Part shown: positions 1 through 64,000 of the stretch, in pieces
How the letters are laid out: every line of letters starts with the position of its first letter
How positions within the stretch are numbered: position 1 is the first letter of the stretch
Made by a program: the position numbers and the translations under genes
Notes under the pieces: model-generated
The model's database searches: none
What the model saw: only the letters and a program-made list of their open reading frames with translations
What the model was told of the DNA's origin: nothing
Assembly (NCBI GenBank): GCA_003428585.1
Contig: QVQC01000043.1
Span: 49,936 to 113,935 of the forward strand
Reading direction: 5' to 3'
DNA from: Nioella halotolerans
GTDB lineage: Bacteria > Pseudomonadota > Alphaproteobacteria > Rhodobacterales > Rhodobacteraceae
Length of the DNA: 64,000 bases

Positions 1-22
1 CAAGGGAAAGCGCCGCTTTCAT
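1..22 (-). CDS. Start of a downstream operon gene, cut by the window edge
   Basis: An ATG lies 4 bases past the stop codon of the amidohydrolase gene on the same strand and opens a frame reading MKAALSL before the window ends. A GGAG inside the last codons of the upstream gene sits at a suitable distance to act as ribosome binding site. Seven residues are too few to name the product. The tight spacing suggests it belongs to the pyrimidine-degradation operon. Confidence 0.35.
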
Positions 23-26
23 ACGA

Positions 27-1277
27 TCACTCCACGATTTCAGCCGTTTCCACCACGGCGTGCATCAACACCTCGGCTCCGGCGCTGGCCCAGCCGGGGG
101 TGATCTCCTCGGCCTCGTTATGGCTCAGCCCGTCCTTGCATGGGCACATCACCATGGTCGTGGGATAGACCTTGTTGATCCAGCAGGCATCGTGCCCGGC
201 GCCGGAAATCAGGTCCGTATGGCTGTAGCCCAACCGGTCGGCGGCGTTGCGCACGCGGGCGACCAGCGTCTCGTCAAAGCTGGGCGGATCGAAGAAGCCG
301 ACCGTCTGGGCATCGAATTTCACCCCGATATCGGCGCACAGCCCCGGCGCGGTCTCCATGAGTTCGGCCACCATCGCCTCCAGCGTCTCGAGCACGTGGG
401 ACCGGAAATCCACCGTGAAAACAACCTTTTCCGGGATGATGTTACGGCTGTTGGGATAGACATCGACATGGCCGATCGCGCCCACGGCATTGGGCTGGTA
501 TTGCAGGGCGATCTCGTGCACCAGTTCGGTGACCCGTGCCAGCCCCCGCCCCGCGTTGCGGCGCATGTACATCGGGGTGGATCCCGTGTGCTGGCCCTTG
601 CCGGTCACCGTGCACTCGATCCAGCGCAGGCCCTGCCCGTGGGTGACAACGCCGATATCCTTGCCCTCGGCCTCCAGGATCGGGCCCTGTTCGATATGCA
701 GTTCGAAAAAGGCGTGCATCTTGCGATCGCCCACCTTTTCCGGCCCCTTCCAGCCGATCCGCTCCAACTCGTCGCCAAAGCGTTTGCCCGCCGCATCGAC
801 ACGCCCGTAGGCCCAGTCACGCTCCAGCACGCCGGCGAACACCGCCGAGGACAGCATCGCGGGGGCAAAGCGCGTGCCCTCCTCGTTCGTCCAGTTGGTC
901 ACGACGATGGGGTGGCGCGTCTTGATGTCGAGGTCATTGAGCGTGCGGACAATCTCCAGCCCCGCGAGAACACCGAGCACCCCGTCATACTTGCCGCCGG
1001 TTGGCTGGGTGTCGAGGTGGCTGCCGACATAGACCGGCAGCGCGTCCGGGTCGGTGCCCTCGCGGCGGGCGAACATGTTGCCCATCTCGTCAAGGCCCAT
1101 GGTCAGCCCCGCCGCCTCGCACCAAGACTGGAACAGCGCCCGGCCCTCCGCATCCTCGTCGGTCAGGGTCTGGCGGTTGTTGCCGCCGGCGATGCCGGGG
1201 CCGATCTTCGCCATTTCCATGATCGAGTCCCAGAGGCGCTCGCCGTTGATCTTCATGTTCTGGCCGGGGGCTGTCAT
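27..1277 (-). CDS. Zn-dependent M20-family N-carbamoyl-amino-acid / beta-ureidopropionate amidohydrolase (HyuC/AmaB-like)
   Basis: A 416-residue cytoplasmic metallohydrolase that should remove the carbamoyl group from N-carbamoyl-beta-alanine or related N-carbamoyl amino acids. The dinuclear-metal motifs are all visible: GSHLDT, GGKYDG, the NEEGTRF acidic pair, HIEQG and a C-terminal SHNE. Length is typical of the M20 carbamoylase group. I chose the ATG at 1277 because AAGGA lies about 10 bases upstream; the frame extends further but without M20 homology. It follows the nitrilase-fold enzyme by 56 bases, so both probably share a transcript. The exact carbamoyl substrate cannot be read from sequence; allantoate or L-carbamoyl amino acids are alternatives. 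Confidence 0.85.
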   Translation of the reverse strand: MTAPGQNMKINGERLWDSIMEMAKIGPGIAGGNNRQTLTDEDAEGRALFQSWCEAAGLTMGLDEMGNMFARREGTDPDALPVYVGSHLDTQPTGGKYDGVLGVLAGLEIVRTLNDLDIKTRHPIVVTNWTNEEGTRFAPAMLSSAVFAGVLERDWAYGRVDAAGKRFGDELERIGWKGPEKVGDRKMHAFFELHIEQGPILEAEGKDIGVVTHGQGLRWIECTVTGKGQHTGSTPMYMRRNAGRGLARVTELVHEIALQYQPNAVGAIGHVDVYPNSRNIIPEKVVFTVDFRSHVLETLEAMVAELMETAPGLCADIGVKFDAQTVGFFDPPSFDETLVARVRNAADRLGYSHTDLISGAGHDACWINKVYPTTMVMCPCKDGLSHNEAEEITPGWASAGAEVLMHAVVETAEIVE

Positions 1278-1333
1278 TCTGCGGTCATCCTTCGTGCTGG
1301 CATCTTGCGGGCGGGAAAGCGGGTTGGGCGGCC

Positions 1334-2200
1334 TCAGTTGAGGTCGGTCAGCGGCCCGTAGGTGTCGGGGCGGCGGTCGCGGAAGAACTGCCACAGGTTA
1401 CGCACCTCGCGCACCATGTCCATATCCATGTCATGGACGAGCAACTCATCCCTGTCGCGGCTGGCCTCGGCCTCGATCTGGCCGCGTGGGTTGACGAAAT
1501 AGGATTGGCCGTAGAACTCGCCGATATTCCATGGCGCCTCGGTGCCGACGCGGTTGATGGCGCCGATATGGCAGCCATTGGCCACCGCCGAGGCGGGCTG
1601 TTCCAGCTTCCACAGGTATTCCGAGAGGCCCGCCACCGTGGCCGAGGGGTTGACGATGTATTCCGCCCCGTTGAGCGCGAGCGCGCGCCAGCCTTCGGGG
1701 AAATGCCGGTCATAGCAGATATAGACGCCAAGCTTGCAATAGGCGGTGTTGAACACCGGCCAGTCGGAGGCGCCGGGCTTGAAGAAGAACTTTTCCCAGA
1801 AACCGGCGACCTGCGGGATATGGGTCTTGCGGTACTTGCCAAGGTAGCGGCCATCGGCGTCGATCACGGCGGCGGTGTTGTAGTAGACGCCCGGCATCGC
1901 CTCTTCGTAGATCGGCACCACGATGACCATGGAATGCTTTTTCGCATATTCCTGCATCAGTTTCGTGGTCGGGCCGTCGGGGATCACCTCGGCCGCCGCA
2001 TACCACTTGGCATCCTGGCTGGGGCAGAAATAGGGCTGGGTGAAGACCTCCTGCATGCACAGAACCTGCACGCCCTGCGCGCCCGCCTCGTCGATCAGCG
2101 GCAAATGCGCCTCGATCATCTTGTCGCGGATCGCGTCCGGGCTTTCCGAAGTATCACCCTTCAAGCTCATCTGGATCAGGCCGCCGCGCAGTTTCGGCAT
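1334..2200 (-). CDS. Nitrilase-superfamily N-carbamoylputrescine/beta-ureidopropionase-type amidohydrolase
   Basis: A 288-residue carbon-nitrogen hydrolase. The Glu-Lys-Cys triad is present: Glu in CMQEVF (about residue 51), Lys in YRKTHIPQ, and Cys in YICYDRHFPE. The last motif and the overall sequence are characteristic of beta-ureidopropionase, which converts N-carbamoyl-beta-alanine to beta-alanine, CO2 and ammonia in the last step of reductive uracil breakdown. GGGAG lies just upstream of the ATG. It heads the minus-strand operon and faces the TetR genes across a 133-base region carrying two RutR-type palindromes, which supports a pyrimidine role. N-carbamoylputrescine amidase is a related alternative. 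Confidence 0.85.
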   Translation of the reverse strand: MPKLRGGLIQMSLKGDTSESPDAIRDKMIEAHLPLIDEAGAQGVQVLCMQEVFTQPYFCPSQDAKWYAAAEVIPDGPTTKLMQEYAKKHSMVIVVPIYEEAMPGVYYNTAAVIDADGRYLGKYRKTHIPQVAGFWEKFFFKPGASDWPVFNTAYCKLGVYICYDRHFPEGWRALALNGAEYIVNPSATVAGLSEYLWKLEQPASAVANGCHIGAINRVGTEAPWNIGEFYGQSYFVNPRGQIEAEASRDRDELLVHDMDMDMVREVRNLWQFFRDRRPDTYGPLTDLN

Positions 2201-2261
2201 CTTGCATCTCCCTTCGTGCGGCGCTTATGGCCTTGACCGGTTCGCACGCCACAGTATTTTT

Positions 2262-2277
2262 TTGACCATCTAGTCAA
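2262..2277. promoter_or_regulatory. RutR/PydR-type operator 1
   Basis: TTGACCATCTAGTCAA is a palindrome matching the E. coli RutR consensus TTGACCAnnTGGTCAA at all but one defined position. It lies in the divergent region between the amidohydrolase operon and the first TetR gene. Binding by the adjacent regulators is inferred. Confidence 0.75.
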
Positions 2278-2293
2278 ATCAGCGCACCACACT

Positions 2294-2309
2294 CTGACCA
2301 ACCGGTCAA
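2294..2309. promoter_or_regulatory. RutR/PydR-type operator 2
   Basis: CTGACCAACCGGTCAA is a second copy of the same dyad, centred 32 bases from the first (about three helical turns). It ends about 25 bases before the TetR start codon, placing it where it could autoregulate that gene. A further half-site, TTGACCGG, starts at 2233. Confidence 0.7.
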
Positions 2310-2333
2310 GATTTTTTTCGGAAAGCCCGCCCG

Positions 2334-2981
2334 ATGCCCGTCAGACCCCAATCCGTCAGCCGCAAGGACCGTCGCCGCGAAAGCGAAAAGCTTATTCTGC
2401 AGGCAGCGGAAAAAGTCTTTGCCGAGGCCGGGTTCGGCGGTGCCACCATGCAGTTGATCGCCGACGTGGCGGGGCTGCCCAAGGCCAACCTGCACTATTA
2501 TTTCCCCACCAAGGAAGCGCTTTACCGGCAGGTCGTGGAAGGGATTTTCCACAACTGGCTGACGGCAGCCGACGTGTTCGATTCCGCGCCCGGCCCGGTC
2601 GAAGGGATCGGCGCCTATATCGACGCCAAGATGGAGATCAGCCGCCGCCACCCCGATGGGTCCAAGGTCTGGGCGTCGGAGGTGATGCACGGCGCGCCGG
2701 TGATCCAGGATTACCTGGAAACCACGCTGGTGGATTGGACCGAGGGACGCATGGCGGTGATCCAACGCTGGATCGACGAGGGGCGAATGGATCCGATCGA
2801 CCCGCGCCACCTGCTCTACATGCTCTGGGCCACGACGCAGCACTACGCCGATTTCGGCCACCAGATCGAGACGCTGAATGCCGGCACGCCGCTGTCGGAC
2901 GCGCAATGGGAGGCGGCCAAGGCCTCGGTCAAGGCGATCATCCTCAAGGGTATCGGCGCGCGGCCTTCCCCCCGGTCGTGA
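2334..2981 (+). CDS. TetR/AcrR regulator, RutR-like (paralogue 1)
   Basis: A 215-residue repressor with an N-terminal helix-turn-helix (about residues 15-60; recognition region around LPKANLHYYFPTKEALY) and a C-terminal ligand domain with the RutR/YcdC signature HLLYMLWATTQHYADF. E. coli RutR senses uracil/thymine; a pyrimidine ligand here is by analogy. GGAAAG lies upstream of the ATG. It is divergent from the pyrimidine-degrading hydrolases, with two RutR-type palindromes in the shared control region, and is followed by a second member of the same family. Confidence 0.85.
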   Translation: MPVRPQSVSRKDRRRESEKLILQAAEKVFAEAGFGGATMQLIADVAGLPKANLHYYFPTKEALYRQVVEGIFHNWLTAADVFDSAPGPVEGIGAYIDAKMEISRRHPDGSKVWASEVMHGAPVIQDYLETTLVDWTEGRMAVIQRWIDEGRMDPIDPRHLLYMLWATTQHYADFGHQIETLNAGTPLSDAQWEAAKASVKAIILKGIGARPSPRS

Positions 2982-3022
2982 AATGCGGCATTCTGAGTGA
3001 CCCGCCGCACCGGAGACCCTCG

Positions 3023-3640
3023 ATGACAACGACCGCCCCCGCCCGCAAGCCGACCCGCATCCAGCAGCGCAACCGCCGCGCCATCCTGGAGGCGGGGCTG
3101 GAGGTGTTCTCCAGGCAGGGGTTTCGCGGTGCCACGCTCGACCAGATCGCCACGGAGGCAGGACTGTCCAAACCCAACCTGCTTTATTACTTCCCCTCGA
3201 AGGAAGCGATCCACGTCACCCTACTGACGCAGTTGATGACCACGTGGCTCGACCCGCTGCGCGACCTCGACCCCGAGGGCGAGCCGGTCGAGGAGCTTTT
3301 GCGCTACGTGCACCGCAAGCTGGAGATGAGCCGCGTGTTTCCGCGCGAAAGCCGCCTGTTTGCCAACGAGATCGTGCAGGGTGCGCCGCGGATGGCGCCG
3401 CACCTTGAAGCGGAGTTGAAGCCGCTGGTGGATGAGACAGTGGCCCTGATCGAAAGCTGGATCGCCGAGGGCCGGCTGGCACGGGTCGATCCGCGCCACC
3501 TGATCTTTTCCATCTGGGCGACGACGCAGCACTACGCGGATTTCGATACGCAGATCGGTGTGCTGATGGACGGCCGCGATGTGCACAAGGACGCCGCGGC
3601 TTTCCTCGACATGCTGTTCCGGCGATTGCTCACGCCTTGA
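3023..3640 (+). CDS. TetR/AcrR regulator, RutR-like (paralogue 2)
   Basis: A 205-residue TetR protein beginning at the ATG after CGGAG. The recognition region LSKPNLLYYFPSKEAIH and the C-terminal segment HLIFSIWATTQHYADF are very close to E. coli RutR, closer than paralogue 1. It starts 41 bases after paralogue 1 on the same strand, so the two are probably cotranscribed. The tandem probably arose by an old duplication, since the two are now clearly different in sequence. The pair may split the control of the hydrolase and dehydrogenase transcripts or respond to different pyrimidine bases; this is inference. Confidence 0.88.
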   Translation: MTTTAPARKPTRIQQRNRRAILEAGLEVFSRQGFRGATLDQIATEAGLSKPNLLYYFPSKEAIHVTLLTQLMTTWLDPLRDLDPEGEPVEELLRYVHRKLEMSRVFPRESRLFANEIVQGAPRMAPHLEAELKPLVDETVALIESWIAEGRLARVDPRHLIFSIWATTQHYADFDTQIGVLMDGRDVHKDAAAFLDMLFRRLLTP

Positions 3641-3675
3641 CCGGCTGTTTACCGCCGTCGACGCAATCTCGGCGC

Positions 3676-3906
3676 ATGCAAGTCCACGATGCCGAAAAGC
3701 AGGCCCAGCGGTGGATCGACCACATGTTCGCGGCGAAATCGGCCCGCCGCGGCGCGGTGATCCGCCGGTCCCGCGCCTGGGTGGACCGCGACGTGGGGCG
3801 CCGCCTGTTCGCAGCGGAGGTGCGCCGCCGGGGCTACCACCTGACAGAGACGGCGGATCAGTTCATCGTGGTCTGCCACAACGGACCGATCCGCATCCCG
3901 TTTTGA
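3676..3906 (+). CDS. Small conserved-looking basic protein of unknown function
   Basis: A 76-residue soluble, Arg-rich protein starting MQVHDAEKQAQRWIDHM. I cannot assign a family. A TTG start overlapping the TetR stop would add 13 residues, but the ATG at 3676 gives a more natural N-terminus. Codon use resembles its neighbours. It has no signal peptide or membrane segment. It lies convergent to preA with 55 bases between the stop codons. The end, FIVVCHNGPIRIPF, is strand-like. Confidence 0.55.
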   Translation: MQVHDAEKQAQRWIDHMFAAKSARRGAVIRRSRAWVDRDVGRRLFAAEVRRRGYHLTETADQFIVVCHNGPIRIPF

Positions 3907-3961
3907 GACAATTCGGCGAATTTTCTCACCGTTTTGTTTTTTCGACGAAAAATCGTCGTCG

Positions 3962-5263
3962 CTATTCCGCCGCGCAGGCGCCGGGATTGTTGGGGTGCGT
4001 CGTCCAATTGGCATACTCGTCCTCGACCACCTTGCCGGTGCGTTCGTCCAGCGTGCCGGGGGACAGTTCCTCCATGGTGATGCAGCCCTCGACCGGGCAG
4101 ACATTGACGCAGAGGTTGCAAGCGACGCATTCGGCGTCGATCACCTCGAACACCCGGTCCTCGGACATCGAAATCGCCTGGTGGCTGGTATCCTCGCAAG
4201 CCGCATAGCAGCGCCCGCACTTGATGCAGGCATCCTGGTCGATCCGGGCCTTGGTGACGTAATTGAGGTTCAGATGCTGCCAGTCGGAACAATTGGGCAC
4301 CGCGCGCCCGATCAGTTCATCGGTCGAGGCAAAGCCCTTTTCGTCCATGTATTGTGACAGGCCCGAGATCATCTCCTGCACGATCTTGAAGCCATAGGTC
4401 ATCGCGGCGGTGCAGACCTGCACGTTGCCCGCGCCAAGCGCCATGAATTCCGCCGCGTCGCGCCATGTCGTCACGCCGCCGATGCCGGAAATCGGCAAAC
4501 CCTGCAACGCCGGCGACCGCGAGATTTCCGCGACCATGTTCAACGCGATGGGTTTCACCGCCGGGCCACAATAGCCGCCATGCGCACCCTTGCCGTCGAT
4601 GGTCGGTTCCGGCGCGAAGAGGTCCAGATCGACCGAGGTGATCGAATTGATCGTGTTGATCAGCGACACCGCGTCGGCGCCGCCGTCATGGGCGGCCTGC
4701 GCGGGCTTGCGGATATCGGCGATGTTGGGCGTCAGTTTCACGATTACCGGCAGGTCGGAATGCTTCTTGCACCATTCGGTGACCTGCTGGACGTATTCCG
4801 GCACCTGCCCCACGGCGCTGCCCATGCCGCGTTCGCTCATCCCGTGGGGGCACCCGAAGTTCAGTTCCACGCCGTCGCAGCCGGTTTCCAGCACCCGGTC
4901 GAGGATCGCCTTCCAGCTGTCCTCGTTGACCGGCACCATCAGCGAGGCGATCAACGCCCGGTCCGGCCAGTCCTTCTTGATGCGGGTCATTTCCTCGAGG
5001 TTCACCTCCAGCGGGCGGTCAGTGATCAACTCGATATTGTTCAGGCCCAGAAGGCGGCGGTCGGCGCCCCAGATCGCGCCGTAGCGCGGGCCGTTCACGT
5101 TCACGATCGGCGGATCCTCGCCCAGCGTCTTCCAGACCACACCGCCCCAGCCGGCCTCGAAGGCGCGGCGGACGTTGTATTCCTTGTCCGTGGGCGGCGC
5201 AGAGGCCAGCCAGAACGGGTTGGGGGACGTGATGCCACAGAATGTCGTCGTCAGGTCGGCCAT
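3962..5263 (-). CDS. preA: NAD-dependent dihydropyrimidine dehydrogenase, PreA subunit
   Basis: A 433-residue protein with an N-terminal FMN-binding TIM barrel of the dihydroorotate/dihydropyrimidine dehydrogenase type (about residues 5-310, with NFGCPHGMSERGMGSAVGQ and the phosphate-binding SGIGG) and a C-terminal ferredoxin-like region with two 4Fe-4S motifs, CIKCGRCYAAC and CVACNLCVNVCPVEGC. It catalyses uracil/thymine to dihydropyrimidine interconversion together with PreT. It follows preT by 4 bases, so the two are translationally coupled. With the two downstream amidohydrolases it gives two of the three steps of the reductive pathway; no dihydropyrimidinase lies inside the window. Confidence 0.95.
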   Translation of the reverse strand: MADLTTTFCGITSPNPFWLASAPPTDKEYNVRRAFEAGWGGVVWKTLGEDPPIVNVNGPRYGAIWGADRRLLGLNNIELITDRPLEVNLEEMTRIKKDWPDRALIASLMVPVNEDSWKAILDRVLETGCDGVELNFGCPHGMSERGMGSAVGQVPEYVQQVTEWCKKHSDLPVIVKLTPNIADIRKPAQAAHDGGADAVSLINTINSITSVDLDLFAPEPTIDGKGAHGGYCGPAVKPIALNMVAEISRSPALQGLPISGIGGVTTWRDAAEFMALGAGNVQVCTAAMTYGFKIVQEMISGLSQYMDEKGFASTDELIGRAVPNCSDWQHLNLNYVTKARIDQDACIKCGRCYAACEDTSHQAISMSEDRVFEVIDAECVACNLCVNVCPVEGCITMEELSPGTLDERTGKVVEDEYANWTTHPNNPGACAAE

Positions 5264-5267
5264 GTGC

Positions 5268-6605
5268 TTACCCTCCCATCAGGGTCTGGTGGATGTCTTC
5301 GGCGGCGTCGCGGCCCTCGGCCACTGCCGTCACGGTCAGGTCCTCGCCGCCTTGCGCGCAGTCGCCGCCGGCCCAGATGCCGTCCACGCTGCTGCGCCCG
5401 GCACCCGTGACGGCGATCTTGCCGCCCTCGATCCTGAGATCCCCGGGCACGCCGTCGAGCGTCTGGCCAATGGCTTTAAGAACCTGGTCGGCGGGCAGGG
5501 TGAAGGTCTCGCCCGTGCCTTTCAGCCCGTCGGGACCCGACACGGTGTATTCGGCAACCAGCCCTTGCGTCGCCCCGTTGCCGGTCATGCGAACGGGCTT
5601 GGCATTGAACACAAGCCGCACGCCCTTGGCCGCGGCAAGGTCCTGTTCGTAGCGGCTGGCCGGCATTTCCTCGCGGCTGCGGCGGTAGAGGATGGTGACG
5701 CTTTCGGCCCCCAGAAGCTTGGATTGAACCGCCGCGTCAACGGCGGTCATGCCACCGCCGATCACCACCACGTTGCGCCCGACAGGGAGGGAGGAGAGAT
5801 CTTCCGCCTGGCGCAGGTCGGCGATGAACGCCACGGCATCGGCGACGCCCTCCTTGTCCTCGCCCTCGGCGCGCAGCGCGTTGACGCCTGCCAGTCCCAT
5901 GCCGAGGAACACCGCGTCGTAGTCGGATTTCAACGCATCAAGGCCAAGGTCGCGGCCAAGTGCCTTGCCGGTATGCAGCGTGATGCCGCCGATCTGCATC
6001 AGCCAGTCGACCTCGGCCGCGGCGAAATCGTTTACCGTCTTGTAGGCGGCGATGCCGTATTCGTTGAGCCCGCCGCCCTTGGGCCGCGCATCGAACAGGT
6101 CGATGTCATGGCCCTTCATCGCCAGCCGGTGCGCGCAGGACAGACCTGCCGGCCCCGCGCCGACGACCGCCACCCGCTTGCCCGTGGCCGCGGCGCGCGT
6201 GAAGGGATGTTCGTTCTTTGCCATCAGCGTATCGGTGGCGTAGCGCTGCAATTCGCCGATGACCACTGGCTTGCCCTCGGCCAGTTCGCGCACGCACGCC
6301 TCCTCGCACAAGGTCTCGGTCGGGCAGACGCGGGCGCACATTCCGCCAAGGATGTTCTGGTCGAGGATGGTTTTGGCCGCCGCCTCGGGCGTGCCCGTGG
6401 CGATCTGGCGGATGAACAGCGGGATGTCGATTTCGGTGGGACAGGCCGTGATACAGGGCGCGTCGTGGCAGAAATAACAACGGTCCGCGGCGACAAGCGC
6501 CTCGTGATCGTCAAGCGGCGGATGAAGATCCGTGAAATTGGCGCTCAGATCCTCCGGGTCAAGTCGCGCAGGCGCAATCCCCGGGGTCAACGGGCTGTTC
6601 GTCAT
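5268..6605 (-). CDS. preT: NAD(P)-dependent dihydropyrimidine dehydrogenase, PreT subunit
   Basis: A 445-residue electron-transfer flavoprotein of the GltD/PreT family. N-terminal Fe-S cysteines (CYFCHDAPCITACP and CARVCPTETLCEEAC, about residues 43-110) are followed by an FAD-binding GAGPAGLSCA motif, an NAD(P)-binding GGGMTAVDAA motif and a closing flavin segment WAGGDCAQGG. It passes electrons from NAD(P)H to PreA. The ATG at 6605 was chosen because GGGAGG lies upstream; the frame runs on but without family similarity. A RutR-like site lies about 60 bases upstream, linking it to the locus regulators. Confidence 0.95.
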   Translation of the reverse strand: MTNSPLTPGIAPARLDPEDLSANFTDLHPPLDDHEALVAADRCYFCHDAPCITACPTEIDIPLFIRQIATGTPEAAAKTILDQNILGGMCARVCPTETLCEEACVRELAEGKPVVIGELQRYATDTLMAKNEHPFTRAAATGKRVAVVGAGPAGLSCAHRLAMKGHDIDLFDARPKGGGLNEYGIAAYKTVNDFAAAEVDWLMQIGGITLHTGKALGRDLGLDALKSDYDAVFLGMGLAGVNALRAEGEDKEGVADAVAFIADLRQAEDLSSLPVGRNVVVIGGGMTAVDAAVQSKLLGAESVTILYRRSREEMPASRYEQDLAAAKGVRLVFNAKPVRMTGNGATQGLVAEYTVSGPDGLKGTGETFTLPADQVLKAIGQTLDGVPGDLRIEGGKIAVTGAGRSSVDGIWAGGDCAQGGEDLTVTAVAEGRDAAEDIHQTLMGG

Positions 6606-6665
6606 GGGTGCCTCCCTGATCGAATGGCTTGTTGTGTCTGGCAAACGCTGGCACAGGGTATTTTT

Positions 6666-6681
6666 TTGATCAAGTGGTAAA
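6666..6681. promoter_or_regulatory. RutR/PydR-type operator 3, upstream of preT
   Basis: TTGATCAAGTGGTAAA matches TTGACCAnnTGGTCAA at 12 of 14 defined positions or better and sits in the A/T-rich control region of preT. Its similarity to the two sites at 2262 and 2294 suggests one regulator controls all three transcripts. Confidence 0.55.
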
Positions 6682-6890
6682 AAATGGAATCCGGCACTTT
6701 TGCCCGGTCCGGCCCATGGATGCGCCACGCCCGCCTGCAAAACGTGCAGGGGATGGCCGCGATGCAGCTCGTGGGCGCGAAATCCTGTCCGGTTTGGCTT
6801 TTCTCGACTGGCGCGAGGGCGTATACACCCCCGAAACGTGAGTATCCGGGCGGGCCAAACCGAGGCTTGCCGCAACAACCGAGGGCAGAA

Positions 6891-7394
6891 ATGGCAGACA
6901 AGACGCATGACGGGGACGTGGCCTTTATCAAGGCGCTGGCCGAGCTTCTGAACGACAATGACCTGACGGAACTGGAGGTCATGCGCGAATACGGTGAGCA
7001 CGACAGCTTGAACGTCCGCGTCAGCCGCCAGACTGCCGCCGCGCCGGTCGCCCCCGCTGCGCCGGCCGCTGCCGCCCCCGCGCCGGGTCACGCCACGCCA
7101 GAAAGGGCCCCGGCCCCGGCTGTGGAAACGCCCGCCCCTTCCGGCGATCCGGCGCAGGATCCCGGCGCGGTGACCTCTCCCATGGTCGGGACAGCCTACC
7201 TTCAGGCCGAGCCGGGCAGCCCCGCTTTCGTCAGCATCGGCGACGATGTCGCCGAGGGGCAGCCGCTGCTGATCGTCGAGGCAATGAAGACGATGAACCA
7301 GATCCCCGCGCCGCGGGCGGGCAAGGTCACCCGCATCCTGATCGGCGACGGCGATCCGGTGGAATTCGGCACGCCCTTGATGATCATCTCCTGA
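6891..7394 (+). CDS. accB: Biotin carboxyl carrier protein of acetyl-CoA carboxylase
   Basis: A 167-residue BCCP. Residues 1-45 form the short helical N-terminus, 48-92 a Pro/Ala-rich swinging linker, and 93-167 the biotinyl domain with the biotin attachment motif EAMKTMN (Lys133). It carries CO2 between biotin carboxylase and the carboxyltransferase in the first step of fatty-acid synthesis. It is followed 11 bases later by accC, the usual operon. The start follows a GAGGG ribosome binding site. The linker is longer and more Pro-rich than in E. coli. Confidence 0.96.
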
Positions 7395-7405
7395 AGGGCG
7401 GGCGC

Positions 7406-8752
7406 ATGTTCAACAAGATCCTCATTGCCAACCGTGGCGAGATCGCCCTGCGCGTGATCCGCGCCGCGCGGGAAATGGGCATCCAGACCGTCGCCGTCCA
7501 TTCCACCGCCGACAGCGACGCGATGCATGTGCGCATGGCCGACGAGGCGATCTGCATCGGCCCGCCCTCCGCCACGCAGAGCTACCTGAACGTCGCCGCC
7601 ATCATCTCGGCCTGCGAGATCAGCGGCGCCGAGGCGATCCATCCCGGCTATGGCTTCCTGTCGGAAAACCAGAATTTCGTGCAGATCGTGGAAGATCACG
7701 GGATCAAGTTCATCGGCCCCTCGGCGGAACATATCTCGATCATGGGCGACAAGATCACCGCCAAGGAAACGATGAGAAACCTCGGCGTGCCTTGCGTGCC
7801 CGGCTCCGAAGGGGGCGTGCCGGATCTGGAAACCGCGCGCCGCATCGCCGGCGACATCGGCTATCCGGTCATCGTCAAGGCCACGGCGGGCGGCGGCGGA
7901 CGCGGCATGAAGCTGGCGAAATCGGCCGCCGAGATCGACAACGCCTTCGGCACCGCCCGGTCGGAGGGCAAGGCCGCCTTCGGCAATGACGAGGTGTATA
8001 TCGAGAAGTACCTCGGCGCGCCGCGCCATATCGAGGTGCAGGTTTTCGGCGACGGCAAGGGCGGCGCGGTGCATCTGGGCGAGCGCGACTGTTCCCTGCA
8101 ACGCCGCCACCAGAAAGTGTTCGAGGAAGCCCCCGGCCCCGCCATCGACGCCGAGACGCGGGCCCGCATCGGCAAGACCTGCGCCGACGCGGTGGCCGCG
8201 ATCGGCTACGAGGGCGCGGGCACGATCGAGTTCCTGTACGAAAACGGCGAGTTCTTCTTTATCGAGATGAACACCCGCCTGCAGGTGGAACACCCGGTGA
8301 CGGAAGCCATCTTCGGCGTCGACCTCGTACGCGAACAGATCCGCGTGGCGGAGGGGCTGCCGATGTCCTTCGGACAGGACGACCTGCACATCGAGGGCCA
8401 CGCCATCGAAGTGCGAATCAACGCCGAGAAACTGCCCAATTTCTCGCCCTGCCCCGGCAAGGTCACCCAGTACCACGCCCCCGGCGGGCTTGGCGTGCGG
8501 ATGGATTCGGCGATCTATACCGGCTATTCGATCCCGCCCTATTACGACAGCCTGATCGGCAAGCTGATCGTACAGGGCCGTGACCGGCAAGAGGCGCTTT
8601 CGCGCCTCAAGCGCGCGCTTGGCGAGTTGATCATCGACGGGGTGGACACGACGATCCCGCTGTTTCACGCACTTCTGGAGGAAGAGGCCGTCCTGACCGG
8701 GGATTACAATATCCACTGGCTGGAAAAATGGCTGGAAACCAACCTTGGTTGA
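7406..8752 (+). CDS. accC: Acetyl-CoA carboxylase, biotin carboxylase subunit
   Basis: A 448-residue ATP-grasp carboxylase, standard length. It opens with [20 protein letters not shown] and shows the glycine-rich ATP loop GGGGRGMK (about residues 163-170), HIEVQVFGD, and the catalytic region [16 protein letters not shown]. It carboxylates biotin on AccB using bicarbonate and ATP. It is cotranscribed with accB. No carboxyltransferase genes (accA, accD) occur in the window, as is usual for this operon. Confidence 0.97.
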
Positions 8753-8833
8753 TCCTCTCTGATCAACAAAGTGTTGCCATGAAAACGCCACAAATGCCAC
8801 GCGTTCCGTGATCTGCGCTGCTAGGGAGGTGTC

Positions 8834-9499
8834 ATGGCTCACGATGTTCTTCAGCCGCGCCGCCCGGCGCTGACCCCGGACCTGCTGCTGCGCGCCTACG
8901 CGGCGGGGATCTTCCCGATGGCGGAATCGCGCGATGACGACTCGGTCTTCTGGGTCGATCCGCAACTGCGCGGGATCATTCCGCTCGGGGGGTTCCATAT
9001 CTCGCGCTCGCTGGCGCGGCGCATCCGGCACATGCCCTTTGATGTGCGCGTGAACGCCGATTTCACCGGCACCGTCGCGGGCTGCGCCGACCGCGAAGAG
9101 ACCTGGATCAACCCCACAATCTACGACCTCTACGAACAGCTGCATCTCGCGGGGTTCGCCCATTCGGTCGAGGTCTGGGAGGGGGGCGACCTTGTCGGCG
9201 GGGTCTACGGGGTCACGCTCGGCGCGGCCTTTTTCGGGGAAAGCATGTTCTCACGCCGCACCGATGCCTCGAAGATCGCCCTTGCCTACCTCGTCAGCCG
9301 GTTGCGCTATGGCGGCTTCCAACTGCTCGATACGCAATTCGTGTCCGACCACCTGATCACGCTGGGCGCGGTCGAAATCCCGCGCGCCGAATATCACCGT
9401 CGACTGGAACGCGCCCTGAACTGGGACGCGGATTTCCTCGCTCAGCCGTCGCCGGTGCCGTCAGTTGAGGTGCTGCAACGCAGGACCCAGACATCGTAG
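8834..9499 (+). CDS. aat: Leucyl/phenylalanyl-tRNA--protein transferase
   Basis: A 221-residue cytoplasmic transferase that attaches Leu or Phe to proteins with N-terminal Arg or Lys, marking them for ClpAP under the N-end rule. Family segments are plain: [29 protein letters not shown], and [20 protein letters not shown] followed by the LLDTQF segment. GGGAGGT precedes the ATG. The last 58 bases overlap the 3' end of the convergent DUF2155 gene, so the C-terminus beyond about residue 200 is under double coding constraint. Confidence 0.95.
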
Positions 9500-9873
9500 C
9501 GCGGATGTTCAAGCGCCGAGAGGGCCGGGCTGGAGGCGATCATCCAGCCGTCGAACAGCGGTTGCCCCTCAAGGTCGGTGATGTCCAGATGCGCGTAAGC
9601 CTCGGATGCCGGCGTGTCCTCGGGGTAGCGGCATTCCGTCAAGCGCACCGCGATTCGCCCGAGAACGACCGTCTGGCCCACGTCGATCGCCAAGTCGCTG
9701 GATCGACCGACCGTCTTGTCCAGAATGCGCAGATGCGCGCCGGGCGCGGTGACCACCGTCGGCCCCTCGTCAAGGTTGGCATTCGGCTCGATCGTCAGCT
9801 GCACCCCGTCCGACTGCGCGGCCGCGGCAAGGGGCAGCAAGAGCGCCGCGATGACCAGCCCGGCCAGTCTCAT
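9442..9873 (-). CDS. Secreted DUF2155-family protein
   Basis: A 143-residue protein with a clear Sec signal peptide (residues 1-20, hydrophobic [15 protein letters not shown], cleavage near AAA-QS). The mature part contains the family pattern around [37 protein letters not shown]. Its role is not established; it is probably periplasmic. It starts inside the stop of the MlaD-like gene (ATGA overlap), so it is translationally coupled to it, and its 3' end overlaps aat by 58 bases. Confidence 0.85.
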
Positions 9874-10316
9874 TCATCCTCGCCGCCGACCGCACGCAGG
9901 ATCAGCGTTGTCAGGCTGACCGCGCTCTGGGTCTCGTAAATCTCGTCCCCCGGTCCGAGGTTCATCGGCGATCCGCCCGGCACGAGTTCAAGGAAATTGC
10001 CGCCCAGCAGCCCCTCTGAGGCGATCACCGCCTGCGTGTCGTCGGGGATCTCGATCCTCTCGGCCACGGAGAAATCGACATCGGCGCGGAAGGTCGCTGG
10101 GTTCAGCTCCAGCCCGGTGACGGATCCGACGCGCACCCCCGCAAGCCGGACGTCGGTGCCCACCCGCAGCCCGTCAGCCGAACGGAAGGAGGCCCCGAGG
10201 TCATAGCTGCCGCCCCCCGTGCCCCCGCCGGTGACCTGCCCGGCATAAAAAAAGAATCCCACCGCAACGGCCAGCACCACGCCGCCGACCAGCACCTCGG
10301 TCACATTCTCGGACAT
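9870..10316 (-). CDS. mlaD: MlaD-like (MCE-domain) lipid-transport component
   Basis: A 148-residue protein with an N-terminal membrane anchor (about residues 7-25, VLVGGVVLAVAVGFFFYAG) and a single MCE/MlaD domain (about 38-120, including GLRVGTDVRLAGVRVGSVTGLEL and SEGLLGGNFLELVPG). MlaD hexamers form the periplasmic lipid channel of the Mla phospholipid transport complex. AGGAGG lies upstream of the chosen ATG. The other mla genes are not adjacent; in this lineage the gene instead travels with NDUFA12 and DUF2155 genes. Confidence 0.9.
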   Translation of the reverse strand: MSENVTEVLVGGVVLAVAVGFFFYAGQVTGGGTGGGSYDLGASFRSADGLRVGTDVRLAGVRVGSVTGLELNPATFRADVDFSVAERIEIPDDTQAVIASEGLLGGNFLELVPGGSPMNLGPGDEIYETQSAVSLTTLILRAVGGEDE

Positions 10317-10344
10317 TCCTCGCCTCCTGCCCGCGCACGGGCGA

Positions 10345-10722
10345 TCATTCCGGGCGCCATGCCTCGTAATCGCTGCGCTCCGCGGGCTCCATCCGCCGGA
10401 TCGACCCGGCAGGCGCATAGGCCTCCGCGGTGCCGGTCAGGTTGGGCTCGTGCGGCTTTTCCCACTTCTGGTGCGGCAACGGCCGGTCGGTGGGCGCCTC
10501 TTCATAGGTGCGGTGCAGCCAGCCATGCCAGTCGGGGGGCACGCGGCTGGCCTCGGCCTCGCCGTTGAAGATGACCCAGCGGCGCTTTCCGTCGCGGGTC
10601 TGGTAGTAGATGTTGCCCTGATCATCCTCGCCCACCTTCTGGCCCTTGCGCCATGTGAAAAGCTGCGTGCCGATGGTCTGGCCATGCCACCAAGTCACGA
10701 GACGGTTGAGGAAAGAGAGCAT
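10345..10722 (-). CDS. NADH:ubiquinone oxidoreductase accessory subunit NDUFA12
   Basis: A 125-residue accessory subunit of complex I, one of the few supernumerary subunits shared by alphaproteobacteria and mitochondria. The family core is visible: [27 protein letters not shown] followed by [32 protein letters not shown] and a C-terminal [24 protein letters not shown] precedes the ATG. It heads a three-gene minus-strand set with the MlaD-like gene 28 bases downstream. Confidence 0.93.
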
Positions 10723-10804
10723 TGGTGCCTCCGGGATGAAACGCGTTGACCGTCTAATGCCGCATCTGGCCCGCGAGGTCCAGCGCGAAACCCTTGCCCG
10801 GCCG

Positions 10805-10833
10805 GCCGCGGGCGGCAGACCGCCGCCCGCGGC
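10805..10833 (-). terminator. GC-rich hairpin after ald
   Basis: GCCGCGGGCGGC and GCCGCCCGCGGC form a perfect 12-pair stem with a short loop just after the ald stop codon and before the next gene on the same strand. The tract after it on the minus strand is not T-rich, so it may be a Rho-assisted terminator or an mRNA 3'-end stabiliser. Confidence 0.5.
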
Positions 10834-10847
10834 GAAAGAGCCGCGCC

Positions 10848-11966
10848 TCAGGCCGCAAGCGCCGTTTCGGCGGCGGTGTAATCCAGCCCGAGATCGCGGG
10901 CCACGGCCTTGTGCGTCACCTGATGGTTCCAGACATTGAGCCCATTCGCCAGGTGCGGATCGCGCGCCAGCGCCTCCTTCCAACCCAGGTCGGCGATGCG
11001 CAGCGCGTGCGGCAGCGTCACGTTGTTGAGCGCATAGGTCGAGGTGCGCGCCACCCCGCCGGGCATGTTGGCCACGCAGTAATGCACGATCCCGTCAACG
11101 GTATAGATCGGGTCGTCATGGGTGGTGGCGTGCGAGGTCTCGAAACAGCCGCCCTGGTCGATGGCGACATCCACCATCACCGCGCCCTGTTTCATCGTCG
11201 CAAGCATCGCGCGGGTGACCAGCTTGGGCGCCGCCGCCCCGGGCACCAGAACCGCCCCGATCACAAGGTCGGCATCGGCCACGCATTCGGCAAGGTTCGC
11301 GTTGTTGGAAAACCGCGTCTTGGCCCGCGCCTCGAAATAATGGCCGAGCTTTTCCAGCACTTCCGGGCTGCGGTCGAGGATGGTGACATCGGCGCCCAGC
11401 CCCACCGCCATCTGCGCCGCGTTGAAGCCGACGACGCCGCCGCCGATCACCGCGACCTTGCCCGGCGCCACCCCCGGCACGCCGCCCAGAAGGACGCCGC
11501 GCCCGCCATGCGCCTTTTCCAGCGCGCTCGCCCCGGCCTGCACCGACATCCGGCCGGCAACCTGGCTCATGGGTTTCAAAAGCGGCAGGCCACCCCCCGG
11601 CCCGGTCACCGTCTCATAGGCGATGCAGGTCGCGCCCGAGGCGATCAGGTCGCGCGTCTGGTCGGGGTCCGGGGCGAGGTGCAGGTACGTGTACAGGATC
11701 TGGCCCTCGCGCAGCATCTTGCGTTCGTCCGGCTGCGGTTCCTTGACCTTCACCACCATCTCGGCCCGCGCGAAGACCTCCGCCGCCGTCCCGACGATCG
11801 TGGCGCCCGCATCGCTATATTCCGCGTCCGACGCGTCGATCCCCGCACCGGCCTGCGTCTCGATCAGGACCTCGTGGCCATGCGCCACAAGTTCGCGCGC
11901 GCTTTCCGGGGTCAGACCCACCCGGTATTCATGGTTCTTGATTTCCCTGGGGCAGCCGACAATCAT
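10848..11966 (-). CDS. ald: Alanine dehydrogenase
   Basis: A 372-residue NAD-dependent enzyme converting L-alanine to pyruvate plus ammonia. The N-terminus [20 protein letters not shown] is diagnostic, the active-site segment includes VKVKEP and [10 protein letters not shown], the Rossmann loop is [12 protein letters not shown] (about residues 170-181), and [15 protein letters not shown] follows. GGAGGA precedes the ATG. It is transcribed divergently from an Lrp-family gene, the usual arrangement in which the regulator activates ald in response to alanine. Confidence 0.97.
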
Positions 11967-12025
11967 GACATCCTCCTCCCGCGCTGATGCGTGCGTCTGT
12001 TTGCAAGGATAGGGCGAACTGTCTG

Positions 12026-12041
12026 GAATTTTCTTGAATTC
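12026..12041. promoter_or_regulatory. Candidate Lrp/AldR operator between ald and lrp-like gene
   Basis: GAATT-ttcttg-AATTC is an A/T-rich inverted repeat in the 138-base divergent region, 60 bases from the ald start. A/T-rich dyads of this size suit Lrp-family dimers. Its link to the regulator is by position only. Confidence 0.4.
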
Positions 12042-12104
12042 TGACCGCCATTCGGGGGAAAAGTCGTCACGAACTTGCATGAATTGGTCAGAACACGCGA
12101 AAAA

Positions 12105-12560
12105 ATGGACGAAACCGACACCCGCATCCTGCGCAGCCTGCAACGCGACTCCAGCCGCCCGGTGGCGGAGCTTGCCGCCGATTTCGGCCTCTCGGCTTCT
12201 GCCTGTCACCGCCGGATCAAGGCGCTGGAACGATCGGGCGCCATCAAGGGCTATTCCGCCCGTCTCAGCCGCCGCAAGCTGGGCCTGAGCCTGCTGGTCT
12301 TCGTCGAGATTACCCTGCGCAGCCAGGAACGCAGCGTGCTCGACGCGTTCGAGGCGGCGGTGCGGGCCGCGCCCGACATCCTCGAATGCCACCTGACAAG
12401 CGGGCAGGCCGATTACACCCTGCGCGTGGTGGCCCGGGACATGGACGATTACGACCGCATCCACCGCGACTGCCTCGCCGCGCTGCCCAACGTCACGGCC
12501 ATGCACACGACGTTCGCGCTCAGGCCGATCAAATTCTGGCAAGGCTACCCGGTGCGGTGA
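12105..12560 (+). CDS. Lrp/AsnC-family transcriptional regulator of ald
   Basis: A 151-residue regulator with an N-terminal winged helix-turn-helix (about residues 1-60, MDETDTRILRSLQRD and LSASACHRRIKALERSG) and a C-terminal ligand-binding (RAM) domain ending in KFWQGYPVR. I used the ATG at MDETD, where this family normally begins; a TTG 30 bases earlier is an alternative. Position opposite ald suggests an alanine-responsive activator such as AldR. Confidence 0.9.
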   Translation: MDETDTRILRSLQRDSSRPVAELAADFGLSASACHRRIKALERSGAIKGYSARLSRRKLGLSLLVFVEITLRSQERSVLDAFEAAVRAAPDILECHLTSGQADYTLRVVARDMDDYDRIHRDCLAALPNVTAMHTTFALRPIKFWQGYPVR

Positions 12561-12634
12561 CATCTTGACCCTTTGCCTCGGCCCGCACGGTGTATAGGGT
12601 CACGGCGGTGCAACGACAGTGACAGGGGGCAGCC

Positions 12635-13510
12635 ATGCAGGTGGTGTTACATATCGGGGCGCCGTGCACCGATGACGACCGATTGATCAAGTCGCTGCTC
12701 AAGAACCGCGACGCGCTTGCGTCAGAGGGGATCGCGGTGCCCACCCCGGCGCTTTACCGCGATGTCCTGAAGGATACGCTGCGCGCGCTCGACGGGGCGC
12801 CGGCGCCCGAGGAGATGAGCCGCGCCATCCTCGAGGCCGGGCGCGTGCCCGAAGATGCCGAACGCGTCATCCTGTCGGATCCGCGCATGGTCTCGATCAA
12901 CCGGCTGGTGGTGATCGGGGCGCAGTTCTGGCCGATGATCGACCGGGTGACGCGATCACTGCGCAATCTTTTCCCGCGCGACGACGTCGAATTCATGCTC
13001 GGCATGCGCGACCCCGCGGCGCTGATCCCGGCGCTTTTCAAGGGGTCGCGCTTCCGCGATTTCGCCGAATTCACCGACGATATGCAGCCGCACGCGCTCG
13101 CCTGGTCGGAAATGCTGGTCCGCATGCGCGAGGCGGTGCCGGAATGCCCGGTGACCACGTGGTGCAACGAGGACACGCCGCTGATCTGGGGCGAGGTGAT
13201 GCGCGAGATGGCCGGTCTCGACGCGCTCCACCCGCTGGACGGGGTCGATGACCTGATCGAGGACCTGATGGACCCGGCCGGCTTTCGCCGCATGCAGGTC
13301 TACCTGAAGGAACACCCGCCCGAGACCGAGACCCTGCGCCGCCGCGTGGTTGCGGCCTTCCTCGACAAATACGCGCTCGAGGATGCGCTGGAAGAGGACC
13401 TCGACACGCCCGGTTGGCCCGACGAGATGCTGGAGGAAATGACCGCCGCCTACGAGGAGGACATGGACTCCATCGCCCGCATCCCCGGCCTGACACTGAT
13501 CACGCCCTGA
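12635..13510 (+). CDS. Conserved-type hypothetical protein, possibly a degenerate sulfotransferase-like fold
   Basis: A 291-residue acidic soluble protein. The first strand and loop (MQVVLHIGAPCTDDDRLIKSLL) line up in layout with the HIGxxKTGTTSLQ start of P-loop sulfotransferase relatives, and the spacing LASEGIAVPTPALYRDVL also fits that group. The lysine and Thr/Ser of the phosphate-binding loop are missing, so PAPS binding is doubtful. No function can be assigned. It has no signal or membrane segment. It is convergent with the gapR-like gene; a 10-base inverted repeat lies between. Confidence 0.6.
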   Translation: MQVVLHIGAPCTDDDRLIKSLLKNRDALASEGIAVPTPALYRDVLKDTLRALDGAPAPEEMSRAILEAGRVPEDAERVILSDPRMVSINRLVVIGAQFWPMIDRVTRSLRNLFPRDDVEFMLGMRDPAALIPALFKGSRFRDFAEFTDDMQPHALAWSEMLVRMREAVPECPVTTWCNEDTPLIWGEVMREMAGLDALHPLDGVDDLIEDLMDPAGFRRMQVYLKEHPPETETLRRRVVAAFLDKYALEDALEEDLDTPGWPDEMLEEMTAAYEEDMDSIARIPGLTLITP

Positions 13511-13518
13511 CCCGCGCC

Positions 13519-13559
13519 CGGCGCCGATGAGGGCACCGACGAGGCGCGGATCGGCGCCG
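13519..13559. terminator. Inverted repeat between convergent genes
   Basis: CGGCGCCGAT at 13519-13528 and ATCGGCGCCG at 13550-13559 are perfect 10-base arms around a 21-base loop, 9 bases after the stop of the hypothetical protein and 15 before the end of the gapR-like gene. It probably ends transcription from both sides, although neither side has a T tract. Confidence 0.45.
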
Positions 13560-13573
13560 CCCGCGCAGCGCGG

Positions 13574-13837
13574 TCACTGCATGCCAAGCGCCTCCTTGTA
13601 CATCTCCAGCACCGCTTCCTCCTCGGCGATATCGTCGGGCTCGCGCTTGCGCAGTGCGATCACCTTGCGCATCACCTTGGTGTCGTAGCCGCGCCCCTTC
13701 GCTTCGGCCATGACCTCCTTCTGCTGATCGGCGATATCCTTCTTTTCCTGTTCCAGCCGTTCGAACCGCTCGATGAACTGGCGCAGTTCGTCGGCGGTCA
13801 CGCGGTAGCTGTCGGAAGGGGCGTTCGTGTCGTCCAT
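13574..13837 (-). CDS. gapR: GapR-family nucleoid-associated protein (DUF2312)
   Basis: An 87-residue protein with the strongly conserved DUF2312 sequence: VTADELRQFIERFERLEQEKKDIADQQKEVMAEAKGRGYDTKVMRKVIALRK. In Caulobacter GapR is an essential chromosome-structuring protein that binds overtwisted DNA ahead of forks and polymerases. The start at 13837 has GAGGCAGG upstream; a start 30 bases earlier is possible but lacks a good site. It is a short all-helical, coiled-coil-rich protein of normal family length. Confidence 0.9.
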   Translation of the reverse strand: MDDTNAPSDSYRVTADELRQFIERFERLEQEKKDIADQQKEVMAEAKGRGYDTKVMRKVIALRKREPDDIAEEEAVLEMYKEALGMQ

Positions 13838-13969
13838 CGGGCCTGCCTCGCTTTGTCCCAAATTCATCAGCCCACGGGTCTAGCCGCCCTGCCCGCCCCC
13901 CGCAAGGCTTGCGAAGCCCCGCGTGACCGGCTAGGCGACGGGTCGCAACGCAAATTGGGGATGATGCGC

Positions 13970-14185
13970 ATGGAATGGCTGGTCTGGGTCGGCGCGGGAT
14001 TGACGGCCGTGGGGCTTGTCCTGATCGCCTACTGCATCATGGCGGCCCTGCGCGTGCGTCGCACCGCGCTGCCGGACGAGGAAATGCGCGCCCGGCTGCA
14101 GCGGATCGTCTTTCTCAACATGGGGGCGCTGATGCTCTCGGCGCTGGGGTTGATGAGCGTCGTGCTCGGCGTTTTCCTCGCCTGA
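13970..14185 (+). CDS. Small two-helix membrane protein
   Basis: A 71-residue protein with two predicted membrane helices (about residues 3-24, LVWVGAGLTAVGLVLIAYCI, and 50-70, GALMLSALGLMSVVLGVFLA) joined by a charged loop LPDEEMRARLQRI. Three closely spaced ATGs exist; the third has GGGG at about 9 bases and is preferred. Function unknown. It stands alone on the plus strand, convergent with the DUF1223 gene 7 bases away. Confidence 0.65.
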   Translation: MEWLVWVGAGLTAVGLVLIAYCIMAALRVRRTALPDEEMRARLQRIVFLNMGALMLSALGLMSVVLGVFLA

Positions 14186-14192
14186 GCGCGGC

Positions 14193-14912
14193 TCATTCCA
14201 GACGCGCCGCCCCGAGGATCTGGCCGGGCCCCGCCATCTGCACAAGGGCGGCCACCGGATAGGGCGACTCGTCGGCCAGTTCGATCTCGAACGGATCGAC
14301 GCCAGACCATTCGCCCACCTGCATCCAGTCTGTCACGATATTGGCGTAGTCCATGCTGCGCCCGGCATTCTCGCCACGCCGGATCTCGACGGTTTGCGAC
14401 GGCCGGTAGTGGACGACCTGCACCACCATCCGCGGCGTTTCGAACGCCATCGACGCCTCGGCGCGCAGATGGATGGCGCCATCCTCATCGCGGCTGAGGC
14501 TGACCTCGACCGGGTATTCGACATCGCGCTGTTCCATGACCAGTTCCGTCACGCGCATCGGCTCGTGCCCCACGACCCGCGTCACCCCGCCGATGATCAT
14601 CTGCGGCGTGTAGACCATGCGGTGCCCCTCGGCCCGGGCATAGGCGTGCTGGCGACGGGTGAATTGCGGCGAGGCGAAGGTATCGGCCCAGCCGATATAG
14701 TCCCAGTAATCCACGTGCAGCGCGAGGGCGATCACGTCGTCGCGCCGGGCGAGTTCGGCCAGCAACTCATCTGCCGGCGGGCAAGCCGAACATCCCTGCG
14801 ATGTGAACAGTTCCACCACGACCGGGCTTTGCGCCCGCGAAGGCTGCGCGTGGGCCAGCAGCAGCGAAAACCCTAGGGCAAGTGGAAGGATGAGTGATCG
14901 CATGGCGTCCAT
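14193..14912 (-). CDS. Secreted DUF1223 thioredoxin-fold protein
   Basis: A 239-residue protein with a signal peptide (about residues 1-27, hydrophobic LILPLALGFSLLLAHA, ending near SRAQ). The mature domain opens with VVVELFTSQGCSACPPADELL, the DUF1223 signature with a thioredoxin-like CxxC, and continues with HVDYWDYIGWAD and YTPQMIIGG. It is probably periplasmic and may act in redox chemistry, but no substrate is known. Two ATGs three codons apart could serve as start. Confidence 0.85.
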   Translation of the reverse strand: MDAMRSLILPLALGFSLLLAHAQPSRAQSPVVVELFTSQGCSACPPADELLAELARRDDVIALALHVDYWDYIGWADTFASPQFTRRQHAYARAEGHRMVYTPQMIIGGVTRVVGHEPMRVTELVMEQRDVEYPVEVSLSRDEDGAIHLRAEASMAFETPRMVVQVVHYRPSQTVEIRRGENAGRSMDYANIVTDWMQVGEWSGVDPFEIELADESPYPVAALVQMAGPGQILGAARLE

Positions 14913-14986
14913 GAATGTTGAGCGTTGGTCCCGGGAAGGTAGTCGAGCAGCCCGGCCCGCGCCAATCAAGCCTTTGCGAGATAGCG

Positions 14987-15436
14987 TTACAGCCACCGTC
15001 GCGTTTTCTGAAGATAGCGCCGCGCCTCCAGCCCGAACGCGTCGATGAGCCGCTCCTCCTCCGGCTGGATGAAGCGCCGCTCCAGCACCACGGCGAAGAG
15101 CCACGGAAGCAGAACGGGGCTCAGCACCCCGAGCCAGAGCACGTAGCCCGTCAGCATCGCCAGAAGGCCAAGGTAGATCGGGTTGCGGCTGAACCGGTAG
15201 GGGCCTTCGACGATCAGGGCCGACGGGTCGTGGTGCGGCTCGATCGAGGTGCGCTTGTGCCAGAACCACCATGCCGACCAGCCGATCGCGGCCAGCCCGG
15301 CGAGGCCGAGCAGGATGCCAAGCCCCCAGAATAGCGGCCCGAAGGCCCGGACCAGCGGCAATTCGCGCGCCAGGAGCCACGCGGCGGCGCAGAACCCCGC
15401 GAACCAGACCGGCGGCAGGTCGGGAAAGCCCTTCAT
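14987..15436 (-). CDS. Isoprenylcysteine carboxyl methyltransferase-like membrane methyltransferase
   Basis: A 149-residue integral membrane protein with about four hydrophobic segments and the ICMT/PEMT-type SAM-binding motif GPYRFSRNPIYLGLL (about residues 81-95), ending with ERRFIQPEEERLIDAFGLEARRYLQKTRRWL. Bacterial members methylate small lipophilic substrates that are mostly unknown. Its ATG overlaps the stop of the DDAH-like gene (ATGA), so the two are translationally coupled. Confidence 0.85.
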   Translation of the reverse strand: MKGFPDLPPVWFAGFCAAAWLLARELPLVRAFGPLFWGLGILLGLAGLAAIGWSAWWFWHKRTSIEPHHDPSALIVEGPYRFSRNPIYLGLLAMLTGYVLWLGVLSPVLLPWLFAVVLERRFIQPEEERLIDAFGLEARRYLQKTRRWL

Positions 15437-16245
15437 GCCAGCCCCGCGCCCGGCCCGGGCAGGGAAAAGCGCAGCGACAGGCAGGACAGCCCGCCATCGA
15501 GCAGCGCCGCCTGCGTCATCGGCAATTCGACCACCCGGTAGCCCGCCCGGTCCAGCCGCTCGGCGGTGCGCGAGTGGCCCGCGCTCAGCAGCACCCGGTC
15601 GTTCACGCGGATCGCGTTGGCCGCTGCCGCCTCGCCCGGCGCGGTCTCGATCACGCGATAGCCCTGAAGGCAGCCCGTCGCGGCCAGCTTGCGGCTGGCC
15701 AGCACGGTATCGGGGTCCAGCAGGCTCACCTCGGTCTTGAAATGCAGGATGTCGGGGGGCGTCTCGACGATCCGCACCCGGTAGCCAAGCGCCTCGACCA
15801 GCGGGCGTAGCGCCGCGACCCCCGCCCTGTCGGTGCGCGCCGACAGCCCGACCATCACCTCCTCGTCGGAACACAGGATGTCGCCGCCATCGACAGCGCC
15901 TTGCCCGGGCAGATCCCAGACCTCGGGGAAGATCCCCTCCAGCACCGGTTTGAGCTGCGCCGCCTCGCCCGCGCGCGTCGACGCGCCGGGGCGCAGCACG
16001 ATGGCGACGCCCTTCAGGCACAGGGCCGGATCCTCGATGAAACAGCTGTCGGGGAAGGCCTCCTGCGGTTCCAGCAGCGTCACCATCATCCCTGCGTCGC
16101 GCAACGCGGCGACATAGGTCATGTGTTCGGCGTCGAAAAGATCCGGGTCCGGGGCGCCCCGGTCCACCTCGCGCAGGCCTTGGGTGACAGAACGCGCCGG
16201 ACGGCGGCAGAGGGCATGGGTGAAGCGAATGGATTGATTTGGCAT
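15433..16245 (-). CDS. Dimethylarginine dimethylaminohydrolase (DDAH)-family enzyme
   Basis: A 270-residue guanidine-modifying enzyme. The [13 protein letters not shown] start, the substrate-binding [18 protein letters not shown], the catalytic His in [11 protein letters not shown] (His169) and the nucleophile in [10 protein letters not shown] (Cys255) follow the order of bacterial DDAH. Such enzymes hydrolyse N-omega-methylarginines to citrulline and methylamines. The family also includes arginine deiminase relatives, so the exact substrate is inferred. It is coupled by overlap to the membrane methyltransferase gene downstream. Confidence 0.87.
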
Positions 16246-16388
16246 GCGCGCAATCTGCCGCGCTTCGGGACGGAGTGCCACCCGAAAGCGCCCGCGTCGT
16301 GCCCGGCCCCCGACCGCCCCGACCCGGCGGTAGGTCCGCGGCGTTGGCGGATTCTGAACACGCCACGCGGCGGACACAGCCCGACCAC

Positions 16389-17483
16389 CTACCCGCGCGG
16401 CCGGCTGATCCGCCCACCGCCCACTTGCGCCGCGACCCCGGTGGTCATCGGGCCAGAGGTCGCCATGCCCCGCGCCACCCGCACGGCAAGAAAGGCGAAG
16501 GCCTGCGCCTCCAGCATGTCGCCGTCAAGGCCCACCGCCTCCACCGGTCGCACCGGGCAGGGCAGTGCCGCCCCGAGCCTCTGCATCAGCGCCGCATTGT
16601 GCCGCCCGCCACCGGTGACCAGCACGCGCTCGGGCGGCGCAGGGCACAGCGTGATCGCGTCGGCCACGCAGGCCACGGTGACCGCTGCCAGCGTCGCGGC
16701 AGCATCGGCATCGCCCATCCCCGCGACCCGCGCGGCGAGATCCGCGAAATCGCCCCGGTCAAGCGACTTGGGCGGCATCCGCGACAGGAACGGGCGCTGC
16801 AAGGCTTCTGCCACCACCCCGCGATCCGCCACGCCCGACAGCGACAGCGCGCCGCCCTCGTCGCGCGCCAGCCCGCGCCGGGCCTGCATCAGATCGTCCA
16901 GCGGCGCGTTGCCCGGCCCGGTGTCGAAGGCCATGACAGCGCCCTCCGCCTCCGGGCCGTCACGGTGCGGATCGACCCATGTGAGGTTGCCGACCCCGCC
17001 GAGGTTCAGGAACACCAGCGGCCCCGTTGCCCCGATCCACTTGGCACAGGCGAAATGGTAATAAGGGGCCAGCGGCGCGCCCTCGCCGCCAAGCTGCACG
17101 TCCGAAGATCGGAAATCCCAGACCACCGGCAACCCGAGCACATCGGCCAGCACCTGCCCGTCACCGGCCTGGTGCGTGCCGCGTCCCTTCGGATCATGCG
17201 CCAGCGTCTGGCCGTGAAAGCCGACCATCGCGGCGCCGTCGAGGCGCGACAAGACAGCCGCATGCGCGGTTTCCACCGCCTCCGCCGCCGCCGCGACCCC
17301 CACGTCACCGGGCCAGAAGCCAAGGGCGGCGCGGATCACCTCGCGCTCTGCATTGCGGTAGGGCCGATAGCGCGTTTCGCCAAAGGCGAAGATGCGCCGC
17401 CCGTCGGTTTTCAGCAATGCCGCGTCCACGCCATCAAGCGACGTACCCGACATCGCCCCCGCAACCCATATCGGCCCTTCCAT
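16389..17483 (-). CDS. anmK: Anhydro-N-acetylmuramic acid kinase
   Basis: A 364-residue sugar kinase of the ASKHA fold that opens and phosphorylates 1,6-anhydro-MurNAc to MurNAc-6-phosphate in peptidoglycan recycling. Motifs: [16 protein letters not shown] (phosphate 1 loop), [29 protein letters not shown] and [12 protein letters not shown]. It is divergent from tyrS with only 54 bases between start codons, the common anmK-tyrS arrangement in proteobacteria. Confidence 0.96.
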
Positions 17484-17537
17484 CGCCGGTGCCTTCCCGC
17501 TATCACGCCGCCAACCCCATCCTTGGACGGACGACCC

Positions 17538-18791
17538 ATGACCTACCACCCCAAATCGGACTTTCTGCGCGTCATGATGGAGCGCGGCTTCCTCGCCGAC
17601 TGCACAGATTACCAGGGCCTTGACGAGGCGCTGATCAAGGGCGTGGTGCCGGCCTATATCGGGTTCGACGCGACGGCGAAGTCGCTGCATGTCGGCAGCC
17701 TCATCCAGATCATGATGCTGCGCTGGCTGCAAAAGACCGGCCACAAGCCGATCACGCTGATGGGTGGCGGCACCACCAAGGTGGGCGATCCCAGCTTCCG
17801 CGCCGATGAACGCCCGCTGCTGACGCCCGAGGAGATCGACGCCAACATCGCCGGAATCAAACAGGTCTTCGCGCAATACATCACCTATGGCGACGGGCCG
17901 GGCGATGCGCTGATGCTGAACAATGCCGAGTGGCTCGACGATCTGAACTACCTTGACTTCCTGCGCGACATTGGCCGGCATTTCTCGGTCAACCGGATGC
18001 TGTCCTTCGAAAGCGTGAAATCGCGGATCGACCGCGAACAATCGCTGTCCTTCCTCGAATTCAACTACATGATCCTGCAGGCCTACGATTTCCTTGAACT
18101 CAACCGCCGCTACGGGTGCCGGTTGCAGATGGGGGGCTCCGACCAATGGGGCAATATCGTGAACGGCATCGACCTGACCCGCCGGGTGCTGGACCATGAA
18201 ATCTACGGGCTGACCTCGCCGCTGCTGACCACGAGCGACGGCCGGAAGATGGGCAAATCGGCCGATGGCGCAGTCTGGCTCGATGCCAACATGCGCAGCC
18301 CCTACGAGTTCTGGCAGTTCTGGCGCAACACCAATGACGCCGATGTGGGCCGGTTCCTCAAGCTTTATACCGAATTGCCGCTGGACGAGTGCGCCCGGCT
18401 GGGCGCGCTTGCGGGGTCGGAGGTCAACGAGGCCAAGATCGTGCTGGCCAACGAGGTCACCACCCTGCTGCACGGCCGGGCCGAGGCGGAGGCGGCGGAG
18501 GCCACCGCGCGCGCGGTGTTCGAAAAGGGCGGCATCGGGGACGACCTGCCGACGCTGTCCCTCTTGCACGACGACATCGGCGACGGCCTGTCGGTGGTGC
18601 AGTTGATCACGCGGGCGGGGCTGGCGAAATCGGGCAAGGAGGCCAAGCGCCTGATCGCCGAGGGCGGCGCGCGGATCAACGATGCGCCGCTGACCGATGC
18701 CGGGCTGATGATCACCGCGGGCGATCTGGGCGCGCCGATAAAGTTGAGCGCCGGCAAGAAGCGCCATGCGCTCGTGGTGCTGGACATGTGA
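17538..18791 (+). CDS. tyrS: Tyrosyl-tRNA synthetase
   Basis: A 417-residue class I synthetase. The HIGH-like motif is LHVGS (about residue 50), the KMSKS motif is KMGKS in [10 protein letters not shown], and the tyrosine pocket includes [12 protein letters not shown]-terminal S4-like RNA-binding domain (about 350-415, [24 protein letters not shown]) binds the tRNA. The longer open frame upstream is not coding; the ATG at [11 protein letters not shown] fits the family. Confidence 0.97.
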
Positions 18792-18800
18792 CGACCGGCG

Positions 18801-18824
18801 GCGGCGCCCCACTATCGGCGCCGC
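18801..18824 (+). terminator. Hairpin after tyrS
   Basis: GCGGCGCC and GGCGCCGC form an 8-pair stem with an 8-base loop, 10 bases after the tyrS stop and 40 bases before pgk. There is no T tract, so termination would be partial or Rho-assisted. Confidence 0.4.
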
Positions 18825-18864
18825 GATCGGATCACCCGAGGGACACAGGATTGGAGGAGCCGCG

Positions 18865-20043
18865 ATGACGTGGAAAACACTCGATGACATGCAGATCGCG
18901 GGCAAGACCGTGCTGACCCGCGTGGATATCAACGTGCCGGTCGAGGAGGGCCGCGTCACCGATGCCACCCGGATCGAACGGATCGTGCCCACCATCCGCG
19001 ACATCCTCGCCAAGGGGGGCAAGCCGGTTCTGCTGGCGCATTTCGGTCGGCCCAAGGGCAAGGTGGTGCCGGAGATGAGCCTGCGGGTGACGCTGCCGGC
19101 GCTGGAGGAAAAGCTGGGCCAGCCGGTCGCCTTCCGAGAGACCCCCACCCGCGCCGAGATCGACGCGCTGCCCGCCGGGACGGTGGTTCTGTTGGAAAAC
19201 ACGCGCTTTTCCCCGAAGGAAGAAACGAATGACCCGGAAATGGCGCAGGCGCTCGCGGCCCTTGGCGATGTCTATTGCAACGATGCCTTTTCCGCCGCGC
19301 ACCGCGCCCATGCCTCGACGACGGGCGTGGCGCATCACCTGCCCGCCTGCGCCGGGCGCCAGATGCAGGCGGAGCTTTCAGCGCTGGAAGCAGCGCTTGG
19401 CGATCCCGCGCGCCCCGTTGCGGCGGTGGTGGGCGGCGCCAAGGTGTCCACCAAGCTCGACCTTCTGGGCAATCTGGTGGGCCGGGTCGATCACCTGATC
19501 ATCGGCGGCGGGATGGCCAACACCTTCCTTGCCGCGCAGGGCATCGACGTGGGCAAGTCGCTGGCCGAGCACGAGATGGCCGCGACCGCGCGCACGATCC
19601 TGAAAAAGGCCGAGGGCGTCGGCTGCACCGTGCACCTGCCGACCGATATCGTCGTGGCGCGCGACTTCGCCGCGAATGCCGCGAGCGAAACCCTGCCCGT
19701 CGATGCCTGCCCCGCCGATGCGATGATCCTCGATGCCGGGCCGGATACCGTCGCAGCGCTGAAAGAGGTCTTCGCAACCTGCAAGACGCTGGTCTGGAAC
19801 GGCCCGCTGGGCGCCTTCGAGATCACCCCTTTCGACGCCGCGACCAATGCCGCGGCGAATGCGGCGGCAGACCTGACGGCAGAGGGCAAGCTCGTCAGCG
19901 TGGCGGGCGGCGGCGATACGGTCTCGGCGCTCAACAAGGCCGGCGCGGCGGATCGCTTCAGCTATATCTCCACCGCCGGGGGCGCCTTCCTCGAATGGAT
20001 GGAGGGCAAGACCCTGCCCGGCGTCGCCGCGCTGGAGGGGTAG
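18865..20043 (+). CDS. pgk: Phosphoglycerate kinase
   Basis: A 392-residue glycolytic kinase (1,3-bisphosphoglycerate + ADP to 3-phosphoglycerate + ATP). It shows the substrate-binding [10 protein letters not shown] and [10 protein letters not shown], the signature [15 protein letters not shown], the [15 protein letters not shown] region, and the nucleotide-binding [10 protein letters not shown] and [18 protein letters not shown] precedes the ATG. Class I fructose-bisphosphate aldolase lies two genes downstream on the same strand. Confidence 0.97.
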
Positions 20044-20173
20044 CGGCCCTCGCGTGACGAAAGGGGCCCGCGCACGATCAACGCCACCGGGCGCGAAAGG
20101 CGGCCACGCGGACACGGGGTAGGGTCGGACGGTGCCCCCGCGCGAACTCAAGGCCGCAAGACCGCTGCGCCTC

Positions 20174-20203
20174 GTCATGCCGAAGGCATGTCCCCGGCAT
20201 GAC
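20174..20203. repeat. GTCATGCC...GGCATGAC palindromic repeat, copy 1
   Basis: GTCATGCCG and CGGCATGAC are 9-base arms around a 12-base loop, lying in the 293-base gap after pgk. A near-identical pair occurs after the aldolase gene at 23069-23100. Both follow plus-strand glycolytic genes and may act as terminators, or may belong to a dispersed intergenic repeat. The rest of the gap shows no convincing gene. Confidence 0.55.
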
Positions 20204-20336
20204 GCCGCCCCCCGGCCCGGCGAAGAACGGCTTGCACCCGACCATCCGCTCCCCCCGCAAACCGGTTGCCCGACTCGGGACGGATGGGGTTTCATACCCG
20301 CATCCGCCTTTACATTTCGCAACTCCAGGTATTGCC

Positions 20337-21983
20337 ATGCTGACCAAACCCCTTCTGCTGTCCACCGCGCTTGCCGCCGGGCTTGCCGCGCCCGCCGCGG
20401 CGCAAACCGCCACCCTGCGCGATCTTTTCAACCTTGACCGGCTGGCCACCTTCGCCGGCCAATGGGCCGTCACCACGCTGCGCGGCGTCGCCGACGTGAC
20501 ATATGCCCATCTCGATATCAGCCCGTTATCGGGCCGGATGGTGCTGACCGGGCTCTCCGTTGCGCCCTACGAGCGACCCGAATGCCGTTTCACCGTGGAC
20601 CGGGTGGCGATCAGCACCGCGCCGCTCGACCAGATCGCCTTTGGCGCGCTGGAGCTTGACCTGATGGGCTACGAGATGACGCAAGACTGCCTGCCCCCCG
20701 TCGAACGGCGCGACCTCGCCGAACTGGGCATCACCGATCTGGTGCTCGACCGGGCCGAGCTGCGCGCCGAATACGATTTCGCCAGCGGCGGCATGACGGT
20801 CGATTTCCAGGCCGTTTCGGGGGCGCTGGCCGAACTGCGCGGCCATGCCGATTTCGACTATTTCGCGGTGAATTTCGAAACCGAGGAGCCGGTGGTCGAT
20901 TTCGCCTATGGCGAGATCGACCTGACCGACCGCGGCGCGTGGCGCCTTTTCGCGGCGATGATCCCGCCGCAGATGCTCGACCCCGACGCGCTGACCGCAA
21001 TGCTGGCGGGCGAATTGCTGGACGGGTCCGGCGCGCCGGTCATCGCCCCGCCCGAGGATTCGGCCCCGGCAGTGCCGCCCACGGGCGGCAAGGAACCGCT
21101 TGACGACCCCGCGCCGGCCCCTGAGCCCGCCCCCCTGCCCGCCGAACCGGAGGTCGACCTGACCGATGCCGGCGCCGCCGCCTACGCGGTGCTGGAAACC
21201 GGCGCCACCGCCTTCGCCCGCTTCGCCGCCGATCCCGGCCTCTTGCGGCTGGAATTCACGCCCGAGACTCCGGTGCGCCTGACGGAAGAGCATTTCGAGG
21301 ATTTCACCCTCTTCGTCACCGACCTGCGCCCGACGCTGTTGACCGAGGAGGACCGCCCCGACACGCGCCTGACGGCGGAGGATGCGGCACTGATCCGCGG
21401 CTGGATCGAGGGCGAAAACGATCTCGGCGAGCCCGACCTGATGCGTTACGCCAATGCCTTTCTCGGCGGCATCGGGGCGCCGCGTGACCCGGATCTCGCG
21501 CTGGAACTGCTGACCCCGCTGCTGGATGCGGGCAACCCCGACGCGATTGCCATGGCGCTGGACACGCTGGACGCGCTCGACCCGGACTTCGCCTATGAGA
21601 TCGCGCTGCATGCCGCCGCGCAGGGCGACCGCGCCGCCTTCGCCGAACTCGACAGGCTGGAGGCCGCGCTCGACCTGTCGGACCTGCTGGCGGTTCAGCG
21701 AGAGGCGGGCGACGGCGCGACTTATACCGGCACGCAGACTGCGCGGGACTTGCGCGAGACGGCCTATGCCGCGCTGACCGGCCTCGGCGCGCCCCGCAAC
21801 TACGAACAGGCCTATCGCTTCGGGCTCCTCGCGCTTGCCGCGGGCGACGGTGCGGCGCGCTCCATCGTCGATGAGCTTGAGGCGATGGACGACCGGATGT
21901 CGGACGAGGACGCGGTGCAGTGGGCACGAATTCTCGACCGCGCGCGCGATTCGGCGCAGGAGGCCTGGTTCGACATCGACTGA
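20337..21983 (+). CDS. Secreted protein with N-terminal beta-rich region and C-terminal Sel1/TPR-like repeats
   Basis: A 548-residue protein with a signal peptide (residues 1-22, LLSTALAAGLAAPAAAQ). Residues about 23-220 alternate hydrophobic strands (VTYAHLDISPLSGRMVLTGLSV, VDFQAVSGALAELRGHADFDYF) in a manner reminiscent of AsmA/TamB-type sheets. Residues 235-275 are a Pro/Ala-rich linker. Residues about 360-545 contain helical repeats such as YANAFLGGIGAPRDPDLALELLTPLLDAGN and AYAALTGLGAPRNYEQAYRFGLLALAAGDG, resembling Sel1-like repeats. Probably periplasmic; function unknown. Confidence 0.75.
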   Translation: MLTKPLLLSTALAAGLAAPAAAQTATLRDLFNLDRLATFAGQWAVTTLRGVADVTYAHLDISPLSGRMVLTGLSVAPYERPECRFTVDRVAISTAPLDQIAFGALELDLMGYEMTQDCLPPVERRDLAELGITDLVLDRAELRAEYDFASGGMTVDFQAVSGALAELRGHADFDYFAVNFETEEPVVDFAYGEIDLTDRGAWRLFAAMIPPQMLDPDALTAMLAGELLDGSGAPVIAPPEDSAPAVPPTGGKEPLDDPAPAPEPAPLPAEPEVDLTDAGAAAYAVLETGATAFARFAADPGLLRLEFTPETPVRLTEEHFEDFTLFVTDLRPTLLTEEDRPDTRLTAEDAALIRGWIEGENDLGEPDLMRYANAFLGGIGAPRDPDLALELLTPLLDAGNPDAIAMALDTLDALDPDFAYEIALHAAAQGDRAAFAELDRLEAALDLSDLLAVQREAGDGATYTGTQTARDLRETAYAALTGLGAPRNYEQAYRFGLLALAAGDGAARSIVDELEAMDDRMSDEDAVQWARILDRARDSAQEAWFDID

Positions 21984-22135
21984 TGCGGGCCGGGACCAGG
22001 GCGCGGCGCGGGAACCTTCCCCGCCGCGTCCACCTGTTAGCGTGAACAGAATTGAACACCGCCGGACGCTGTCCTAACACGGGGGCAAGACGCGGGCAGC
22101 GCCCGCCCGATTTGCAGCACCAAGGATCATCAGAC

Positions 22136-23029
22136 ATGCCCAACCAGGACCAGACGACCCGCATCCGCGCCGGACAGGGCTTCATCGCCGCGCTCGACCA
22201 GTCGGGCGGGTCCACGCCCCGCGCGCTCAGCCGCTACGGCATCCCCGAGGGCGCCTACAAGACCGAGGCGGAGATGTTCGACCTCATCCACCAGATGCGC
22301 AGCCGGATCATCACCGCGCCCGCCTTTGGCAGCGACCGGATCATCGCCGCGATCCTGTTCGAGATGACGATGGACCGCGAGGTGGAGGGCATGCCGACCG
22401 CCACCTACCTGTGGCAGGAGCGTGGCATCGTGCCCTTCCTCAAGATCGACAAGGGACTGGCGGCAGAGGCCGACGGCTGCCAGGTGATGAAACCGATCGC
22501 CGACCTCGACGCCACGCTGGAGCGCGCGGTCGCGCACGGGATCTACGGCACCAAGATGCGCTCCGTCGTGGGGGCGGCGAATGCGGCGGGCATCAAGACC
22601 GTGGTGGCGCAGCAATTCGACGTGGCGCAGCAGATCATCGCCCATGACCTCGTGCCGATCATCGAACCCGAGGTCACGATCTCCATCCCCGACAAGGCCG
22701 AGGCCGAGGAGATCCTTCGCGCGGAACTTCTCGCCCATCTCGACGCGATGCCGGGCGAGGCGCAGGTGATGCTCAAGCTGACCCTGCCGGAGGTGGAGAA
22801 TTTCTACAAGCCGCTGGTCGATCATCCCCGCGTTCTGAAGGTGGTGGCCCTGTCGGGCGGCGATACCCGCGACGAGGCGAACGCGCTGCTGGCGCGCCAG
22901 ACCGGCATCATCGCCAGCTTCAGCCGCGCCCTGACAGAGGGGTTGTCGGCACAGCAGACGGATGCCGAGTTCAATGCGACGCTCGATGCCGCGATCCAGT
23001 CGACCTACGAGGCGTCGATCGCCGGCTGA
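22136..23029 (+). CDS. Class I fructose-bisphosphate aldolase
   Basis: A 297-residue Schiff-base aldolase that splits fructose 1,6-bisphosphate. The N-terminal FIAALDQSGGSTPRALSRYG, the FLKIDKGL segment, the candidate Schiff-base lysine in VMLKLTLPEV and the phosphate-binding VVALSGGDTRDEAN are typical of the short bacterial class I enzymes seen in Rhodobacteraceae. It is unrelated in sequence to the metal-dependent class II FbaA. The start follows AAGGA. Confidence 0.93.
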   Translation: MPNQDQTTRIRAGQGFIAALDQSGGSTPRALSRYGIPEGAYKTEAEMFDLIHQMRSRIITAPAFGSDRIIAAILFEMTMDREVEGMPTATYLWQERGIVPFLKIDKGLAAEADGCQVMKPIADLDATLERAVAHGIYGTKMRSVVGAANAAGIKTVVAQQFDVAQQIIAHDLVPIIEPEVTISIPDKAEAEEILRAELLAHLDAMPGEAQVMLKLTLPEVENFYKPLVDHPRVLKVVALSGGDTRDEANALLARQTGIIASFSRALTEGLSAQQTDAEFNATLDAAIQSTYEASIAG

Positions 23030-23068
23030 CCTGCGCAATCACGCAGGTCGCTTTCGCGCCGCGCAAGC

Positions 23069-23100
23069 GGTCATGCCAAGGACATCCCGTCGGCATGACC
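23069..23100. repeat. GGTCATGCC...GGCATGACC palindromic repeat, copy 2
   Basis: GGTCATGCC and GGCATGACC form a 9-pair hairpin with a 14-base loop in the gap between the convergent aldolase and bacterioferritin genes. The arms match the copy at 20174. Terminator or dispersed repeat. Confidence 0.55.
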
Positions 23101-23184
23101 GGCCCCCGTCTGGCGCGCGGGCGACCCGCAAGCGGGTTCGGGGCGCCGCCATTTCGGCATCGCGCCCCGTCCGTCAGGCAACGA

Positions 23185-23676
23185 TCACTGAGGTGCCGCG
23201 CCCGCGCTTTCACCCATCTGGCTTTGCATGTAGACGCCCTCGCCCAGACGCTCCAGAAGATCGAGCTGCTGGTCGAGCCAGCTCCAATGTTCCTCCTCGT
23301 CGAGCGCGATCGTCTCGAACAGCACCCGGCTGCCGATATCGTTGGTCTCGTAGGCGGCCTTGGCAGCTTCCGAATAGACCTCGATCGCCTCGGCCTCGTC
23401 GGCGCGGTCCACCTCGAACATCTCTTTCAGGTTGTGCGCGCGCACCGGTTTCTTGGCCGGGGTCAGGTCCGGATCACCGCCGAGGAACAGGATGCGGTCG
23501 ATGAACTGCCCGGCGTGGCCAAGCTCCTCGTGCATTTCCTCACGCATCTTGTCGGCAAGCTTTCCCAGCCCCCAATCTTCCAGCACATGGGCGTGCAGCA
23601 GGTATTGCTGGGAGGCGGAAAGCTCCATCGACAGGGCCTGTTGAAGGGCGGCGACACTGGCTTGGTTACGGGGCAT
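23185..23676 (-). CDS. bfr: Bacterioferritin lacking the heme-ligand methionine
   Basis: A 163-residue ferritin-like iron-storage protein aligning without gaps to E. coli bacterioferritin through the ferroxidase residues: Glu18, Tyr25, Glu51, His54, Glu94, Glu127 and His130. Position 52, the methionine that binds heme in E. coli Bfr, is leucine here (EELGHAGQFIDRILFL), so heme binding is doubtful. It probably assembles into an iron-storing shell, perhaps mixed with another subunit. An Irr-type palindrome lies about 30 bases upstream of the ATG, indicating iron-dependent control. Confidence 0.92.
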   Translation of the reverse strand: MPRNQASVAALQQALSMELSASQQYLLHAHVLEDWGLGKLADKMREEMHEELGHAGQFIDRILFLGGDPDLTPAKKPVRAHNLKEMFEVDRADEAEAIEVYSEAAKAAYETNDIGSRVLFETIALDEEEHWSWLDQQLDLLERLGEGVYMQSQMGESAGAAPQ

Positions 23677-23705
23677 GGATCTGTCCTTTCGGGTTGTGAA
23701 TTTAC

Positions 23706-23722
23706 TTTAGAAATATTCTAAA
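23706..23722. promoter_or_regulatory. Irr box (iron control element) upstream of bfr
   Basis: TTTAGAAATATTCTAAA is a 17-base near-perfect dyad of the form TTTAGAAnnnTTCTAAA, the Irr-binding motif of alphaproteobacteria. Irr represses bfr when iron/heme is scarce. It is the only such site seen in the window. Confidence 0.8.
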
Positions 23723-23765
23723 CTCATGGCGGCACGATGCAACCCCCTGCGGCAGATTGACAAGG

Positions 23766-25364
23766 TCAACCAAGCCGCGCCAATACCGGCACGACATCCA
23801 TCTCGGGCAGGCTGCCCATGATCTGGCCGCGCGCGCCGGACAGCCGGGTCGCGGCATAGGCGGCGGCGACGGGGGCGGGCGCTTGCGCGATCAGCACCGC
23901 CGCTGTCAGCAGCCGGGCAAGGCTTTCGGCGAACCAGCGTGCCTCGGCCTCCGGCGGCAGGCCGGGCCAGCGGTCCCGGTGCGCGCGCAAGGCCGCGTCG
24001 TAATCGGCCACCTGCCCCGTCGCCGCCTGCAATTCGGTGTTCAGCATCTCGCCGGCCAAGGGTTCCCGCGCCAGCGTGCGCAGGATATCGAGGCAGATCA
24101 CATTGCCCGAGCCTTCCCAGATCGAGTTCAGCGGCGCCTCGCGGTAAAGCATCGGCAGGGCCGTGTCATTAACATAGCCCATGCCGCCCAGAACCTCCAT
24201 CGCCTCGTAGACGAGGCCGGGGCACAGCTTGTTACCAAGGAATTTCGCCAGCGCCACCGCGATCCGGGCAAAGGCGCGGTCCGCCTCGCCCACCCCGTCG
24301 AAGGCCCGCGCCACCCGAAGGCCAAGCGCGGTCGTCCCCTCCCAATCCAGCGCCAGATCGGCCAGCACGGCGCGCATCAGCGGCTGGTCGATCAGCTTTC
24401 TCTGGAACGCCGTGCGGTGCGTGACCCAATGATGCGCCTCGACAAGGGCGGCGCGCATCAGCCCGGCGGGCGCCATCGCCGTATCAAGCCGCGTGTGATG
24501 CACCATCTCGATGATCCGGCGCACGCCTTCGCCCTCCTCGCCGATGCGCCAGGCAAGCGCGCCGTGATACTCGATCTCGGCGGAGGCATTGGCGCGGTTG
24601 CCCAGCTTGTCCTTCAGCCGCATCAGGTGAATGGCGTTGCGCCCCGCCTCCAGCCAGCGGGGGACGAGAAAACAGGTCAGCCCGCCCGGCGCCTGCGCCA
24701 GCGTCAGGAACCCGTCGGACATCGGCGCCGAACAGAACCACTTGTGCCCGGTCAGCCGGTAGGCGTCGCCATCGCGCCGGGCGCGGGTGGTGTTGGCGCG
24801 CACGTCGCTGCCGCCCTGCTTTTCCGTCATCGCCATGCCCAGCGTCGCGGCGCGTTTCGCCGTCACCGGCGCGATGGTTGCGTCATAGGCCCGGGCGGTC
24901 AGTTTCGGCACCCAGTCATCGGCCAGGTCGCTGCCCCTGAGGGCCGCCACACCGGCATAGGTCATGGTCATCGGGCAACAGCTGCCCGGCTCCAACTGGC
25001 TGTGCAGATAGACCATGGCGGCGTGCGTGACATGGCTGCCACCGGTCCAAGGCCCGCCCGCATAGCCCGCCGACAGGCCAAGCTCCATCATCCGGTGATA
25101 GCCCTGCGGGAAGCGCACCTCGTCCAGTCGCCGCCCGCCCCGGTCGAAGAGGTGCAAGTCCGGGCCGATCCGTTCCGCCTCCTCCGCAGCCCGGGCCGCG
25201 TCCCCGGTCGCCAGGGCCGCGCCCTGGGCCGCCAGCGCCCCGGCATCGGCACCGATCGCATGGTCGCGCAGGACCGGGTCCGTCGCCCACAGGTTGGCGC
25301 CCTTGCGCGGCGGCGGCTGGTTGGTCACGTCATGGGTCGGCAGGTCGGCGCGTGGGTCGGTCAT
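23766..25364 (-). CDS. AidB-like acyl-CoA dehydrogenase-family flavoprotein
   Basis: A 532-residue protein of the acyl-CoA dehydrogenase superfamily, longer than ordinary ACADs (about 380-400) and of AidB length. Family landmarks include MAMTEKQGGSDVRANTT (flavin loop), LTGHKWFCSAPMSD and IWEGSGNVICLDILR, the last closely resembling E. coli AidB, a flavoprotein of the adaptive response to DNA alkylation. Residues 1-35 are a Pro-rich head. An isovaleryl-CoA-like dehydrogenase role cannot be excluded. The ATG at 25364 removes an unrelated upstream extension. Confidence 0.85.
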   Translation of the reverse strand: MTDPRADLPTHDVTNQPPPRKGANLWATDPVLRDHAIGADAGALAAQGAALATGDAARAAEEAERIGPDLHLFDRGGRRLDEVRFPQGYHRMMELGLSAGYAGGPWTGGSHVTHAAMVYLHSQLEPGSCCPMTMTYAGVAALRGSDLADDWVPKLTARAYDATIAPVTAKRAATLGMAMTEKQGGSDVRANTTRARRDGDAYRLTGHKWFCSAPMSDGFLTLAQAPGGLTCFLVPRWLEAGRNAIHLMRLKDKLGNRANASAEIEYHGALAWRIGEEGEGVRRIIEMVHHTRLDTAMAPAGLMRAALVEAHHWVTHRTAFQRKLIDQPLMRAVLADLALDWEGTTALGLRVARAFDGVGEADRAFARIAVALAKFLGNKLCPGLVYEAMEVLGGMGYVNDTALPMLYREAPLNSIWEGSGNVICLDILRTLAREPLAGEMLNTELQAATGQVADYDAALRAHRDRWPGLPPEAEARWFAESLARLLTAAVLIAQAPAPVAAAYAATRLSGARGQIMGSLPEMDVVPVLARLG

Positions 25365-25478
25365 GGCGGGACGATACCGCGATTCCCGGCGCGAAAAAGG
25401 GGGGATTCCCTTTCGCCCCGCGATATGCGATTCTTGGAACACTCCTTCGCGCCAAGACGGGGGACGCAGAGGCACGGC

Positions 25479-25772
25479 ATGTTGAGACGGCGATCCTTTA
25501 CCGGGCTGATCCTGCCCCTTTTCCTGATTCTGGTCGGGGCCTATTTCACCTTCGCCGCCGTGCAGGGGGATTACGGCCTGTTCCGGCGCATCCAGATCGA
25601 GGCGGAGCGCGCCGCCTACGAGGCCGAGCTGGAGGCCTTGCGCGCGGAAACCGCCGAGATCGCCCTGCTGACGCGGCGCCTGTCGGACGACTACCTCGAC
25701 CTTGATCTTCTGGAAGAACAGGCGCGCCGGCGCCTCGGCTACCTGCGCCCAGACGAGATCGTCCTGCCCTGA
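25479..25772 (+). CDS. FtsB/DivIC-like septum formation protein
   Basis: A 97-residue bitopic protein with a short basic cytoplasmic tip (MLRRRSFTG), one membrane helix (about residues 9-29, LILPLFLILVGAYFTFAAVQG), a coiled coil (about 36-75, rich in Ala, Glu and Leu heptads) and a C-terminal ARRRLGYLRPDEIV segment typical of the family. FtsB links FtsL and FtsQ in the divisome. Its position just upstream of pdhA matches other alphaproteobacteria. Confidence 0.88.
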   Translation: MLRRRSFTGLILPLFLILVGAYFTFAAVQGDYGLFRRIQIEAERAAYEAELEALRAETAEIALLTRRLSDDYLDLDLLEEQARRRLGYLRPDEIVLP

Positions 25773-25829
25773 CCTCCCTCCACGACGCCAAGAAATCTGT
25801 GCGTGATTTTTCGGGCCTCCTCTGGTAAG

Positions 25830-25853
25830 GAATAGTTCAACGTTAAACTATTC
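25830..25853. promoter_or_regulatory. 24-base palindrome upstream of pdhA
   Basis: GAATAGTTCAAC followed directly by GTTAAACTATTC forms a dyad with 11 of 12 paired positions, ending 24 bases before the pdhA ATG. Its size and position suit an operator overlapping the pdh promoter or transcription start. The regulator is not known from the window. Confidence 0.6.
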
Positions 25854-25877
25854 GCTTGTCAAAGAGGAGGGGCACGC

Positions 25878-26903
25878 ATGGCCGCGCGCAAGGCGACTGC
25901 GAAAACTGCCGCAAAACCAAACGTTTCATCCGAAGAATTGATGGCCTACTACCGCGATATGCTGCTGATCCGCAGATTCGAGGAAAAGGCCGGGCAGCTT
26001 TACGGGATGGGGCTGATCGGCGGCTTTTGCCACCTCTATATCGGTCAGGAAGCCGTCGTCGTCGGGCTCGAGGCCGCCGCGAAGGACGATGACAAGCGCA
26101 TCACCACTTACCGCGATCACGGCCACATGCTGGCCTGCGGGATGGACCCCAAGGGCGTCATGGCGGAGCTGACCGGCCGCGAGGGCGGCTATTCCAGGGG
26201 CAAGGGCGGCTCGATGCACATGTTCTCCAAGGAAAAGCACTTCTACGGCGGGCACGGCATCGTCGGCGCCAATGTGCCGCTTGGCGCGGGGCTGGCCTTT
26301 TCCGACAAGTATCGCGGCAATGACAACGTCACCTTCACCTATTTCGGCGACGGCGCCGCGAATCAAGGCCAAGTTTACGAAACCTTCAACATGGCCGCCC
26401 TCTGGGACTTGCCGGTGATCTTCGTGATCGAGAACAACCAGTATGCCATGGGCACCGCGCAGGCGCGGTCCACCTCCACCCCCGATCTCTACAAGCGTGG
26501 CGAGGCGTTCGGCATCCCCGGCGAGATCGTCGATGGCATGGACGTGCTGGCGGTGAAGGCCGCCGGGGAAACGGCCGTTGAACACTGCCGCGCCGGCAAG
26601 GGGCCCTATATCCTCGAGGTCAAGACCTACCGCTACCGCGGCCACTCGATGTCCGACCCCGCCAAGTACCGTACCCGCGAGGAAGTGCAGAAGATGCGCT
26701 CCGAACGCGACGCGATCGAGCATGTGCGCACCATGCTGCTCGACGGCGACCACGCCAGCGAAGAGGATCTCAAGGCGATCGACAAGGAGATCAAGGGCGT
26801 CGTGAACGAGGCCGCGGAATTCTCCAAGGAAAGCCCGGAACCGGCGCTCGACGAACTTTGGACCGACATCTACGCTGCGGAAATTCCGCAGGAAAACGCC
26901 TGA
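25878..26903 (+). CDS. pdhA: Pyruvate dehydrogenase E1 component, alpha subunit
   Basis: A 341-residue thiamine-diphosphate enzyme subunit. It contains [38 protein letters not shown] and the ThDP/Mg motif [31 protein letters not shown], plus the phospho-loop-like [15 protein letters not shown]. With PdhB it decarboxylates pyruvate and acetylates the lipoyl groups. GAGGAGGGG precedes the ATG. It is the first gene of pdhA-pdhB-pdhC, all closely spaced. Confidence 0.97.
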
Positions 26904-26923
26904 TCCTAGGGGGACATACCGAT

Positions 26924-28312
26924 ATGGCAACCGAAATCCTGATGCCCGCCCTGTCGCCGACCATGGAGGAAGGCACGCTGGCCAAGTGGCTGGTCAAGGA
27001 AGGCGATACCATCGAATCCGGCATGATCATCGCCGAGATCGAAACCGACAAGGCCACGATGGAATTCGAGGCGGTCGATGAAGGCACGATGGGCAAGATC
27101 CTTGTAGAAGAAGGCACCGAGGGCGTGAAGGTGAACACCGCGATCGCCGTGCTGCTGGAAGAAGGCGAAGACGCCAGTGCCGCGGAAACCGCCGCTGCCG
27201 AGGCGCCCGCCCCCGCCACAGACGAGGCGCCCAAGGCCACCGAAGAGGCCCCCGCCAGGGCGCCGGCAAGCGCCGCCGCGCCGGCCCCGGCCAGCGCCGA
27301 CGCGGAGCCCGACTGGCCCGAGGGCACGGAGACGAAGACCCAGACCGTGCGCGAGGCGCTGAACGCCGCCATCGCAGAGGAATTGCGCCGCGACCCGGAG
27401 GTCGTCCTGATGGGCGAGGAGGTCGCCGAATACGAGGGCGCCTACAAGATCACCCAAGGGTTGCTGGACGAGTTCGGCGCCAAGCGCATCATCGACACGC
27501 CGATCACCGAACACGGCTTTGCCGGTGTCGGCGTCGGCGCCGCCTTCGGCGGGCTGAAACCGATCGTCGAATTCATGACCTTCAACTTCGCCATGCAGGC
27601 GATTGACCAGATCGTGAACTCGGCGGCCAAGACGCTTTACATGTCCGGCGGCCAGATGGGCTGCCCGATCGTGTTCCGCGGCCCCAACGGCGCCGCCGCC
27701 CGCGTCGGGGCCCAGCACAGCCAGGATTACGCCGCGTGGTATGCGCAGGTGCCGGGGCTGCGGGTGGTCATGCCCTACTCGGCCGCCGACTACAAAGGGC
27801 TGATGAAGACCGCGATCCGCGATCCCAACCCGGTGATCTTCCTCGAAAACGAGATCCTCTACGGCCGCAGCTTCGAGGTGCCCGTGCTCGACGATTTCAC
27901 CATCCCCTTCGGCAAGGCGAAGATCGCGCGCGAGGGGAGCGACGTGACGATCGTCAGCTTCGGCATCGGCATGACCTACGCCATGGAGGCCGCCGAGAAG
28001 TTGGCCGAGGACGGGGTCGAGGCCGAGGTCGTGGACCTGCGCACCCTGCGCCCGATCGACTACGACACGGTGATCGCCTCGGTGATGAAGACCAACCGCT
28101 GCGTCACGGTCGAGGAAGGTTGGCCCGTCGGCTCCATCGGCAACCACCTGTCGGCGACGATCATGACGCGCGCTTTCGATTACCTCGACGCGCCGGTGAT
28201 CAACTGCACCGGCAAGGACGTGCCGATGCCCTATGCCGCAAATCTGGAAAAGCACGCCCTGACCTCGGTGCCCGAGGTCCTCGAGGCGGTCCGCCAAGTC
28301 ACCTACCGGTAA
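26924..28312 (+). CDS. pdhB: Pyruvate dehydrogenase E1 component, beta subunit with N-terminal lipoyl domain
   Basis: A 462-residue subunit. Residues 1-80 are a lipoyl domain (lipoylated Lys43 in [10 protein letters not shown]), 82-125 an Ala/Pro/Glu linker, and 140-462 the transketolase-like E1-beta domain ([35 protein letters not shown], and the C-terminal [11 protein letters not shown]). The extra lipoyl domain on E1-beta, nearly identical to the one on E2, is a known trait of several alphaproteobacterial complexes. It begins 20 bases after pdhA. Confidence 0.97.
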
Positions 28313-28324
28313 GGAGAGCGCATC

Positions 28325-29650
28325 ATGCCCACCGAAATTCTCATGCCCGCCCTCTCCCCCACCATGGAAGAAGGCACGCTGGCCAAGTGGCTGGTGAAGG
28401 AGGGCGACGAGGTCAGTTCCGGCGATCTTCTGGCCGAGATCGAGACCGACAAGGCGACGATGGAATTCGAGGCCGTGGATGAAGGCATCATCGGCAAGAT
28501 TCTTGTCGAAGATGGCACCGAAGGGGTGAAGGTCAACAGCCCCATCGCGGTGCTGCTGGCCGAGGGCGAAAGCGCCGACGACATCGGCGCCGCCTCCTCC
28601 GCGCCTGCGGCTGCCGCCTCGGCCGATGAGACGCCCGAGGCGACCCAAGAGGCCCCGGCGCCGGCCCCCGCCGCCGATGACACGCCCGCCCCCGCCGCGC
28701 CGAAGGACACGGAGGGCAAGCGCATCTTCGCCTCACCGCTCGCTCGCCGGATCGCGGCGCAAAAGGGGCTGGACCTTGCGCAGGTCAAAGGCTCCGGTCC
28801 GCATGGCCGGATCGTGAAGGCCGACGTGGAAGACGCCGCGGCCAAGCCCGCCGCGGCTGCGCCCGAGGCCAAAGCCGCCGCCGCCGCACCGGCTGCCGAG
28901 GCCGCGGCCGCCCCGTCCGGGCCCTCCGCCGACGTGGTTGCAAAGATGTACGAGGGGCGCGACTACGAGGAAATCAAGCTCGACGGGATGCGCAAGACGA
29001 TCGCCGCGCGCCTCACCGAGGCCAAGCAGACGATCCCGCATTTCTACCTGCGCCGGGACATCAAGCTCGACGCGCTGCTCGATTTCCGCGGAAAGCTCAA
29101 CAAGCAGCTGGACTCGCGTGGCGTGAAGCTCAGCGTCAATGATTTCATCATCAAGGCGCTTGCCAATGCCCTGCAACAGGTGCCCGCCTGCAACGCGGTC
29201 TGGGCCGGTGACCGGGTCCTGCAACTCAAACCCTCCGACGTTGCCGTGGCCGTCGCGGTGGAGGGCGGGCTCTTCACGCCGGTCCTCAAGGATGCCGATA
29301 TGAAATCGCTCTCGGCGCTCTCGGCCGAGATGAAGGACCTCGCCGCGCGCGCCCGCGACCGCAAGCTGGCGCCGCACGAATACCAGGGCGGGACCTTCGC
29401 GGTCTCCAACCTCGGCATGTTCGGGATCGACAATTTCGACGCCATCGTGAACCCGCCGCATGCGGGCATCCTCGCCGTGGGATCGGGCGTGAAGAAACCC
29501 GTTGTGGGCGCCGATGGGGAACTGACCGTGGCCACCGTGATGTCGGTCACCATGTCGGTGGATCACCGCGTGATCGACGGCGCCCTCGGGGCGGAGTTGT
29601 TGAAAGCCATCGTCGACAACCTTGAAAACCCGATGACCATGCTGGCCTGA
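28325..29650 (+). CDS. pdhC: Dihydrolipoamide acetyltransferase, E2 of pyruvate dehydrogenase
   Basis: A 441-residue E2 core protein. Residues 1-80 form one lipoyl domain (Lys43), 134-170 the E1/E3-binding domain ([34 protein letters not shown]), and about 215-441 the catalytic domain with [11 protein letters not shown] and the active-site [15 protein letters not shown]. It transfers the acetyl group to CoA and forms the complex core. It follows pdhB by 12 bases; a strong terminator follows. Confidence 0.97.
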
Positions 29651-29673
29651 TAACGGCGACCCGAAACGCGAAC

Positions 29674-29700
29674 AGGGCGGCCGCGTGGGCCGCCCTTTTT
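29674..29700 (+). terminator. Rho-independent terminator of the pdh operon
   Basis: GGGCGGCC and GGCCGCCC form an 8-pair stem with a 5-base loop, followed at once by TTTTT. It lies 24 bases after the pdhC stop, at the junction with the convergent cysE gene. Confidence 0.9.
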
Positions 29701-29723
29701 CATGATGCTCCGGGTTTTCCCGG

Positions 29724-30533
29724 TCAGGAGCCGGGTTTCAGGGTCTGGTCCATGCTCATCGACGGCTGGTCGCAGCCCGCCTCGCCGACGATCTTTGCCG
29801 GAACACCGGCCACCGTGGTTGCCGGCGGCACCTCCTGCAACACGACGGAACCTGCCGCGATCCGGCTGCAGCATCCCACCTTGATATTGCCCAGAACCTT
29901 GGCGCCCGCGCCGATCAGCACGCCATCGCCGATCTTGGGGTGGCGGTCTTCCTCGTCCTTCCCGGTCCCGCCCAGCGTCACCGAATGCAGCATGGACACG
30001 TTGTCGCCCACCACCGCGGTTTCGCCGATGACGATGGAATGGGCGTGGTCGATCATGATACCCTTGCCGATGGTCGCCGCCGGATGGATATCGACGCCGA
30101 ACATCTCGCTCACCCGCATCTGTACGAAATAGGCAAGATCCTTGCGGCCATTGCGCCACAGGTGGTTGCCGACGCGGTAAGCCTGAACGGCCTGGAACCC
30201 CTTGAAGAACAGAAGCGGCTGGATGAACCGGTTGCAGGCCGGGTCACGCTCGAAGACCGCGACGATATCCGCCCGCGCGCTTTCCCCGATCGTCGGGTCG
30301 GCGCGATAGGCCTCGTCCGCGATCTCGCGGACCAGTTGCTCCGACATCTCGCCCGAGGCCAGCTTCTGCGCCATGCGGTAGGCCAGCGCAGCCTCCAGCG
30401 AGCCATGGTGCAGGATACAGGCATGCACCAACCCTCCCAGCAGGGGTTCATTCTGCACCGCCTCCTCGGCTTCGCGGTTGATACGGGTCCAGACCGGGTC
30501 CAGTTCGGCCAGTCGGGTGCGGGTCTTCGCCAT
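29724..30533 (-). CDS. cysE: Serine O-acetyltransferase
   Basis: A 269-residue enzyme making O-acetylserine for cysteine synthesis. The N-terminal helical SATase domain (about residues 1-140) is followed by a left-handed beta-helix of hexapeptide repeats (DIHPAATIGKGIMIDHAHSIVIGETAVVGDNVSMLHSVTLGGTGK) and a C-terminal tail. Both the catalytic histidines and GGTGK loop are present. It is the gene directly beyond the GTA cluster; this GTA-cysE linkage recurs in Rhodobacterales, from what I recall. Confidence 0.95.
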   Translation of the reverse strand: MAKTRTRLAELDPVWTRINREAEEAVQNEPLLGGLVHACILHHGSLEAALAYRMAQKLASGEMSEQLVREIADEAYRADPTIGESARADIVAVFERDPACNRFIQPLLFFKGFQAVQAYRVGNHLWRNGRKDLAYFVQMRVSEMFGVDIHPAATIGKGIMIDHAHSIVIGETAVVGDNVSMLHSVTLGGTGKDEEDRHPKIGDGVLIGAGAKVLGNIKVGCCSRIAAGSVVLQEVPPATTVAGVPAKIVGEAGCDQPSMSMDQTLKPGS

Positions 30534-30624
30534 GGCGGCCTCCTGCGTCTCAAGCCCTCGCGTTGTAGCGCAGATAGGCGGCCCGGACCAAGTTGAAACC
30601 CCTGATCCGGGTGTTCACGAATTG

Positions 30625-31335
30625 TTATACCGCGTCCGGGATCGACAGGGCGAGGTAATGCGCCGCCAGCGTGACGCGCCCGGTCGCGAAGTCGCCCCCG
30701 TTGGCGGTCAGGATCACCTCGGTATCCGCCCAGGCCACCGCCGGGTCGGTCGGCCCGCCGAGCCAGGAATTGACGGCCAGACCCAGCCCGTTGCCAAAGC
30801 GCGCGTCCGATCCCGCCTCGCCGGCGCGCCAGTCGCTGAGCGTCCCGGTGATCGTCTCGGTCACACGACCCGTGACGCCCAGCATGATGCTGCGCGCCGG
30901 GAAGAGCAGCCCGGTCGCCACCGTTGGCCCGGCGCCGACCGACACGTCGGCCTCGACGCTTTCGGCGCGCAGGCCGCCGCCGCCCGGCGTCACGCCGAAA
31001 GCCCCCCGGCGCCAGCTATTGCCGTCATGCAGGTCACAACTGCCCGTATCCTCGACAAAGGCCCGCCAGCCGCGCCGCGGGATGAAGAACACCCAGCCGC
31101 CGCCGGAATACTGCGCCACCTCGCCGGCATGCCCGGCCCAGTCGTTCACCGCGCCCGCGGGCACGCCGAAGCAGTCGCCCTCCTGCACCGTGGCCGGCGG
31201 GTCGGTCAGCGTGCGCGTGCGCAGCCGCAACTGCACCACCCCGTCGAGCCGGGTCAGCGCCTCGTTCACCGTCACGTGCTTTTGCGCCTGGCTCGCGGCC
31301 AGCAGGGGAAGGGTCAGGTTGGTTGTATCAGCCAT
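30625..31335 (-). CDS. DUF2793-family tail-associated protein at the end of the GTA cluster
   Basis: A 236-residue protein starting TNLTLPLLAASQAQKHVTVNEALTRLDGVVQL, the DUF2793 signature found in phage and GTA tail regions, followed by a Gly/Ala-rich beta-sheet-like body. Its start overlaps the end of the host-specificity gene by 8 bases, so it is translationally coupled to it and probably adds to the tail tip or fibre. The C-terminal half may be the receptor-facing part. No enzymatic motif is visible. Confidence 0.8.
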   Translation of the reverse strand: MADTTNLTLPLLAASQAQKHVTVNEALTRLDGVVQLRLRTRTLTDPPATVQEGDCFGVPAGAVNDWAGHAGEVAQYSGGGWVFFIPRRGWRAFVEDTGSCDLHDGNSWRRGAFGVTPGGGGLRAESVEADVSVGAGPTVATGLLFPARSIMLGVTGRVTETITGTLSDWRAGEAGSDARFGNGLGLAVNSWLGGPTDPAVAWADTEVILTANGGDFATGRVTLAAHYLALSIPDAV

Positions 31336-34300
31336 TGATCTCTATCCTCGTGAAGGGGCCATGTCCGAACCGCGCGGAAACCTGCGCGACCTCGATCGTG
31401 TAGGGCAGGCCCACCGCGTCGGCGGCCTGCATCGCGGCGGTATAGGTGAAGGCGGGGGCCGACAGGTCGACCTCGCGGCGGATGCCGCCCGCATCGGCGA
31501 TGCGCAGCAGGTACGCCTCGTTTTCTTCGCCCAGCGGCACCTCGGCGCCCTGCCAGCTGTCGCCGTCGATCCGGGTGCGCCGGATCCAGCTGACCTGCCG
31601 GTCACCGCCCGAGAGGGTGCTGCGCAGATGCGCCGGGGCATAGGGGCGCAACCCGATCCCGTCGAAGGCCAGCGCCTCCTGCACGTAAACCGGATGGTCG
31701 AGCGGCTTGGCCGCCGGCCCCACCCGGTAATGGCGCTGCAACCCCCGTGCAGAGAGGGGCAGCTCGATCTGGCCCGGCCGCCCGTCGAGCAGCACGAAGA
31801 ACGACCCCGGCGGCCAGTCCTCCGGCATCGTCCCGTCCGACCCCGCCTGCCCGCGCAGGCGCAGGCGGATGTCCCACAGGTCCTCACCCACCAGCGTGGC
31901 CTCGGCGAACTGGATCACCTCCCAGTTGGCGCCGCTGCCATCGCCCACCGCTGCCGCGTTGGCTCCGTTAAGCACATCCGCAGGGCTCGCAGAACTCAGG
32001 CTGCCGGTGCTCATGCGCACGCGCAGCGACGGCCCCCGGTCCCACAGCCCCGGCGTGGCACGCAAAAGCGGGGTTTGCAGAACGCCGACCGCCGACACCA
32101 CCTCGACCAGCCGGTTGAGCGTGTAGCCGCTGTCGCTGGTCGAACTGTAGATTGCGACCGCCCCCGGCCACGGCTCCGCCGCCACCGCGACATGCGGCGC
32201 ATGCGCCACCTCCTCGCCGGTCAAGAGCGGCAAGTCCATGAACAGCGGGCTGACCGGCAGGGGCGGCACGAAAGGCTCCGTGCTCACCGCCGCGTCGACC
32301 GTGTCGGAAGGCTCGTAGACCGCCGCCTCGCTGCGCACCGCCTCGATCATCCGCGCGCCGCGGTCCTCGACCCTGTCGATGCGCCACGTGGTGCCGTCCT
32401 CCAGCGCCACGACAGCCCCCGCCCCCAGCTCGCGGCGCGAGGGCGGCAGGGCAAAGCGCAGGCAGTCGCGCGCCACCCGCGCCTCGGCCAGCCAGCGTTC
32501 CACGATCCCGCGCCCCTCGGCCCCGGTCAGGACAAGCGGCAAGTCACTCTGGCTGACCGCGTCGGCGCCGTCATCGGGGAACACGGTCTCGGCGATCCGG
32601 GTCTCGTAGGCGCCCGACGCCTCGACATGGGCCAGCCGTACCCGGCCGACTTTCTCCGCCTCCGGCAGGCGGCCATGCCGCGGCGCCGACGCTCCGTCAT
32701 CGTCCACCGCCATCGTTTCGGGCCGGATCGTCGCGTCCGGCGCGCTGCCACGCGACCGGAATACGAGGAGCCCCTCGCGCTCCACCGCCTCGAACCCATG
32801 GGCCAGCATCAGGGGTTGCAACCGTGCCCGCGCGCTTTCCACGTCCGACGACATGGCGCCGCGCACGAAACCGTAAAGCCCGGAGACGTCATATTCGGTT
32901 ACCCCGGCATCCTCGCAGATCTCGGCGACAACGTCCGGCAAGGGCTCGGCCCCCGCGCGGCCCGTGATCCAGTGCCCGCGGGCGTGGTTCTCGCCGTCCG
33001 ACCACACGTCCAGCGCATTCGGAAATGCCGGCCATGGCCGCGCGTCCCATGCCCAGACATAGGCGTGGTCCATGTCCAGCATCGGCGCGCCGTAGATTTC
33101 CGACACCGGGTTATGCGCCGGGTCGCGCCAGTAGCTCGTCATCGCGCGCAGGTATTGCATCTGTATCAGGTCATCCCTGCGACCGGTCGAATAGTGCGGG
33201 ATGGCCGATTCCGACGATTTCGGATCAAGGAACTTGTTGGGCTGGTTCGTTCCCTTGTCGATCGCGGCACAGCCCATTTCCGTGAAGCGGATGGGCTTGG
33301 AGCAGGGAATCCACGGGCTTCGAACCGAGTGATCCCGGTTGAGCGACGTGACCTCGATACGGGAAATCTGCGTCACGGCACCTGCGGTATCGTAGGGGGT
33401 CCAGCCGTTCATCCCGACCATCAGCCGCCAGCCCTTGGCGTCGGCGTCGATACCGCCTTGCCCCAGATAGTCGGAGGGCGTGACCGTCACGCTGTGCTCG
33501 ACCCAACCATCGGCGACCGTCTGGCCGATCCACTGGCCAATCTGCGCGAAATTTCCGAAATCCCCGTTCGCCGCAATCACGGCAAGGTAGAGTCGCCAGC
33601 GATGCGGATGGCCGTCGGAGGGTTCCGAAAGCAGCCGCATGCGCAGGGTGATGCGCATGGTTTCGCCCGGATCGAACCGGCGATATGCGGCCTCGCTCAT
33701 GATGCGGTACTCGTCGGAGGTCTGGATGACATTGCCCTCGCCGGCGACCGGCACAACCGATACCTCGGCGTATAGATCGGCCACCGTCGAATCGGTGGCA
33801 AGCTCCGATTCATCCTGCCGGTAAAAGCCAAGCCAGTAGGCATCGCCATGCTCGAAAGTTCCGTCGAACGGCATGGCGCCGACAACCGGCGGCTCGACCA
33901 GAACCGCGCCTCCGCGGCGCTCCAGGTGGGGCGACTGCCACCAGCCGCGCAAATCCTTGTAGCGGAACACCCAATGCTGCTCGTAGGCGCCATCGGTGAT
34001 CGCCTCCCGGCGCTGCGCATCGCGGGCCTCGGCGCTCGGATAGTACCAGTCATAGCCCTCGCCGCCCTCGATATTGGCGTGCAGGTAGCCAAGGTCGTAG
34101 ATCGTGCGCCACGCGGCATCGGCGTGATCTGTCCCGTCGCGCCAATCCGACAGCGGCATGTAATTGTCGATCCCGATGAAATCGATATTGGCGTCGGCCC
34201 AGAGCGGATCGAGGTGGAAATACACGTCGCCCGACCCATCCTGCGGGTGGTAGCCGAAATATTCCGACCAATCGGCCGCGTAGGAGATCCTGGCACCCGG

Positions 34301-35800
34301 CAACAGCGCGCGCACCTCGGCGGCCAGCGCGATCAGCTGGTCGACCGCCGGGAAACCGGCCGCCCCGCGCAATTGCGTCAGGCTGCGCATCTCGGACCCG
34401 ATGCAGAAACTTTCCACCCCCCCGGCCGCCGCGCACAGCGCCGCGTAGTGCAGGATGAAGCGCCGGTAGCTCCATTCCGCGGGGCCGGAATAGGTGACGC
34501 TCCCCGCCCCGACGTCGAAATCCGACGCGCGCGCGGTGCCGAAAAAGGCCGCGACCTCCGCATCTGCCGCCGCCGTCTGGTCGGGCGACCCTGCCACCCC
34601 CGGCGCGAACGCCCCGGTGATGCGCCCGCGCCAAGGCAGTTTCGGCTGCTCAACGGCCTCGCCCCAAGGGTCGGGCTTGCCATTGCCCTCAACGATCTCC
34701 ATCAACAGGAACGGGTAGAACATGACCTCCTGTCCGGCGGCATTCAGCGCCACGATCGCCTCGACCACCGATTGATCGGTCGGCGTGCCGCCATAGATCG
34801 CGCGGCCTTCGACCTCTGCGATCAGCCCGGCCTCCTGCCGCGTCAGGCCAGAAACGCGCCACGGCATTTGAAAGCTGTCGGCCTGTTTCTGTTCCACTTT
34901 CGGCGTGACCCTGCACTGGCCAGCGCGCAGATCGTCACCGAACCAGCTCACGATCAGCGACACCGCACCGCAATTGGGCAACTCGCCCTCCAGCGCCTCC
35001 AGCGACAGGGCGAAATCTGCTTCGCCCGCGGCGGTGTTGACATTGGCGCTCTTGGATTTACCGAAGCCCCACGCATAGCTGACCGGCGTTGTCGCCAGTG
35101 CGTATTCCCCCGATCCCGGCATCATCGCCACCGCGCGGATCGCCTCGGAGGGCTGCGGCGGGCTGTCCAGCCCCTCGGGCCGCGCCGGGCGCATCACCTC
35201 GAAGCTGAGCTGCGGAATGCGGTTGCCGTAGGGCGCGAGGTCCAGATCCTCGATCACCACGTAGGCGATCCCGCGATAGGCCGGCACCGCGCCTGCGCCC
35301 TCGACCGCCTCCATCCGGGGATCCGGCGTCTGGTCCTCGGTGCCGCGGTAAATGCGCATCGTGATGTCGCCCCGGGCGACCTCCGCGCCATCGGCCCAGA
35401 CCCGGCCGACGCGCGCGATCTCTCCTTCGCACAGCGCCACGGCAAGGCTGACCGTGTAGGAATAGCTGGCCGTCCGGGGCACCGGCGGCGCCCCCTTGCC
35501 GCCGCCGCTGACGCTCACATGTTCCTTGAAGCGGGTGGCCCAGATCACCTGCCCGCCCATGCGCATCTGGCCGAAAAGCCGCGCCACCGGCGCCCCCTCG
35601 GCGGTGCCGGTCAGCCGGAAACGGTCGATCCGGCCCTGTTCGACCACGTCGGAGCCCGCGCCCAGCAGCCGCTGGTCGATGACCCGGCCCAGCGTGGCGC
35701 CCGCCGCACGGCCGATGACCGCCCCGGTGAGCCCCAGAAACGTGCCCGAGCTCAGCCCGCCAATGGCCGCGCCCGCGGCTGACAAAAGGATCGTTGCCAT
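31328..35800 (-). CDS. GTA host-specificity / tail-tip megaprotein (g15) with inserted domain
   Basis: A 1,490-residue tail-tip protein. Residues 1-210 form the N-terminal hub-like part, about 400-930 the GTA TIM-barrel glycoside-hydrolase-like domain (ADWSEYFGYHPQDGSGD, FIGIDNYMPLSDWRDG, KPIRFTEMGCAAIDKG, PKSSES), about 950-1130 the phage-tail-3 region, and the rest a C-terminal receptor part. Residues about 636-822 form an extra beta-rich domain splitting the barrel between HLERRGG and SPWIPCSKPIRFTE; relatives that I know are near 1,300 residues without it. It ends with an 8-base overlap into the DUF2793 gene. Confidence 0.92.
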   Translation of the reverse strand: MATILLSAAGAAIGGLSSGTFLGLTGAVIGRAAGATLGRVIDQRLLGAGSDVVEQGRIDRFRLTGTAEGAPVARLFGQMRMGGQVIWATRFKEHVSVSGGGKGAPPVPRTASYSYTVSLAVALCEGEIARVGRVWADGAEVARGDITMRIYRGTEDQTPDPRMEAVEGAGAVPAYRGIAYVVIEDLDLAPYGNRIPQLSFEVMRPARPEGLDSPPQPSEAIRAVAMMPGSGEYALATTPVSYAWGFGKSKSANVNTAAGEADFALSLEALEGELPNCGAVSLIVSWFGDDLRAGQCRVTPKVEQKQADSFQMPWRVSGLTRQEAGLIAEVEGRAIYGGTPTDQSVVEAIVALNAAGQEVMFYPFLLMEIVEGNGKPDPWGEAVEQPKLPWRGRITGAFAPGVAGSPDQTAAADAEVAAFFGTARASDFDVGAGSVTYSGPAEWSYRRFILHYAALCAAAGGVESFCIGSEMRSLTQLRGAAGFPAVDQLIALAAEVRALLPGARISYAADWSEYFGYHPQDGSGDVYFHLDPLWADANIDFIGIDNYMPLSDWRDGTDHADAAWRTIYDLGYLHANIEGGEGYDWYYPSAEARDAQRREAITDGAYEQHWVFRYKDLRGWWQSPHLERRGGAVLVEPPVVGAMPFDGTFEHGDAYWLGFYRQDESELATDSTVADLYAEVSVVPVAGEGNVIQTSDEYRIMSEAAYRRFDPGETMRITLRMRLLSEPSDGHPHRWRLYLAVIAANGDFGNFAQIGQWIGQTVADGWVEHSVTVTPSDYLGQGGIDADAKGWRLMVGMNGWTPYDTAGAVTQISRIEVTSLNRDHSVRSPWIPCSKPIRFTEMGCAAIDKGTNQPNKFLDPKSSESAIPHYSTGRRDDLIQMQYLRAMTSYWRDPAHNPVSEIYGAPMLDMDHAYVWAWDARPWPAFPNALDVWSDGENHARGHWITGRAGAEPLPDVVAEICEDAGVTEYDVSGLYGFVRGAMSSDVESARARLQPLMLAHGFEAVEREGLLVFRSRGSAPDATIRPETMAVDDDGASAPRHGRLPEAEKVGRVRLAHVEASGAYETRIAETVFPDDGADAVSQSDLPLVLTGAEGRGIVERWLAEARVARDCLRFALPPSRRELGAGAVVALEDGTTWRIDRVEDRGARMIEAVRSEAAVYEPSDTVDAAVSTEPFVPPLPVSPLFMDLPLLTGEEVAHAPHVAVAAEPWPGAVAIYSSTSDSGYTLNRLVEVVSAVGVLQTPLLRATPGLWDRGPSLRVRMSTGSLSSASPADVLNGANAAAVGDGSGANWEVIQFAEATLVGEDLWDIRLRLRGQAGSDGTMPEDWPPGSFFVLLDGRPGQIELPLSARGLQRHYRVGPAAKPLDHPVYVQEALAFDGIGLRPYAPAHLRSTLSGGDRQVSWIRRTRIDGDSWQGAEVPLGEENEAYLLRIADAGGIRREVDLSAPAFTYTAAMQAADAVGLPYTIEVAQVSARFGHGPFTRIEING

Positions 35801-35805
35801 GTCGT

Positions 35806-36237
35806 TCAGGTCCTTTCGGGAAATGCAAACCGCGCCACGATCCGCCGCGCCCAGGGCGGCGTCAGCGCGCTTTCGACCACGCCGTGGCCGCTATAGGCAT
35901 GGATGAAACTGGCCACCGGCCCGGTTTCGGCCTGAAGCCCCAGATGCTTGGCCACCACCCCCGCGCGCAGCCGGAAGAGCAGCACGTCGCCGGGCCGCGC
36001 CGCGTTCATCGGCTTGGCCACGAGGTGGCGCAATGCCGCCGCCCAGAGCCGCTCCTCGCCCTGCGGCTCTGACCAGTCGGGGGTATAGGCGGGCACCGCT
36101 TCCGGCTCCGGCCCGATCACCTCGCGCCAGACCCCGCGCAACAGCCCAAGGCAATCGCAGCCCGCCCCGCGCGTGGAACACTGGTGCAGGTAGGGCGTGC
36201 CGATCCAGCCCCGCGCCGCCGTCACCACGCGGCTCAC
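35806..36237 (-). CDS. GTA NlpC/P60 cell-wall peptidase (g14)
   Basis: A 143-residue NlpC/P60 cysteine peptidase expected to cut host peptidoglycan at the tail tip during DNA delivery. The nucleophile lies in GAGCDCLGLLRGVW (Cys28) and the His in VAKHLGLQ. It starts with GTG overlapping the g13 stop (GTGA), behind a GGGGAG site. Short, single-domain and without a signal peptide, as in RcGTA. Confidence 0.92.
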   Translation of the reverse strand: MSRVVTAARGWIGTPYLHQCSTRGAGCDCLGLLRGVWREVIGPEPEAVPAYTPDWSEPQGEERLWAAALRHLVAKPMNAARPGDVLLFRLRAGVVAKHLGLQAETGPVASFIHAYSGHGVVESALTPPWARRIVARFAFPERT

Positions 36238-37121
36238 CGCAAGCTCCCCCCGTCCACCGGGGACCCACCGCGCGCCGGATGCGCCATGATCCAGTCCTCC
36301 CCCGGAATGTCGGGAAAGCCACGGAAATTCAACAAGTTGGAGAATTTGAGGCGGCAGGTCTCCATGCGTTTGTCACAACCGGCTTCCAATCGTACCCTGT
36401 CACCGGGGGCGAGATCTGCGCGCAGGTCCTCCCACAGTTCGACCCGGCGCACGCCATCCGCGAAGCGGTCGTTCTTGATGACACCGACCAGCCCCTCGGC
36501 CACGCCCGACAGCACCTTGAGGCGTCCGCGCTCGAACCAGCGCGGCTCGAAACTGTCCAGCCCGTCGAAGTCCAGCAGCCGCCGCGCGCTGACGCGGGTC
36601 ACCGCGCCCTCATGCGCGTAGCCCGGCGTCGACAGGTCGAAGCGGCAATCGCCATCGCCCAGAATGGCGGAACAGCCACGCTGATAGACCCGGCCCTCGG
36701 CGCGGTTCATCGCCTCGGCCAGCCCGCGCAGTTCCACCGTGAAGCCGCCCGCCTGCCGCTCCATCTCGCCGAAGCTGCCGCGAAATTGCAGAACCCGATT
36801 GTCCGGGTTGCTCCATTGCACCAGCCAGGCCTCCACCTCGGCGCCGTCGAAGCGGCCCGCCTCGATATCGGCCTCGGTGATCGCGGCATCCGACAGCGCG
36901 CCAAGCGCCTCGGTATTGTCCACCGATAGCCCCGTGCTTTGCGACAGCGCCGCCGCGGACAGGCCGGTTTCCGCCTTGAACACGGTCCCGTCGAAGGTCA
37001 GCGCGCCATCGTGATCGGTAAAGGCGAAGCGCACCCCGTCCTCGCGCGTCACCCGCCAGCAGCGCGCGACCTCGGTCACGCCACGCTGAAGATGCGCGTC
37101 CAGTCTCGCCGCGCCGTTCAT
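36234..37121 (-). CDS. GTA baseplate protein, DUF2163 family (g13)
   Basis: A 295-residue tail-tip/baseplate hub component. It contains the DUF2163 pattern RCWRVTREDGVRFAFTDHDGALTFDG near the N-terminus and conserved cysteines later (GCSAILGDGDCRF, AGCDKRMETCRLKFSNLLNFRGFPDIPGED), the latter probably a metal site as described for the RcGTA hub. ATG overlaps the g12 stop by 4 bases, and g14 overlaps its end. Confidence 0.92.
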   Translation of the reverse strand: MNGAARLDAHLQRGVTEVARCWRVTREDGVRFAFTDHDGALTFDGTVFKAETGLSAAALSQSTGLSVDNTEALGALSDAAITEADIEAGRFDGAEVEAWLVQWSNPDNRVLQFRGSFGEMERQAGGFTVELRGLAEAMNRAEGRVYQRGCSAILGDGDCRFDLSTPGYAHEGAVTRVSARRLLDFDGLDSFEPRWFERGRLKVLSGVAEGLVGVIKNDRFADGVRRVELWEDLRADLAPGDRVRLEAGCDKRMETCRLKFSNLLNFRGFPDIPGEDWIMAHPARGGSPVDGGSLR

Positions 37122-37750
37122 AGCCGGATCTCCACGACCGGGACGGAGGGCGCCTCGCCCGCCTTGAAACTCGCCACCGACGTCCGAATGCTGTCGGTGT
37201 CGAAGCGCACCGGCACGTCGAACTCGAATCCCGCCGAGACCTCGACGCCGGGATCGGGCGCATCGGTGAACGTGATCATCCCCGTCGTCGCATCGACCTC
37301 GAAATGCACGCCGGCGACCAGCTCGCTGCCATCGACCCCGGCCAGCACGCTGCCCGCGACCGGCTTGGCGATCGGCCGCGCATAGCTTTCCGCGCCCGAC
37401 CGGTAGAGTTTCACGATCTGGAAATCCCGCCGCTGCCCGTCGCCCGCCCCAATCACGCAATCGCGGAACCCCGGCACGCGCGAGGGCGGGCTGCTCTTGT
37501 AATCCGACCAATCCTTCCAGCGAAAGCCGTGCAACTGCCCGCGCCGCGCCTCGAAAAAGGCGATCAGCGTCTCGATATCGTCGAGCGAGCGCATCCCCAG
37601 CCCGGCGTCGTAGCGCCGGCGCGAATGCGCCCAGGGCGTGTTGCGCTCCTCGAACCCGTTGGCCAGCGTCACCACCTCGGTGCGCCGTTCCGGCCCGCCG
37701 ACGGAGCCGAAGCTCAGGTTGGCGGGAAAGCGAATCTCGTGGAAATTCAT
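37118..37750 (-). CDS. GTA distal tail protein, DUF2460 family (g12)
   Basis: A 210-residue protein beginning FHEIRFPANLSFGSVGGPERRTEVVTL, the DUF2460 signature, and including ARRGQLHGFRWKDWSDYKS. In RcGTA it forms the distal tail ring joining the tube to the baseplate. AAGGAAGG lies upstream of the ATG. It is 14 bases after g11 and overlaps g13. Confidence 0.92.
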   Translation of the reverse strand: MNFHEIRFPANLSFGSVGGPERRTEVVTLANGFEERNTPWAHSRRRYDAGLGMRSLDDIETLIAFFEARRGQLHGFRWKDWSDYKSSPPSRVPGFRDCVIGAGDGQRRDFQIVKLYRSGAESYARPIAKPVAGSVLAGVDGSELVAGVHFEVDATTGMITFTDAPDPGVEVSAGFEFDVPVRFDTDSIRTSVASFKAGEAPSVPVVEIRL

Positions 37751-37764
37751 GGGGGTTACCTTCC

Positions 37765-38421
37765 TTACCTGTTGCGCTGCCCGCGCGACAGCGCGCGGCT
37801 CATCTCGGCCGCGATCTGCGAGCGGGAGCGTTGGAAGCCCTGCACGTCGGGGGTGGTGATGTTCATCGTGACATGGACCGGCGCGCCGCCGCCCTGCGCC
37901 TGCACACCCAGCTTGCCGTCCGGACCCCGGGTCAACGGCATGATCGCCTCCGGCCCGGCCTCGCCCATCACGCCCAGCCCGCCGCGCATGGCAAAGGGCG
38001 TCGCGCCATTGACCACGCCGCCCCGCGCAAAGCCCGCCACGCGCCCGCCGGAAAAGGCGCCGCCTTTCTCGAAGGGCAGAACCGCCGAGACCAGCGAGTT
38101 GACGCCATTGGCCAGCGCCCCGCCCACCGCGTTCTGCACCGGCCGGATCGCCGCGCCATAGGCCGCGTCCACCATGCTTTGCGCCACCTGCCGCAGCGCA
38201 TCCGACAGGCGCATGCCGTCGAACACCACCCCGTCGAAGGCGCGCCTCAGCCCACCGCCGAAACTGCGGCTGAGGCTTTGCACCTCGCGGCCCGTGTAGA
38301 GCATCTCGCCCTGCATCGTCCGCAATTCACCATGAAAGGTCGCCACCATCTGCGAGGCCGCACCCAGCGTCGTTTCCAGCGACGCCAGCTCGGCGTCGAA
38401 CGCGTCCAGATCCTCATCCAT
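37765..38421 (-). CDS. GTA short tape-measure protein (g11)
   Basis: A 218-residue tape-measure protein, far shorter than phage counterparts, in keeping with the short GTA tail. It is helical at the N-terminus and then Gly/Ala rich (FEKGGAFSGGRVAGFARGGVVNGATPFAMRGGLGVMGEAGPEAIMPLTRGPDGKLGV), the usual tape-measure C-terminal motif. The second ATG was chosen since AAGGA sits 8 bases before it. It overlaps the g10.1 stop by 8 bases. Confidence 0.88.
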   Translation of the reverse strand: MDEDLDAFDAELASLETTLGAASQMVATFHGELRTMQGEMLYTGREVQSLSRSFGGGLRRAFDGVVFDGMRLSDALRQVAQSMVDAAYGAAIRPVQNAVGGALANGVNSLVSAVLPFEKGGAFSGGRVAGFARGGVVNGATPFAMRGGLGVMGEAGPEAIMPLTRGPDGKLGVQAQGGGAPVHVTMNITTPDVQGFQRSRSQIAAEMSRALSRGQRNR

Positions 38422-38626
38422 CGGGGTCATCCTTGTGATCGGGGAAACGGGCGGCCAGGGCCTCCAGCCCCGCCCGTCCCAAGGGCGTCGTCGCCGTCGG
38501 CTCGCCCAGCATCAACAGCAGTTCCGCCGGGGTCAGCGCCCAGAACGCGGCCGGTGTCAGGCCAAGCCCCTGCATCCCGGCCCGCATCAGGCCGGGCCAG
38601 TCGAACAGGCGCGCTTTCGCGCTCAT
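38414..38626 (-). CDS. GTA small tail-assembly chaperone (g10.1)
   Basis: A 70-residue protein with the motif FDWPGLMRAGMQGLGLTPAAFWALTPAELLLMLG, which matches the small phage tail-assembly chaperone family found between g10 and the tape measure in RcGTA. It probably binds the tape-measure protein during tail building. Overlaps both neighbours by 4 and 8 bases. Confidence 0.85.
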   Translation of the reverse strand: MSAKARLFDWPGLMRAGMQGLGLTPAAFWALTPAELLLMLGEPTATTPLGRAGLEALAARFPDHKDDPDG

Positions 38627-38937
38627 TGCGGCGGCCGGAACGACAGGACCAAAAGCCGCGCCGCGACCCGCGCGGCCTCCAGCGGGCCGCCCTCGATCTC
38701 GGCGCGCGCAAGGTCGGCGGGGGTCCCGTCCCAACCGCCGCCGCGCAGCCCGGCGCAGACCAGTGCCAGCACGTCTCGCGCCGCGAACTGCCCTGCCTCG
38801 AAGCGTTCGACCAGCGCCGGCAGGCTATCGGCGTGCAGCCGGTCCTCCAGCTCCGCCAGCGCGCCCAGCGTCAGTTTCAGGACGCGACGCTCGCCGTCCA
38901 GCACCAGCGCGACCTCGCCCGCATGCGGGTTTGCCAT
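38623..38937 (-). CDS. GTA tail chaperone, gp10 family
   Basis: A 104-residue helical protein starting ANPHAGEVALVLDGERRVLKLTLGALAELEDRL, the GTA-gp10 signature. It lies between the major tail gene and the tape measure, where phages encode the tail-assembly chaperone pair. Four-base overlap with the next gene; no frameshift signal is seen, so g10 and g10.1 appear to be separate proteins. Confidence 0.88.
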   Translation of the reverse strand: MANPHAGEVALVLDGERRVLKLTLGALAELEDRLHADSLPALVERFEAGQFAARDVLALVCAGLRGGGWDGTPADLARAEIEGGPLEAARVAARLLVLSFRPPQ

Positions 38938-38940
38938 GGC

Positions 38941-39357
38941 TCAGAGCGCCGCGGTAAAGCTCAGCGCACCCGCCGAGGCGAGCGATACCTCGTAGGTCGC
39001 CTCGCCGTCATGAGTGCCGGCATATTCGATCGCGGTGATCTGGAACGGCCCCTCGACGGTGCCGAAATCGGGGATGATGACCTGGAAATCCGGCACCTCG
39101 CCGTCAAAGAAGATCTGCCGCGCGCGTTCATCCGTGTCCGCGTCGCGGAAGATACCCGAGCCAGAGATCGCGGCGGTCTTCACGCCTGCGCCGCCCAGCA
39201 ACTCGCGCCAGCCGCCGGTCGATTCCAAGCTGGTGACATCCACCGTCTCGGCATTGAAGCTAAGACGCGAGGCGCGCAACCCCGCCATGGTCTGAAACGC
39301 GCCGTTGCCGTCCAGATCGACCTTCACCAGAAGGTCCTTGCCATTTTGTGCAGACAT
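38941..39357 (-). CDS. GTA major tail tube protein (g9)
   Basis: A 138-residue protein of the TP901-1 major tail family: AQNGKDLLVKVDLDGNGAFQTMAGLRASRLSFNAETVDVTSLESTGGWRELLGGAG. Six copies per ring make the tail tube. It is of normal family length and stands 3 bases before g10. Confidence 0.92.
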   Translation of the reverse strand: MSAQNGKDLLVKVDLDGNGAFQTMAGLRASRLSFNAETVDVTSLESTGGWRELLGGAGVKTAAISGSGIFRDADTDERARQIFFDGEVPDFQVIIPDFGTVEGPFQITAIEYAGTHDGEATYEVSLASAGALSFTAAL

Positions 39358-39406
39358 TGTTGTCTCCGTATATCAATAGGTTATTGGATCTTGTCGAGGC
39401 AGCGCC

Positions 39407-39817
39407 TCAACGTGTCTCCTCGTCGAGCCGGGCCCGGAACCAGACCTCGATCAGCCGGTCTCCGCCGCTGCGCCGCGCCTTGGCCCGGTAGAACCGCACC
39501 CGCGCCACGCGTCCGCGCGACAGGCTCAGGGGCGCCGAAAGCAGCGCGTCCGAGACCGCCGCCGCCGCCTCCTTCGCCGCGTGGAACCCCGCCGCGCTGC
39601 TGGTGACCGTCACGCTGACATCGTGTTCCGCCCCGCCCGAACTGCCATCGGACCGGGCCCGCGCCTTTTCCGGCCCCAGCGTCACGTAAAGCGGCGGCAG
39701 CGGGCCGGGCGGCAGCGCGTCGTAGACATGGCCGCCCACGATCGCCGCCAGCGCCGGGTCGCCGCTCAGCACGCCATAGATCGCCGTCTGCAACGCCGCC
39801 GTCATGCCATAGCTCAT
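39407..39817 (-). CDS. GTA tail terminator/completion protein, DUF3168 family (g8)
   Basis: A 136-residue protein with the DUF3168 start LQTAIYGVLSGDPALAAIVGGHVYDALPPGPLPPLYVTLG. In tailed phages this family caps the head-proximal end of the tail tube. The start overlaps g7 (ATGA). Confidence 0.9.
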   Translation of the reverse strand: MSYGMTAALQTAIYGVLSGDPALAAIVGGHVYDALPPGPLPPLYVTLGPEKARARSDGSSGGAEHDVSVTVTSSAAGFHAAKEAAAAVSDALLSAPLSLSRGRVARVRFYRAKARRSGGDRLIEVWFRARLDEETR

Positions 39818-40143
39818 GTCGCGCCCTCCTCGGTGGCGTAGCAGATCAGGAAGCGGCCGCCGGGGTCGCTCTCCGTCACCGCGTCGATGTGGAAAAGCCG
39901 CGCCCCGTCGCGGAACCGCTGCGAAGGCGTCGGGCGCGACGGGGCGCCCTGCGGCGCTGCCCGCACGGTGATCTTGACGCCCATCCGCGACAGCCCCGCC
40001 GCATCGCGGCCGGTGCGCGGCTTGACCTCGCCCCAGACCTGGCCCAGCGGCGCCCAGCCCTCGGTATAGCCGCCCGCGCCATCGGCCACTCGCACCGGCC
40101 CCTCCAGCAGCAGGCGCCGGCTCAGATTCGGAGGCGCCCCCAT
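39814..40143 (-). CDS. GTA head-closure / stopper protein (g7)
   Basis: A 109-residue head-closure protein of the SPP1 gp16-like family (RLLLEGPVRVADGAGGYTEGWAPLGQVWGEVKPRTGRD). It plugs the portal after packaging and joins head to tail. It shares one base with the g6 stop and overlaps g8 by four. Confidence 0.9.
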   Translation of the reverse strand: MGAPPNLSRRLLLEGPVRVADGAGGYTEGWAPLGQVWGEVKPRTGRDAAGLSRMGVKITVRAAPQGAPSRPTPSQRFRDGARLFHIDAVTESDPGGRFLICYATEEGAT

Positions 40144-40724
40144 CAGCCCAGCCCCCGCATTCGGACCGAGCGATAGGGCTCGATCAGCACCGCCACCCCG
40201 CAGGCCATGCCCGCCCCGCCGGTGCCCTGCGCGTCGTAGTATTCCGCCGCCTGCAGCAGCACCGCCTGGCGCAGATCGGCGGGCACCCCGTGCCAGTCGG
40301 CGCCGAACCCGGCGGTGAACTCCATCTCGATGGAGCCGCCCGAGGACGGGCTCGGAAGCTTGGAGACCGCGACGATGGCCGGGCGATGCGCATCGAGCCG
40401 CAGGCTGTAGCTGTCCGGGTCCAGCTGCGTTTCCACCCCGGCGCGCGACACCAGCTTGACGCTGTCGATCATGGCCACCGGGGCGACGGGCAACACCTGT
40501 TCCTGCGGCGATTGCCAGTGGCTCAGGTGCCAGCTGAACCCGCGCTGGAACAGCGCCTTGCCGATCCGCGCCTCGATCGCCGCAAGCGCCGCGCGCAGGC
40601 AGCTTTCCAGCTGCGCATCCTGGCTGCCGTCATCGGCGAAGCCGGACGCAAGGCGCAGGTGATCGGTCAACTCGGTGATCGGCAGAAGGGCGCTGGACAC
40701 CGAGGACATTTCGACCATCATCAT
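40143..40724 (-). CDS. GTA head-tail connector / adaptor protein (g6)
   Basis: A 193-residue connector (gp6/HK97-like) with PITELTDHLRLASGFADDGSQDAQLESCLRAALAAIEARIGKALFQRGFSW and the C-terminal DLRQAVLLQAAEYYDAQ, the usual helical adaptor signature. Three consecutive ATG codons open the gene; the first has GGAG at 10 bases and was chosen. The 151-base gap to g5 contains no other gene. Confidence 0.88.
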   Translation of the reverse strand: MMMVEMSSVSSALLPITELTDHLRLASGFADDGSQDAQLESCLRAALAAIEARIGKALFQRGFSWHLSHWQSPQEQVLPVAPVAMIDSVKLVSRAGVETQLDPDSYSLRLDAHRPAIVAVSKLPSPSSGGSIEMEFTAGFGADWHGVPADLRQAVLLQAAEYYDAQGTGGAGMACGVAVLIEPYRSVRMRGLG

Positions 40725-40875
40725 GTTGTTTTTTCTCCGCAAAGACTGCCGTGGAAGGGTTGGCACGGGCGGGCCCCGCACCGCTCATGCGGGGGACCAA
40801 TTGGCTGGAGGCCGCGAAAGCCCGCCCGCGCCGCCCGCGCCCCGGATGCCGGGGCGGGGTCTCGTCGCCGCGGGA

Positions 40876-42072
40876 TCAGGCGATGCCGAATTTCAGCAGC
40901 TTGATCGCGGCGAAGTCGCTGACATCGCCGCCGACGCGCTTGGTGGCATAGAACAGGACGTGCGGCTTGGCACTGAACGGGTCGCGCAGCACGCGCAGTT
41001 CCGGGCGCTCGGCAATGGTGTAGCCGGCGCGGAAATCGCCGAAGGCGATCGCCATCGCGTTCGAGGCGATGTCGGGCATGTCCTCGGCGATCAGCACCGG
41101 GTAGCCCATCAGCCGCGCCGGTTCCCCGGCGGCCAGGCCGTCCGACCACAGGAAGCGGCCATCGGCATCCTTCATCTTGCGCACAGCGCCGGCGGTCTTG
41201 GAATTCATCACGAAGGCGGCATTGGCGCGGTAGCGCGCGCCCAGCGAATAGACAAGGTCGACCACTGCATCGGCCGGGTTCGCCGCGTCGAAATCGCCGT
41301 CGGTGCCGGTAATGACGTAGCCCAAGTTGCCCCAGGACCAGCCGGATTCGGCCATCGCGGAATGGGTCAGGAAGCCCGTGGGCTTGTCCACCCCGTCACC
41401 CGTCACGAACGCATTGGCCTCGGCCCGCGCGAACTTGTCGGCGATGCGGCCCGCCAGCCACCCCTCGATATCGAAAGCGGTGTCATCGAGCAGCCGCTGC
41501 GACGCCTTGGGCAGCGCTGAAAGCTCGTGCAGCGGGATCGAGATACGCTCGATCTGCGGCGTGTCGGTTTCGGTCGCGGCCGCCGTTTCCGAGGCCCAGC
41601 CGGCGCCGACATCGGTGGTATCGACCAGCACGTCGAAGGACGTTGCCTCGACATTGACCACGTTGGCAATCGCCCGCAGGCTGGAAGAGCCGCGCAACAC
41701 GCCCTGGATCATCTCGGCGGTCTGCGGATCGACGAGGTAGCCGCCCTCGGCATTCACCGCGGTGTTGAGCGCCTTGCCCTCCAGTTCCAGACCGCGCAGG
41801 CCGTCATCGTCGCCGGTGCGCAGGTAAGCGCCAAGCGCCTTCTTGTGGGGGGCGCCCTCGTCGGATTGGGCCGAAAGCGCCGGGCGCAGATGGGGCATGG
41901 TCTTGGTATTCAGCATGGCGATACGCTCTTCCTGTTTTTGAAGCTTCGTGGAAATGTCGTCCTGAAACTGGCTGAATTCGCACAGGAATCCTGCCAGTGC
42001 AGATTTCACTTCACGGGTCGGGTCATTGGGCATCGCCCCCCGGCCCGACCCTTGGGTCTCGGTCTCGGTCAT
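40876..42072 (-). CDS. GTA major capsid protein, HK97 fold (g5)
   Basis: A 398-residue HK97-fold capsid precursor. Residues 1 to about 100 are the helical delta/scaffold domain, probably cut by the g4 protease after the SAQSDEGAPHKKALGAYLR neighbourhood, with the mature fold beginning near LNTAVNAEGGYLVDPQTAEMI. The frame opens with a GTG directly before the ATG; the ATG with AGGAAA upstream was chosen. Confidence 0.95.
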   Translation of the reverse strand: MTETETQGSGRGAMPNDPTREVKSALAGFLCEFSQFQDDISTKLQKQEERIAMLNTKTMPHLRPALSAQSDEGAPHKKALGAYLRTGDDDGLRGLELEGKALNTAVNAEGGYLVDPQTAEMIQGVLRGSSSLRAIANVVNVEATSFDVLVDTTDVGAGWASETAAATETDTPQIERISIPLHELSALPKASQRLLDDTAFDIEGWLAGRIADKFARAEANAFVTGDGVDKPTGFLTHSAMAESGWSWGNLGYVITGTDGDFDAANPADAVVDLVYSLGARYRANAAFVMNSKTAGAVRKMKDADGRFLWSDGLAAGEPARLMGYPVLIAEDMPDIASNAMAIAFGDFRAGYTIAERPELRVLRDPFSAKPHVLFYATKRVGGDVSDFAAIKLLKFGIA

Positions 42073-42107
42073 CACGGTTTCCTGATTGTTGAGAGGATTG
42101 CGGGGCC

Positions 42108-42671
42108 TTAACGCGCCGCCAGTTTGCGGCGGGCGTCCTGGAACACCGTCGCCAGTTCATGCAGGAGGTCGCCCTTGGCCGCCTCGGCCTGTCGGGCCCC
42201 CACCCGCGCCTGCGGAAGCATCGGGAAGGTCACCAGCGACACCTCCCAAAGATCCACCTCGGAAAGGAGCCGTTGCCCCTTGTCGGTCTTGCCCGCGCGC
42301 AGCGTCCGGTAGCCGATGGACAGCCCGTCGATCGCGCCCGCACCGATCAGCGCCGCCGCCTCGCGGCCCTTTTCCACGCTGTCGAGGATCCGCCCCTTGA
42401 CCCAGAGGCCCTTGCCATCCTCGTGCAATTCGTCCCAGACCCCGATGGGCTGCGCCGGGTCGTGCTGCCACAGCATCTTGATCCGCCGGCCTTCCGTCGC
42501 CAGCCCCTTCAGGCTGCGCGCATAGGCGCCCTTCTGCACCACGTCGCCGCCCTGGTCGCAGGTGCCGAAAAGGCTGGCATAGCCCTCGATCACAAGGCCG
42601 TCGCTCACCGTCAGCGCGGCATCGAATCGGCAGAATTTCACTTCCAATCCGCTTGGGGAAAACTCAAGCAT
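42108..42671 (-). CDS. GTA prohead protease (g4)
   Basis: A 187-residue HK97-family prohead serine protease: EGYASLFGTCDQGGDVVQKGAYARSL, MLWQHDPAQPIGVWDELHEDGKGLWVKG and LSIGYRTLRAGK with EVSLVTFPMLPQA. The His in WQHD and Ser in GLSIGY are the expected catalytic residues. It processes the capsid scaffold domain. Confidence 0.93.
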   Translation of the reverse strand: MLEFSPSGLEVKFCRFDAALTVSDGLVIEGYASLFGTCDQGGDVVQKGAYARSLKGLATEGRRIKMLWQHDPAQPIGVWDELHEDGKGLWVKGRILDSVEKGREAAALIGAGAIDGLSIGYRTLRAGKTDKGQRLLSEVDLWEVSLVTFPMLPQARVGARQAEAAKGDLLHELATVFQDARRKLAAR

Positions 42672-42680
42672 TCCAATCTC

Positions 42681-42929
42681 CTATCCAGCAGAGCTCATCT
42701 GAACGATTTCCTTGATCGCCTGCGCCAGCACCACGCTGACAACGCCGAACACGGCCAGCCACAGCCGCCGCTCCAGCCGTTCCAGCGCCGTCTCGATCGC
42801 GTTGAGGCGAAACTCCAGCGCCTGCCAGCGTTCCTCGGCGACGCGTTCATTGGCCTCGATGCGGGCATTGGCCGCGTCGAACGGGGCGTAGAGGAAGCGC
42901 GAGCCGCCCGCTTCGCCCCGCGCGCTCAT
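42681..42929 (-). CDS. GTA head-formation protein, Rcc01685 family (g3.5)
   Basis: An 82-residue protein with an amphipathic coiled-coil stretch (NARIEANERVAEERWQALEFRLNAIETALERLERR) and one C-terminal membrane-like helix (LWLAVFGVVSVVLAQAI). It corresponds in position and layout to the small gene between portal and protease in RcGTA, needed for head formation. GGAGGAGG precedes the ATG, which overlaps the portal stop by 4 bases. Confidence 0.85.
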   Translation of the reverse strand: MSARGEAGGSRFLYAPFDAANARIEANERVAEERWQALEFRLNAIETALERLERRLWLAVFGVVSVVLAQAIKEIVQMSSAG

Positions 42930-44101
42930 GCCTCCTCCGGCAGCGGCGGCAGCCCCAGCATCCGGCGTTTCTCGGCCGCGGTCAGGAAATCGGCCTCGGC
43001 GACGCGGGCCCATTGCGCGTCACGCTCGGCAGCCAGCGCCGGCACCTGGTCCCGGTCGGGCCGCAGCTCCGCCGCCTCGCCCGTCCAGCCTGCCAGCCAG
43101 TGCGACAGCGCCGCCAGCACCTTCGCCGCCAGCGGCAGCACCGTGAGGCGATAGAAGGCCCGGTTCGCCTCTGCGTAATTGGCGTAGGTGGCGTCGCCTG
43201 GTATTCCCAGCATCATCGGCGGCACCCCGAAGGCCAGCGCGATGTCGCGCGCCGCCGCGTCCTTGGTCTTGTGGAACTCCATGTCCGAGGGGCTGAACCC
43301 CATCGGTTTCCAGTCCAGCCCCCCTTCCAGCAGCATCGGCCGGCCGGCATTGCGCGCGCCCTGGTGGTGGCTCTCCATCTCGTCCTGTAGCCGCTCGAAC
43401 TGCTCGGGCGTCATCGTCCCCGCCCCGTCCGGCCCGCGGTAGACAATCGCGCCAGAGGGCCGCGCGGCATTGTCCAGCAGCGCCTTGGACCAGCGCGAGG
43501 CGCTGTTATGCACGTCCAGTGCCGTCGCCGCCGCCTGCATCGGCGACAGGCCGTAATGGTCGTCCTGCGGGTGGAACAGCTTCACATGGCAGATCGGGCT
43601 CGGCCCACCCTGCACGTGGAACCGGTGTTTCTTGCCCCCCACCGCGTAATCATAGGCCACCGGCCAGCCATCGGGCCCCGGAACAAGGCGCATCCGGTCG
43701 GCGCGCAGCACGTGCAACTCGCCCGGCAGGGCACCATCAGGGCTGACCGCCTCGACATAGCCATTGCCCGACAGCAGCAATTGCGCATAAAGCGCCTCGA
43801 GGAACTCCGCCCGCCCCTGCGCCCCGTTGGGCCGCGCCAGCAACGCCAGGACCGGATGCACCTCGTAGCGCCGCTCGGCATCCTGGCACAGCACCGGCAA
43901 CGCGGCGGCGGCCTCGGCGATCAGCTTGACCGCCCGGAAGCCCACCGGGTTGCCGGTGAACCCCGTCTTGGTCAGCGAAACCGTGTCGCGCGGGCTCCAG
44001 GCCACCCGGCCCGACCCGGACCAGGCCACCACCCGGCCGGTCGCCGAGGCCTTGGCCTCGGGCGCCTCCGGCTCCGCCCGTCGCAAGAAATCCAACACCA
44101 T
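42926..44101 (-). CDS. GTA portal protein (g3)
   Basis: A 391-residue HK97-type portal subunit with NPVGFRAVKLIAEAAAALPVLCQ, LHVLRADRMRLVPGPDGWPVAYDY, VKLFHPQDDHYGLSPMQAAATALDVHNSASRWSKALLDNAARPSGAIVY and GVPPMMLGIPGDATYANYAEANRAFYR. Twelve copies make the DNA entry channel. It ends in a 4-base overlap with g3.5. Confidence 0.95.
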   Translation of the reverse strand: MVLDFLRRAEPEAPEAKASATGRVVAWSGSGRVAWSPRDTVSLTKTGFTGNPVGFRAVKLIAEAAAALPVLCQDAERRYEVHPVLALLARPNGAQGRAEFLEALYAQLLLSGNGYVEAVSPDGALPGELHVLRADRMRLVPGPDGWPVAYDYAVGGKKHRFHVQGGPSPICHVKLFHPQDDHYGLSPMQAAATALDVHNSASRWSKALLDNAARPSGAIVYRGPDGAGTMTPEQFERLQDEMESHHQGARNAGRPMLLEGGLDWKPMGFSPSDMEFHKTKDAAARDIALAFGVPPMMLGIPGDATYANYAEANRAFYRLTVLPLAAKVLAALSHWLAGWTGEAAELRPDRDQVPALAAERDAQWARVAEADFLTAAEKRRMLGLPPLPEEA

Positions 44102-44197
44102 CCGCGTGTCTCCTTTTGTCCGAATTGAAAAGGGCGCCCCCGCACCCCGCGAAGACGCCCCGAAAGGGCGGATGAGCGCCCCGTTGCAGCGGTCCTG

Positions 44198-45604
44198 TCA
44201 GATCTGCCGGATGCCCGGCCGCGCCTGTCCCCGCGCCGGCAGGATCATCCCGTCGGTCAGCGCCCAGACAAGCGCGTCCACCCGGTCCGGGCTGCCGGGC
44301 CCCTCGTAGCCGGTGATCGACATCCGGCACATCTGGTCTTCCAATTCCGGCAAGCCGCCCAGATGCGCCACCCGCCCCTGTTCGTAAAGCGCGGCCACCG
44401 GTTCGGCCCGCGCCACCTTGCCCCGCGCCGCATGCACGGACCGGACATTGACCAGCGGGTCGACCATCCGCACCGCGTCCAGCACCAGGTCGCCGCCCTG
44501 GTTGACCTCGGCCACCATCCGTTCGGCCCCGTGGCGGTGATAAGCGGCCACCGCCGCCTCGGCCCAGCCATTGGCCGACACGCCCTGCACCGAACAATCC
44601 TCGATCACCACCGCGTGCCAGTCCCGTGGTGGCCCCGCCTGCACCACGCCGACAACGACGATCCCGCAAGCATCCGACCCGGCATGCCCTGTCACCGGCG
44701 GGTCCACCGCCACGGTGATCCGCGCGCCCACGGGCACCGCCTCCGCCCGCGCGCCGTCCAGCAGGCCCTGCGACCACAGCGCGCCCTCGGCCTCCTCGAC
44801 CAGTTCGCCATCCAGTTCCTGCCGGCCCAGCCGCGTCGCACCGTAGCGCGCCCGCACCTCCTCAAGGAACGACTCGGCCAGAAAGGCCCGGTTCGCCTCG
44901 GTCGGGGCATGGGTGCTGACCGTGCTGTCCCGCCCCAGCAAGTCCTTCAGAACCCCCACGTTGCGCGGCGTCGTGGTCACACAGACCCGCGGATGATCGC
45001 CCAGCCGCAACCCGAATTGCAGCATATCCCACGTCTGCTGCGCCTTGGGCCATTTCGCCAGTTCGTCGGCCCAGGCGGCATCGAATTGCGGCCCGCGCAG
45101 CGCCTCCGGGTCATGCGCGGAATAGAGCCGCGCCTCCGCCCCGTTGGGCCAGACCAGCCGCCGCTCGCCCGCCACCCAGCGCGGCCGCCGATCCGGGGGG
45201 GAGCAGGCCAGAAGCCCGCTCTCCCCCTTCACCATCACCGCCAGCGCCTGGTCATAGGTCTCGCCCACCAGCGCGACGCGCCGGGCGCGGCCGGGGGCCG
45301 CGGGCGTCGCGCCCTCGACCATCGCCCGCACCCATTCGGCCCCGGCGCGGGTCTTGCCCGCCCCGCGCCCGCCCAGCACCACCCAGGCGCGCCAGTCGCC
45401 CTCGGGCGGCAGTTGATGCGGCAGCGCCCAGAAGTCGAACAGCCACGGCAGCGCCGCCAGCGCGGTCTCACTCAGCCCCGCCAGGAACGTCTCCACCGCT
45501 TCCTGCGGCACGCAGGCAAGCGAGGCGGACCCCGATCTCAGCGCGTGCCGCGTCGAGGTCGAGCTGCCCCGCCCCTGCCTGTCCGATCCGCTGTCCTGTC
45601 GCAT
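44198..45604 (-). CDS. GTA terminase large subunit (g2)
   Basis: A 468-residue DNA-packaging motor. ATPase: Walker A GGRGAGKTRAG (about residues 78-88) and Walker B-like AAWADE. Nuclease domain: VAVDPPVTG, ERMVAEVNQGG and SPDRVDALVWAL. The ATG at 45604 has a strong GGAGGGGAAGG but lies 137 bases inside g1, giving about 30 extra N-terminal residues; a GTG at 45511 (before PQEAVETFLAGLS) matches relatives better and is the main alternative. Confidence 0.93.
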   Translation of the reverse strand: MRQDSGSDRQGRGSSTSTRHALRSGSASLACVPQEAVETFLAGLSETALAALPWLFDFWALPHQLPPEGDWRAWVVLGGRGAGKTRAGAEWVRAMVEGATPAAPGRARRVALVGETYDQALAVMVKGESGLLACSPPDRRPRWVAGERRLVWPNGAEARLYSAHDPEALRGPQFDAAWADELAKWPKAQQTWDMLQFGLRLGDHPRVCVTTTPRNVGVLKDLLGRDSTVSTHAPTEANRAFLAESFLEEVRARYGATRLGRQELDGELVEEAEGALWSQGLLDGARAEAVPVGARITVAVDPPVTGHAGSDACGIVVVGVVQAGPPRDWHAVVIEDCSVQGVSANGWAEAAVAAYHRHGAERMVAEVNQGGDLVLDAVRMVDPLVNVRSVHAARGKVARAEPVAALYEQGRVAHLGGLPELEDQMCRMSITGYEGPGSPDRVDALVWALTDGMILPARGQARPGIRQI

Positions 45605-45815
45605 CGCGTGCCTTCCCCTCCAAATGCAGCGCCAGCATCAGGGCGCTGTTCATCTCCTTGATATGCTTTGGAATCTCGGCGCCCTGCACCGCCTCCTCCG
45701 CTTTCAGGCGATCCAGTGTCCCCTCAAGGGCCGCCTGCGTCGTTTCGAAAACCTTCATCGCGCGCGCCAGCATCGTTTCGACCCGCGCGGAGATGTCATC
45801 AATCTGATCGGTCAT
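45468..45815 (-). CDS. GTA terminase small subunit (g1)
   Basis: A 115-residue helical protein (DISARVETMLARAMKVFETTQAALEGTLDRLKAEEAVQGAEIPKHIKEMNSALMLALHLEGKARD), first gene of the cluster, matching RcGTA g1 in size and position; RcGTA g1 was shown to act as a small terminase with weak DNA specificity. It overlaps g2 by up to 137 bases. Confidence 0.82.
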   Translation of the reverse strand: MTDQIDDISARVETMLARAMKVFETTQAALEGTLDRLKAEEAVQGAEIPKHIKEMNSALMLALHLEGKARDATGQRIGQAGAGQLDLDAARAEIGVRLACLRAAGSGGDVPGGAE

Positions 45816-45919
45816 GAAAAAAGTCCCGTGCTTGAAATATCCCGCACGAGCAGAAACGAAAAAGCGACCGCCGAGGTCACCCCCGGGGCCGCTTGCCCAC
45901 TTCTTCCAGCATGTCACAA

Positions 45920-45948
45920 GGTCTACACGAGACCGTCCGCCAAGTCAA
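45920..45948 (-). promoter_or_regulatory. Candidate GTA promoter
   Basis: On the minus strand TTGACT (45948-45943) and TAGACC (45925-45920) are separated by 17 bases, about 105 bases before the g1 start. The -35 is good and the -10 weak, which suits a promoter needing an activator such as GafA. Confidence 0.45.
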
Positions 45949-45989
45949 TAAGTTTATTACTTTCAATATGTTAATGAAAGTCTTCACCA

Positions 45990-46004
45990 CTAACCCATCG
46001 TTAA
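45990..46004. promoter_or_regulatory. CtrA-like box upstream of the GTA cluster
   Basis: On the minus strand TTAA-N7-TTAG matches the CtrA consensus TTAA-N7-TTAA except for the last base, about 42 bases upstream of the candidate -35. CtrA is required for GTA expression in Rhodobacter, mainly through GafA; a direct site here would be unusual. Confidence 0.35.
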
Positions 46005-46136
46005 CTCCCCTTTTCGCTTGGCAAGAATACAAGCGCGGGGTCGCCGCAAGGCGACGGGGGCGCTCAAGGTTGGGCAAGCCGGTCCTCAAAGGCTGCATAC
46101 GCGACAATGACGGTCCCTCAGCCCACCGCGCGGCCG

Positions 46137-47342
46137 TCACCCCTGTTTCTTCGCGGGACGCCGCAGCAAGAGCGCGCCATAGACAAGCGCAAAGCCACCA
46201 AAGGCCCCGATCCACGCAAGGCCCGACAGGCCGTGCAGAAGCGGCGCCTGCCCGGGCCAGAGACCGGCCGCGACCCGCGCCAGAACCGAGACCACCAGCG
46301 CCAGGTAAATCGCGACCGTGCCGGGTCCCGCGGTCAGCGGCTGGCCGGAATGGCCCAGCGTGGCCCGCGTCATGACCGCCAGCGTCATCAGCCCGATCGC
46401 ACCGGCCATCCACAGGTGCTGCGCCCCCGCCATGCCGAAGGCCCCGGGGATCAGGATTTCCACCGCCAGCGCAAGCGCACCGAGCGGCAAGAAGGCGTAG
46501 CCCACATGCAGGACCGTCACCAAGGGCTCTGCAAGCGTCCGATGCCCGGCCCATCGGGTCAGGCGCACCGCATGGACACCGCCCGCCAGCGCCAGCGCCA
46601 CACCCGTCACGCGACCGAGGGGCAGCGCTACCCAAAGAATAAGGGCGGCCAGCAACACAAGCAGTGCCGCCTTGTCGAAGCGCTGCATCGGCGGGACCGG
46701 CAAGATGTCACTCCCCCGTTTCACCAGCCAGTTCCGGGTGAAGGAGGGCACGACCCGCCCGCCGATCACGGCGATCATCATGAGGCCGGCGCCCAGCCCC
46801 AGACGCGTTCCGTATCCCTGCGCGGCATAGGCACCCCGCGCGGCGTCCCAGTGAAACAGCGCGTTGGCAAGCGCAAAGACCACCAGCATCCCCAGCACCA
46901 TCAGGTTGCGCCAGTTCCGGCCGGCGATGATCTCTCGCAGGATGACCAGCGCAAGAATGACCGGAAAGGCCAGATCGACCCCCGCCACCAGCCCGGCGGG
47001 CAAACCGTTCGACACCGCAACCACCACGCGCCCCGCCAGCCACGACGCCGCAAGCAGGCCCAGCCGCCAGCCGACAATGGGCAGGCGTCCCGTCCAGTTG
47101 GGCACGGCCGTCAGCAGGAACCCCGCCACCGCGGCCCCCAGATAGCCGAACAGGAACGCGTGCGCGTGCCAGCTCACCGGATCGAAGGCCGTGGGCAGGA
47201 TGACATGACCCGACAGCATCGGAACCCAAAGCGCCATGGCAATCGCCGCCCAGACCGCGCCCCCGAAGAAGAACGGCCGGAACCCGTAGGACAGGATCGC
47301 CGGGCCGGACCAGGCGCGCATTCTCTCTGCGGTCGATGTCAT
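46137..47342 (-). CDS. nnrS: NnrS-family multi-pass membrane protein
   Basis: A 401-residue inner-membrane protein with about 12 hydrophobic helices and the NnrS signatures ILSYGFRPFFFGGAVWA, WHAHAFLFGYLGAAVAGFLLTAVPNWTG and MTRATLGHSGQPL. NnrS proteins are linked to protection from or response to nitric oxide stress. AAGGAG precedes the chosen ATG. A small membrane protein gene and a TetR gene lie upstream on the same strand, 232 bases away. Confidence 0.92.
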   Translation of the reverse strand: MTSTAERMRAWSGPAILSYGFRPFFFGGAVWAAIAMALWVPMLSGHVILPTAFDPVSWHAHAFLFGYLGAAVAGFLLTAVPNWTGRLPIVGWRLGLLAASWLAGRVVVAVSNGLPAGLVAGVDLAFPVILALVILREIIAGRNWRNLMVLGMLVVFALANALFHWDAARGAYAAQGYGTRLGLGAGLMMIAVIGGRVVPSFTRNWLVKRGSDILPVPPMQRFDKAALLVLLAALILWVALPLGRVTGVALALAGGVHAVRLTRWAGHRTLAEPLVTVLHVGYAFLPLGALALAVEILIPGAFGMAGAQHLWMAGAIGLMTLAVMTRATLGHSGQPLTAGPGTVAIYLALVVSVLARVAAGLWPGQAPLLHGLSGLAWIGAFGGFALVYGALLLRRPAKKQG

Positions 47343-47574
47343 GGCGTGCGTCTCCTTCGCGGCGTCAGATGGGCGGGGCATTGTCAATCCGGCGACAGCC
47401 CGCCGTGCCGTGGCCGAATCCGTTGCTCAGGCCCGTGCCGCCACATAGGCGCGGCAAGGCGGGTGTCGCCCTCAGGCCGACACGGATTGCCCCCTGCCCG
47501 GCCATCCATGCGATCCTTGCCTCGCTACGGGCGGTCATGAAGGGGCCGATGCGATGCGGCCGCTGGCCCCGCGC

Positions 47575-47952
47575 CTATCGCCCCGGGAACGGGTGACGCG
47601 CGATCGCCGCCATCGCACCCCAGACCGCGCTGCGCATGGCCATGGCGACGACGGTCCGCATCTCGAAGGCGCCGCCTTGGGCGACATGCAGGCCCAATCC
47701 GGCAAAGACAAGCAACGTCGCCACGAAGATCACGAGCGACAGGGGGAAGGCCCATCGCCGGCCCTGCCAGAGGCCAAGACCTGCGACGACATAAGCCGGC
47801 CCGGCCAATGTATTGAACCACAGCACGAACGGAACGACCGCACCCATCCCGACCCCGCCAAGAAGCGTGGCGCCACCGGAGACGACAGTCAGAAGGCCAA
47901 AGGCGATTGCAACGCCGCCCGCGATGCGCGGCACCCTATCGTGTCCTTTCAT
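47575..47952 (-). CDS. Small four-helix membrane protein
   Basis: A 125-residue integral membrane protein with four hydrophobic segments (about residues 10-32, 40-62, 68-88 and 98-118). No family recognised. Its start overlaps the 3' end of the TetR gene by 17 bases, so it is probably cotranscribed and regulated with it. It may contribute to the efflux or stress response controlled by that repressor; this is inference. Confidence 0.75.
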   Translation of the reverse strand: MKGHDRVPRIAGGVAIAFGLLTVVSGGATLLGGVGMGAVVPFVLWFNTLAGPAYVVAGLGLWQGRRWAFPLSLVIFVATLLVFAGLGLHVAQGGAFEMRTVVAMAMRSAVWGAMAAIARHPFPGR

Positions 47953-48559
47953 CGACTGCGTCCTCCCGGTCGGTCAGCAGTGCCATCTGGACGTCGAAGA
48001 GCCGCAAGCCCTCCTGTACGAGGGGAAACCCCCGTGCGCCCAGCGTCCAGCGGATCGCGATACCCTGCACCAGCGAGGTCATCAGGACGGCGACATCATC
48101 CGGGCTGACATCACTGCGCAGGGCGCCCGCCGACTGGCTGTCCCGGATCGCCGCAACAAGGCGGCCCTGAAACGAGCCCAAAAGCCCGCGAAACACGTCC
48201 CGCAGGCCTTGATTGTCCACCTGCAACTCGCGCGAGAACAGGATCGACGGCAAGGCCGGCGTTTCGGAAATGGCGGCCAGTTGCGCGCCGATCAATGCCT
48301 TCAGGCGCGCGTGCGGCCCGCAGGCCCCCGCCTCCGCGGCGGCCCAGTCGTCCCGAAGCCGCGCCGCGATATCCTCCGCCACCGCCAGCCAGAGCGCGCC
48401 CTTGGTGGGGAAGTGTCGGAAGATCGCGGGCTGGCTGAGGCCGACGGCCCGGGCGACATCCGTGGTGCTCAGTCGGTCGGGTCCAATCTCGTCGGCCAGT
48501 CGCAGCACCTCGGCGACGATCTGCGCCTTTCGATCTCCTGCGCTCTGACGGTTCGCCAT
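47936..48559 (-). CDS. TetR/AcrR repressor of the divergent efflux operon
   Basis: A 207-residue TetR regulator: helix-turn-helix LSTTDVARAVGLSQPAIFRHFPTKGALWLAV (about residues 30-60) and a C-terminal ligand domain of the TetR_C_33-like type. It is divergent from the cytochrome b561 / MFP / RND operon. A perfect 15-base palindrome lies 21 bases before its start codon. The inducer is unknown; an exported lipophilic compound or an electrophile is plausible. Confidence 0.92.
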   Translation of the reverse strand: MANRQSAGDRKAQIVAEVLRLADEIGPDRLSTTDVARAVGLSQPAIFRHFPTKGALWLAVAEDIAARLRDDWAAAEAGACGPHARLKALIGAQLAAISETPALPSILFSRELQVDNQGLRDVFRGLLGSFQGRLVAAIRDSQSAGALRSDVSPDDVAVLMTSLVQGIAIRWTLGARGFPLVQEGLRLFDVQMALLTDREDAVDERTR

Positions 48560-48579
48560 GGAACACCCCTTGTGAGTGA

Positions 48580-48594
48580 TAAGTTACTAACTTA
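48580..48594. promoter_or_regulatory. Palindromic operator for the TetR repressor
   Basis: TAAGTTA-C-TAACTTA is a perfect dyad in the 97-base divergent gap, standing out as A/T-rich against the GC-rich flanks. It is well placed to repress both directions. Confidence 0.75.
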
Positions 48595-48656
48595 CGATGG
48601 AGAGAACCGCAACTCGGATTTCGAGTCGCGCCGCCCTGCTCGAAAGGACCCTTGCC

Positions 48657-49154
48657 ATGCCCGCCACACCCGCCCCTGCCGGCTATTCGCGCCTTCAGAT
48701 CGTTCTCCATTGGCTCGTCTTCGCGCTGATTGCGCAGCAATATATTTTCAGGGATGCGATGTCGGCAGCATGGGGCCGCGTCACCGAAGGGCTGGAGGTC
48801 GGGTTCGATCCGCTCGTGCTGGCCCATGTCGCGGGGGGCGCGCTGGTGATGATCTTTGCGATCTGGCGCCTGACGCTGCGCGCCCGGCGCGGCGTGCCAC
48901 CGACGATCGAGGCTGGCCGGGTGCAGGGCCTCCTCGCCAAGCTCACCCATGTCGGCCTTTACGCGCTGATGATCCTGATGCCGTTCAGCGGGGCAGTGGC
49001 ATGGTTCGGTGGGGCCGAGGCGGCGGCGCAAGGGCATAACGTGTTGAAGATCCTCCTGCTCGCACTCGTCGCCCTGCATGTCGTCGGCGCGCTGTATCAC
49101 CAGTTCATTCTCCGCGACGGCACGCTGGCGCGGATGCGCCGGGCGCAAGGCTGA
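48657..49154 (+). CDS. Cytochrome b561-family protein
   Basis: A 165-residue four-helix membrane protein with heme-ligand histidines in LQIVLHWLVFALIAQQY, VLAHVAGGALVMIF, LTHVGLYALMILMPFSG and ALHVVGALYHQFILRDGTLARM, the prokaryotic b561 pattern. It may pass electrons between ubiquinone and a periplasmic acceptor or superoxide. AAGGA precedes the ATG. It is first in an operon with MFP and RND genes, 4 bases before the next start. Confidence 0.9.
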   Translation: MPATPAPAGYSRLQIVLHWLVFALIAQQYIFRDAMSAAWGRVTEGLEVGFDPLVLAHVAGGALVMIFAIWRLTLRARRGVPPTIEAGRVQGLLAKLTHVGLYALMILMPFSGAVAWFGGAEAAAQGHNVLKILLLALVALHVVGALYHQFILRDGTLARMRRAQG

Positions 49155-49158
49155 TCCC

Positions 49159-50457
49159 GTGCGCCTTGCCCCGTTCCTTGCCCTGCCGCCCATCGCGCTC
49201 GCGATCGCCGCCGCGGTCTGGATGATTGCCTCGGCGCCCGGTCCGGCGCAGGTCGACGGAGACGCGCCAGCACTGCCGGTTCGGGTGATCACGGTCGCGG
49301 CGGAAGATCTCCGCCCCACCGCCACCGCGTGGGGCAACCTGCGCGCCGCCGATAGCTGGGTCGCCGTCGCCGAGGTGCAGGGCGAGGTGATCTGGCGCCA
49401 TCCCGACCTTGAGCCGGGCCGCCTGATCCCGGCCGGGACGGACGTGCTGCGCATCGACCCGGCCGATTACCAATTGTCGCTCGCCCAATCGCAGGCCGAT
49501 CTTGACGCGCTGGAGGCCGAGCGTGCGCAGCTTGAGGCGGAGACGGAGAACACGCGTCGCATCCTGGTGCTGGAACGCGAGCGGCTGTCGCTGGCCGAAG
49601 CGGAGCTTGAGCGAACGCGCTCGCTCTTCGCGCAGGGCAACGTGCCGCAAGCGCGCGCCGACGAGGCCGAGCGCGCGACCCTGCTGGCCCGGCGCACGGT
49701 GGCCGAACTGGAGAACGCGCTGGCGCTCATCCCGTCGCGGCAGGCGCGGATCACGGCACAGGTGGCGCGCAACGAGGCCGCGATCGCGCAGGCACGGCGG
49801 TCGCTGGAGCGGACAACCCTTGCAACGCCCTTCGATCTGCGCGTGACCGAGGTGAACGCCGAACGCTTCCAGACCGTCGCGCCCGCGCAGGTTCTGATCC
49901 GCGGCGACGGGATCGCGGCGGCCGAGGTCGTGGCGCATCTGCCCATCGACGCCTTTCGCCGCCTCGTGGGCGATATGCCCGACGGCGTCACCCTTGGCGA
50001 CATGATGCGCGACGGCCCCGCGACGCGCATCGACGTGACGCTCAGCCCCTTGTCGGACCCCGCGCAGATCTGGCCCGCCCGCGTGACCCGGATCGAGGGG
50101 TCGCTTGACGCGCGCGCCCGGACGGTGCCCGTCGTGGTGACGGTCGATGACCCATACGAGGGCGCGGACCCGCCCCGGCGCCTGCCGCTGGTGCCCAACA
50201 TGCAGGTGCAGCTTTCCTTTTCGGGCGCGCCCCTGACGGGGGCCATCGCGATCCCCGAGGCGGCCTTGCATGCCGGCAGGGTCCGCGTCGTTGATTCCGA
50301 TGATCGGCTGGCCCTGCGCCCCGTCACTGCCACCTTTGCGCAAAACGGCCGCGTCGTAATCGCCGACGGGCTCGCCCCCGGCGACCGGGTTGTGGTCGAC
50401 GACATCGCCCCGGCGATCCCCGGCATGGCGCTGACGCCTGTCGAGGACCCGGAATGA
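49159..50457 (+). CDS. RND efflux membrane-fusion (periplasmic adaptor) protein
   Basis: A 432-residue adaptor starting at GTG, with an N-terminal membrane anchor (LAPFLALPPIALAIAAAVWMIA), a barrel-sandwich lipoyl-like domain (VAVAEVQGEVIWRHPDLEPGRLIPAGTDVLRIDPADY), a long alpha-helical hairpin (about residues 110-205, rich in Glu/Arg/Leu), and beta-barrel and membrane-proximal domains. Several Met codons upstream belong to another frame. Its stop overlaps the permease start (ATGA). Confidence 0.92.
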   Translation: MRLAPFLALPPIALAIAAAVWMIASAPGPAQVDGDAPALPVRVITVAAEDLRPTATAWGNLRAADSWVAVAEVQGEVIWRHPDLEPGRLIPAGTDVLRIDPADYQLSLAQSQADLDALEAERAQLEAETENTRRILVLERERLSLAEAELERTRSLFAQGNVPQARADEAERATLLARRTVAELENALALIPSRQARITAQVARNEAAIAQARRSLERTTLATPFDLRVTEVNAERFQTVAPAQVLIRGDGIAAAEVVAHLPIDAFRRLVGDMPDGVTLGDMMRDGPATRIDVTLSPLSDPAQIWPARVTRIEGSLDARARTVPVVVTVDDPYEGADPPRRLPLVPNMQVQLSFSGAPLTGAIAIPEAALHAGRVRVVDSDDRLALRPVTATFAQNGRVVIADGLAPGDRVVVDDIAPAIPGMALTPVEDPE

Positions 50458-53400
50458 TCCGCTGGTTCACCGGCCACCCGACGGCGGGCAACCTGCTGCT
50501 CCTGCTGGTTCTTGCGGCGGGCGTCTTTGCGGCGCCCGGCCTCCTGCGCGAGACCTTCCCCGATTTCCGCGCGGTCGAGGCCGAGATCACCATCCCCTAT
50601 CGCGGGGCTGCCGCCGAAGACGTGGAGGGCGCGATCTGCGCGCCGCTCTGGGACGGGGTGCAGGGTGTCGAGGGGCTGGAGACCCTGACCTGCACCGCGC
50701 AGACCGGTCGCGCCCGCGCCGTGGCGACCATGGCGCCCGGCAATGACGCGCTGCGCTTCGTCAATGCGCTGCGGACCGAGGTTTCGGCCATCGACACTTT
50801 CCCCGACCGCGCCGACCCCGCCATTGTCCGCGAGTTGCACCGCTCCGATCCCGTCACGTCGGTGGCGGTCTCGGGCGATCTGCCACTGGGCGACCTCGAC
50901 CTCTACGCCGACGCCTTGTCCGACCGCCTGTCCGCGCTGCCCGGCGTGTCGCGTGTCACCCGCAGCGGGCTGGGCACCCGGACGCTCGCCATCACCGCCC
51001 GGCGGGCTGTTCTCGACAGTCACGGCCTGACCCCGGCCAGCCTTGCCGCCGCCATCGCCGCGCAGAACATCGACCTGCCCGCCGGCACGCTGGAAGGGCC
51101 CGGCGAAGACCTGACGCTGCGCTTCACCGCCGAGCGCGACACGGCCACCGCGCTGGCCACGATTCCCGTTCTGGTCCTGCCGGGTGGCGCGACCCTGACA
51201 TTGGGCGACGTGGCCGTGATCGAGGAACGCTTCGAGCCGCCTGACGAACGCGCCTTCGTTGACGGAATGCCCGCAATCGTGATCGACGTGGCCAAGGCGC
51301 TCGATGCCGACGCGCTGCGCGTGCTCGACGGGGTCGCGGCGCTGGTGGCCGGGGAAACCGCCCGCCTGCCCGACATGGTCGCGGTCGAGGTGGTGCAGGA
51401 CGTGACTTCCATCATCCGCGACCGGCTGTTGATGCTGGTGCAGAACGGGGTGATCGGCCTTGTTCTGGTCGTTGCCGTGATGAGCCTGTTCTTCCGCCCC
51501 GGTTTCGCGATCTGGGCCGCTATGGGCCTGCCCGTGGCGTTTGCCGGCGCCTTCGTCTGGATGGCGTTGACGGGGCTCAGCCTCAACATGATGACGCTGG
51601 TCGCACTCCTGATGGCGATCGGGATCGTGATGGACGATTCCATCGTTATCGCGGAATCCATCGCGGTGCATGCCGCCAAGGGCGCCAGCGTGGAAACCGT
51701 GACCGCGGGCGTCGCGGCCGTGGCACCCGGCGTCATCTCGTCCTTCCTGACCACGCTGGCCGTGTTCCTGCCGCTGGCCTTCCTCGCCGGCGAGCTGGGC
51801 GCGGTGCTGGAGGTTTTGCCGGTGGTTCTGCTGGCGGCGCTTGCGGCCTCGTTGATCGAGGCTTTCTTCATCCTGCCCCATCACCTGAAAGGCGGGATGA
51901 AGGACACCGCCCCCTCCCGCTTCCGCGTCCGCTTCGATGCCGGGTTCGATGCCCTGCGCGAACGGGGCATTGGCCGTCTGGCCGACGCCGCGATCCGCTG
52001 GCGCTGGCTGGTCGCGGGGCTGGCCATCGGTGCCTTGATCCTGACCGTCGGCGCATTGGGGGGCGGCGTGGTCAAGCGCGAGGCGATGCCCGAGATCGAC
52101 GGCGACGTGCTGGAGGCGCGCATCCTGCTGCCCGCGGGCACACCGCTGGCGCGCACCACAGAGGCGGTCGCGCAGGTCGAAGAGGCGCTGGACCGCGTGA
52201 ACGCCCGCCTGACCCCCGACCAACCCGAAGCGCAACCGCTTGTCATCCGCCGGATCACCCGGCTGGGCCGCAACCTTTCCGCCGGCGAGACCGGCGCCCA
52301 TGTCGCCACCGTGGCGGTGGACCTTCTGGGGGCCGAAACGCGCAGCAGCACGCTGGACGATATCGTCACGCTCTGGCGCGCGGAAATCGGCCCTCTGCCC
52401 GGCGTCACCTCGCTGATCCTGACCGAGCCGGGGATCGGCCCGCAGGGCATCGCGGTGGAACTGCGCCTGACCCATCCCGACCTTGCCACGCTGGAAGAAG
52501 CGGGGCGCGCCACCCTCGCCGAACTGGAAACCTATGCCGGGGTGCGCAACGCGATCCTCGACCTGCGGCCCGGCACACCCGAATTGCGGCTGGGCCTCGC
52601 CCCGGGGGCTGAAGCTCTTGGCCTGACGGCCGAGGATGTCGCGGGACAGCTCCGCGCCGCCTTCCTCGGCACGCAGCTTTCCGAAATTCGGCGCGGCGAT
52701 CTGGCATGGGATCTGGAGGTGCGGCTGTCCGACAGCGACCGTGCCACACGTGCCGACCTGACGGCGTTCGAAATCGCGCTGGCCAACGGCGACACCGTGC
52801 CGCTGGGCAGTATCGCCACCATCACCGAAGCGCTCGGCTGGGGAACCATCACGCGGCGCAATGGCGTGCGCACGCTGACCGTTGCGGCCGATGTGGACGG
52901 CCGGATCGGCAATGCCGACGCGATCACCGCGCGGCTGGCCGAGAACTTCCTGCCCGAATTGGCGGCCACCACCCCCGGCCTGACCTTCGACGTTGGCGGG
53001 CAGGCCGCGAATTCGGCGGAAACCGTCGCCTCGATCCTGCGCGGATTCCTGATCGGGCTGGTGGGCATCTACATCGTCCTCAGTTTCCAGTTCCGCAGCT
53101 ATGTCGAGCCGCTGATCGTGATGATCACGATTCCGCTGGCGTTTCTTGGCGTGATCTGGGGCCATGTCCTGATGGGCTACAACATCTCCATGCCGTCGCT
53201 GGTCGGGGCGGCGTCGCTGGCCGGTATCGTGGTGAACAACGCGATCCTGCTGGTGGGTGTCATCAACGCCCGCCGTGCCGAGGGGCTTTCCCCGGCACTG
53301 GCCGCCGGCGCGGCCGTGCGCGCCCGGTTCCGGCCGATCTTCGTGTCCGTCACGACGACGATCATGGGGATGGCGCCGCTTCTGCTGGAAACCTCGACCC

Positions 53401-53537
53401 AGGCGCAGACTCTCAAGCCGCTGGTCATCGCCGTGGTCTTCGGCCTGCTGGCGGCGACGGTGCTGATCCTTTTGGTCCTGCCCGCGTTCTACGCGGCGTT
53501 GCAGGATATCCGGGGTGAGAAAAAGGCGGGGCAATGA
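50454..53537 (+). CDS. RND-family efflux permease (AcrB/MMPL-type)
   Basis: A 1,027-residue inner-membrane pump of 12 predicted helices with two large periplasmic loops. N-terminus IRWFTGHPTAGNLLLLLVLAAGVFAAP, TM4 proton-relay GIGIVMDDSIVIAES, and the closing LVGAASLAGIVVNNAILLVGVINARR are typical of the HAE1-like RND family. It works with the adaptor encoded just upstream; no outer-membrane channel gene is adjacent. Substrate unknown. The strong overlap indicates coupled translation. Confidence 0.95.
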   Translation: MIRWFTGHPTAGNLLLLLVLAAGVFAAPGLLRETFPDFRAVEAEITIPYRGAAAEDVEGAICAPLWDGVQGVEGLETLTCTAQTGRARAVATMAPGNDALRFVNALRTEVSAIDTFPDRADPAIVRELHRSDPVTSVAVSGDLPLGDLDLYADALSDRLSALPGVSRVTRSGLGTRTLAITARRAVLDSHGLTPASLAAAIAAQNIDLPAGTLEGPGEDLTLRFTAERDTATALATIPVLVLPGGATLTLGDVAVIEERFEPPDERAFVDGMPAIVIDVAKALDADALRVLDGVAALVAGETARLPDMVAVEVVQDVTSIIRDRLLMLVQNGVIGLVLVVAVMSLFFRPGFAIWAAMGLPVAFAGAFVWMALTGLSLNMMTLVALLMAIGIVMDDSIVIAESIAVHAAKGASVETVTAGVAAVAPGVISSFLTTLAVFLPLAFLAGELGAVLEVLPVVLLAALAASLIEAFFILPHHLKGGMKDTAPSRFRVRFDAGFDALRERGIGRLADAAIRWRWLVAGLAIGALILTVGALGGGVVKREAMPEIDGDVLEARILLPAGTPLARTTEAVAQVEEALDRVNARLTPDQPEAQPLVIRRITRLGRNLSAGETGAHVATVAVDLLGAETRSSTLDDIVTLWRAEIGPLPGVTSLILTEPGIGPQGIAVELRLTHPDLATLEEAGRATLAELETYAGVRNAILDLRPGTPELRLGLAPGAEALGLTAEDVAGQLRAAFLGTQLSEIRRGDLAWDLEVRLSDSDRATRADLTAFEIALANGDTVPLGSIATITEALGWGTITRRNGVRTLTVAADVDGRIGNADAITARLAENFLPELAATTPGLTFDVGGQAANSAETVASILRGFLIGLVGIYIVLSFQFRSYVEPLIVMITIPLAFLGVIWGHVLMGYNISMPSLVGAASLAGIVVNNAILLVGVINARRAEGLSPALAAGAAVRARFRPIFVSVTTTIMGMAPLLLETSTQAQTLKPLVIAVVFGLLAATVLILLVLPAFYAALQDIRGEKKAGQ

Positions 53538-53979
53538 GACCCCGGGACCGTCGAGCCGGCACGCGTCCAAAGACACGTTGATGCAAGCTGAGCGCGCGCA
53601 GCTTGCCGGTTGACGTCTCCGGGCGCCCGTGCGTCGCGGATCAGTCGCCTGCCGGCCGTCGCGCGGTCGGATCGCACGGCTCCAACGCAAACCGGTCGCA
53701 TGGCGGCTGTCAGCCCAACATGGACATTCATTCTGCATCTGTATCCGATAACGTCGCCCGCAGACCGGGCGGGAAACGGACTTTCTCTGCGATCACGATG
53801 CGACCGGGCTGTTTCAGGGGGAGCTGACATTCCGACTGCGTTGAAACCGAGTATTGTTCTGCACCACTGCAAGGCCGCTCAGCGCCCAAACAGCCCTATT
53901 CCGATCTGCTTGCATTCCAATCCACTACAACGCATACTGACTGTATATGCACTTATCTTTTACTAACGGCGGGGCAAAA
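53538..53979. other. 442-base non-coding stretch before the GIY-YIG gene
   Basis: The first half is GC-rich without a plausible reading frame; from about 53860 the composition drops sharply to A/T-rich. No tRNA, insertion-sequence end or direct repeat was recognised. It looks like degraded or joined sequence at the left edge of an acquired islet. Confidence 0.5.
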
Positions 53980-54759
53980 ATGAGTGAGACATCTAGATTT
54001 CCATCGGGTGTATCCGAAAAGATTGGTAACTACGTCTATCGCTTGATTGACCCAAGGAACGGAGAAACTTTTTACGTTGGCAAGGGAAAGGGCAACCGGG
54101 TTTTTTCACATGCGAATGCAGAGTTAAAAACTTTCGAAAATGAGGAAGATGATTCGGCATCTTTGAAGGTGGACCGCATACGAGAAATCAAGAACGCCGG
54201 CCTAAGCGTATTGCACGTTATTCACCGACATGACATTCCTGACGCCGCAATTTTTGAGGTCGAGGCCGCATTAATTGATGCATTTAGCGGGCTGGCCAAC
54301 ATGCAAGGCGGTCATGAAAGTGGCTCCAAGGGTCCAATGAATGTACTTGAAATAATTGACAAATACGCCCTTCCCACCATTGATATGGAGCCTACAGAGA
54401 AACTTGTTCTCATTAATATTAATCGCCTTAGAGATAGGTCTGATGCAGACGCAATTTATGAACAAACCCGCTTGGCTTGGCGAATTTCCAAGAGGAGGGC
54501 TGACGCTGCTGACTATGTATTGGCGGTTGTGAAAGGTGTGGTTGTCGGGGCATTTATTGCCGAAGAATGGCTCGATGCTACACATGATAACTTTCCAGGT
54601 CGTATTCCGGCGGGAGCAGACATACCAGGGCGAAAGGGCTTTAATGGAGTTCGCGCGCCGAAAGAAACATGGGATAAGTTCGTTGGGGAACGAGGCAAGC
54701 GAATATCAAATGACGCTATGAAACATATTCAGTTCCCAGTCCGCTATTGGAAAATATGA
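53980..54759 (+). CDS. GIY-YIG nuclease-domain protein of foreign composition
   Basis: A 259-residue soluble protein with an N-terminal GIY-YIG domain in the LEM3-like arrangement: NYVYRLIDPRNGETFYVGKGKGNRVFSHANAE (about residues 16-48), with the metal-binding Glu probably in FEVEAALIDAF (about 100-112). The C-terminal half (KRRADAADYVLAVVKGVVVGAFIAEEW, PGRKGFNGVRAPKETWDKF) resembles a ligand-sensing or target-recognition part but I cannot name it. Codon use is A/T-rich at third positions, unlike all neighbours, indicating recent transfer. A start at 53947 would add 11 residues. Confidence 0.75.
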   Translation: MSETSRFPSGVSEKIGNYVYRLIDPRNGETFYVGKGKGNRVFSHANAELKTFENEEDDSASLKVDRIREIKNAGLSVLHVIHRHDIPDAAIFEVEAALIDAFSGLANMQGGHESGSKGPMNVLEIIDKYALPTIDMEPTEKLVLININRLRDRSDADAIYEQTRLAWRISKRRADAADYVLAVVKGVVVGAFIAEEWLDATHDNFPGRIPAGADIPGRKGFNGVRAPKETWDKFVGERGKRISNDAMKHIQFPVRYWKI

Positions 54760-55173
54760 TTTGGGGTACGGGACGTGAAACCTAAACCTGTCTTAGCTTT
54801 GAGTGCAAATGCCCGCTTCGTCCCGCTCTGCCGACCTTCACCAGCCGAAAATGCTTCAAGAAGGATGAACGGCCGGTCTGGTGAAGCTGCAACGCAGCGC
54901 CTGGCCAGAACGCCAAAGTCCGGTTAGGGCCGGGTTTGTTTTGAAGGGCGACGATAGTTTGCAGTTTTGCACGGTCAGCTTCCTGCGCATGGCCGATGCG
55001 CGCATCGTTCTCCGAACGGCGGACGCGCATCAGCGGCAGGCCGGGCACCCCGCGTTAGGGGCGGACGCCTCGACGTCCCCTCCACCCGCCGCAAACCGGG
55101 CCCTGCATCGCGGACAGGCCGATGAACGGCCGCGATGAAGCCAGCGGATCGGCGCGGCACGCGCGGCGAGCGC
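54760..55173. other. 414-base non-coding stretch after the GIY-YIG gene
   Basis: No convincing coding region on either strand. GC content climbs back towards the chromosomal level from left to right. It shows no clear terminal repeat, and looks like eroded intergenic or pseudogene sequence forming the right edge of the islet. Confidence 0.5.
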
Positions 55174-56343
55174 CTAGTCTTCCCCTGCCGCGCGCTCCGC
55201 CTCTAGCGCACGCCAGACCGCCACGTTGCGGTTATGCTCTTCCAGCGTCGCGGCAAAGGCGTGCCCGCCGGAGCCGTCGGCGACGAAGAACAGGTTATCG
55301 GTCTCGGCCGGGTTCACCGCCGCCTCGATCGCGTCGCGGCCGGGGTTGGCGATCGGCGTCGGCGGCAGGCCGTCGATCTGGTAGGTGTTCCACGGGTTGT
55401 CGGCATTGGCCAGTTCGCTCTGCCGGATCCCGCGGCCAAGGAACCCGCGCCCCTCGGTTTCGCCGTAGATGATCGTCGGGTCGGTCTGCAAGCGCATCCC
55501 CGCCTCCAGCCGGTTGACGAAGACACCGGCGATCTCGCGTCGCTCCCCGGCTATGCCGGTTTCCTTCTCGATCAGCGACGCCATGACCAGCGCCGCCTCC
55601 ACCGTGTCGTAGGGCAGATCTTCGGCGCGGCCCGACCACGCCGACAAGAGGATGCCGGTTTGCGCATCGGCCATCTCTTCCAGCAGTTCGCCGATCGTCG
55701 TGCCGCGCGCGACGTCGTAGGTGTCGGGCGCCAGCGTGCCCTCGGCCGGCAGGTCCTCCACGTCATCGACGAGGAACTCCGCCCCGCGCAGCCCCTCCAC
55801 GATCTGCCAGACGGTCAAGCCCTCGGGCACCACGACGCGGAAGACGATGGGCGTCTCGGCCTCCACCAGTTCCGCGTAGGCCTCGGGCGGCTCCGCCCCC
55901 GGGTCGAAACTGGCCAGTTCGATCATCTCGCCGCTGCCCGGTTCGCGTTCGCGCAGGCGCATCTCGCCGCCCCCGGCCCCACCCCGGATCACGTAGGTCG
56001 CCGTGTACCGGGCGGTCGTCGCCGCGCCGGTGGTCAGGATCTCCATGATCTCGTCCATCGAGACCTCGGCGGGGATCTCGTAATTGCCGAAACGCAGGGC
56101 GCCGGCCCGCTCCGTGTAGCGCGCGCCGAGGCGGAAGATCGTCGCGTTGTCGATGATCCCGGCCTCGGCCAGATCCTCCGATACCGCGGCCAGCGAGGCG
56201 CCACGCGGCACCTCGAAATAGGTCGCCGTCGCCAGCGGCCCCTGCTCGGTATATTGCCGTTGCCCCCACGCGATCAGGCCCGCGAAGGCTATGAACCCCA
56301 CGATCAGCAGGCTCATCGCGTTGGCGGCAACACTTTTCCACAT
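55174..56343 (-). CDS. mltG: Endolytic murein transglycosylase
   Basis: A 389-residue YceG/MltG enzyme with an N-terminal membrane anchor (about residues 6-26, ANAMSLLIVGFIAFAGLIAWG), a LysM-like region, and the catalytic ALVMASLIEKETGIAGERREIAGVFVNRLEAGMRLQTDPTIIYG (catalytic Glu in IEKETG). It cuts nascent glycan strands and may set their length. It shares one base with the end of fabF (TGATG), so it ends the fatty-acid cluster. The final NPAETDNLFFVADGSGGHAFAATLEEHNRNV is typical. Confidence 0.95.
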   Translation of the reverse strand: MWKSVAANAMSLLIVGFIAFAGLIAWGQRQYTEQGPLATATYFEVPRGASLAAVSEDLAEAGIIDNATIFRLGARYTERAGALRFGNYEIPAEVSMDEIMEILTTGAATTARYTATYVIRGGAGGGEMRLREREPGSGEMIELASFDPGAEPPEAYAELVEAETPIVFRVVVPEGLTVWQIVEGLRGAEFLVDDVEDLPAEGTLAPDTYDVARGTTIGELLEEMADAQTGILLSAWSGRAEDLPYDTVEAALVMASLIEKETGIAGERREIAGVFVNRLEAGMRLQTDPTIIYGETEGRGFLGRGIRQSELANADNPWNTYQIDGLPPTPIANPGRDAIEAAVNPAETDNLFFVADGSGGHAFAATLEEHNRNVAVWRALEAERAAGED

Positions 56344-57605
56344 CAGTCGGTGACCTTGCCCATGACCAGCGACGCATTGGTGCCGCCGAAGCCGAAACTG
56401 TTGCTGAGCGCGACGTTGATCTCGCGTTCATGCCGTGCATTGGCGGCAAGGTTCAGCTTCGGGATCACCGCCGGATCGTCGAGGTTGATCGTCGGCGGCG
56501 CCACCTGGTCGCGGATGGCGAGGATCGAGAAGATCGCCTCCACCGCGCCCGCAGCCCCCAGAAGGTGCCCGGTCGAGGACTTGGTGGAGGACATGGTCGC
56601 CTTGCCCGCCTTCTCGCCCAGAAGCCGCTCCACCGCCGCCAGTTCGATCGTGTCGGCCATGGTCGAGGTGCCGTGGGCGTTGATGTAATCCACCGCGCCC
56701 GGCCTCAACCCGGCGCGTTTCAGCGCCGCCTCCATGGCGCGGTAGCCACCCTCGCCATCCTCGGACGGGGCGGTGATGTGGTAGGCGTCGCCCGACAGGC
56801 CATAGCCGAGGATCTCGGCGTAGATCTTGGCGCCGCGCGCCTTTGCGTGCTCGTAATCCTCCAGCACGACGACGCCCGCCCCCTCGCCCATCACGAACCC
56901 GTCGCGATCGGCATCATAGGGGCGGCTGGCCGCCTTCGGATCATCGCTGCGCTTGGTCGAGAGCGCCTTGCAGGCGTTGAACCCGGCGATCCCGATCTCG
57001 CAAATCGCCGCCTCCGCCCCGCCGGCCACCATCACGTCGGCATCGCCCCACTGGATCAGCCGCGCCGCGTCGCCGATGGCATGGGCCCCGGTCGAACAGG
57101 CCGTGACGACAGAGTGGTTCGGCCCCTTGAAGCCGTAGCGGATGCTGACCTGCCCCGAGATCAGGTTGATCAGCGCACCGGGAATGAAGAACGGCGACAC
57201 CCGGCGCGGCCCCTTCTCTTTCAGCAGGATCGCGGTGTCGGCAATCGACGACAACCCGCCGATGCCCGACCCGATCAGGACGCCGGTGCGCACCCTGTCT
57301 TCCTCGTCCTCGGGCGTCCAGCCTGCATCCGCGACCGCCTGATCGGCGGCGGCCATGCCGAACAGGATGAACTCATCCACCTTGCGCCGTTCCTTGGGCG
57401 CCATCCAGTCATCGGCGTTGAAACTGCCGTTCGAGCCATCGCCAACCGGCACCTCGCAGGCGTAATCCGTCGCCAGGTGCGAGGCATCGAAACGCGAAAT
57501 GGTGCCCGCCCCCGATTCCCCGGCCAGAAGCCGGCGCCACGTGGCCTCGACCCCGCACGCCAAGGGCGAGACGATCCCCAACCCGGTGACAACAACTCGA
57601 CGCAT
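56343..57605 (-). CDS. fabF: 3-oxoacyl-[acyl-carrier-protein] synthase II
   Basis: A 420-residue condensing enzyme. The Cys-His-His triad lies in VTACSTGAHAIGDA, NAHGTSTMADTIE and SSTGHLLGAAGAVEA, and it closes with NSFGFGGTNASLVM. It elongates acyl-ACP chains with malonyl-ACP. The ATG at 57605 starts the conserved MRRVVVTGLGIVSPL. It lies 158 bases after acpP with a terminator between, so it may have its own or read-through expression. Confidence 0.97.
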   Translation of the reverse strand: MRRVVVTGLGIVSPLACGVEATWRRLLAGESGAGTISRFDASHLATDYACEVPVGDGSNGSFNADDWMAPKERRKVDEFILFGMAAADQAVADAGWTPEDEEDRVRTGVLIGSGIGGLSSIADTAILLKEKGPRRVSPFFIPGALINLISGQVSIRYGFKGPNHSVVTACSTGAHAIGDAARLIQWGDADVMVAGGAEAAICEIGIAGFNACKALSTKRSDDPKAASRPYDADRDGFVMGEGAGVVVLEDYEHAKARGAKIYAEILGYGLSGDAYHITAPSEDGEGGYRAMEAALKRAGLRPGAVDYINAHGTSTMADTIELAAVERLLGEKAGKATMSSTKSSTGHLLGAAGAVEAIFSILAIRDQVAPPTINLDDPAVIPKLNLAANARHEREINVALSNSFGFGGTNASLVMGKVTD

Positions 57606-57703
57606 CTTCCTGCCCTTTCGCATTCAGTCTTGTCGCCGAGTGATAGCGCCAAGCGGCCCCCTTCGGCAATCCCCCGGGCACGTTTCGGCGGCTCCCGGCG
57701 CAA

Positions 57704-57733
57704 ACGCAAAACGGCACCCCGAAAGGATGCCGT
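57704..57733 (-). terminator. Terminator after acpP
   Basis: On the minus strand ACGGCATCC, a short TTTC loop and GGGGTGCCGT form a stem followed by TTTTGCGTTTG. It lies 30 bases after acpP and before fabF, probably giving a short abundant acpP mRNA with partial read-through. Confidence 0.75.
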
Positions 57734-57763
57734 CCGCAGATCTTCAGGGTCGCGCGCGCCGCG

Positions 57764-57997
57764 TTACGACGCGTCGGTGATGAACTTGACCGCGTCGCCG
57801 AAGGTCTGGATCGTCTCGGCGGCGTCATCGGGGATCTCGATGCCGAATTCTTCCTCGAAGGCCATGACCAGCTCAACGGTGTCCAGGCTGTCGGCGCCCA
57901 GGTCGTCGATGAAGGAGGCGTTCTCGGTCACCTTGTCTTCTTCCACGCTCAGGTGCTCGACAACGATTTTCTTCACGCGATCTGCGATGTCGCTCAT
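57764..57997 (-). CDS. acpP: Acyl carrier protein
   Basis: A 77-residue acidic four-helix protein, standard length. Phosphopantetheine attaches to Ser37 in [28 protein letters not shown]. The ATG after GAGGATCG was chosen; a start 15 bases earlier is less typical. It sits in the conserved fabD-fabG-acpP-fabF order, separated from fabG by about 500 bases that contain a small opposite-strand frame. Confidence 0.97.
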
Positions 57998-58296
57998 CTT
58001 TTCGATCCTCATTCAATTTCGTCGAAAGCCCTTTTGCAGCGGCCTCGATCTTGCATGCGCCGGTTTCGGCGGGTTGACGGGGCATAGCGCCCCTACACGG
58101 TCTGACGCAAGCGCCCCCGGCAGAAACTGCGCCGCCTATAGCATATCTCGATTGGAAGGCAACGGGGTTTGATCGCATTTGCACCAATTGCGCGGCACAA
58201 TGCCTTGCGCCGTTAACGAAGCGGTAGCAGGCGGCGCCTAGCGTTCATGGCCAGCCCATCCCGATGCGATGTTGTCACCCGGAAGCCGGAGGCGCC

Positions 58297-58527
58297 ATGT
58301 CAGTTCTGATCGACCATATCGCGCTGTTCCTGCGCGCGCTGCCCCATCTGCCCGAACTCGTCTACCCGCTGATCGCCTTTGCCGCGCTGGTGAACGGCAT
58401 GGTCGCCGGGCGGATCTGGCGCAATCTGCAGGCCCGGCGCACGGGTCCGGCGCGCCGCGCGCCCGACATCCGGTCGGCGCCCGGCGATCCGTCGCCGCGG
58501 CTCAGATCATCGCCATGCCGCCGTTGA
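58297..58527 (+). CDS. Possible small membrane protein opposite fabG/acpP
   Basis: A 76-residue frame with a good GGAGG site before the ATG (58297) and one hydrophobic helix (about residues 18-42, LPELVYPLIAFAALVNGMVAGRIW), ending in an Arg/Pro-rich tail that overlaps the end of fabG by 26 bases. No family recognised. The start and ribosome site favour a real gene; the overlap weakens it. Confidence 0.45.
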   Translation: MSVLIDHIALFLRALPHLPELVYPLIAFAALVNGMVAGRIWRNLQARRTGPARRAPDIRSAPGDPSPRLRSSPCRR

Positions 58528-59239
58528 CATGCAGCGTGGCGCCGGTGACATAGGCCGCCTCGGGCGCCGCAAGGTAGAGCACCGCCGCCGCGATCTCTTC
58601 GGGCCGGCCCATGCGGCCCGCCGGAATCTGGGCGTTGATCTTGTCCTTCTGGTCATCGCTCAGCTTGTCGGTCATCGCCGTGGCGATGAAGCCCGGCGCG
58701 ACCGCGTTCACCGTGATCCCGCGCGAGGCAACCTCGGAGGCCAGCGATTTCGACATTCCAACCATGCCGGCCTTGGCGGCGGCGTAGTTGCCCTGCCCCG
58801 GGTTGCCGGTCGTGCCCACCACAGAGGAGATATTGACGATCCGCCCCCAGCGCGCCTTCATCATGCCGCGCAGCACGCCCCGGCACAGTTTCATCGTCGC
58901 GGTCAGGTTCACGTCGAGCACCGCCTGCCATTCCTCGTCCGACATCCGCATGAACAGGTTGTCGCGGGTGATCCCGGCATTGTTAACAAGGATATCGACC
59001 GACCCCATCGCGTCGGCCGCCTGTTTCGGCAGCGCCGCGACCGCCTCCGGGTCGGACAGGTTGCAGGGCAGCACGTGGGCGCGTTCGCCCAGCTCCGCGG
59101 CCAGCGCCTCCAGCGGATCCAGCCGCGTGCCCGACACCCCCACGACCGCCCCCGCGGCATGCAGGCTGCGGGCGATCTCGGCCCCGATACCGCCCGACGC
59201 GCCGGTGATCAGCGCGTTTTTCCCTGTCAGATCGAACAT
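58502..59239 (-). CDS. fabG: 3-oxoacyl-[acyl-carrier-protein] reductase
   Basis: A 245-residue short-chain dehydrogenase: NADPH loop ALITGASGGIG, LVNNAGITRDNLFMRM, and the Ser-Tyr-Lys triad in NISSVVGTTGNPGQGNYAAAKAG. It reduces beta-ketoacyl-ACP. The C-terminus AAYVTGATLHVNGGMAMI is diagnostic for FabG. It is 66 bases after fabD. Confidence 0.97.
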   Translation of the reverse strand: MFDLTGKNALITGASGGIGAEIARSLHAAGAVVGVSGTRLDPLEALAAELGERAHVLPCNLSDPEAVAALPKQAADAMGSVDILVNNAGITRDNLFMRMSDEEWQAVLDVNLTATMKLCRGVLRGMMKARWGRIVNISSVVGTTGNPGQGNYAAAKAGMVGMSKSLASEVASRGITVNAVAPGFIATAMTDKLSDDQKDKINAQIPAGRMGRPEEIAAAVLYLAAPEAAYVTGATLHVNGGMAMI

Positions 59240-59305
59240 CTCTTGAATCCTTCGCTTCTCATTGGCAGGCGGGAAGTCTCTTCCCGAAGAACATCCCCGC
59301 GCCGG

Positions 59306-60250
59306 TCAGCCCTCAGCAAGGCTTGCCGCCGCGGCGCGCACCTCGTCAGGGGTGCCCAGCACCCGGGTCGTCAGCGACCTGTCGATGCGCCGCACCATGC
59401 CCGTCAGCGCCTTGCCGGCACCGATCTCCCATGTCTCCGTAACGCCGTTCGCGGCCATCCATTTGACGCTTTCGCGCCAGCGGACCGCGCCGGTCACCTG
59501 TTCGACAAGCCGGTCGCGGATCGCCGCCGGGTCGCGCTCAGCCGCTGCAGAGACGTTCATCACCACCGGCACGCGCGGCGCCGAGATCGTCACCTCGCCA
59601 AGCGCCTTGGCCATCGCGTCGGCGGCAGGCTGCATCAGCGCGCAGTGAAACGGGGCCGATACGGGCAGCAGCATCGCCCGCTTGGCGCCTCGCGTCTTGG
59701 CGATCTCCACCGCGCGTTCGACCGCGGCCCGGTGGCCCGAGACCACGACCTGCGCCGGGTCGTTGTCATTCGCGGCCTGGCAGACCTGCCCCTCGGCCGC
59801 GGCCGCGGCTACCTCGGTCGCGGTCACCAGATCAAGCCCCAGAAGGGCGGCCATCGCCCCCTCGCCGACGGCGACGGCGTCCTGCATCGCCTTGCCGCGA
59901 ATGCGCAACAGCCGCGCGCTATCCCCGAGGCTCAGCGCCCCCGCCGCGCAAAGCGCCGAGTATTCGCCCAGCGAATGGCCCGCCACGACCCCCGCCGCGT
60001 CGGCGGTCACGCCCTCCGCCTCCAGCGCCGCCATCGCCGCCAGCGAGGTCGCCATCAGCGCCGGCTGAGCGTTCTCGGTCAGCGTCAGGTCATCCTGCGT
60101 GCCGTCCCAGATCAGCGCCGAGAGCTTCTGGCCAAGCGCCTCGTCAACCGTGTCGAACACCGCCTGCGCGGCGGGATACGCCTCGGCCAGCGCCTTGCCC
60201 ATGCCGATGGTCTGGGCACCTTGGCCCGGGAAGAGGAAAGCTCGTGTCAT
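59306..60250 (-). CDS. fabD: Malonyl-CoA:ACP transacylase
   Basis: A 314-residue transacylase: FLFPGQGAQTIGMGKAL, catalytic Ser in VVAGHSLGEYSALCAAGAL, His in VSAPFHCALMQPA and the LTGMVRRID close. It loads malonyl onto ACP. Start chosen at MTRAFLFPGQG; upstream codons of the same frame are not conserved. It is first in the fab cluster, 87 bases after the MmcQ/YjbR-type gene. Confidence 0.96.
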   Translation of the reverse strand: MTRAFLFPGQGAQTIGMGKALAEAYPAAQAVFDTVDEALGQKLSALIWDGTQDDLTLTENAQPALMATSLAAMAALEAEGVTADAAGVVAGHSLGEYSALCAAGALSLGDSARLLRIRGKAMQDAVAVGEGAMAALLGLDLVTATEVAAAAAEGQVCQAANDNDPAQVVVSGHRAAVERAVEIAKTRGAKRAMLLPVSAPFHCALMQPAADAMAKALGEVTISAPRVPVVMNVSAAAERDPAAIRDRLVEQVTGAVRWRESVKWMAANGVTETWEIGAGKALTGMVRRIDRSLTTRVLGTPDEVRAAAASLAEG

Positions 60251-60337
60251 GCGGATCCCGTGGTTTCGTGTCGCTTCCAAGACGGGCTAGCGCATGGCGC
60301 CGCGCGGCGCAATTGCCTTCGATTGCGCGCCGATCCC

Positions 60338-60730
60338 TCAGTAATCGGCGAATTGCGGCACCGGCGGGCCTTCCCCGGGAAACAGCGCCACGAAGGCCCG
60401 CGGCGCAAGCGCGCGCCAGCCAAGGCTGAGATTGGCGAGGATCCAGCAGGTGCTGACCCGGTCGGGCCGCGCCAGAACATGGTTGAGGACCGCCTCGTCC
60501 GCCCGCGCGAAGAAGGTCAACGGGTCGGCGGCGATTAGGAATGCCTGCTCGCCGGCGGGAACCCGAAAGCCGAGGGCGTTTTCCTCCCTGTCCCACCACG
60601 TCCAGACGCGGCCATGCGCGCGCAGGCACGGGGCGCCGTCGGCGCGTTGCCCCTCGTGCACGGCGGGCAGGTTCAGGCTGCGTCCAAGGCGGCGCAGTTC
60701 TGGCCAGTCAATGTCGTGCGAACCTGTCAT
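60338..60730 (-). CDS. MmcQ/YjbR-like small protein
   Basis: A 130-residue protein with the MmcQ/YjbR layout: SLNLPAVHEGQRADGAPCLRAHGRVWTWWDREENALGFRVP then FLIAADPLTFFARADEAVLNHVLARPD and WRALAPRAFVALF. The fold is CyaY-like; the family has been proposed to bind DNA but its role is unclear. The ATG at 60730 fits the family; an in-frame ATG 39 bases earlier is an alternative. Confidence 0.7.
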   Translation of the reverse strand: MTGSHDIDWPELRRLGRSLNLPAVHEGQRADGAPCLRAHGRVWTWWDREENALGFRVPAGEQAFLIAADPLTFFARADEAVLNHVLARPDRVSTCWILANLSLGWRALAPRAFVALFPGEGPPVPQFADY

Positions 60731-60920
60731 GCCCCCGGTCCCAAGATCTGACGTCGCTAAGATACCCATCCCAAACGAAAAACTTCACAGGTCGATGCTA
60801 CCTCACATCACGCGATGAATCATCCCTTAAAACGCCGGTGGCGGCACAGGCCGGCAACGCGCCACATGCCGGCGCCACGTGGTGCGGGCCGCGCGGCCTG
60901 TCGCCCGGCCCGATTCCCCC

Positions 60921-60948
60921 TTGATCCCGTGCCACAAGCGTCTATAAG
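60921..60948 (+). promoter_or_regulatory. Candidate sigma-70 promoter of rpsF-rpsR-rplI
   Basis: TTGATC (60921-60926) and TATAAG (60943-60948) are 16 bases apart, about 110 bases upstream of the rpsF ATG. This fits a housekeeping promoter with a leader of about 100 bases. The rest of the 330-base gap from 60731 holds no gene. Confidence 0.55.
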
Positions 60949-60977
60949 GCGGGCTTCCTCCGCCGCTGCTGATTGCA

Positions 60978-61023
60978 CCGGCGTGGTCTCTCGTGGTCCG
61001 GGGGGCGGAGGATCACGCCCCGG
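60978..61023 (+). ncRNA. Possible S6:S18-binding leader structure of rpsF
   Basis: CCGGCGTG (60978-60985) can pair with CACG and CCGG (61014-61023), leaving a two-base CC bulge on the 3' side. A C-rich bulge in a hairpin ahead of rpsF resembles the known S6:S18 autoregulatory element. This is a hand-folded candidate only. Confidence 0.35.
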
Positions 61024-61060
61024 CCTTTGAAACACGCCTTGAAACATGAATGGAGACGAC

Positions 61061-61414
61061 ATGCCTCTCTACGAGCATGTGATGATCGCGCGCCAGGACC
61101 TGTCCAACGCGCAAGCCGAAGGCCTTGTCGAGCATTTCGGCGCCGTCCTCGCGGATAATGGCGGCACCGTCGTGATGTCCGAGTACTGGGGCGTCAAGAC
61201 CATGGCCTACAAGATCAACAAGAACCGCAAGGGGCACTATGCCTTCCTGCGCACTGACGCGCCCGCGCCCGCGGTGCATGAAATGGAACGCCTGATGCGC
61301 CTGCATGATGACGTGATGCGCGTGTTGACCATCAAGGTCGACGCCCATGACGAGGGGCCCTCGGTCCAGATGCAGAAGCGCGAAGAGCGCGACAACCGCC
61401 GCGAACGCCGCTAA
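61061..61414 (+). CDS. rpsF: 30S ribosomal protein S6
   Basis: A 117-residue S6 protein: [83 protein letters not shown] and a basic C-terminal tail. It pairs with S18 on the 30S platform. GGAG precedes the ATG; an earlier in-frame ATG five codons upstream is not typical. Confidence 0.97.
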
Positions 61415-61434
61415 GCAAAGGGAAGGACAGACAG

Positions 61435-61662
61435 ATGGCCGCAAAACCGTTTTTCCGCCGCCGCAAGACCGACCCGTTCGCGGGCGACAATGCGCCGAAG
61501 ATCGACTACAAGGACACGCGCCTGCTGCAACGCTACATTTCCGAGCGTGGCAAGATCGTGCCCTCCCGCATCACCGCCGTGGGTGCCAAGAACCAGCGCA
61601 AACTGGCGAAAGCCATCAAGCGCGCCCGGTTCCTCGCCCTCTTGCCCTACGCCACCAAGTAA
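61435..61662 (+). CDS. rpsR: 30S ribosomal protein S18
   Basis: A 75-residue S18: [71 protein letters not shown]. Full length and highly conserved. It follows rpsF by 20 bases and precedes rplI by 12. Confidence 0.98.
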
Positions 61663-61674
61663 GGAGACCGACCC

Positions 61675-62301
61675 ATGGATGTTATCCTTCTGGAACGCGT
61701 GGCCAAGCTTGGTCAGATGGGCGAAGTGGTTTCCGTCAAGGAAGGCTACGCGCGCAACTACCTCTTGCCGCAGAAAAAAGCGCTCCGCGCCAATGAACAG
61801 AACGTCGCCGCCTTCGAGGCCCAGAAAGTGCAGCTTGAAGCACGCAACCTGGAGCTGAAGAAGGAAGCCGAGGCGATGGCGCAAAGCCTTGACGGGCAAC
61901 AGTTCGTCGTGATCCGCTCCGCTTCCGATTCCGGGGCGCTTTACGGCTCTGTCAGCACCCGCGACGCCGCCGATTCCACGACCGAGGCGGGCTTCTCGCT
62001 CGATCGCAAGCAGGTCGCGCTGTCGCGTCCGATCAAGGATCTTGGTCTGCACAAGGTGCATGTACGCCTGCACCCCGAGGTCGAGGTCGATATCACGCTG
62101 AACGTCGCCCGCTCGCCCGAAGAGGCCGAGCTTCAGGCGTCGGGCAAGTCGATACAGGAACTCGCGGCCGAGGAAGAGGCTGCGGCCGATTTCGAGATCG
62201 CGGAACTGTTCGACGATATCGGCTCTGCCGCCGAGGATGACGAGGACGACATGTCGCCCGCGGGCAGCAAGTCCGAAGACGGCGCGAACGACGACGCCTG
62301 A
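61675..62301 (+). CDS. rplI: 50S ribosomal protein L9
   Basis: A 208-residue L9 with the N-terminal domain [37 protein letters not shown], a long connecting helix and a C-terminal domain. It is extended beyond the usual 150 residues by an acidic tail (about residues 165-208, rich in Glu, Asp and Ala), a feature of alphaproteobacterial L9. A strong terminator follows. Confidence 0.97.
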
Positions 62302-62329
62302 TCCGCGCACGCCGTGCCGGGACACTGAG

Positions 62330-62357
62330 AACCGCGCCCTTGGAGGCGCGGTTTTTT
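62330..62357 (+). terminator. Rho-independent terminator of rpsF-rpsR-rplI
   Basis: AACCGCGCC and GGCGCGGTT form a 9-pair stem with a 6-base loop, running into TTTTTT. It lies 28 bases after the rplI stop. Confidence 0.92.
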
Positions 62358-62378
62358 CATGCCCGCTGGAATGAGAAA

Positions 62379-62404
62379 GGCCCGCCCCTCGGGGGAGGCG
62401 GGCC
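62379..62404 (-). terminator. Terminator of the secreted-protein gene 62433-63095
   Basis: GGCCCGCC and GGCGGGCC form an 8-pair stem; on the minus strand it is followed by TTTCT. It lies 28 bases after the stop of the minus-strand gene, back to back with the rplI terminator. Confidence 0.75.
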
Positions 62405-62432
62405 GCTTGGCGGGCTTTCGTGACCCCGATCG

Positions 62433-63095
62433 TTACTTGCTGTCGACCGGCTCCTCCGGCGCGGGTGCCGGTGCAGGGGCAGGTGCGGGTTCTGGCGCCG
62501 GGGCAGGTGCGGGTTCCGGTGCGGGCGCGGGTTCCGGCGCAGGGGCGGGCGCAGGGGCCGGCTCTGCCGGCTCCTCGACCTCTGCCGGCTCCTCGATGGG
62601 CGCGAAGCCACCGCCGGTGGCGTCGGGCGCGGACGTCAGCGCCGTCGTCTGGACCGTCAACTGCGCATTGCAGCTGTTGCCGCCATAGGTGCCAACCCAG
62701 ACATCGACGCGGCCGTTGAGGTTCTCCGCCCCGGTAATCGTCATCCGCGGGTCAAGGTTGCCGTTGGAATCGTCGTCGAACATCCATGTCGTGTTGACGG
62801 TGTTGACCAACAGCGTGGCATCGCATTCGGACACGACGCTCATGTCGAGGCTGTAATTGTCCATCTCGCTCAGGATCAGCGAAAAATCCGGCACCGCGTC
62901 TGCATAGCCCATACCCGGTATGCCGCAATTCTGAACCGGGAACGAACCACCGGCAACGACGGGCGCGGATTGCGCGGTCTGAAGCTGGTCGCCGTTAAAT
63001 TCATAGGTCGCGCCGGGTTGCATGAAACTCGGGCAGGCAAGGGCGGCCGCGCTGCCGGCCATCAGGATCGCAGTGGAGGTTAGCAGGGTCTTCAT
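62433..63095 (-). CDS. Secreted beta-sandwich protein, paralogue A, with Pro/Ala/Glu-rich tail
   Basis: A 220-residue protein with a signal peptide (residues 1-20, LLTSTAILMAGSAAALA, then Cys). The domain (about 21-155) contains CDATLLVNTVNTTWMFDDDSNGNLDPRMTITGAENLNGRVDVWVGTYGGNSCNAQLTVQTT, with an Asp-rich loop suited to calcium binding and conserved cysteines, resembling pre-peptidase C-terminal (PPC) sandwiches. Residues 168-218 are a PAPAPEP tail that the paralogues lack. Function unknown; probably periplasmic or extracellular. Confidence 0.8.
   Translation of the reverse strand: MKTLLTSTAILMAGSAAALACPSFMQPGATYEFNGDQLQTAQSAPVVAGGSFPVQNCGIPGMGYADAVPDFSLILSEMDNYSLDMSVVSECDATLLVNTVNTTWMFDDDSNGNLDPRMTITGAENLNGRVDVWVGTYGGNSCNAQLTVQTTALTSAPDATGGGFAPIEEPAEVEEPAEPAPAPAPAPEPAPAPEPAPAPAPEPAPAPAPAPAPEEPVDSK
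62459..62570 (-). repeat. In-gene tandem repeat coding for Pro-Ala-Pro-Glu tail
   Basis: Degenerate 6- to 18-base units rich in GGTGCGGG/GGGGCAGG repeat about a dozen times and encode the (PA)n-PEP tail of paralogue A. Such tracts change length by slippage. Confidence 0.75.
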
Positions 63096-63176
63096 CTCGG
63101 GGATCTCCCATCTTGTTGAGAAAAGGGCCTAAGGAATAGGGCCGTTCGGCCAATGGCAACTGGCCGGGGACCTGTC

Positions 63177-63205
63177 GGGACAGGCCGCGCGGCGCGGCCT
63201 GTCCC
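63177..63205. terminator. Long GC hairpin between secreted-protein paralogues A and B
   Basis: GGGACAGGCCGCGC is followed almost at once by GCGCGGCCTGTCCC, a near-perfect palindrome 26 bases after the stop of paralogue B. No T tract follows on the minus strand, so it may slow decay or terminate weakly. Confidence 0.5.
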
Positions 63206-63230
63206 AGTTTCAGAGCACACGAAGCCCGGA

Positions 63231-63698
63231 TCAATTATACCAGGTTTCCATTTCCAGCGTGGCCGAGCAGGTGGAGGGCCCATAGGTGCCGACCCACACA
63301 TCGATGCGACCTTGCGTGTTGGACGTGCCGTAGAGGTTGACGCGCGGGTTCATGTTGCCCGCGGAATCGTCGTCGAAGAACCACGATCCGTTGGCCGAGT
63401 TCACCAGCAGAACGGTGTCGCAGGCAGCCGAGGTTACCTCGACTTCCAGACGGCCATAGCCGCCCATGCCCGAGGTGTAGAAGGAGAAATCGGGCTGCGA
63501 GACCACGTAGCCGGTATGGTTGAAGCCGCAGTTCCGAAGATACTGATTACCACCGGCAACGACGCCGTAGGACCGGGGGGTATAGAGATACTGGCCGGAG
63601 ACGGAGAAGGACTGGCGCCCTTCCATGATGGTCGGGCAAGCCGCAGCGGCGGCGGTCAGGGAAATCAAAACAAGGAAGGCAGAAAAAAGGGTGCGCAT
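63231..63698 (-). CDS. Secreted beta-sandwich protein, paralogue B
   Basis: A 155-residue protein with a signal peptide (residues 1-20, LFSAFLVLISLTAAAAAC). The mature domain parallels paralogue A: NQYLRNCGFNHTGYVVSQPDFSFYTSGMGGYGRLEVEV, CDTVLLVNSANGSWFFDDDSAGNMNPRVNLYGTSNTQGRIDVWVGTYGPSTCSATLEMETWYN. The cysteines and the DDDS-GN loop align with A. It has no Pro-rich tail. It lies 135 bases upstream of A on the same strand. Confidence 0.8.
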   Translation of the reverse strand: MRTLFSAFLVLISLTAAAAACPTIMEGRQSFSVSGQYLYTPRSYGVVAGGNQYLRNCGFNHTGYVVSQPDFSFYTSGMGGYGRLEVEVTSAACDTVLLVNSANGSWFFDDDSAGNMNPRVNLYGTSNTQGRIDVWVGTYGPSTCSATLEMETWYN

Positions 63699-63880
63699 AT
63701 CGGGAACTCCTTAGTGTGTCATGCACAACTTTGTTAGATCATATTTAGTGTCCTGTCTACACCTTTCTGGCCGGTGAAACGTTTTCGTGGGCTCCCTGTG
63801 CGCGGGTCGGACCGTCCCGATCCGATCGGATGGGCATTCGCCTGTGCCTTGTCCCGCGATGCCTTGACAGCGCGGTGGTG

Positions 63881-63905
63881 AAAAGGGCCGCCCCGTTGGC
63901 GGCCC
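63881..63905 (-). terminator. Terminator of secreted-protein paralogue C
   Basis: GGGCCGCC and GGCGGCCC form an 8-pair stem, followed on the minus strand by TTTT. It lies 25 bases after the stop of paralogue C, so C has its own 3' end. Confidence 0.8.
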
Positions 63906-63929
63906 TTCCCGGTATCGTCACTCTGACGC

Positions 63930-64000
63930 TCAGTTGAGCCACGTCTCCAGTTCCACCGTTGCCGGGCAGGTATCGCCGCCATAGGTGCCGACCCAGAGGT
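63930..64000 (-). CDS. Secreted beta-sandwich protein, paralogue C (5' end beyond the window)
   Basis: The last 23 codons before the stop read LWVGTYGGDTCPATVELETWLN, plainly homologous to the ends of paralogues A (VDVWVGTYGGNSCNAQLTV) and B (IDVWVGTYGPSTCSATLEMETWYN). It is therefore a third copy in the tandem set, with the rest outside the window. Confidence 0.85.
   Translation of the reverse strand, partial: LWVGTYGGDTCPATVELETWLN

What the first reader, a model, noticed from the sequence alone, without database searches (positions are those of the whole stretch)
33335..33895. GTA host-specificity protein carries an inserted carbohydrate-binding-like domain
Within the TIM-barrel domain, the conserved path from RYKDLRGWW...HLERRGG to SPWIPCSKPIRFTEMGC is interrupted by about 187 residues (about 636-822) with a jelly-roll-like pattern: FDGTFEHG...W start, PGETMRITLRMRL middle and a final ISRIEVTSL strand, as in CBM4/9-type modules. 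The protein is longer than RcGTA g15 (about 1,300 residues from memory) by about this amount. DNA here also looks slightly less GC-biased. A binding module in the tail tip could alter which cells the GTA can deliver DNA to.
Basis: partly seen in the sequence, partly recalled or inferred. Interest (0 to 1): 0.78.

Follow-up and report, generated by a model that had tools for sequence, protein, structure and literature searches.

The report
Sugar-binding-like domain inserted in GTA tail tip
A bacterial gene-delivery particle has an extra, sugar-binding-like module slotted into its tail-tip protein, at a loop where relatives carry other modules or none, which may tune which cells it attaches to.

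Summary
Confirmed. The 1,490-aa ORF at 31328-35800 (-) is a GTA megatron (g15; NF048004, 1,821 bits, cut-off 800). It carries an in-frame insert of about 195 residues (632-826; 33323-33907) between the KDLRGWW helix and the PIRFTEMGC strand of the GTA_TIM domain. RcGTA g15 (1,304 aa) lacks it. AlphaFold models alone and in context give a beta-sandwich whose best PDB matches include CBM22 and CBM16. Searches of Pfam, PHROGs, NCBIfam, PDB sequences and phage records gave no significant match.

Within the genus the window has domain type A, one species has none, and three have an unrelated type B. Elsewhere in the family the loop holds type A, B, B-short or a glycine-rich domain. A second loop 25-40 residues upstream holds an F5/8-type-C domain, or a module shared with Rhodobacter and Dinoroseobacter phages. 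On a core tree the states change at least 17 times.

Best reading: interchangeable glycan-recognition modules on a GH113-like baseplate domain, working like 'evolved Dit' CBM insertions in siphophages. Roseophage R4C has a CBM-like megatron insertion at a third site, so this is a new variant of a known kind. Ligand and effect on recipients are untested.

The parts
31328..35800 (-). GTA g15 / megatron (baseplate multidomain protein), 1,490 aa
   Evidence: NCBIfam NF048004 GTA_megatron equivalog 1821 bits, cut-off 800; Pfam GTA_TIM, Phage-tail_3, Rcc01698_C
33323..33907 (-). type A insert, residues 632-826, CBM-like beta-sandwich (predicted)
   Evidence: absent from RcGTA; homologues in 3 other megatrons; fold
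33902..34474 (-). first part of the GTA_TIM domain (residues 443-633), up to the insert
   Evidence: Pfam PF13547
32966..33322 (-). second part of the TIM (peripheral) domain, residues 827-945, downstream of the insert
   Evidence: phmmer to 6tba_8A and 8gtc_M resumes at 826/828; end chosen by me for the model construct
34391..34393 (-). Glu470 codon (CIGSE), candidate acid/base position of the GH113-like barrel
   Evidence: Glu in 144 of 144 rows, duplicates included; GH113-like fold; the catalytic role is inferred
33278..33280 (-). Glu841 codon (FTE), candidate nucleophile position, on the strand right after the insert
   Evidence: Glu in 144 of 144 rows, but this motif was part of the pattern used to pick rows; catalytic role inferred
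33941..34030 (-). position of the second insertion loop (about residues 591-620), unoccupied here; some relatives and phages carry domains here
35806..36237 (-). g14 tail peptidase (NlpC/P60); g numbers here and below are recalled
36234..37511 (-). g13 baseplate hub (ORF from an upstream TTG; true start later)
37118..37750 (-). g12 distal tail protein (DUF2460)
38941..39357 (-). g9 tail tube
40876..42075 (-). g5 major capsid protein
42108..42671 (-). g4 prohead protease
42926..44101 (-). g3 portal
44198..45604 (-). g2 large terminase
30625..31335 (-). DUF2793 protein directly downstream of g15 (overlaps its end)
29724..30533 (-). serine acetyltransferase, in the place of cysE1 beside the RcGTA cluster
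   Evidence: PMC9552610 abstract and passages

Best explanation
The insert is an independently folding, CBM-like beta-sandwich in a surface loop of the megatron's peripheral, GH113-like TIM domain. There should be three copies per particle, because the RcGTA baseplate holds three megatrons. It most likely binds a polysaccharide (capsule, exopolysaccharide or LPS glycan) of recipient cells. It would thereby help the baseplate dwell on and orient to the surface before the megatron's N-terminal helices open the channel. The loop is a hotspot where the recognition module is gained, lost and exchanged between lineages, so the module would tune which recipients are bound. Shown: insertion, polymorphism and exchange within orthologous GTA loci, and the predicted fold. 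Inferred: sugar binding, surface exposure in the particle, and the effect on recipients.
For: The insert is missing from RcGTA, from a congener (G004) and from most relatives seen. The locus is orthologous: g12, g14, g15, DUF2793, serine acetyltransferase and E2 keep their order in G002, G003, G004 and L118. Amino-acid identity to G004 and G002 is 88-92% in the 40-codon bins from residue 841 to 1000, though only 60-62% in the bin just upstream of the insert (601-640). AlphaFold: insert alone pLDDT 67.6, pTM 0.69; in context pLDDT 74.2. Foldseek PDB: CBM22 4xuo E 4.8e-6, CBM16 2zey TM(target) 0.62-0.65, CBM4-2 1k42 E 7.2e-5; in context CBM16 2zey TM(target) 0.70, and the barrel matches R4C megatron (E 3.7e-27) and GH113 mannanases. 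BFVD matches include phage tail fibres, minor tail proteins and CBM-cenC proteins. Other occupants of the loops are domains of kinds found in adhesion (that use is recalled): F5/8 type C above the Pfam cut-off and Gly_rich_2 above cut-off. Core tree: at least 17 state changes where 7 is the least possible; type A 4 changes, 3 forced by starred branches. Insert identity does not follow the core: window against L123 46% insert and 59% core; window against L118 44% and 74%. The second-loop module of GTA megatrons is homologous to that of phages RcMrWorf and R5C (hhalign E 5e-36 and 9e-32). Precedents: R4C megatron carbohydrate-binding domain 482-629 (PMC10276861, passages); evolved Dit insertions help adsorption to EPS+ hosts (PMC10688798, abstract); lack of capsular polysaccharide is an important reason for a strain's failure to receive RcGTA (PMC10218006, passages).
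Against: No significant sequence match of the insert to any CBM or other family (Pfam, PHROGs, INPHARED, PDB sequences; NCBIfam). TM scores to CBMs are moderate (0.35-0.52 by query over the 50 rows), and sandwiches with other ligands also rank high there (meprin MAM, ephrin receptor, Cry). Residues 6-47 of the insert are poorly predicted (pLDDT below 50). No sugar-binding residues were identified. The secondary-structure order puts the insert in an alpha-to-beta loop, which in a classical barrel is the face opposite the active site; its exposure in the assembled baseplate was not tested. The tree is a quick LG+G4 search; states are clustered on it (shuffled mean 25.5 changes, as low as 17 in 0 of 200), the window-G004 pairing has support 82 only, and the rows are biased towards long ORFs and close relatives.
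Confidence: 0.6

Rival explanations
1. The insert is an assembly or docking domain: it contacts neighbouring baseplate parts (distal tail protein, hub, fibre, or a detachable tailspike like TspA) and has no ligand on recipient cells.
For: TspA docks on RcGTA megatron loop 591-599 (PMC13420450, passages), which by the alignment lies about at window residues 589-597, at the second insertion loop and some 35-40 residues before this one; the window genome has a 773-aa protein with a pectate-lyase-like match and TspA-like layout (identity with TspA itself not tested).
Against: Unrelated domains take the same loop in sister species whose neighbouring genes are orthologous, which fits changing external ligands better than a fixed internal partner. 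No detectable similarity between the insert and the TspA-like protein.
Confidence: 0.2
2. The insert is a beta-sandwich that binds a protein or other non-glycan receptor.
For: Meprin MAM and ephrin-receptor sandwiches score nearly as well as CBMs; no sugar-binding residues identified.
Against: CBM22 tops the list, CBM16 and CBM4 are among the 50 best, and it sits in a GH113-like domain; capsular polysaccharide matters for RcGTA receipt.
Confidence: 0.1
3. The insert is a tolerated, selectively neutral addition carried by recombination between GTA and phage genes.
For: A homologous second-loop module is shared by GTAs and phages; type A is rare (3 of 394 family genomes); GC3 is a little lower than in the rest of the gene.
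Against: The frame is open; 36 columns are invariant among four distant inserts; a 20-row clade on the core tree keeps some insert in 19 rows while changing its kind, though insert-bearing rows were sampled by preference.
Confidence: 0.08

Closest known systems
RcGTA megatron, Rcc01698/g15 (PDB 6tba, 6teh; PMC7296036)
   Same: Same protein and architecture over residues 1-631 and 826-1488; serine acetyltransferase gene downstream of the cluster in both
   Different: Has a linker of a few residues where the window has about 195 residues
Roseophage R4C megatron (PDB 8gtc; PMC10276861)
   Same: Megatron with an extra CBM-like domain (482-629) inserted in the peripheral domain
   Different: A phage; inserted at a third loop (window residue 476) and not at the window's loop
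Evolved Dit of lactococcal skunaviruses (PMC10688798)
   Same: Carbohydrate-binding domain inserted into a baseplate protein; recombinant phages with it adsorb to and infect EPS+ cells (abstract)
   Different: A different protein (Dit), Gram-positive hosts, true phages
Phage megatrons RcMrWorf gp40 and R5C gp67
   Same: GTA_TIM proteins with an inserted domain at the neighbouring (second) loop; the same module occurs there in GTA megatrons
   Different: Other loop and a different domain, concanavalin-like by recalled pattern only (no significant library match)

Membership tests
GTA megatron (g15) | Scores above the curated cut-off of the GTA_megatron equivalog model | tested here: met
   NF048004, 1821.4 bits against 800
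GTA megatron (g15) | Lies in a GTA head-tail cluster and not in a complete prophage | tested here: inconclusive
   Terminase, portal, protease, capsid, head and tail completion, tail tube, GTA-gp10, Dit, hub, peptidase and megatron homologues on one strand, serine acetyltransferase next to them; integrase and lysis genes were not searched for
CBM-like beta-sandwich (fold) | Two-sheet sandwich similar to solved CBMs | tested here: met
   Foldseek hits to CBM22, CBM16 and CBM4 with the insert model and to CBM16 and CBM22 with the larger model, TM moderate
CBM4/9/16/22 (sequence family) | Significant match to the family's sequence profile | tested here: not met
   No Pfam match up to E 5, none in PHROGs up to E 1 or NCBIfam up to E 0.01; best PDB sequence match E 0.28, to an unrelated reductase
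CBM | Binds carbohydrate without cleaving it | not testable with these tools
   needs a binding assay
GH113 (host barrel) | Passes the GH113 model and keeps a pair of catalytic glutamates | tested here: inconclusive
   PF22612 27.6 bits against 27, below the cut-off in 4 of 8 relatives; fold match to GH113 mannanases; Glu470 and Glu841 in 144 of 144 rows; activity unknown
Type B insert family of congeners | Sequence homology with the window insert | tested here: not met
   hhalign probability 0.2; blastp E 0.049 over 30 residues; no A-B pair at E 0.01 or better among 16 inserts

The most novel reading that the evidence does not exclude
GTA megatrons have at least two insertion loops in which whole recognition domains of several unrelated families are exchanged between lineages, and shared with true phages at one of them. 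A domesticated, non-replicating particle would thus keep diversifying its recipient recognition as a phage does, which implies ongoing selection on whom GTAs deliver DNA to.
Probability: 0.5. Interest if true: 0.75.

Novelty: new variant of a known kind. Interest (0 to 1): 0.58.

Why it matters
Why bacteria keep GTAs is an open question. If the tail tip keeps swapping recognition modules, recipient choice is under selection, and the insert type becomes a readable marker of predicted recipient range that can be tested against capsule types. It also supplies a natural series of empty, A, B and other states within one genus and family for binding experiments.

Tried and rejected
Intrinsic barrel element: rejected, since RcGTA, congener G004 and most relatives seen lack it. 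Artefact of assembly: unlikely, as type A homologues occur at the same place in two other family genomes and in IMG/VR contigs. Shared ancestry of types A and B: not detected. Shared ancestry with a TspA-like protein: not detected. Type A elsewhere than in megatrons: none found with the profile at E 0.001 in 385 class and 394 family genomes, nor by tblastn of the insert in INPHARED phages up to E 1; the collection scans use short exact peptide patterns and are less sensitive. In one search, 114 of 394 genomes had a match up to E 1; apart from the three megatrons all listed ones had E 4.1e-4 or worse and were taken as chance; the best of these (G213, fetched as L114) was not examined. Foreign origin by composition: weak, the low-GC stretch includes the conserved flanks. 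In one search the queries g13 and g15C were cut out of frame; their values are void and not used.

Counting limits: the tree rows (144 rows from loci, 126 after removing duplicates and short rows, 113 after thinning rows without insert) come from loci picked for long ORFs and from the 80 best of 578 IMG/VR matches, so they do not estimate prevalence. L201 fell out of the tree rows; L096, L127 and L128 were not scanned against family libraries, and L134 and L182 only within a longer stretch.

Full report
What the sequence holds. The ORF at 31328-35800 on the minus strand codes for 1,490 aa. It passes NCBI's GTA_megatron equivalog model with 1,821 bits against a cut-off of 800, in two stretches, and Pfam finds GTA_TIM, Phage-tail_3 and Rcc01698_C. 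It ends a GTA-like head-tail cluster on the same strand: terminase, portal, protease, capsid, head and tail completion proteins, tail tube, GTA-gp10, Dit (DUF2460), hub, NlpC/P60 peptidase, megatron. A DUF2793 gene and a serine acetyltransferase follow. cysE1 lies directly downstream of the RcGTA core cluster too (PMC9552610, abstract and passages). Integrase and lysis genes were not searched for.

The insert. RcGTA megatron (6tba_8A, 1,304 aa) aligns to residues 1-631 and 826-1488 and to nothing between. R4C megatron (8gtc_M) also skips this stretch. Over 161 ORFs with both anchors (duplicates included), 121 have a linker of 7-9 residues, 1 has 19 and 39 have 139-285. Seven of the 39 carry their extra domain at an upstream loop.

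How common it is. A family search of 394 genomes, nearly all of different genera, found a megatron match in 345. Of the 150 rows listed there (the list was cut), 21 had open frames of 1,420 aa or more. One is the window; I fetched the other 20. Twelve of the 150 have an extra domain at one of the two loops (G000, G271, G113, G003, G236, G397, G171, G181, G016, G091, G263, G317); the other nine long ones only have a longer open frame upstream. The listing is ranked by similarity to the window, and shorter rows were only partly fetched, so 12 of 150 is not a prevalence estimate. The window's own type A was found in 3 of 394 family genomes and 1 of 385 class genomes. It also occurs in two IMG/VR contigs (L120/L121, which match L119, and L123). 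The scan of the 84,980-species genome collection found two loci, an uncultured Nioella sp. and a Rhodobacteraceae MAG.

A hotspot with several kinds of domain. Within the window's genus (6 genomes) the window has type A, G004 has none, G001-G003 have type B, and G005 is fragmentary. Types A and B show no detectable homology (hhalign probability 0.2; blastp E 0.049). An all-against-all blastp of 16 inserts at E 0.01 links the four type A inserts with each other, the type B inserts tested (L080, L081, L084, L088, L094, L097, L099, L127) into one group, and the three B-short ones (L096, L134, L182) with each other, and makes no link between these groups. L128 is a near copy of L127. A glycine-rich domain takes the loop in L093 (Pfam Gly_rich_2 above cut-off). 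Types B and B-short have no significant library match where scanned. A second loop, at residues 591-610, holds an F5/8-type-C domain in L082 (above cut-off). It holds another domain in L122, L124, L131, L136 and L141 and in phages RcMrWorf and R5C. The GTA and phage versions are homologous (hhalign probability 99.9 for both, E 5e-36 and 9e-32; about 23 of the 213 columns are barrel). I call it concanavalin-like by recalled pattern only: Pfam found nothing for it and the only PDB profile match was a beta-glucanase at E 0.85. R4C has a third site at window residue 476.

Turnover. On a tree of 113 rows and 1,000 core columns, with both insert neighbourhoods left out, the states need at least 17 changes where 7 is the least possible. 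Type A needs 4 (3 forced by starred branches), B 6 (5), the second-loop domain 4 (4), B-short 3 (3). One clade of 20 rows (support 99) has 19 insert-bearing rows of four kinds. The window pairs with G004, which has no insert, at support 82. Changes cannot tell gain from loss; states are clustered on the tree compared with shuffles (mean 25.5); the search is a quick LG+G4 one with two long phage branches. Insert identity does not follow core identity: window against L118 44% and 74%, window against L123 46% and 59%. Gene order around the megatron is conserved among G002, G003, G004, L118 and the window (its g13 and g15C rows are void). Amino-acid identity to G004 and G002 is 88-92% in the 40-codon bins from residue 841 to 1000, and 60-62% in the bin just upstream of the insert. 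This is domain exchange within an orthologous locus, and no second GTA is needed to explain it.

Fold. The insert alone, with four sequences, gives pLDDT 67.6 and pTM 0.69; residues 6-47 are poor. Foldseek's first PDB hits are CBM22 domains (E 4.8e-6), with CBM16 (2zey, TM by target 0.62-0.65) and CBM4-2 further down, together with F-box sugar-binding, Cry, MAM and ephrin-receptor sandwiches. A separate model of residues 215-945 (pLDDT 74.2) matches R4C megatron first (E 3.7e-27), GH113 mannanases over the barrel, and CBM16 over the insert (TM by target 0.70); which part each hit covers is read from alignment length and fold, as the output gives no ranges. In the viral library the hits include tail fibres, minor tail proteins and CBM-cenC proteins. 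So 'CBM-like beta-sandwich' is supported at fold level, and no CBM sequence family is met.

Where it sits and what it may do. The insert lies between a helix (KDLRGWW) and the strand PIRFTEMG. By secondary-structure order that is an alpha-to-beta loop, in a classical barrel the face away from the active site; this is an inference. Glu470 and Glu841, the positions expected for a GH-A pair (recalled), are Glu in 144 of 144 rows, duplicates included; the second was part of the pattern used to pick rows. In RcGTA the peripheral domain is residues 230-744 and the baseplate holds a megatron trimer; the authors count three oligosaccharide-binding sites in megatrons (PMC7296036, passages). R4C's extra megatron domain was named carbohydrate-binding for its likeness to CtCBM11 (PMC10276861, passages). 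Evolved Dit insertions in skunaviruses help adsorption to EPS+ cells (PMC10688798, abstract). Lack of capsule is an important reason for one strain's failure to receive RcGTA, and five RcGTA proteins, the megatron among them, have domains like sugar binders (PMC10218006, passages). A preprint shows the TspA tailspike docking on megatron loop 591-599 (PMC13420450, passages), which is about window residues 589-597 (alignment), where the F5/8-type-C domain sits in L082. The window genome has a TspA-like protein by size and layout only.

Literature check. Eight searches of the held library, passages of seven papers and the abstract of an eighth showed no description of variable domain insertions in GTA megatrons. 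PMC9836097, a comparative study of GTA genes, has no occurrence of g15, megatron or host specificity in its main text. The library lacks most subscription journals, so this is no proof of novelty.

Verdict. The insert is one state of a variable loop that hosts exchangeable domains. A megatron CBM-like insertion is known in one phage; its recurrent, multi-domain, two-loop form in GTAs appears new.

Noticed in passing
L093 (G091), megatron insert at L093:2604-3455 (-): A 284-residue glycine-rich domain (Gly_rich_2, PHROG 2295) sits in the same loop of another GTA megatron; such domains are found in phage adhesins (recalled).
   Followed up: partly
L201 (RcMrWorf) and L202 (R5C), second loop of the megatron: True phages carry, at the loop that some GTA megatrons also use, a homologous extra domain; 20 further 65-69 kb Rhodobacter phages among the 60 rows show a gap of the same size as RcMrWorf.
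   Followed up: partly
L207:1504-3825 (-), G000 contig 69: A 773-aa protein with a pectate-lyase-like match and a weak End_N_terminal match, laid out like RcGTA TspA; not compared with TspA itself.
   Followed up: partly
G005 contigs C152 and C175 (L116, L074): A congener has two different megatron genes, one 91% and one about 53% identical to the window's, so a second GTA-like or prophage baseplate may be present.
   Followed up: no
window 30625-31335 (-): The gene after g15 is a DUF2793 protein whose start overlaps the g15 end; it is conserved in this place in relatives with and without inserts.
   Followed up: no
G213:C1:3179460-3179792 (L114): Weak match (E 4.1e-4) of the insert in a 477-aa open frame; a possible distant relative in another protein, not examined.
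   Followed up: no
window 49467-53738 (-): A 1,423-aa ORF just beyond the GTA cluster, not identified.
   Followed up: no
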